From a virus, in IMG/VR virus record IMGVR_UViG_3300001242_000094, positions 1 through 23,200 of that record: a DNA stretch of 23,200 nt. One strand, written 5' to 3'. The notes under the pieces are model-generated. The model ran no database searches. It was not told where the DNA came from and saw only the letters and a program-made list of their open reading frames with translations. The translations under genes and the position numbers were made by a program. This document shows positions 1-23,200 of the stretch, one piece after another (position 1 is the first letter of the stretch; the number at the start of each line of letters is the position of its first letter).

Positions 1-381
1 TTCATCTATAATAACCATTCTGTAGTTAGAAATCTTAGGAGGATTCTTTGAGTTCTTATCACGTGCAAACTCAAGATTGTTTGGGTCAAGATTTTCAACA
101 TCCATATCAGGCTTAATATTCAGAAGAGCGTGGATTGTAACCCCGGTTCTGTCTGTAGTAGTCTGAATAACTCTCTTGGCTTTATGCGTAGGAGCACTTA
201 CTGCAATGCTTCGTGGTAAGAAACTATCAAGAGCTTTCTTGATAATCGTTGTCTTACCTGTACCTGCATAACCACTAAGAGTAAAGTATGTTTCACCTGA
301 CTTCATCCATTCTTTGAGAGCTTCCAGAGCAGCAACCTGTTCATCATTAAAAGTAATGATTGTCCCATTGGGAAGTTTCAT
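1..381 (-). other. SF1 (Dda/RecD-like) helicase domain, N-terminal part, within the giant protein
   Basis: This segment reads MKLPNGTIITFNDEQVAALE (Q-motif-like region, from 3929). It continues with GYAGTGKTT (Walker A, 3965-3973, Lys 3971), APTHKAKRV (motif Ia, 3991-3999), TIHALL, and ends at the window edge with MVIIDE (Walker B). The order and spacing are those of Dda/RecD-type 5'-3' DNA helicases. The rest of the domain lies outside the window. Confidence 0.9.
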
Positions 382-3300
382 CTGATTCTCCTCAAGAGTT
401 GCTTTAGGATTTATCTCTCTTGTTCCCTGAGGTTGAGTTGATAATCTCTGATAAGCACTATATAACGTACTTGGTTTCAAAGGTCTCCAGTTATTAGGAC
501 TACCTTGTGAAAATGATCCTTCAATAGGAACTCCGTTCTTTATAGTGAATTTATAGTATGTTCCGTTCTCTACAAATGTCTTTGTCTCAGTTGTAACTTC
601 TTCTTTAACTTGTTCAACTTCTTGTACTTCTATCTTTTCAGAAGATTCTTCTCTGTTAATTAGATCAAGTACATTGTAAATAGTTTGTTCTAACACGCTT
701 CCTTCTTTTGCGTTGAAACCTACAATAGCCTGAAGAAGTTTTGAAAGTTTTTCCAGAAGTGATTGAAGAACAGTTTGTTGTTTATTAGGAGCTACAATAT
801 CATTAAGTATCCGTGCAAACTCAGGATTTGTGAGAGCAACAGAAACAAATTCTGATAACGTTGTAAATCCATAAAATGTTCCTACTTCTTCTTTAGTAAA
901 TGATGTACGTTCACCTTGATCGTGTCTTAACACCTTATCAATAAAACGTTCATATGCCTTCTTCGTTGCAGGACTCGAAGTTACAACATTTCTTGCATGT
1001 CTCCAAAGAACTTCAATCTTTTCTATGATTTCTTTCTCTCTTGGAGAAACTGTAAGTGTAGGAGAATCTTTAAGAATCTTATTGAGACTCTTTTCATCTC
1101 CCATTTTTGTAAACCAGTAATGCTTAATTTTGTAAGCTGTAAATCCGTGAATAACCTCATGAAGAATTGTTTCTATGATTTCATCAACTGGTTTCTGGGA
1201 TAATCCTGAAGTGTTAAGTACAAGAGTATGAGCTTCATCTCCTTGTGGAGTTTTTGTAAGAGTATAATATCCACTTGTACTTGTATCAACTCTGTTTGTA
1301 AAATCAACACTGAATGCATCAGGCAGTATATCAACCGCATCGTATATTTCTTGTACAAGCTGACCTAAGTAAGCATTTTTGGTCTTTGCTTTAGCTTCGT
1401 TAAGTAATTCTCTTATAGCAGTCTTACCATCAGTTCTCTTAACAGCACTCATCGTTCCGTTTCTCAGAGAATCAATGATACCTGTTACAGTCTGTTTGTC
1501 TTCCTGTAGCATATCAGGAGTTATATCCATATCACCATCCACTATATCCCCAAGAGGATTACCGGTTTTAGGTGCAGGAGTTTCCTGTTTCACATAAGGA
1601 TTTGCCTTGTTGTTACGAATAAGAGATATCTGTCTTGGAACATCTGAATTATATTCTTCGTTTGCAAATGAACCAAGAGTATCTATTTGTATATATTTCT
1701 TTTCCTTGTAATCATACTTATACAAGTTGTATTTCTTACCTGCCTTATCATTCTGTATGGAAACAAAAGCAGGAGGATATAAGTCCAGTGATGCAGTCTC
1801 AGGATCAATTTTTAATGTTATACCTTCTCCTATTCTCTTCAGAGTAGTAGGTTTAAGATTGAATGTTACCAGAGAAATCAAAGATTTTGAATTACCATCA
1901 ACAATGTCATCCAATGTTATTGTCGGAACTTGATCTGGATTATGCTGAATAAACTGTTCTACAAACGGAGGAATATTATAATAGTAATCTATCAGAGGAT
2001 TTTCATTTGGTTCAACACCAAACTGACTCTCAAGAAATTTTATTTCTCCAAGCTGACTTGCAAAAGGCATTGTCACAAGATAAGATGCAGGAATATACTT
2101 AACAAACTGTACAGCTTCCTGAATACCTCCTGTTATGTAAGCGTAAAGAATAAGTTCCTGAGCTAATTCTCTCAATGTTATTGGTTTATCGTTAAACTGA
2201 CCAACAAGAGGACTTGCACCAGTACCATCCGTTTTTGTCAGCATGTCTACAATTGCGGCATAAATATTTGTCTCATCAAGATTCTCAGCTGCAGATGCAT
2301 TAAATTTGATAAGTGTAGGTCCACCTGTCATATTAACATCTACAGTAAGTTTTGAGATGAACGGATTGTTCTTAGCAAATCCTGTTTCTTGTACCTTTAA
2401 CAGGAATGAACCAAGTGATTCTTTAACTCTTACTCTTTTCTCTACATCAAAACCTTTCTCGTCAAAAGTCTTTTCCACTCTCCATCTGTCATAGAGAAGT
2501 CTTTCTCTCTCAGCTGTAATGGATGTATCATAGAGTCCAAGATTTCTTCCTGAATAGACAAAGGATTTAAAGTTATTCCACATGTCTTTTCTACGTTCAG
2601 CTCTATCATTGATTCTATTCTCTGATGATTTACTGAATTTTTCAATCTTCTTGAACATTGTCTCCAGAACTGCTTCACGATAAGGAAACAGGTTAGACCA
2701 CATATCATTAGCTGTAAACAGACCATATGTGATAGCATGACCGTTTATAGTCTTTGATTTGATAGCATAGATCAGATTATTCTTTCTTCTTACAAAGTAT
2801 CCTTCTGCCTTATATTGTGCTTCCATATCAGCAGTAATGATCTTCATATCTCCTACAAGAGAAGAAACACCTGCAATATGAACGTCAGTGTTATTAACAA
2901 GTTCATATACCTGATCTTCTTTTATGATAGACTCCATAACCGATTTACCAACTCCACGTGAGTCAGGATTAAGTGTCGATTGAACTGTCTGTATTTTCTG
3001 TCCGTATTCATTCAATCTTCTGAACAGATCAAGAATCGCAATCTGAGCATATACATAGTTGGGAGCTTTTCTTCCCAGTTCAATATACTTTTTAAGATTC
3101 TCGATAGTAGCTTCTTCAGCTGCAAATTTTCCATGAATTCTGCTATCGTAATCCAGAACTTTATATTTCTCCAGTATCTTAGCATAAGCAGCTTCCTCTC
3201 TGTTACGATTGAATTCTGCCATTGAACTGCTCATTCTTTCAAGTTCGTTGACATAATCAACAATTATATCCTGAGCAAGTATATAAGCAACCTCTTCTGT

Positions 3301-6300
3301 AAAACCAAGCTGATTAAGTATCTTGATTACTTTGAAGGTATGAGTATTGATATTCAGTTTATCAAGGATAGGTTCTTTTGCATTATCCACAGCAGCAGAT
3401 TGATATTCAGCAATAATGTCTGATATATAATCCTTACCATCAAGAGTTAATTCTCTTGACATATCTCCGTTAGATACTTTTTTACCAATCTGAAGTGTCA
3501 GTGCTTCTTTGGAACTGATCATAAACTTCAATCCTTTCCCTTGGGCAATAGCATTGAACATATTATCCAGAGAGAATACACCAACACCAGACTTACCTGC
3601 CGTACCTTCTTTAAATTTACGTCTCTGAACATCATCAGATAGACCTGTATAAAGTCTTGCTCTTCCTTCAGGTGACTCAGAGATTTCTCTTTTCTTTCTC
3701 AGTTCAGTAATATCACCACTAAATTTCTTTAGTCTCTTTGTATCAAGAGGACTTGCAATCTGTGACTGAACACGACTATCAGCATTCTTATGGATAGCAA
3801 GATGGATATCAATGATCCTATTCTTCTCTACATCTGCTTCATTCTTTCCTTTTTTCTCTCTATGAATTTTGATATTTCCTTCATTATCAAAGTAGTAGCC
3901 ATACATATATGTATAAAGCTTATCTACGTCAAAGTCAGAACCCATCTGTACTACAAAATCTCTTGTAGCAATAAGAAGATCGCCTGATGCTTCAGGTAAG
4001 AAACCAACAATCTCAATCCAAGCTTGTGAGTTAGGACCTTGGTTAGGAATTCTCATCCCGAATAACTGCAGAACTTCTTCAGGAACTTTTGTAAGATCAA
4101 TCTTACCATCCTTAATATATCTTGTAATACTTACTTTATCTCCGTCTTTAGTTTTAAATTTCCAAGGAACAAGAGCCTGAGATGGTTTTCTTACTCCGTT
4201 TTCTATTCTTGCTGGTTTAAGACCTGTCTTAGGATCATATGCAGAAGTAAATACTATACCGTCTCTCTTAGCAATCTCTTCTTTAGTTTCTGTTAACAGT
4301 CCTTTGAATCCTTCTTCCGAACCAAGTACGAAAGATTTCCCCGGCATCTTAAGACGAATAATCCTACTGGTTACAAGAGAGTTAAGCAGAGATTCATATT
4401 TGTTTGCAGATGATGAGAATGCAAGAAATTTAAGTTCTTTGTCCAGTTCGACAAGTTCCTGATCTGATAATGGATAACCTCTCTCCCTTGACTCTTGTAT
4501 AAGAAGCGTTCTCAGTTTAGAGATGTCTGCTATTTTTCCAGTTGTCTCATTATATCCTACTTCTTTTACAAGTGCATCTTTCTCGATCTCATGAAGCCTG
4601 CCATATATATCATAATAAATTTGCTGCAGTTCAGCTCCAGTATATTCTTTTCCTTCAAAAACAAACCCTTCTACCTCAAGCATATTAACAAATAGGTTCT
4701 TAGATGCCTGAGTAACCTTGTTAATCATTGATTTCTTAGGATCATAAGGTACTCTCTGCTGTATTCTGAAACCTTTTCTGTTAAGGGTCAGAGTTGATCC
4801 TTCAAATGATATTTGATCAGGAGATATGATCGTTCCATTCTCTCCCCATATATCTACTGCATTGTCTATACCACCAAGTTTAACAGCTGTCATAAATGCA
4901 GCACGTGAAACTTTTTGATTCTCCATTGCCTGACGAAGATTATCAAGTGATAATCCTCTTGTGAGTTGAGGGAATAATGCAAAAGCAGAAGATTTAATAT
5001 AGATTCTTTTTTCTACATCATTTGCTTCATCTATCTGGTTATCAACATAAACTGGTTTCATAGGTTGCATAACCTTACCCATAAGTTCATGTCCGAGATT
5101 TTCTCCCTTGCTTAATGTTTCGTATGCACTCTTGTATTCTTCATCAGATATCTCACCTAACTGTTTCATTACGTGAAGATGTTCCTGCCAAGTAACATAT
5201 TCCTGAGCATCAGTACCATCAAAACTGTAATACTTTTCACTCATAAGTCCTTTGAGAGACTTATTAAATTGATCCTCAGATATCTCACCGTTCTCAAATT
5301 TCTTCCATTCTTCTCTTACCTTATCTGCTTTCTCTTTACCATCAAGAATCTCTGTAATTTCAAAACGTGCAAGAGATGCAGAAGCAGAGTCTTTAAGAAT
5401 TGCCTGAGTGTACATGTCACCATTAGCCTGTGCAAGTTCCATTCCCGGAGCTATATCAGCAGCAAGACGTTTATTTATATTTGCGTATGTCTCTTCTGCA
5501 TCAGCTACAAAATCATATTCTGAACTGGTCTTAGCCTTACCTTTATTAATTGCTGATTGTTTGTAGTAGAGTGCAGGATCACCTGTAAACATCTTATGAA
5601 TCTCAGCATTTGCAATAAGATACTGGAATATCATATCAGTTGCAGCAGCTTTAACTTTCTCCTGTACGTTTACATGAGCAAGAGGATTAGCTCCTTTTGC
5701 AGTTGTTCCCATCAGGAATGACTGATGCATATACTGGAATGCTTTGGTCTTAGGGTTAGTACCAATACCGTTTGTATTCCACATCACAAGTTTCTCAGCA
5801 AGCAGAGAATCAAAATGTACTCTTACAGCTTTTCTTATAGCTGTCATAGACTCAGGAGAACCAATATCACCGTTTATAGTACCGTTAGCATTGAACATCT
5901 TCTGAACCACACCATCTTTATCAGTCCATATAAGAGTATTAAGTTCAGGAAACATCAGGAACTGAGAAGCTCCTTTATTATATCCTTTAAGATTTATTTT
6001 GTTTGTTTCGTTTTTAAGCTGAAACATTTTAATTCTTTCAATCTCAGGACGTGCTACAACATCAACAAGTGCGTCAATTGATTCATCAGTTATGTTTCCG
6101 TCAGGATCAAGAACAAGTTTCTGAGCCACAACAGTTAATCCCATTGCAGTTGTTTTGTCAGATGTAGTCGGATAGAGAACTCTGATTATACGCTGATTCT
6201 TTCCTGACAAGTCCTCCCTGTCAGCTTGCAGCATAGCAATCTTCACAAGTTCTATCTCGGCTTCTGAAAGATTGTTTAGTTCCCTGTTATTCTTCGATTT

Positions 6301-9300
6301 GCTGCCTTCTCTCTTTAAAGCTTCAAGAGATACTGTCCAGTGGTTAAAGTTGTCTTTAAAACCACTCTGATCGTTTGAGAGAGCATTTGCCCATACAGAT
6401 TGTCCGTTGAAAGAAAGTTTCGCAAGAGTTTTAAGAAGTGTTCCTTCTTTTAACTCACGTACACGATTTACCAAGAACTTATTAAGACTGTATGAGTAAA
6501 CAGTTTTTAATCCTGATTTGTGAGAATTACTGAATGAACTTGTACGATACTTAGCGTCGTATTTTGCAAGTGACTTTACAACATTCTGATCAACAATTCT
6601 ATTTCCGCCTAATACAAGAGAACTATCTCCCATCTTTGAAAGCTGGTTAGTGAGAATCTTCATAACTGTATTCTCAACAAAATTCTGAAGAGTCTGAACT
6701 TTACCGAGATGTTTATATTTACCATTCTCTATATCTCTCCAAGTCTGTTCGGTAAGATCAATACCGAGTTGATGAAACCATCCTGCAAGTTCTTCTACTG
6801 AATATTGATGAGTCTTTTCAAATCTCTTCCATGTGGCAATTAATGCATTGGCTAATACCTGATCGAGTACTATATCGTCACCTTCAACGTTTATCTTTCC
6901 GATACGTTCAAGTGTCTTTCCATTCCAATCAGTAAGTATAACTCTTTGAATTGCATTTGAATCAGAATCAAGTTCTTTAAGTTCAAATGATCCTGAGCTG
7001 TTTCTTCCGAAAGTAACGAACTTCATATCAACATAATGGTTTGTCATTGCTGAAACAAACTGATTACGAAGTTGTTGTGGAGCATTCTCAAGCTTGGTAA
7101 TTACCTCATTCAAGAACGGAAATGTATCAGTATGTTCTCTTAATGCCTGAATCAACTCATTATAGTCTGGTCTTCTACCGGGAGTTATTCTCTGAAGAAT
7201 GTTATATACATCCCAGAAATCCATTGTTCTCTGAGCACCAAAGTAGTTCTTATCAGGAATAAACTTACCATCATTGTTAGGATCTTCTCTCCATTTACTT
7301 ATACCTGAAAGGAACTGTTTAACCTGTGGAGCTAACCTATCTGTAGGAGGAGTTGTAAAGACTGCAGCTTCTGAGTAATGAGCAGTTTCGTTTTCTGCTT
7401 CCTCTTCTTCTTCTGTTACATCATCATCACGTTCGATAACCTTAATGTTATCAATACGGTTCATTTGCTTGATGACAAGTCTCTCAAGTTTATTCCAATT
7501 ATCAAGTATCAGATTAACCTCTGTAATCGCTTTGGTGAAACGATCAATCGCTATCTGATCATTCGATTCTGTTGCAAGTGCAAGATTCTCTTTTAGTTTA
7601 TCAAGATTGGTTACAAATGTTGAACGGATTTCTTTGAATGACTTATTCCTTGAAACTCTTTTCTCTTTAAATATTCTATCAAGAATCTTGGAACGTATAT
7701 AATCAACAATCTGATCTTGTTTAGCGGCACTACCAAATGCAGATATGATAACTCCTCTTACCTCATCTTGTCCTACTTCTGTTACTTCAGAAAGAGTTTT
7801 AATATTTTCAACTTCTAAATCTCCAAGAGGAACAACTGATCGTGGCATAAGACTTTCTTCAAAATCACTTGTGAAGTCCATATCACCTTCATAGGTATTA
7901 TCATATTTAGGAGCAGTTGGTTCTGATTCTGATTCTTTTTCTGCTTGTTCTCCAAATCTATCAGCATCGTATTCATCTGAAGGTCTTTGTTCATAACCCT
8001 CTTTTTCTTCTTTTCCTATAATAGGTTTACCTGTCTGCTCATCATTATTATCTACCTGATTGAAATCAAGCGTAATAACAGGTTGTACATTGTATACATA
8101 CTTAGGTGGTTGACCTTCTTCTGCAACATTCTGACCAAGAAATGCAGATTTAGTCATTGAACGAACATGTTCCTTATAAGATTTTGTAGCTTCATTAAGT
8201 ATAAAAACGTTTCTGTTTTCTTCACCTATTGAATCCAGACTAACGTTAATGAACATTGCATTGAGATTCTTCTCAATACCTTCAAATAAAAGTTTACGTT
8301 TTTCAGTCGGTAAGTTTGCAAGAGACTTTCTTGAAACAGTTAATGGTCTTATTCCTCTTCCGAGTGCAGTTTCAAACTGTAAGTCCAGTCCTCCTTCACG
8401 AAGGAAAGATGTAGCAAATCCGTCTTTAGATTGTTCATTGGTTGAATTCTTTATCAGATAAGTTTCAAGATTTAAATTTCCTTTCCCTACATCTGTCATA
8501 TGAACAAACATATTGATGAACTCTGATACACCAATTGCAGTCGTTATGTTCTTTCCTGTACTCTTAAAGACTTCATTTACAATTGATTGAGCTTCAGGAG
8601 TAGTATCGTTGGTCATGTATATCTCCAGAACTTTTCTGATCGTCGCTGCAATGTTAGGATTCTCAGAAAGTTTCTTATTCATAAGAGGAACAGCGATAAG
8701 ACCATCAGTAGATGGAATAACTGTATAAGTTATACCTTCCTTTAAAGCAGTCTTGTTAAGAAGTTTTCCATTGTATGTTTCATTTCTTGATGTGTATAAA
8801 CTTCCGTTCTTAACTACGACGATAGGAAGATTAGAATCGGGAAGAGCTTCTGATGTAGTAATAAGTTGTTTATTGGCAACTCTCCATAAGAATCCACTTG
8901 TCCTGCCTGATATAGCAGTCTCAAATGTTCCACGCTGAACTATATACTTCCTGATCTTCTTGCTTCTCTCTTTATCCTTTGCTACGTCGCCATGAACGTT
9001 CATTGAATTAATCCAGCTTGATTCGTGAAGATACCCTATCTTCTTCGATCCGACATATATAGCAATAGGAACTTCTTCTTCATAAAGTTCTTTGTATCTC
9101 TGTTCTTCTCCAAGAACCCTATTAGTTTTCCATGAAGCTTTCTTAGCTCCCCAAGTTGTACGTATCTTCTCACCTGTTGTAGATGAATCAACATACACTT
9201 TTGCTTTATCATCATCTTCTACTACAAGAGTAACTTTCGTACCAACAGGATATTTCTCAGGATCAAGAATAGCTTTATCCTGAATTTCACTATTGATATA

Positions 9301-12165
9301 ATTGTCAACGTCTTTTCTCTGTACGAAGAATAAGTCTTTTGTCTGTCTGTATAATCTTGACAGATAAGCAATTATACCTGAACCACTTTCAACTCTCAGA
9401 TATTCAACTTCAAGTGAAGAAGACGGGTTAGCAGATTGTGCAACTTCTTTTGTTATCTGATCAAATTCTTTGTTAACTTCTTCTGCAGTAGCATTAGTAA
9501 ACTGCTCGTTGAAAGTTGTCTTAGATTCCTTTTTACTGTTATCAAGTTCCTTTTGTTCATCAGGAGTAATATTCAGTTGATCTTCAAGACTGTTTATCCA
9601 TACATGATTAGGATGAGTTTGCACCCAAAGACCCTGTATCATGTTATAGAACATTCCAACTCTCTTCTTTCTGTGACGATCAAGAAGCATATCAATCAGA
9701 TCATCAAAGGTAATTTTTTGTTTACCTTTAATCTCTGTAGCTTTCTCAATCATAGTCTCAAGAAGACCAACTCTTTTCTGAGCTTCAGAAAGACCTTCAC
9801 CTTCTATAAGAGCTTCTGGTTTAAAGTTCTTTTCAAAGTCATCAAATAGTTTATCAGAAGTGCTGTCGAACTGATCCTGAGATAACTTTACTTTCTCCTG
9901 ATCAACAACTTCGTCAGCACTCATTCCTTTGATGTCAGGATCAACAGCAACCTCATCCTCTACAGGTTCACTTATCTGATCGACATCAGGACCTTCGTTC
10001 TCTACAGGTTCAGAAAGAGCAGATATCTCAATATCTGGCTCTGGTACTTCCTGTTGAACATCTGGAGCTTTCTTTGGTTCTTCCTCTTCTTCCTTCTTCT
10101 TGGATGGTTTGTTTACCTTTTTCTCCTCTTCTTGCAGGTCTTTTTTCTTTTCATTTGCTTTCTTTCTTTCTTGTGCAGCTGCATCCTGAGCTTGTTTTCT
10201 TCTTCTCTCTCTTAACTCCTTACCTTTCTCACGTGCATCTTTGATAATTTGTTCTTTCTGTTTTCTGATCGACTGCTGTGCTTTAGCAGAAGTCATTTCC
10301 TTATAACTGTTATCGAAGTTACCGATATGTTCAGTAACACGTTTAAGTTGTCTTTCTATGTATCCTTTTTCTTTAACTAATTCAGGGTCTTTCTGATCGG
10401 CTTCCATGTCAAGACGCATATCTATATCCTCAAGGTAGTTCTCAAGCCTCTCTTTATCTCTCTGAAGAAGTCTTCTCGATTCACGATTCTGAAATACCTC
10501 TGCCTGATTCTCGTAACGGGTATACTTATTATATGCACTCTCAAGTCTCTTTAACTCGTCGAGTTGTTCCTGAGCCTGTTCCTGATAGTTCTCATCCCAT
10601 CCATTAGCAATACGTTCTTCTTCACTTACTCCTTCAACGATATCTTTAAGACTGCGTTCAAGTTTTTCAGTAGTTCCTCTTGCAAAGTTCTCAGTAGCAA
10701 GAGTTAAGAACTGACTATCTTTAATGTAATCAGCAAGTTTATCTTCCCCTTTGGCAATAGCTTCTGCACGTAACGCCTGTGCTCTTGCATAGCTACCAAG
10801 TTTACTATTAAGATATTCTGTATTTTTTGCTATCTGATCCTGCTGATCTTGATATTGTTTAGCCTTCTGATCTTTTGCACCTTTAGAAAAGTTTCCTGAA
10901 ACAGCTTCAGTAAGAATACGTTGCGGACCTCCACCAAAAAGACCCATCATACCTTCAAGTAATGCCTGTTCTGATGTAGCAAACTGATATACACGATCAG
11001 CAAGATTATCAGGTGTAGCAGAAACATCTCTTCCTGCTTTCTTGACAGCCTGATATTCTCCTTCCATCTGAAGAACGTTCTGACTGATTTCTTCAATTCC
11101 TTCCTTACCAGCTTGTAGTAATAAATTATCACTTGAGAGTTCACCAAATCTCTTTGCCCAAGCAGTAAGTCCTTTATCTTTAATCAGAGAGCGTGTAAAT
11201 CCTGCTCCTTTATGTATTCCATGCAAACCAATAGCATCAGTAAGCATAAATACTTTATTGCGAGTCATAAAGTTATTAGCTTCATTACCAGCAATATTTT
11301 CAAAATCTTTTTTCAATCCATTATTAAGCTGTTGTTGAGCATCTTTCTGAGCCATACCGTATAACTCTTCAGCAGGAAGATCAGGATTTAATGTTTTATA
11401 CTGTTCAAATATATCCTGAACAAGACCTTGTTGAAGTGTATTCATTGAATTCTCAAACTGTTCAACAGCCATCATCTTACCTTCTCCAAAGTTGGTAATG
11501 TAACCTGATGCAAGAGAATTGATTATTTGTTCTGCTCCTTTACTTGTCTTTAAGAATTCAAGATATTTGGACATTCTTATCCCTCTCTGAATAGCACCAA
11601 TACCTTTAGATGCAGCCATACCGGGGATAGCAAATCCTACTGCACTGTCAAGAACACCTTTAAGAGTAGAGAAATAGAAACCGGGATCACTCCAATCGAA
11701 AACCTTGTCTTTATTAAGACGATAGATAGGCATAGCTTTCTCAAGACCTTCTTTGGTATCCTGCATTGCAGATGTCAACCAGTTTTCTTCTACTTGTTCT
11801 GCACCAGTCAGACGCTTAATATTATTATCGAAATCAAGAATATATCCAAAGTCTTCAACAGCTGTAAGCAAACCTGACGCAACACCTCCTACAACAGAAT
11901 TGAATGCTTTAACACCAATAGGTTGTTTTAATGCACGTTCACGTTCAAGATTATCTAAATCACTTCTTGTAATATTATTATCATATCTGCTTTTACTATC
12001 AAAATAATTACCCACATCTTGTGAACCTTCTGATAATACAGCAGCAGTTCCGATTAACGAATCGAAATTAATAGGTGATTTTTTTTGTTTTGTAGATGTT
12101 AATCCAGTAGCAGGATCAATAGCATTATCAACTAAGGGATTTAAAATTCTTGGTTTATCTGGCAT
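1..12165 (-). CDS. Giant virion RNA polymerase polyprotein with metallopeptidase-like and SF1 helicase domains (3' partial, at least 4055 codons)
   Basis: The frame starts at the ATG at 12165 (MPDKPRILNPLVDNA) and stays open in the standard code to position 1, where it leaves the window. Visible order: a Gly/Ala-rich hydrophobic stretch (about 165-195); a long charged coiled coil (about 420-690); a Lys- then Glu/Pro-rich linker (about 676-751); a beta-rich module near 1000-1110; acidic linkers near 1376-1425 and 1580-1605; a single-chain RNA polymerase core (conserved signatures from about 2370 to 2940, catalytic DFDVD at 2744-2748); a zincin-like HEVIH (3669-3673); and an SF1 helicase (from about 3929). 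crAss-like phages are known to carry giant virion-associated polymerases of this type that make early transcripts after injection. The start follows the 668-aa gene by 12 nt and has an A/T-rich leader without Shine-Dalgarno. All major motifs are intact. Fusion to a helicase in the same chain is unusual. Confidence 0.93.
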   Translation of the reverse strand, partial: MPDKPRILNPLVDNAIDPATGLTSTKQKKSPINFDSLIGTAAVLSEGSQDVGNYFDSKSRYDNNITRSDLDNLERERALKQPIGVKAFNSVVGGVASGLLTAVEDFGYILDFDNNIKRLTGAEQVEENWLTSAMQDTKEGLEKAMPIYRLNKDKVFDWSDPGFYFSTLKGVLDSAVGFAIPGMAASKGIGAIQRGIRMSKYLEFLKTSKGAEQIINSLASGYITNFGEGKMMAVEQFENSMNTLQQGLVQDIFEQYKTLNPDLPAEELYGMAQKDAQQQLNNGLKKDFENIAGNEANNFMTRNKVFMLTDAIGLHGIHKGAGFTRSLIKDKGLTAWAKRFGELSSDNLLLQAGKEGIEEISQNVLQMEGEYQAVKKAGRDVSATPDNLADRVYQFATSEQALLEGMMGLFGGGPQRILTEAVSGNFSKGAKDQKAKQYQDQQDQIAKNTEYLNSKLGSYARAQALRAEAIAKGEDKLADYIKDSQFLTLATENFARGTTEKLERSLKDIVEGVSEEERIANGWDENYQEQAQEQLDELKRLESAYNKYTRYENQAEVFQNRESRRLLQRDKERLENYLEDIDMRLDMEADQKDPELVKEKGYIERQLKRVTEHIGNFDNSYKEMTSAKAQQSIRKQKEQIIKDAREKGKELRERRRKQAQDAAAQERKKANEKKKDLQEEEKKVNKPSKKKEEEEEPKKAPDVQQEVPEPDIEISALSEPVENEGPDVDQISEPVEDEVAVDPDIKGMSADEVVDQEKVKLSQDQFDSTSDKLFDDFEKNFKPEALIEGEGLSEAQKRVGLLETMIEKATEIKGKQKITFDDLIDMLLDRHRKKRVGMFYNMIQGLWVQTHPNHVWINSLEDQLNITPDEQKELDNSKKESKTTFNEQFTNATAEEVNKEFDQITKEVAQSANPSSSLEVEYLRVESGSGIIAYLSRLYRQTKDLFFVQRKDVDNYINSEIQDKAILDPEKYPVGTKVTLVVEDDDKAKVYVDSSTTGEKIRTTWGAKKASWKTNRVLGEEQRYKELYEEEVPIAIYVGSKKIGYLHESSWINSMNVHGDVAKDKERSKKIRKYIVQRGTFETAISGRTSGFLWRVANKQLITTSEALPDSNLPIVVVKNGSLYTSRNETYNGKLLNKTALKEGITYTVIPSTDGLIAVPLMNKKLSENPNIAATIRKVLEIYMTNDTTPEAQSIVNEVFKSTGKNITTAIGVSEFINMFVHMTDVGKGNLNLETYLIKNSTNEQSKDGFATSFLREGGLDLQFETALGRGIRPLTVSRKSLANLPTEKRKLLFEGIEKNLNAMFINVSLDSIGEENRNVFILNEATKSYKEHVRSMTKSAFLGQNVAEEGQPPKYVYNVQPVITLDFNQVDNNDEQTGKPIIGKEEKEGYEQRPSDEYDADRFGEQAEKESESEPTAPKYDNTYEGDMDFTSDFEESLMPRSVVPLGDLEVENIKTLSEVTEVGQDEVRGVIISAFGSAAKQDQIVDYIRSKILDRIFKEKRVSRNKSFKEIRSTFVTNLDKLKENLALATESNDQIAIDRFTKAITEVNLILDNWNKLERLVIKQMNRIDNIKVIERDDDVTEEEEEAENETAHYSEAAVFTTPPTDRLAPQVKQFLSGISKWREDPNNDGKFIPDKNYFGAQRTMDFWDVYNILQRITPGRRPDYNELIQALREHTDTFPFLNEVITKLENAPQQLRNQFVSAMTNHYVDMKFVTFGRNSSGSFELKELDSDSNAIQRVILTDWNGKTLERIGKINVEGDDIVLDQVLANALIATWKRFEKTHQYSVEELAGWFHQLGIDLTEQTWRDIENGKYKHLGKVQTLQNFVENTVMKILTNQLSKMGDSSLVLGGNRIVDQNVVKSLAKYDAKYRTSSFSNSHKSGLKTVYSYSLNKFLVNRVRELKEGTLLKTLAKLSFNGQSVWANALSNDQSGFKDNFNHWTVSLEALKREGSKSKNNRELNNLSEAEIELVKIAMLQADREDLSGKNQRIIRVLYPTTSDKTTAMGLTVVAQKLVLDPDGNITDESIDALVDVVARPEIERIKMFQLKNETNKINLKGYNKGASQFLMFPELNTLIWTDKDGVVQKMFNANGTINGDIGSPESMTAIRKAVRVHFDSLLAEKLVMWNTNGIGTNPKTKAFQYMHQSFLMGTTAKGANPLAHVNVQEKVKAAATDMIFQYLIANAEIHKMFTGDPALYYKQSAINKGKAKTSSEYDFVADAEETYANINKRLAADIAPGMELAQANGDMYTQAILKDSASASLARFEITEILDGKEKADKVREEWKKFENGEISEDQFNKSLKGLMSEKYYSFDGTDAQEYVTWQEHLHVMKQLGEISDEEYKSAYETLSKGENLGHELMGKVMQPMKPVYVDNQIDEANDVEKRIYIKSSAFALFPQLTRGLSLDNLRQAMENQKVSRAAFMTAVKLGGIDNAVDIWGENGTIISPDQISFEGSTLTLNRKGFRIQQRVPYDPKKSMINKVTQASKNLFVNMLEVEGFVFEGKEYTGAELQQIYYDIYGRLHEIEKDALVKEVGYNETTGKIADISKLRTLLIQESRERGYPLSDQELVELDKELKFLAFSSSANKYESLLNSLVTSRIIRLKMPGKSFVLGSEEGFKGLLTETKEEIAKRDGIVFTSAYDPKTGLKPARIENGVRKPSQALVPWKFKTKDGDKVSITRYIKDGKIDLTKVPEEVLQLFGMRIPNQGPNSQAWIEIVGFLPEASGDLLIATRDFVVQMGSDFDVDKLYTYMYGYYFDNEGNIKIHREKKGKNEADVEKNRIIDIHLAIHKNADSRVQSQIASPLDTKRLKKFSGDITELRKKREISESPEGRARLYTGLSDDVQRRKFKEGTAGKSGVGVFSLDNMFNAIAQGKGLKFMISSKEALTLQIGKKVSNGDMSRELTLDGKDYISDIIAEYQSAAVDNAKEPILDKLNINTHTFKVIKILNQLGFTEEVAYILAQDIIVDYVNELERMSSSMAEFNRNREEAAYAKILEKYKVLDYDSRIHGKFAAEEATIENLKKYIELGRKAPNYVYAQIAILDLFRRLNEYGQKIQTVQSTLNPDSRGVGKSVMESIIKEDQVYELVNNTDVHIAGVSSLVGDMKIITADMEAQYKAEGYFVRRKNNLIYAIKSKTINGHAITYGLFTANDMWSNLFPYREAVLETMFKKIEKFSKSSENRINDRAERRKDMWNNFKSFVYSGRNLGLYDTSITAERERLLYDRWRVEKTFDEKGFDVEKRVRVKESLGSFLLKVQETGFAKNNPFISKLTVDVNMTGGPTLIKFNASAAENLDETNIYAAIVDMLTKTDGTGASPLVGQFNDKPITLRELAQELILYAYITGGIQEAVQFVKYIPASYLVTMPFASQLGEIKFLESQFGVEPNENPLIDYYYNIPPFVEQFIQHNPDQVPTITLDDIVDGNSKSLISLVTFNLKPTTLKRIGEGITLKIDPETASLDLYPPAFVSIQNDKAGKKYNLYKYDYKEKKYIQIDTLGSFANEEYNSDVPRQISLIRNNKANPYVKQETPAPKTGNPLGDIVDGDMDITPDMLQEDKQTVTGIIDSLRNGTMSAVKRTDGKTAIRELLNEAKAKTKNAYLGQLVQEIYDAVDILPDAFSVDFTNRVDTSTSGYYTLTKTPQGDEAHTLVLNTSGLSQKPVDEIIETILHEVIHGFTAYKIKHYWFTKMGDEKSLNKILKDSPTLTVSPREKEIIEKIEVLWRHARNVVTSSPATKKAYERFIDKVLRHDQGERTSFTKEEVGTFYGFTTLSEFVSVALTNPEFARILNDIVAPNKQQTVLQSLLEKLSKLLQAIVGFNAKEGSVLEQTIYNVLDLINREESSEKIEVQEVEQVKEEVTTETKTFVENGTYYKFTIKNGVPIEGSFSQGSPNNWRPLKPSTLYSAYQRLSTQPQGTREINPKATLEENQMKLPNGTIITFNDEQVAALEALKEWMKSGETYFTLSGYAGTGKTTIIKKALDSFLPRSIAVSAPTHKAKRVIQTTTDRTGVTIHALLNIKPDMDVENLDPNNLEFARDKNSKNPPKISNYRMVIIDE
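780..1320 (-). other. Zincin-like metallopeptidase domain (HExxH) within the giant protein
   Basis: HEVIH at residues 3669-3673 (1161-1147) sits in a predicted helix (EIIETILHEVIHGFTAYKI), the arrangement of zinc metallopeptidases. About 100 residues later, TTLSEFVSVALTNPEF places Glu 3772 in a second helix, a plausible third zinc ligand of the gluzincin kind. The segment lies between the polymerase core and the helicase. The two-helix HExxH plus E pattern is directly visible. Proteolytic activity and its target are inferred. It could act on host proteins or on the polyprotein itself. Confidence 0.6.
3200..5150 (-). other. RNA polymerase core (two double-psi beta-barrel signatures) within the giant protein
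   Basis: Two signature clusters mark this domain. The first is KPVY at 2370 followed by YIKSSAF with Lys 2391, the position expected for the conserved lysine barrel. The second is RIPNQGPNSQ (2705-2714), then EIVGFLPEASGD, then MGSDFDVDKLY, with the three metal-binding aspartates at 2744, 2746 and 2748. Downstream, GKSGVGVFSLDN (from 2857) and AVDNAKEPILDKLNIN (from 2925) are further patterns I recall from crAss-like polymerases. The fold is shared with cellular polymerases, YonO and the phi14:2 gp66 virion polymerase, where one DxDxD barrel and one lysine barrel lie on one chain. The exact domain limits cannot be set by eye. Confidence 0.88.
9915..10930 (-). other. Coiled coil and acidic Pro/Glu-rich linker within the giant protein
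   Basis: From about residue 412 to 690 the chain is an almost unbroken run of charged helices rich in Gln, Glu, Lys and Arg, ending in a very basic stretch (ELRERRRKQAQDAA, KKANEKKKD). It then switches abruptly to EEEEEPKKAPDV and a Pro/Val/Glu-rich linker with the repeated phrase SEPVENEG / SEPVEDEV. This looks like a flexible hinge separating an N-terminal virion-anchoring part from the enzymatic part. No enzyme motif is present. Confidence 0.65.
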
Positions 12166-12177
12166 AATACAATTCTA

Positions 12178-14184
12178 TTATTGTTTAAATTGACCATAAG
12201 TATTATTCATATAAGTATCTACAAAACTTTTCATATGATCTCTTATTTCATCAAGAGAATACCATTCATAAGGATTTTTTTGATATGCTTCATCTGATTC
12301 ATTTTCGCCCTGTTCTCTTCGCATCTTGAAAACTTCTTGCTTATTCACATCTCCACGATAATCAATTTTATTTTTATCAAATCCTTCTATACCAAACATA
12401 GAAAAATCATCAGGAATTATAGCTTGAGTATTTCTATCTTTAAGCATTGCATCAAGTTGAGGAATAAGTTTTGCCACACCTGCAAGTTGCTTATCAGGAG
12501 AAAAATAAACAGTCTTTTTACCTTTTGTTTTTGTTTCAGTCCAATCTATTTCTCCTGCTGTGGTTCTTTTAATATCACCTTCGACAACTGGAATTTCTAT
12601 ATAATTCGATCCTCTTGTTATATTATAAGCAAGAGGAAATTTTCCTTTAACCATCATCTCTTGAAACACTTCATAAGGAATATTTGTTATTGATCCTATT
12701 CCTTTTTTATCATTCCAATCTCTTGTAACTCTTGATCCATCGGTAAGAAAAAATTCAGTTCCATTTATATTATTAGATACAGACACCCCAACTGCCTCAT
12801 TAATAACAGGATTTAAAATAGGAACACTTGTATCAAGAGATTTCTTATATCTTCCTTCTCTATCTTGTAAAAAAGCATTATATACTTCACTATCTGATTT
12901 TCCTTTTGTTAATTCAGAATTGTTTTTACGTAGATCATCAACAGTATTTTTGATCATCGTAAATTGATTTTTACGTTGTTGATAAAGTGGATCAGCTTCT
13001 CTTTCAGCTTTAATTTTTTCAGTATATTTTGATAAATCATTTTGATAATCAAGCCTTGCTTTTTCAGATGACGAAAGTACAGAAGGATTATATACCATAT
13101 TTAATTCTTTTTCAGTAGGAGTTAAAACTCCAAATGTTGCATTAGTATTTTCTTTAAGATTCCCATCTTGATCATATAAAAATGTTTTTGCAGTTCTTTT
13201 TTGTTCATCTGTAGTTCCATATCCTGTATCATATGCAGCCATTTCTCTTGCAGGTCCAAATGAACTTGTCGAAGTAGTAGCAGCAGATGCTTTTCGTTGC
13301 ATTTCTAATTCCCAATCTTGTGTATGTCGTTGTTCATTTTGTTTATATTGTTGTGAATTAATATTACCGTATATTAAATTCTGAACACCTTTTTGAAGAG
13401 TATCAGCATCTTCTCCAAATAGACTTGATTTCTGTTTAGGTAATTCATTAAAAGCTCTTGCCATCTCAGGATGAGCACTTATAATAGCTTGCTGTATATT
13501 AGGGTCTTCTGCAATTTTTTTAAGTTTTGTTGGTGATATTTCTGTTATCTGACCACTTCTTAAAAATCCAAAATCTTCTTTTGATAACCCATAAGGATTC
13601 GAGTCAGGATTTATTTTACCTATTACTTCTTGTATCGTTTTATTCCAATCACCTTTTTCAAGAATATCATATTGTAATTGGTCAGGAGTAATAGTTTTAC
13701 CTGTAGCAGGATCAATTGATCCTTGACCCATAAGACTTTTAAACACTAATGTATTGTTACCATATTCACTTGTACGTTTTCTTTCTTCTGCTTGACGTTC
13801 TTTAAGAATCTTAGCAGTATCCCAGAAAGGATTTTGTCTTACGCTGGTAACCATACGAGCAACTTCTTTTGAAGCACGACCCCAATCACCACCATATTTT
13901 TCTTTAACTACAGTATCCATATTATTAGTGAAATCACCAACAATCTTATTTTTATTAGCTATATCATTCTCACTAACTTCTGCACCGCCATACATATCTT
14001 TTGCTGCAAGAGCTTCTCCATATCCAACATCATATTTCTGCTGATGCTGTTGCAAATTCTGCTGTACAAACTCAAGAGGTATAGGATTAAAGAATGATTC
14101 GTACTGAGATACCGATGGTTCATTGTAACGATACATTGACGAAGAACCTCCTCTACCTCCGCTATAGTTATATCTTTCTGCCAT
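12178..14184 (-). CDS. crAss-like virion cargo-type protein (668 aa)
   Basis: The N-terminus is Gly/Ser/Tyr-rich (YNYSGGRGGSSSMYRYNEP). It is followed by FFNPIPLEFVQQNLQQHQQK and YDVGYGEALAAKDMYGG (about residues 31-68), a pattern I associate with large virion proteins encoded just before the RNA polymerase in crAss-like phages. The middle is soluble, charged and mainly helical. Around 440-560 it is more beta-rich (ITNIPYEVFQEMMVKGKFPL). No membrane segment or catalytic motif is seen. It shares one base with the upstream gene (TAATG) and lies 12 nt before the giant polymerase gene, so the three are probably made together and packaged together. One sampled line is somewhat A/T-richer than the polymerase gene (17 of 60 G/C at 12961-13020 against 21 of 60 at 3001-3060). 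Coding is certain. The cargo role is inferred from context. Confidence 0.72.
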   Translation of the reverse strand: MAERYNYSGGRGGSSSMYRYNEPSVSQYESFFNPIPLEFVQQNLQQHQQKYDVGYGEALAAKDMYGGAEVSENDIANKNKIVGDFTNNMDTVVKEKYGGDWGRASKEVARMVTSVRQNPFWDTAKILKERQAEERKRTSEYGNNTLVFKSLMGQGSIDPATGKTITPDQLQYDILEKGDWNKTIQEVIGKINPDSNPYGLSKEDFGFLRSGQITEISPTKLKKIAEDPNIQQAIISAHPEMARAFNELPKQKSSLFGEDADTLQKGVQNLIYGNINSQQYKQNEQRHTQDWELEMQRKASAATTSTSSFGPAREMAAYDTGYGTTDEQKRTAKTFLYDQDGNLKENTNATFGVLTPTEKELNMVYNPSVLSSSEKARLDYQNDLSKYTEKIKAEREADPLYQQRKNQFTMIKNTVDDLRKNNSELTKGKSDSEVYNAFLQDREGRYKKSLDTSVPILNPVINEAVGVSVSNNINGTEFFLTDGSRVTRDWNDKKGIGSITNIPYEVFQEMMVKGKFPLAYNITRGSNYIEIPVVEGDIKRTTAGEIDWTETKTKGKKTVYFSPDKQLAGVAKLIPQLDAMLKDRNTQAIIPDDFSMFGIEGFDKNKIDYRGDVNKQEVFKMRREQGENESDEAYQKNPYEWYSLDEIRDHMKSFVDTYMNNTYGQFKQ

Positions 14185-15290
14185 TACTTCTTGTTTTTAT
14201 TTCTTTTGGTACGCATCATCAATCTTTCATATTCCTCATCTCCGAATAATTGAATACTTGAGAGTTGTCCACCTTTTTCCATTTTAGGTTCACTTGTCAC
14301 ATCTCCTGTATTATTAAAGAATCTTTTCATTGTAGGAGAAACACCTAACAACCTTCTTAAAGGACTATCTTTACCAACACCCATTCTGTAATTTTCAGGA
14401 GTTGCCATTTCAAGCATCTGATCATACTGATCTGCAGCCATCCTATCTTTTCCGTAACCTGTTATAGCTCCCATTATTCCAGAGGTTCTTGCATCTTTTC
14501 TATCAGCATTAATCATCATATTTTCACGTTCAAGATTAGTAGCAAACATCTGATTACGATTATTCATTTCAGAAGCACGTTGTCTGTTAGCTTCATTAAG
14601 CTGTTGTGATTCATTCATAATCTGAGCATTCATATTACCTTCTGTCTCAAGACTACGACCAAACTGATCACCTGCAACTCTTTGAGTACCTGTTGCTCCT
14701 GCTTGAATATTCTCCATAAGTGATGCCTGACTACCTGATCCTCTTGCTGCACCCATAACCATTTGATTAGCCTGATCACGTTCTCTCATCACTTGTTCTC
14801 TTTCTCTTCCATAGTTAACAAGATTAGGTGATACTTGTCCGGGTTTATATTCTTCGTAATTATATTCAGGAAGATCAATCTCTTTGTTCATAAGCATATT
14901 ACCTGCTATCTGAGATGCCATTCCCATCCAAGGAACTCTTGATTTGTAAGGATCACCTTCACCTCCCGGCTGGAGTAATCTTCCAAGTAATCCCGGTCTA
15001 TCCTGAGGATTTGATGTCGGACCTCCTCCCATACCTTTAAACAGACCTGATTTAACGTTGCTCAATGCATTAAATAAAGTACCACCAATATCATATTGAG
15101 GTATTTCCTGTCCTTCTGATGCACCAAGTTCTTCCATTCTTGCCTGTTCCTGCTCATCTCTAAGAGCAGAAAGCTCCTGATTCATAGCTTCAATAGCAAG
15201 ACGGTCACCCTTATCAAAATTTTCACCAAGTCTTCTTTTATACTTTTGAGTGATTTTCTTGGCACGATCAGCAAATGTTTCTTTTTTCAT
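14184..15290 (-). CDS. C-terminal piece of the split virion cargo/ejection-type protein (368 aa)
   Basis: It begins MKKETFADRAKKITQKYKRR and continues with a charged helix, MNQELSALRDEQEQAR (about residues 36-51). This is the pattern I expect directly after 'YVFSN.L' in intact relatives, so the gene probably starts in the middle of the ancestral protein. A Gly-rich segment follows (about 68-110), then a Gln/Asn/Met/Arg-rich helical region (about 160-265; repeated NxxNQM/REREQ-type patterns), and a basic tail ending in RTKRNKNKK. EKGGQL near the C-terminus echoes the AMGGDL of the other half. The ATG lies within TAATG at the endonuclease stop, so translation probably restarts by coupling. The gene ends in another TAATG shared with the next gene. 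No enzymatic motif is seen. It is most likely an internal or injected virion protein. Confidence 0.72.
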   Translation of the reverse strand: MKKETFADRAKKITQKYKRRLGENFDKGDRLAIEAMNQELSALRDEQEQARMEELGASEGQEIPQYDIGGTLFNALSNVKSGLFKGMGGGPTSNPQDRPGLLGRLLQPGGEGDPYKSRVPWMGMASQIAGNMLMNKEIDLPEYNYEEYKPGQVSPNLVNYGREREQVMRERDQANQMVMGAARGSGSQASLMENIQAGATGTQRVAGDQFGRSLETEGNMNAQIMNESQQLNEANRQRASEMNNRNQMFATNLERENMMINADRKDARTSGIMGAITGYGKDRMAADQYDQMLEMATPENYRMGVGKDSPLRRLLGVSPTMKRFFNNTGDVTSEPKMEKGGQLSSIQLFGDEEYERLMMRTKRNKNKK

Positions 15291-15979
15291 TATATTTCGT
15301 ATTTCATTTTATATCCAAGTTTTTTAAAGTTATTGGATATTGTGTTTTTGTCAACATTATATTTAAGTGCTAATTTATTTACAGAAAGATTTTCAACTAT
15401 ATATTCATTATATATAGAATTGTAATCTAAATTAGTATATGTTCTATTTTGTCTTAAAATGTTATACTCTTCAAGAATAGTACATATTTTTTCTTTTCCT
15501 ACATTAAAATATTTTGCTGTAATGCCTATATGTTTTACTTCACCATATTTTTGTAAAACATCGTTTTTATTTAAATCTTTATAATTTGGATTTTCTTTTC
15601 CAGATTTAAGTTTAGTATCTATACTTTCGTTGAATCCAAATTCTATAGTATTATATAAAATAATATATTCTGATTCTTTAGATTCACATTCTTCAGGATT
15701 ATGAAATCCTAATATTTCAAATTTTAAAGAATTAATTCCATGTTTATTAAAATGTCTTTGTAAGTATTTAGAATGATGAATATTTCTTTTTAAATGTTGT
15801 AAATGCATATTCCATCTTCCCCAAAATCCAGAATGAGAAGGATTTACATTTGACAGATGTGAAGCTGACCCAATATATATCTTATTGTTAACTTTAGATA
15901 TAATCGCATACACTCCTGTTTTAGACAGTTCTTCATCTGTATAATTATGTAGTTTATGTAAATGCGAACTTTTACCCAT
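15290..15979 (-). CDS. GIY-YIG homing endonuclease with C-terminal helix-turn-helix
   Basis: A 229-aa protein with the GIY-YIG nuclease signature: GVY at 22-24, YIG at 35-37, the expected catalytic Arg at 55 (FWGRW), the HSKYLQRHFNKHG helix (69-81), and a probable metal-binding Glu at 102 (ESEYIILYNT), followed by FGFNE. The second half looks DNA-binding: one segment around 133-170 (VLQKYGEVKHIGITAKYFNV) and a helix-turn-helix at about 198-225 (LSVNKLALKYNVDKNTISN). Such enzymes cut a homing site and spread their own gene. The gene is much more A/T-rich than its flanks: 12 of 60 bases are G/C at 15301-15360 and 13 of 60 at 15601-15660, against 29 of 60 at 14701-14760 and 26 of 60 at 16561-16620. 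It overlaps the upstream piece by 8 nt and the downstream piece by one base (TAATG). It therefore fills the space between them, leaving no room for a separate group I intron core. Confidence 0.95.
   Translation of the reverse strand: MGKSSHLHKLHNYTDEELSKTGVYAIISKVNNKIYIGSASHLSNVNPSHSGFWGRWNMHLQHLKRNIHHSKYLQRHFNKHGINSLKFEILGFHNPEECESKESEYIILYNTIEFGFNESIDTKLKSGKENPNYKDLNKNDVLQKYGEVKHIGITAKYFNVGKEKICTILEEYNILRQNRTYTNLDYNSIYNEYIVENLSVNKLALKYNVDKNTISNNFKKLGYKMKYEI
15290..15979 (-). mobile_element. Homing endonuclease gene insertion splitting a virion gene
   Basis: The inserted segment appears to equal the endonuclease ORF plus at most a few bases. Its base composition contrasts with both flanks. 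The two flanking pieces are in the same reading frame register, since 17039 and 15290 are congruent modulo 3. This is expected if a multiple of three bases entered one continuous gene. No terminal repeats or transposase are present, so the mobility is of the homing type. Confidence 0.75.
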
Positions 15980-17039
15980 TACATTTTAATTTATTTGAAA
16001 AAACATAAGAATTCCAAGTGATTTCTCCTCCTTCTGTCATCCCTACTGCTGATGTTTTTGACACTTTTGTAGGATTACCTCTTACATCTACGGGTACTCC
16101 ACCAATACCTTCCGAATGTAAGTTAGCCTTCTCTGAATATTCTGTGATTTGCGGTTGCATTGGGGATTGTCCCATCATGAGGTCTCCACCCATTGCAAAC
16201 GTTTCTCCGTAATTTATATTTTTATCTCCACCAAACAAATTCTGACTACGGGTAGCAGTATCCAGCATGAGTTGTTCTTTTGTATCAGCAACTTTCTTTT
16301 GATCAATACTCTTTTGTTGTGCATCTGCTTCTGCCTGAGCTTGTTTATTTGCTTGCATTCCTCCTACAACACTACCTGCAACATCTAAAAGAGGACCAGC
16401 AATAGTTCCCACTCCGGGAATTAATTTAATAAGTGATCCTGCTCCTTTAAGAAGACCTGCACCATTCTCTTTAAGCCAGCTACCAAATCCATACTGAGGC
16501 ATCATGTACCCACCATACTCATATTCTTTAGCTATCTTTGATGTAGGAGTATATCCTTTAGTAGGATCATACGCCATATCCATTTGAAAATCTGCAACTG
16601 GTTGTCTGTTTGGGTCTGTCATTGTCCTGATATATCCCGGTTGAGGATTAGCAAAACTATTTCTCATTCCATATATCATAGGATCGGTCGTCTGTGTACC
16701 TTCTACCTGTTTCTCTACAGTGTATCTTGGTTTAATCTTGGCATAATCTGCAAACTCTTCTTCACCAAGTATCTCACGCATCTGATCAGGAAAGAGTTCT
16801 CTCTCAAATTTATTTGTCTTTATAAAGTTGTCAGCAAACTCGGCTCTTCTCTGCATACCTCCCGTAACAGATTGTTTCATCTGTTTAAATTTATCGAGAT
16901 CTTGTCCATAAAGAGTACTGTCAAGTCTCTGATTATAATAATCGAGTCTTGCTTTTTCTTTAAGTGCTTCACTATTAGCAGCATCACGAATAAAGGCTGA
17001 ATACTTTTGTTGTACTGCTTTCTTTTTATCTCCAGGCAT
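15972..17039 (-). CDS. N-terminal piece of a split virion cargo/ejection-type protein (355 aa)
   Basis: Residues 1-100 are charged and helical (KKAVQQKYSAFIRDAANSEA). Residues about 193-228 form a Gly/Ala-rich hydrophobic or amphipathic stretch (GAGLLKGAGSLIKLIPGVG onwards) of the kind seen in phage ejection proteins that touch membranes. A Gln/Lys/Ala-rich helix follows (about 229-260). The C-terminus carries AMGGDL (282-287) and the motif TEGGEITWNSYVFSNKL (335-351). In related phage virion proteins I recall a 'GE.tw..YVFSdrl' motif continuing directly into a '.tFAd.akKi..ky' segment. Here it stops four residues later (KCNG, TAA). The missing continuation begins the 368-aa gene beyond the homing endonuclease gene. 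The stop overlaps the endonuclease start by 8 nt. No strong ribosome binding site is seen. Coding is certain. That it is a truncated half is a strong inference. Confidence 0.75.
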   Translation of the reverse strand: MPGDKKKAVQQKYSAFIRDAANSEALKEKARLDYYNQRLDSTLYGQDLDKFKQMKQSVTGGMQRRAEFADNFIKTNKFERELFPDQMREILGEEEFADYAKIKPRYTVEKQVEGTQTTDPMIYGMRNSFANPQPGYIRTMTDPNRQPVADFQMDMAYDPTKGYTPTSKIAKEYEYGGYMMPQYGFGSWLKENGAGLLKGAGSLIKLIPGVGTIAGPLLDVAGSVVGGMQANKQAQAEADAQQKSIDQKKVADTKEQLMLDTATRSQNLFGGDKNINYGETFAMGGDLMMGQSPMQPQITEYSEKANLHSEGIGGVPVDVRGNPTKVSKTSAVGMTEGGEITWNSYVFSNKLKCNG

Positions 17040-17073
17040 AATAAAAATTATTAGATCGAGTTTCCCCTGTTTG

Positions 17074-17105
17074 TAAAATTAATAAACGTATTAATAACTT
17101 CCAAA
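17074..17105 (-). promoter_or_regulatory. Candidate Bacteroidetes-type (-33/-7) promoter for the cargo/RNA polymerase genes
   Basis: On the minus strand TTTG (17105-17102) is followed after 20 bases by TAATTTTA (17081-17074). The Bacteroidetes primary sigma factor consensus is a -33 TTTG and a -7 TAnnTTTG about 19-21 bp apart. The match is exact at -33 and has one mismatch at -7 (final A for G). Transcription would start near 17067, about 28 nt before the ATG at 17039. The sequence is A/T-rich, so a chance match is quite possible. Its location in the only real gap supports it. Confidence 0.35.
17078..17095. repeat. Short A/T inverted repeat in the intergenic gap
   Basis: A perfect 7-bp inverted repeat, ATTAATA (17078-17084) and TATTAAT (17089-17095), is separated by AACG. 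It overlaps the candidate -7 element. The stem is pure A/T and lacks a long following U-tract on the minus strand, so a terminator is unlikely. It could be an operator-like site or chance in A/T-rich DNA. Confidence 0.3.
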
Positions 17106-17119
17106 TATTTTAGATAGTA

Positions 17120-20100
17120 TTATTTATTAGCTACTGTAAAGAAAGTTATTATGTCATGAACTACAAGTTTTCGAGCAAGAGCATTGCTGAAATCAAGTTT
17201 CAATTTCATGTAAGTATCTCTCATTCTTGCATCTAAGCGAGATTGAGCAGCACCAGTTTCTGTAAGTGCAGCTCTTCCTATAGTGTGTCTCCATCTTCTC
17301 ATTCTTCTCTTTACAGTAGTTCCATATGTAAGAGTTACTGTTCCTGTATCCTGATAGTCGTTACTTGCACGAAGAGATGTGAATGTTTCGTTATAGACAT
17401 TATCCACTCCATTGTATACTTCAGTTAACCATTCAAGATTAGTAAATATGGCTGTATCCATTGAAGACGGATTAACAATCAACGTAATATTAGATGGAGC
17501 AGCAACTGATCCATAGAATGCACATCTGTTTGCTGAAGCATCATTATGACGATAGAAGTTAATCTTGTTGTTTGAACTTAATACCTTATCATTGTAGTTA
17601 ATAACATATGTAGGATAATAAGTATAGAAAGATGTAAATGAATCAGTTAGTTCATTGTACACAAGATGATATTGATTTCCTATAGTAGAACTAACAACTG
17701 ATATTTCTTTATAAGCAGGATCATGGAATAGAATGATATCTCCGAGTACAAGTGTACCTGTAAGTTTTGTTCTGAAATAACTACTCATACCTTTCATCAT
17801 AGAGAGTTCTTCAGGACCACCTGTAAACTTATACATTGCTTTATTGATAACATCAATCCAATATAATCCATTCTGACTGAGAACTATATGATCACGATGA
17901 GAAACTCCCATCTCTGTCTTGGCATAATCAAACCTTGCGAGAACTCCTGATCGACCAAGACTAAGTTGTGATATTGAACTTGTTTGTAAAAGGGCACGTT
18001 CGTTGATTGACAAAGTACCGAACGCTTTAGGCTGGAAGAATAACATTTGATTATTGATGTTCATAAGAGCAATCAATTCTCCGTACTGAGGATCAACATC
18101 AAGATAAGAATTAACTCCAAACTTCAACCAACTATCTGATAGTTCATTATTAATCTTCACATTAGATGCAAGAACTCTTGTATCAAATTTAACCTGTTCA
18201 AACCAATCGAATGGTCTGATCAGATGAATCTTAGTAGTATTTTCTTTTGAATAAACTGTATTGTAGATATATAAATCTGTAGGTTGTACGTACTCTGCTG
18301 CAGGTCCATGTACTCCTTGTTGCTCTCTCATATATTGAACTTCAGCATCAGCTACTCCTGCAACAGTCTGAGCATGATAACAAGTATCCATTCTCAGATC
18401 AAGGTTGATTGAAGTTTCTACAGGAAAGTATACCACTTCACATCTTCCTGTAGCAGAAAGAACTTCCCATCCTGCATGAAGATAATCAAAGAGAGAAATA
18501 TAAGTGTCTCCGTCAAATACAGGGATTACAGCTGAGTTAAGTATCTGAACCCTTCCTGTTGCCATATAGAAGTTTCTTGAACGGGATTCGTAAGTATTAC
18601 CATTGTACTGATAAGTAAATACATTTCGTCTGTAGTTAACAAGAGGTCTTGTAGCTGCAGCTGAGTTGAGTGCTGCCCAACTTGTATTAGCTATTTGACA
18701 TGCAAAGTTTGTTCCTTTATCTGCATCCAAATCAACACCTGCACTTGTTTTCATTACTTTAGAATAAGTATATGAACCAATAAGTGCATCATTGGTATCC
18801 ATTGTCACTACAATTCCATTATTTACATCCGTAAAATTATTAATATAAAACTCATCTCCGGCTACAGCAACTGCTGGTCTGTCCTGAGGATCAGTTAAAG
18901 CAAGTATCTCTCTGTATTTTCTACGATACAGATTACTGATATTATCACTTTGTAATTCTCCAAGTGTTCCAACAATCTGAAGTTTGTCTCCTGATTGTCT
19001 TGTAAGATTCTTATTAAACGCTACTTCAGGAGAATTGAAACAAACAATAGAAGTGTTCCACACTGTTTCCTGCCCCCAACTATAAGGATGTCTGTTATTG
19101 CTATCAGCATAAGTTCCTGTTACAACTCCTTGTGCACGAATTGATCTATCATTAGTTTCTCTACGAACTCTTACAATCTGATATGAAAGATCTTCAGCTT
19201 CTGTTCCTGTCAGGTTAACTGTAAATTCAGGATATAGAATATTCATTTTAAGTTTACCTGCAATAGAATCATAGTATACAGAAGAGAAGTTTGTAAGTTC
19301 TCCACCTGCACCCGCATAAGGAGTAATATTTGTAGTAGCATAACTAATTGAAACTTGTAATCCTCCAATCCATCTTTGAATATCAAGTGTATGTGATCCA
19401 CCAATTATTTCATAAGTTATATCAAATGTATTATTAACATAGTTTACGTTTGAAATTGATACATCAAATATAAATGAAATAGCAGCAAGTATACCATCCA
19501 TTGCATCATCTTCACTTGCTTCATTATAAGTATATCCATATCCTGTTGGAACAGGATTACCATCTATCCATACACGATATTCACAATCTGAACCACCGGC
19601 ATAATCTTGAACTTCAATTCTATCTGTTTGCCAAGTAGGACTACCACCATCAGGATCATATAAATTAATACTACCTTCTGTACTTATAGAAGGCATACGA
19701 ATATCACCTATCCATTTGACAAATGAACTACGACCTTTATCATCAAAGAAGACTATACCGAAACGATATACTTCATCTCTTGCATATCCAAGATATTTAG
19801 CACACTGATAAGGACTTGCGTAATTAGTGAATGAAGGATTATCAGGAATACTTTCAAGTCCTGCTCTAATATACTGAACACCTGCATTATTGTCAAGTTC
19901 AACAGTCTTAACTTTGAATGTATATTTTATATATGGTCCTTCGCCTCCAAGTACAACTCCGTCTGCTTGATACATGAAACGATAGTTATGATCACCATCA
20001 TTATCAATATCATTAAAGTTATTGATAGCATCAAAGTCTGCAGGTATGTTTGCCCATCCTGTTACGTTTGCTAAACCACTACCAGTCCATACTCCTACAG

Positions 20101-21307
20101 GATTAGTTCCGTCTCCTTCATAATAATTGCCTTGACTATCGTAAATTCTCGATTTACGCCTCAATCCGGCAGTGAGTTGATAGTTGGGATCAGTTGATGT
20201 TCCACTCGCTCCTGCGAAGCGATATGCCCTTGCATCAAAGTCTATATCGAAAGATGTCTCTGTAATGTTAGCAGGAAAGAGCATATTGTCTTTTACGCTT
20301 ATCTCTTTCGGAACAAACAGATATGTTCCAAGGATTCTTAATTGCTCAAGAGTAAGACTTCCATAGCTTTGTCCGGCATCTACAAAAGAAGTTGATCCTC
20401 CTGTAGGAGATATATCTTTCTCCTCGATGATTCTGATTTCAGGATCAGCCTGAAGCGTTGTGTAATGAACAGCTACAATTCTTATCCTGTTGTAACCTGT
20501 AGCCTGAATATCAATTGTGCATCTAACGGCTTTACCTGTCTGTTCGTCAAGATCACTTCCTTCGTAAGCATCAGTAGTACTTGCCTGTTCATTTGATCCT
20601 ACTACGTTGATAAGATGACTCATTGGACTGAATACAGTCTCACCTCCGTTAATAACGTACAACTGATAAGTATATTGTACTTTACCTGCACGAAGATTAC
20701 CTGCCTCAAAAGAATCAAGTTCAGGACGGGTAATCATAAAGTCACTGATAACCTCAAGCTTATCTGCTGTAAGGTTTGTAAGATCATTTGTATCTGCGTT
20801 ATGAATAGTATTGATATGACGAAGATTATTATATCCGTCAACCCAATATAACTTCTGTATTGCATCATTTTCAAATCTTCCTACAGAACGTATCTTGTTA
20901 CCTGTACAGAAATAAAGACTACCTGTATATATTAAGTTACCCCCAAGATGGAATCTTGTATTACTTAAGGTATAGAAATTAACTCCTACAAGTGTTTCAA
21001 TAGAACTTATTGCTACTTTCCAGATTCTGTCTGTAGATGCTCCATTAGGAGTATTCGTGTTGTTAGTAGTTGTAAAAAGCAGGATATGATCTCTTATTAC
21101 AGTATGTCCTATGACATAGTGACTGCTACCATCATTGCAGTAAAGACGCTGCAAGTTACCAAGTACGTTCTCAATTGCCCCGGAACTTAAACCGTCCTGA
21201 GTTATAGGTCGTATATTCTCTGCAGAGAAATAATGAAGATTATCATATTTGTTCTTTGATGAATCCTGATCTAATCCCTGACTGAAAGTATTTCTGAATT
21301 CTGCCAT
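17120..21307 (-). CDS. Tail nozzle / 'muzzle' protein, tail-tubular-B-like (1395 aa)
   Basis: A very long, beta-strand-rich protein without transmembrane segments, coiled coil or enzyme motifs. It begins MAEFRNTFSQGLDQDSS, the usual N-terminal signature of large tail-tube/nozzle proteins of crAss-like and other podoviruses, in which a short leader is followed by a 'dN.r' segment (YFSAENIRPITQDG, about residues 27-40). The C-terminus has the pattern R-x-R-D-TYMKLKLDF...HDIITFF typical of crAss-like members. The length of about 1.4 kaa is much larger than T7 gp12 (about 800 aa) but fits the crAss muzzle protein that closes the tail end. It shares one base with the upstream adaptor gene (TAATG at 21305-21309). 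After its TAA comes the only sizeable gap in the window, so it may be the last gene of the tail sub-operon. Coding is certain and the role is inferred from pattern and order. Confidence 0.78.
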   Translation of the reverse strand: MAEFRNTFSQGLDQDSSKNKYDNLHYFSAENIRPITQDGLSSGAIENVLGNLQRLYCNDGSSHYVIGHTVIRDHILLFTTTNNTNTPNGASTDRIWKVAISSIETLVGVNFYTLSNTRFHLGGNLIYTGSLYFCTGNKIRSVGRFENDAIQKLYWVDGYNNLRHINTIHNADTNDLTNLTADKLEVISDFMITRPELDSFEAGNLRAGKVQYTYQLYVINGGETVFSPMSHLINVVGSNEQASTTDAYEGSDLDEQTGKAVRCTIDIQATGYNRIRIVAVHYTTLQADPEIRIIEEKDISPTGGSTSFVDAGQSYGSLTLEQLRILGTYLFVPKEISVKDNMLFPANITETSFDIDFDARAYRFAGASGTSTDPNYQLTAGLRRKSRIYDSQGNYYEGDGTNPVGVWTGSGLANVTGWANIPADFDAINNFNDIDNDGDHNYRFMYQADGVVLGGEGPYIKYTFKVKTVELDNNAGVQYIRAGLESIPDNPSFTNYASPYQCAKYLGYARDEVYRFGIVFFDDKGRSSFVKWIGDIRMPSISTEGSINLYDPDGGSPTWQTDRIEVQDYAGGSDCEYRVWIDGNPVPTGYGYTYNEASEDDAMDGILAAISFIFDVSISNVNYVNNTFDITYEIIGGSHTLDIQRWIGGLQVSISYATTNITPYAGAGGELTNFSSVYYDSIAGKLKMNILYPEFTVNLTGTEAEDLSYQIVRVRRETNDRSIRAQGVVTGTYADSNNRHPYSWGQETVWNTSIVCFNSPEVAFNKNLTRQSGDKLQIVGTLGELQSDNISNLYRRKYREILALTDPQDRPAVAVAGDEFYINNFTDVNNGIVVTMDTNDALIGSYTYSKVMKTSAGVDLDADKGTNFACQIANTSWAALNSAAATRPLVNYRRNVFTYQYNGNTYESRSRNFYMATGRVQILNSAVIPVFDGDTYISLFDYLHAGWEVLSATGRCEVVYFPVETSINLDLRMDTCYHAQTVAGVADAEVQYMREQQGVHGPAAEYVQPTDLYIYNTVYSKENTTKIHLIRPFDWFEQVKFDTRVLASNVKINNELSDSWLKFGVNSYLDVDPQYGELIALMNINNQMLFFQPKAFGTLSINERALLQTSSISQLSLGRSGVLARFDYAKTEMGVSHRDHIVLSQNGLYWIDVINKAMYKFTGGPEELSMMKGMSSYFRTKLTGTLVLGDIILFHDPAYKEISVVSSTIGNQYHLVYNELTDSFTSFYTYYPTYVINYNDKVLSSNNKINFYRHNDASANRCAFYGSVAAPSNITLIVNPSSMDTAIFTNLEWLTEVYNGVDNVYNETFTSLRASNDYQDTGTVTLTYGTTVKRRMRRWRHTIGRAALTETGAAQSRLDARMRDTYMKLKLDFSNALARKLVVHDIITFFTVANK

Positions 21308-22044
21308 TAGTATCCACTGTTATTGTGTAGTATTAATCTTTCTTTCTCAGAAGAATAAGTAAATGAAGCATCATGAAAGTTAGTATTGATCTTAAGTCTG
21401 AGAAATCTGTTCTTGATAGATTCCATTTCGTCTATTGAAGGAACTTGAGCTTTAGCTGAAGCTGCACCAATATACCAGTTACGTTCTATTTCCAGTTTCT
21501 CGTATCTATCTCTTGAAAGTTTTTCCTGCATCCAAAGTCTGAATCCAATACGTTCAGCGAGATATGCCTGAGTCGCCATTACGAATTTGATATCATCAGG
21601 AATCATCGGCATTCCTAAGTTATTTGTAGGAAACGCCTTGTAATTAAGTTCTACTTCACCTGATTCAAATGAAGTAAACATATAATTGTTATTCACAATA
21701 TAACTGTATTGCGATTCCCTTACGTATGACTGTTGTGTATCTTTTACAAAAGAACTTGATTTACAGATCATTGGCATCTTCGTATCGTAATCTCTTGCAA
21801 GAACTATATGATGAAGATCACTTGGAAGAACACCACGATAGTTCTCTATTACAATAGGATCAGGCATTCCTTCTGTTCCGTCTGTAATCTTATCAATAAA
21901 TGCTGTAGGAGCACCTATTAATGAGATCACATCCCAAACCCATTCAACCAGTTCATCGAATTTGATTTCGAGATCGAATCCATAATCACGATACAAACGT
22001 TCAACAACATACGTGATATCAATATATTTCCCACTTAAACTCAT
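21307..22044 (-). CDS. Tail stabilisation/adaptor protein, crAss-like (P22 gp4 / T7 gp11 type role)
   Basis: A 245-aa protein beginning MSLSGKYIDITYVVERLYRD, followed by a helical stretch (FDELVEWVWDVISLIGAP, about residues 25-43) and the turn-strand pattern ENYRGVLPSDLH (about 67-78). This arrangement matches my memory of the crAss-like tail-stabilisation protein family, which is compared with the gp4 adaptor of phage P22 and the tail-tubular A protein of T7. Such proteins form a ring between portal and tail nozzle. The gene lies directly upstream of the nozzle gene and shares one base with it (TAATG), so the two are probably translationally coupled. The upstream leader is A/T-rich (AAAAG just before the ATG), usual for Bacteroidetes phages. 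Coding is near certain. The family call rests on remembered sequence pattern plus synteny. Confidence 0.7.
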   Translation of the reverse strand: MSLSGKYIDITYVVERLYRDYGFDLEIKFDELVEWVWDVISLIGAPTAFIDKITDGTEGMPDPIVIENYRGVLPSDLHHIVLARDYDTKMPMICKSSSFVKDTQQSYVRESQYSYIVNNNYMFTSFESGEVELNYKAFPTNNLGMPMIPDDIKFVMATQAYLAERIGFRLWMQEKLSRDRYEKLEIERNWYIGAASAKAQVPSIDEMESIKNRFLRLKINTNFHDASFTYSSEKERLILHNNSGY

Positions 22045-22059
22045 CTTTTATATTTTAAA

Positions 22060-22569
22060 TCAATTTGTTATTATCTTTGGACGCTGTTCATAGTAATCAA
22101 CTTCTCCTTCAAATATTGCTTTCGCAAGTTTTCTTTTATTCTCTCTACTCATTACAAGTGAGTAAGCGGTTTGATTTATAATACAACAGGTACTCTTATC
22201 CCAGAACCATTTACAGTTAAACCCACCAAAATGTTTATTCAAATGGAATACTATCTGTTTTCTTTCTTTGGCTTCGTCATCTCTTTTCCAGAGTTCTTTT
22301 GTTGATTTCCAGTCTGGGCGAAGATAACGTTTATCAATAGTTCCATCGGGATTAAGAGTAACCTGTATTTTTCTTTTACGTATTCCTAATACACCAATAC
22401 GAAACGGCATCACAAAATCTTTTCCAGCAACAATATCATTTGTCGTTAGATCGGCAAATTCTTTCCAGAGAGATACAAACAATTTCTGTTCAACAGGATT
22501 CTTACTATTCTTCTTGTAGAACTTATAGATTTCATTTATACCATTATGGCGTGACTTATTGCGTTCCAT
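22060..22569 (-). CDS. Conserved basic structural protein, probable head-tail collar component (169 aa)
   Basis: A 169-residue, strongly basic protein rich in Lys and Arg, with an N-terminal helix (MERNKSRHNGINEIYKFYKK) and a later beta-rich section around residues 55-80 (FRIGVLGIRKRKIQVTL followed by an NPDG turn). No enzyme motif, signal peptide or transmembrane segment is seen. It starts inside the preceding gene, in an overlap of 14 nt. It ends in TGA, the only non-TAA stop among the complete genes here, 15 nt before the next start. crAss-like phages normally carry a small conserved protein at this place, between the connector proteins and the tail-stabilisation protein. By position this is probably one of the ring or connector proteins lining the collar. 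I do not recognise a more specific family. There is no strong Shine-Dalgarno sequence before the ATG. Confidence 0.6.
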   Translation of the reverse strand: MERNKSRHNGINEIYKFYKKNSKNPVEQKLFVSLWKEFADLTTNDIVAGKDFVMPFRIGVLGIRKRKIQVTLNPDGTIDKRYLRPDWKSTKELWKRDDEAKERKQIVFHLNKHFGGFNCKWFWDKSTCCIINQTAYSLVMSRENKRKLAKAIFEGEVDYYEQRPKIITN

Positions 22570-23200
22570 CGTTTACGTTATCACTTGGAGCATTAGCTTG
22601 TATTCCAAATTTTTCTTTGAGTATCAGATTGGTGATATCATCTTTCATTGTACGGCTTATAGGATACCTTGCATCATCTGAATATAATGAATTGTTTGCT
22701 ACATCAAGAAACTTAGCAACTTGCGAAGGATTCTCAAATACTCCTGCAACATCAATAAACTGAACTCCTTTATGGAAAAGACCACTATTGCTTATGATAT
22801 ATATCTTACTATCTCTTAAAAAAGAAAAAATCATGTCCTTGTTAAATCTTCCATTGCCAGAATACAAAGCACGATTATAAGATAGAAAATTATATTCAAC
22901 TGCAAGCTTATCAGCAGGACCTATTCTTGTAAATGTTCCTTCAGAATTATGTCGTACAATAGTCTGAGGAATTTCAAGTTTGGTTCTGTACATATATCTT
23001 CCTGCTTTGATAGATGAATGAGCTGATGAATCTACAGGTTCAATTTCCAAAGCACCAAGAGATTGAACGAACGCATTATCTATTACACGTGGGTTCTTGT
23101 CAAACTTTTGTTTGAGTAATCTGGCTCTTGTGTCATGAACCATATCTTTAATCTGCTCTATAGAAATGTCATCATCATCAGATATATGACCTCTGACAGC
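22556..23200 (-). CDS. crAss-like conserved head-tail connector/ring-type protein (5' partial)
   Basis: The frame is open to the window edge. An ATG at 23143 would give 195 aa, but 19 sense codons precede it, reading AVRGHISDDDDISIEQIKD. The true start is therefore probably upstream, and 214 residues are visible here. The acidic, helix-forming N-terminus followed by an R-x-x-LL-x-x-KFDKNPRV pattern and a beta-rich middle looks like a conserved small structural protein that crAss-like phages encode just before the tail genes. No catalytic motif or membrane segment is seen. The gene ends in TAA and overlaps the next gene by 14 nt, which suggests coupled translation. Its position immediately upstream of the tail adaptor and nozzle genes supports a role in the portal-to-tail collar. 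The exact ring or connector identity is an inference. The coding call is strong and the function moderate. Confidence 0.6.
   Translation of the reverse strand, partial: AVRGHISDDDDISIEQIKDMVHDTRARLLKQKFDKNPRVIDNAFVQSLGALEIEPVDSSAHSSIKAGRYMYRTKLEIPQTIVRHNSEGTFTRIGPADKLAVEYNFLSYNRALYSGNGRFNKDMIFSFLRDSKIYIISNSGLFHKGVQFIDVAGVFENPSQVAKFLDVANNSLYSDDARYPISRTMKDDITNLILKEKFGIQANAPSDNVNDGTQ

Follow-up and report, generated by a model that had tools for sequence, protein, structure and literature searches.

The 23.2 kb IMG/VR virus record analysed here, referred to throughout as the window, carries on its minus strand, in gene order, the two crAss tail ring proteins, 2 before 1 with an ORF of 169 aa between them, followed by a virion protein of 1395 aa, several cargo-like ORFs with a GIY-YIG endonuclease interposed, and then a 668-aa ORF and a giant ORF (Table 1). 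A single frame of at least 4055 codons had been described in a first-pass annotation of the sequence, and this was borne out, as were its three landmark motifs (DFDVD, HEVIH and a Walker A), all of which lie where it had placed them. Its term polyprotein implied cleavage, for which there was no support. The giant polymerase gene adjoins a structural block (Pfam tail rings, a PHROG virion protein and cargo), as in crAss-like virion RNA polymerase loci, and homologues of the 668-aa ORF precede the giant gene in the related loci L007, L008, L010, L042 and L071. Genes for TerL, MCP and portal were absent from the 23.2 kb contig, and an Rfam scan of the window gave no matches. The GIY-YIG endonuclease ORF (15290–15979) separates two cargo-like ORFs of 355 and 368 aa (window 14184–17039), apparently pieces of a single gene; the 355-aa piece ends shortly after GGEITWNSYVFSNKL, and Rfam detected no known intron in the region of the endonuclease ORF.

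Table 1. Coordinates of genes, domains and motifs in the 23.2 kb window.
Feature	Position	Strand	Remarks
Giant ORF, at least 4055 aa	1..12165	minus	ATG at 12165; 3' end runs off the contig at position 1 without a stop; zero cysteine
Giant ORF N-terminal region, residues 1–800	9766..12165	minus	Kept in closest relatives L007 and L008; distantly in crAss002 gp32
Two-barrel RNA polymerase core, residues 2160–3100	2866..5688	minus	AF2 model and Foldseek match to 6VR4
Catalytic DFDVD, residues 2744–2748	3922..3936	minus	Motif region invariant in the alignment of relatives
Zincin-like metallopeptidase domain (likely), residues about 3561–3840	646..1485	minus	
HEVIH zinc motif, residues 3669–3673	1147..1161	minus	
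SEFVSVALT with conserved Glu	829..855	minus	Likely third zinc ligand
Dda-like SF1 helicase, N-terminal half, residues 3905–4055	1..453	minus	Contig end cuts after motif II
Walker A GYAGTGKT, residues 3965–3972	250..273	minus	
668-aa ORF just upstream of giant ORF	12178..14184	minus	Zero cysteine
1395-aa virion structural protein	17120..21307	minus	PHROG 28748; 10 cysteines
crAss tail ring protein 1	21307..22044	minus	Pfam CrAss_Ring_1
crAss tail ring protein 2	22556..23143	minus	Pfam CrAss_Ring_2

Residues 2300–3089 of the giant ORF matched 6VR4, the virion RNA polymerase gp66 of phage phi14:2 (phmmer, E 1.7e-40), and an AF2 model of residues 2160–3100 built with 37 relatives (pLDDT 86.9, pTM 0.86) returned 6VR4 as its sole significant Foldseek match (E 3.3e-37, query TM 0.75). 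The core of the giant ORF is a crAss-like two-barrel virion-type RNA polymerase, sharing with gp66 the two-barrel single-chain fold over about 940 residues and the DFDxD motif. Virion presence has been shown by mass spectrometry both for the phi14:2 polymerase, according to its record annotation, and for the crAss001 polymerase (PMC10172136). Coliphage N4 gp50 is a giant injected RNA polymerase followed by an HExxH domain (PMC5512222, PMC12633501), the same arrangement as in the window, although its T7-type polymerase is unrelated to the two-barrel fold. In nine relatives (L018, L022, L023, L024, L026, L028, L029, L035 and L041) the polymerase is encoded as two halves, divided about 270 residues ahead of DxDxD by an intervening gene of 158–169 aa, at about 9100–9650 (about 3600–4120 in L024), and both halves bear the facing cysteines.

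The HEVIH motif lies 925 residues past DFDVD in the window, and the corresponding spacing is about 770–1260 residues in relatives with a downstream HExxH. About 100 residues beyond HExxH, the glutamate of an xEFVxxALT segment was kept in at least 90% of 40 relatives. The Pfam SprT-like profile scored 23.8 bits against the window domain, under its curated cut-off of 25.6, so that the zincin call rests on the motif, the conserved glutamate and the conserved position. The domain model was confident (pLDDT about 90), with only a weak Foldseek match to N4 gp50 (E 0.2, probability 0.72). The HExxH domain is thus likely to be zincin-like, with the glutamate as probable third ligand.

The end of the visible frame scored above the Pfam cut-off for AAA_30 and matched the PHROG Dda-like helicase over residues 3900–4055 (E 9e-28), with T4 Dda as the best PDB match (phmmer, E 8e-7); taken with the phmmer match to 6VR4, these scores indicate that the domain identities are not due to chance. 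Besides the Walker A (motif I), the window retains SF1 motifs Ia (SAPTHKAK, 3990–3997) and II (VIIDE, 4051–4055, the last residues of the contig), whilst motifs III–VI and domain 2 lie beyond the contig end and were found in most complete fused relatives, being degenerate in L008. T4 Dda belongs to the same family and bears the same motifs, but is a free-standing gene with ordinary cysteine content, and the Dda-like helicases of the crAss-like phages cr127_1 and crAss002 are also separate, with ordinary cysteine content, in contrast to the fused copy of the window. T4 Dda is an early 5'-3' translocase that strips proteins from DNA and helps replication to start.

Comparison with isolated phages separates the known from the new parts of this architecture. 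In phi14:2, gp67, gp66 and gp65 are three separate proteins without a helicase, and the zincin motif sits in the neighbouring gp65 rather than in the polymerase gp66, whereas the window joins these functions in a single chain. The best isolate match, gp33 of the Flavobacterium phage Fpv1 (4401 aa, PHROG 16227), has the polymerase followed by a HEVIH zincin in the same order as the window, but ends after the zincin and has the catalytic motif DYDID instead of DFDVD; the Dda-like helicase of Fpv1 is a free gene elsewhere in the genome (434–438 aa). Fpv1 gp44, annotated as a DNA helicase, was considered as the free counterpart and rejected, since its sequence looks UvrD-like and the Dda-like gene is another. 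Helicase or other motifs were sought in phi14:2 gp65 and Fpv1 gp34 and none were found. Fusions reported for N4-type virion polymerases comprise ART, lysozyme and PBECR, a helicase not being named among them. Among about 50,700 GenBank phage records queried with the window and two fused relatives, none covered zincin and helicase together. The first-pass annotation had called the architecture unusual, and this stands for the helicase but not for the polymerase and zincin, already found in one chain in Fpv1 gp33. The giant polymerase and its fusion to a zincin are therefore known, whilst the helicase fusion and the exchangeable slot in which it lies, described below, are new.

Searches of viral contigs with single window proteins gave no matches, and an alignment around DFDxD was used instead, gathering 80 loci. 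A census of free and fused helicases, made by PF13604 search over the whole records of 77 related IMG/VR entries, placed the helicase inside the polymerase frame in 17 (stop-free frames of 1977 to 7317 aa). All 17, from different metagenomes, share the order polymerase, zincin and helicase in one frame, a second scan added three further new contigs with the fusion, and near-identical locus pairs from different metagenomes (L049/L051 and L061/L063) share the same fusion. Recurrence in several independent genomes was what the first-pass annotation had named as support, and the fusion recurs across many independent contigs. A separate Dda-like gene was present in about 18 of the 77 records, and fused and free copies above the family cut-off occurred together in none (P about 0.006, phylogeny ignored, and with many contigs being fragments from which a free copy could be missed). 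The fused label changes three times on the helicase tree (bootstrap 3–4) and six times on the polymerase tree; going by the helicase tree, the fusion appears to have arisen at least three times. On this tree the helicases of the window and L032 group beside free crAss helicases and away from the other fused clusters. Three helicase types occur within one tight polymerase clade, suggesting that helicase modules move between phages. The nearest polymerase relative of the window, L007 (56% identity), ends after the zincin without a helicase.

The giant ORF holds no cysteine in 4055 residues, compared with ten in the 1395-aa virion protein, and across relatives the polymerase block contained 216 cysteines in 364,638 residues (0.059%) versus 0.27% in other ORFs of at least 300 aa in the loci. 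Fused helicases contained 2 cysteines in 9,767 aa and their free-standing relatives 80 in 9,285 aa, with frequencies that do not overlap (Mann-Whitney p 1e-7, phylogeny ignored), indicating that the fused helicases avoid cysteine just as the polymerase proteins do. Cysteine is missing from the virion polymerases of the N4 family too, which has been attributed to injection through the tail (PMC3915230). The cysteine loss is a mark of selection shared with the cargo chain and not a sign of helicase activity. Beyond the helicase, a conserved, cysteine-bearing C-terminal tail was present in 16 of 16 complete fused ORFs. Entry of the helicase into the cell together with the polymerase, as the first-pass annotation had envisaged, gains indirect support from this tail and from the cysteine loss of fused relative to free helicases; the case for joint travel of helicase and polymerase is good, albeit indirect. 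Our preferred reading is that a Dda-like SF1 helicase has been inserted between the zincin and the C-terminal tail of a crAss-like virion RNA polymerase, and is probably packaged and injected within the polymerase molecule.

The position between zincin and tail is an exchangeable slot. Among close kin that share common sequence before and after the module, with a tail ending in YLLICGK, the slot holds a helicase in L023, NADAR in L029 (above the Pfam cut-off, E 2.7e-14) and L021, and nothing in L084. Other tails carry RNase H (L034), DUF7831 (L020) or a 2OG-Fe(II) oxygenase/AlkB-like domain, for which the match is clear in L065 and weak in L063. The occupation of one slot by unrelated domains in close relatives favours a different reading, in which the helicase is one of several interchangeable passenger effectors, alongside NADAR, AlkB-like and RNase H domains, and the polymerase only a delivery vehicle, for example against host defences, with no special link to transcription. 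NADAR has been proposed to counter ADP-ribose-based immunity (PMC9503650), and such mixtures fit the theme of polyvalent proteins, very large proteins of many domains, delivered along with DNA, that combine a zincin with varied enzymes (Iyer et al. 2017, PMC5512222). The window architecture would fit this class, with a two-barrel polymerase core and one fixed slot for the extra domain as its differences; crAss-like phages and Dda are not mentioned in that paper. Helicase is, however, by far the commonest recognised module in the slot and belongs to a replication-helicase family, and with a free copy not found in fused genomes this suggests replacement of a normal phage function, leaving the passenger reading a tentative second choice. 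In L065 (1265–20509) one frame, 7317 aa long in the whole record, encodes a polymerase, an HExxH domain, an AlkB-like oxygenase and a helicase together with a domain resembling tRNA-ligase CPD. The giant polymerase ORF of the gut crAss-like phage cr109_1 (L108, 7210–20196) is annotated as DprA-like, and the segment so annotated also follows the zincin in L063 (tail residues 301–506), as another module in the same slot.

If the helicase does enter as part of the polymerase, it would act beside it from time zero, before any phage gene expression. It could translocate on the incoming DNA, clearing bound proteins, opening promoters or removing R-loops, and might also do the early replication work of the free copy not found in fused genomes. 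The motor need not be active in every lineage. L008, the next nearest polymerase relative of the window and its closest fused one, has a helicase-like domain (13832–16705) with a broken Walker A (GTFADTGR) and DExx box (VVDQ); judged by these motifs its fused helicase is likely inactive, so that the motor is not essential in the L008 lineage, and the helicase in some lineages may be inactive or merely DNA-binding. The loss of the Walker A lysine and DExx box in L008 would also suit a domain that no longer works as a motor anywhere and survives as a structural or DNA-binding relic, but motifs I, Ia and II are intact in the window, and of the 17 fused relatives at least 15 retain Walker A and most retain motif II, which makes a general relic unlikely. 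That assembly produced a false join, or that the frame is not translated as one protein, is highly improbable even with a contig that ends 453 bases after the helicase start, given that the fusion recurs in many contigs of different metagenomic origin, that the conserved tail follows the helicase and that the fused copies have lost their cysteines. CrAss-like phages have repeatedly written a DNA helicase into an apparently injected polymerase, so that the earliest complex of viral enzymes after entry may bring a DNA motor of its own.

The few cysteines that remain in the polymerase block are concentrated at its internal junctions. Scoring a junction as paired where one cysteine lies within the final five residues of the upstream piece and another within the first seven of the downstream piece, we found facing-terminus pairs at 55 of the 61 junctions internal to the block, and at all seven testable junctions in contigs outside the discovery set; the loci covered are L007–L086 and L111–L155, plus L003, L107 and L001. 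These facing termini hold 114 of the 216 cysteines of the block. At the outer ends, cysteine occurred at the end of the last piece in 0 of 48 cases and at the start of the first piece in 4 of 38, all four following an unrecognised ORF that ends in cysteine. Six junctions break the rule. Three of them (L014, L043 and L054) resemble frame breaks, and the other three (L017, L030 and L064) come from a clade whose genes are arranged differently. The rule holds in the annotated phages phi14:2, Fpv1, cr53_1, cr109_1, cr127_1, cr107_1 and ctcc615; in phi14:2 the sole cysteines of these three proteins are the last residue of gp67, residue 3 and the second-last residue of gp66, and residue 3 of gp65. 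CrAss001 fits with a gp50 C-terminal cysteine nine residues from the end, and crAss002 fits if translation starts at a later MSC.

A DNA-level cause, such as a junction sequence or reinitiation signal, was rejected because both cysteine codons occur at the background ratio, the spacing between pieces varies from an overlap to some 500 bases that include a further gene, and gp47 of crAss001 is encoded on the other strand. The lack of cysteine at the outer ends makes a packaging tag alone less likely, and variation of the cysteine position by up to four residues renders native chemical ligation or intein chemistry unlikely. Other inter-protein disulfides are present in crAss001 virions, which were run reduced and non-reduced (PMC10172136), and disulfides between cargo pieces are accordingly plausible. 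We lean, by a modest degree, towards a model in which the pieces are tied head to tail by disulfides and threaded through the tail in order, the bonds forming in the oxidised virion and being released in the reducing cytoplasm. A metal site shared between the facing cysteines, instead of a disulfide, would fit the sequences as well. Beside the polymerase block of L056 (17306–19966), a Dda-like helicase forms its own 887-aa ORF with only two cysteines, at residue 3 and the second-last residue, and so looks like a separate cargo link, although it is counted above among the free-standing helicases. Under the disulfide model, enzymes of the helicase type could be loaded either within the chain of an existing link or, as with this 887-aa helicase, as their own link capped by cysteine at both ends, and peptide fusion and cysteine bridging would be interchangeable in evolution.

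In the literature searched, which did not cover the phi14:2 structure paper (Drobysheva et al.), we found no statement of the terminal-cysteine rule, and it appears to be unreported. The pattern offers a sequence signature for injected cargo. How megadalton cargo passes, in order, through a channel narrower than 50 Å is an open question for crassviruses (PMC10172136); chaining, if true, would bear on both the ordering and the passage, and could explain why the giant genes fuse and split so freely. In L017, L030, L056 and L064 the polymerase pieces have a non-cysteine end, the upstream side breaking the rule, and three of these four carry a GGIN..CGC-like segment resembling the ends of cargo proteins. 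In crAss002 gp33 (L005, 9172) an in-frame MSCTPSN lies about 32 residues past the annotated start and agrees with both the cysteine rule and the start of the cr107_1 protein, so the annotated start is probably wrong.
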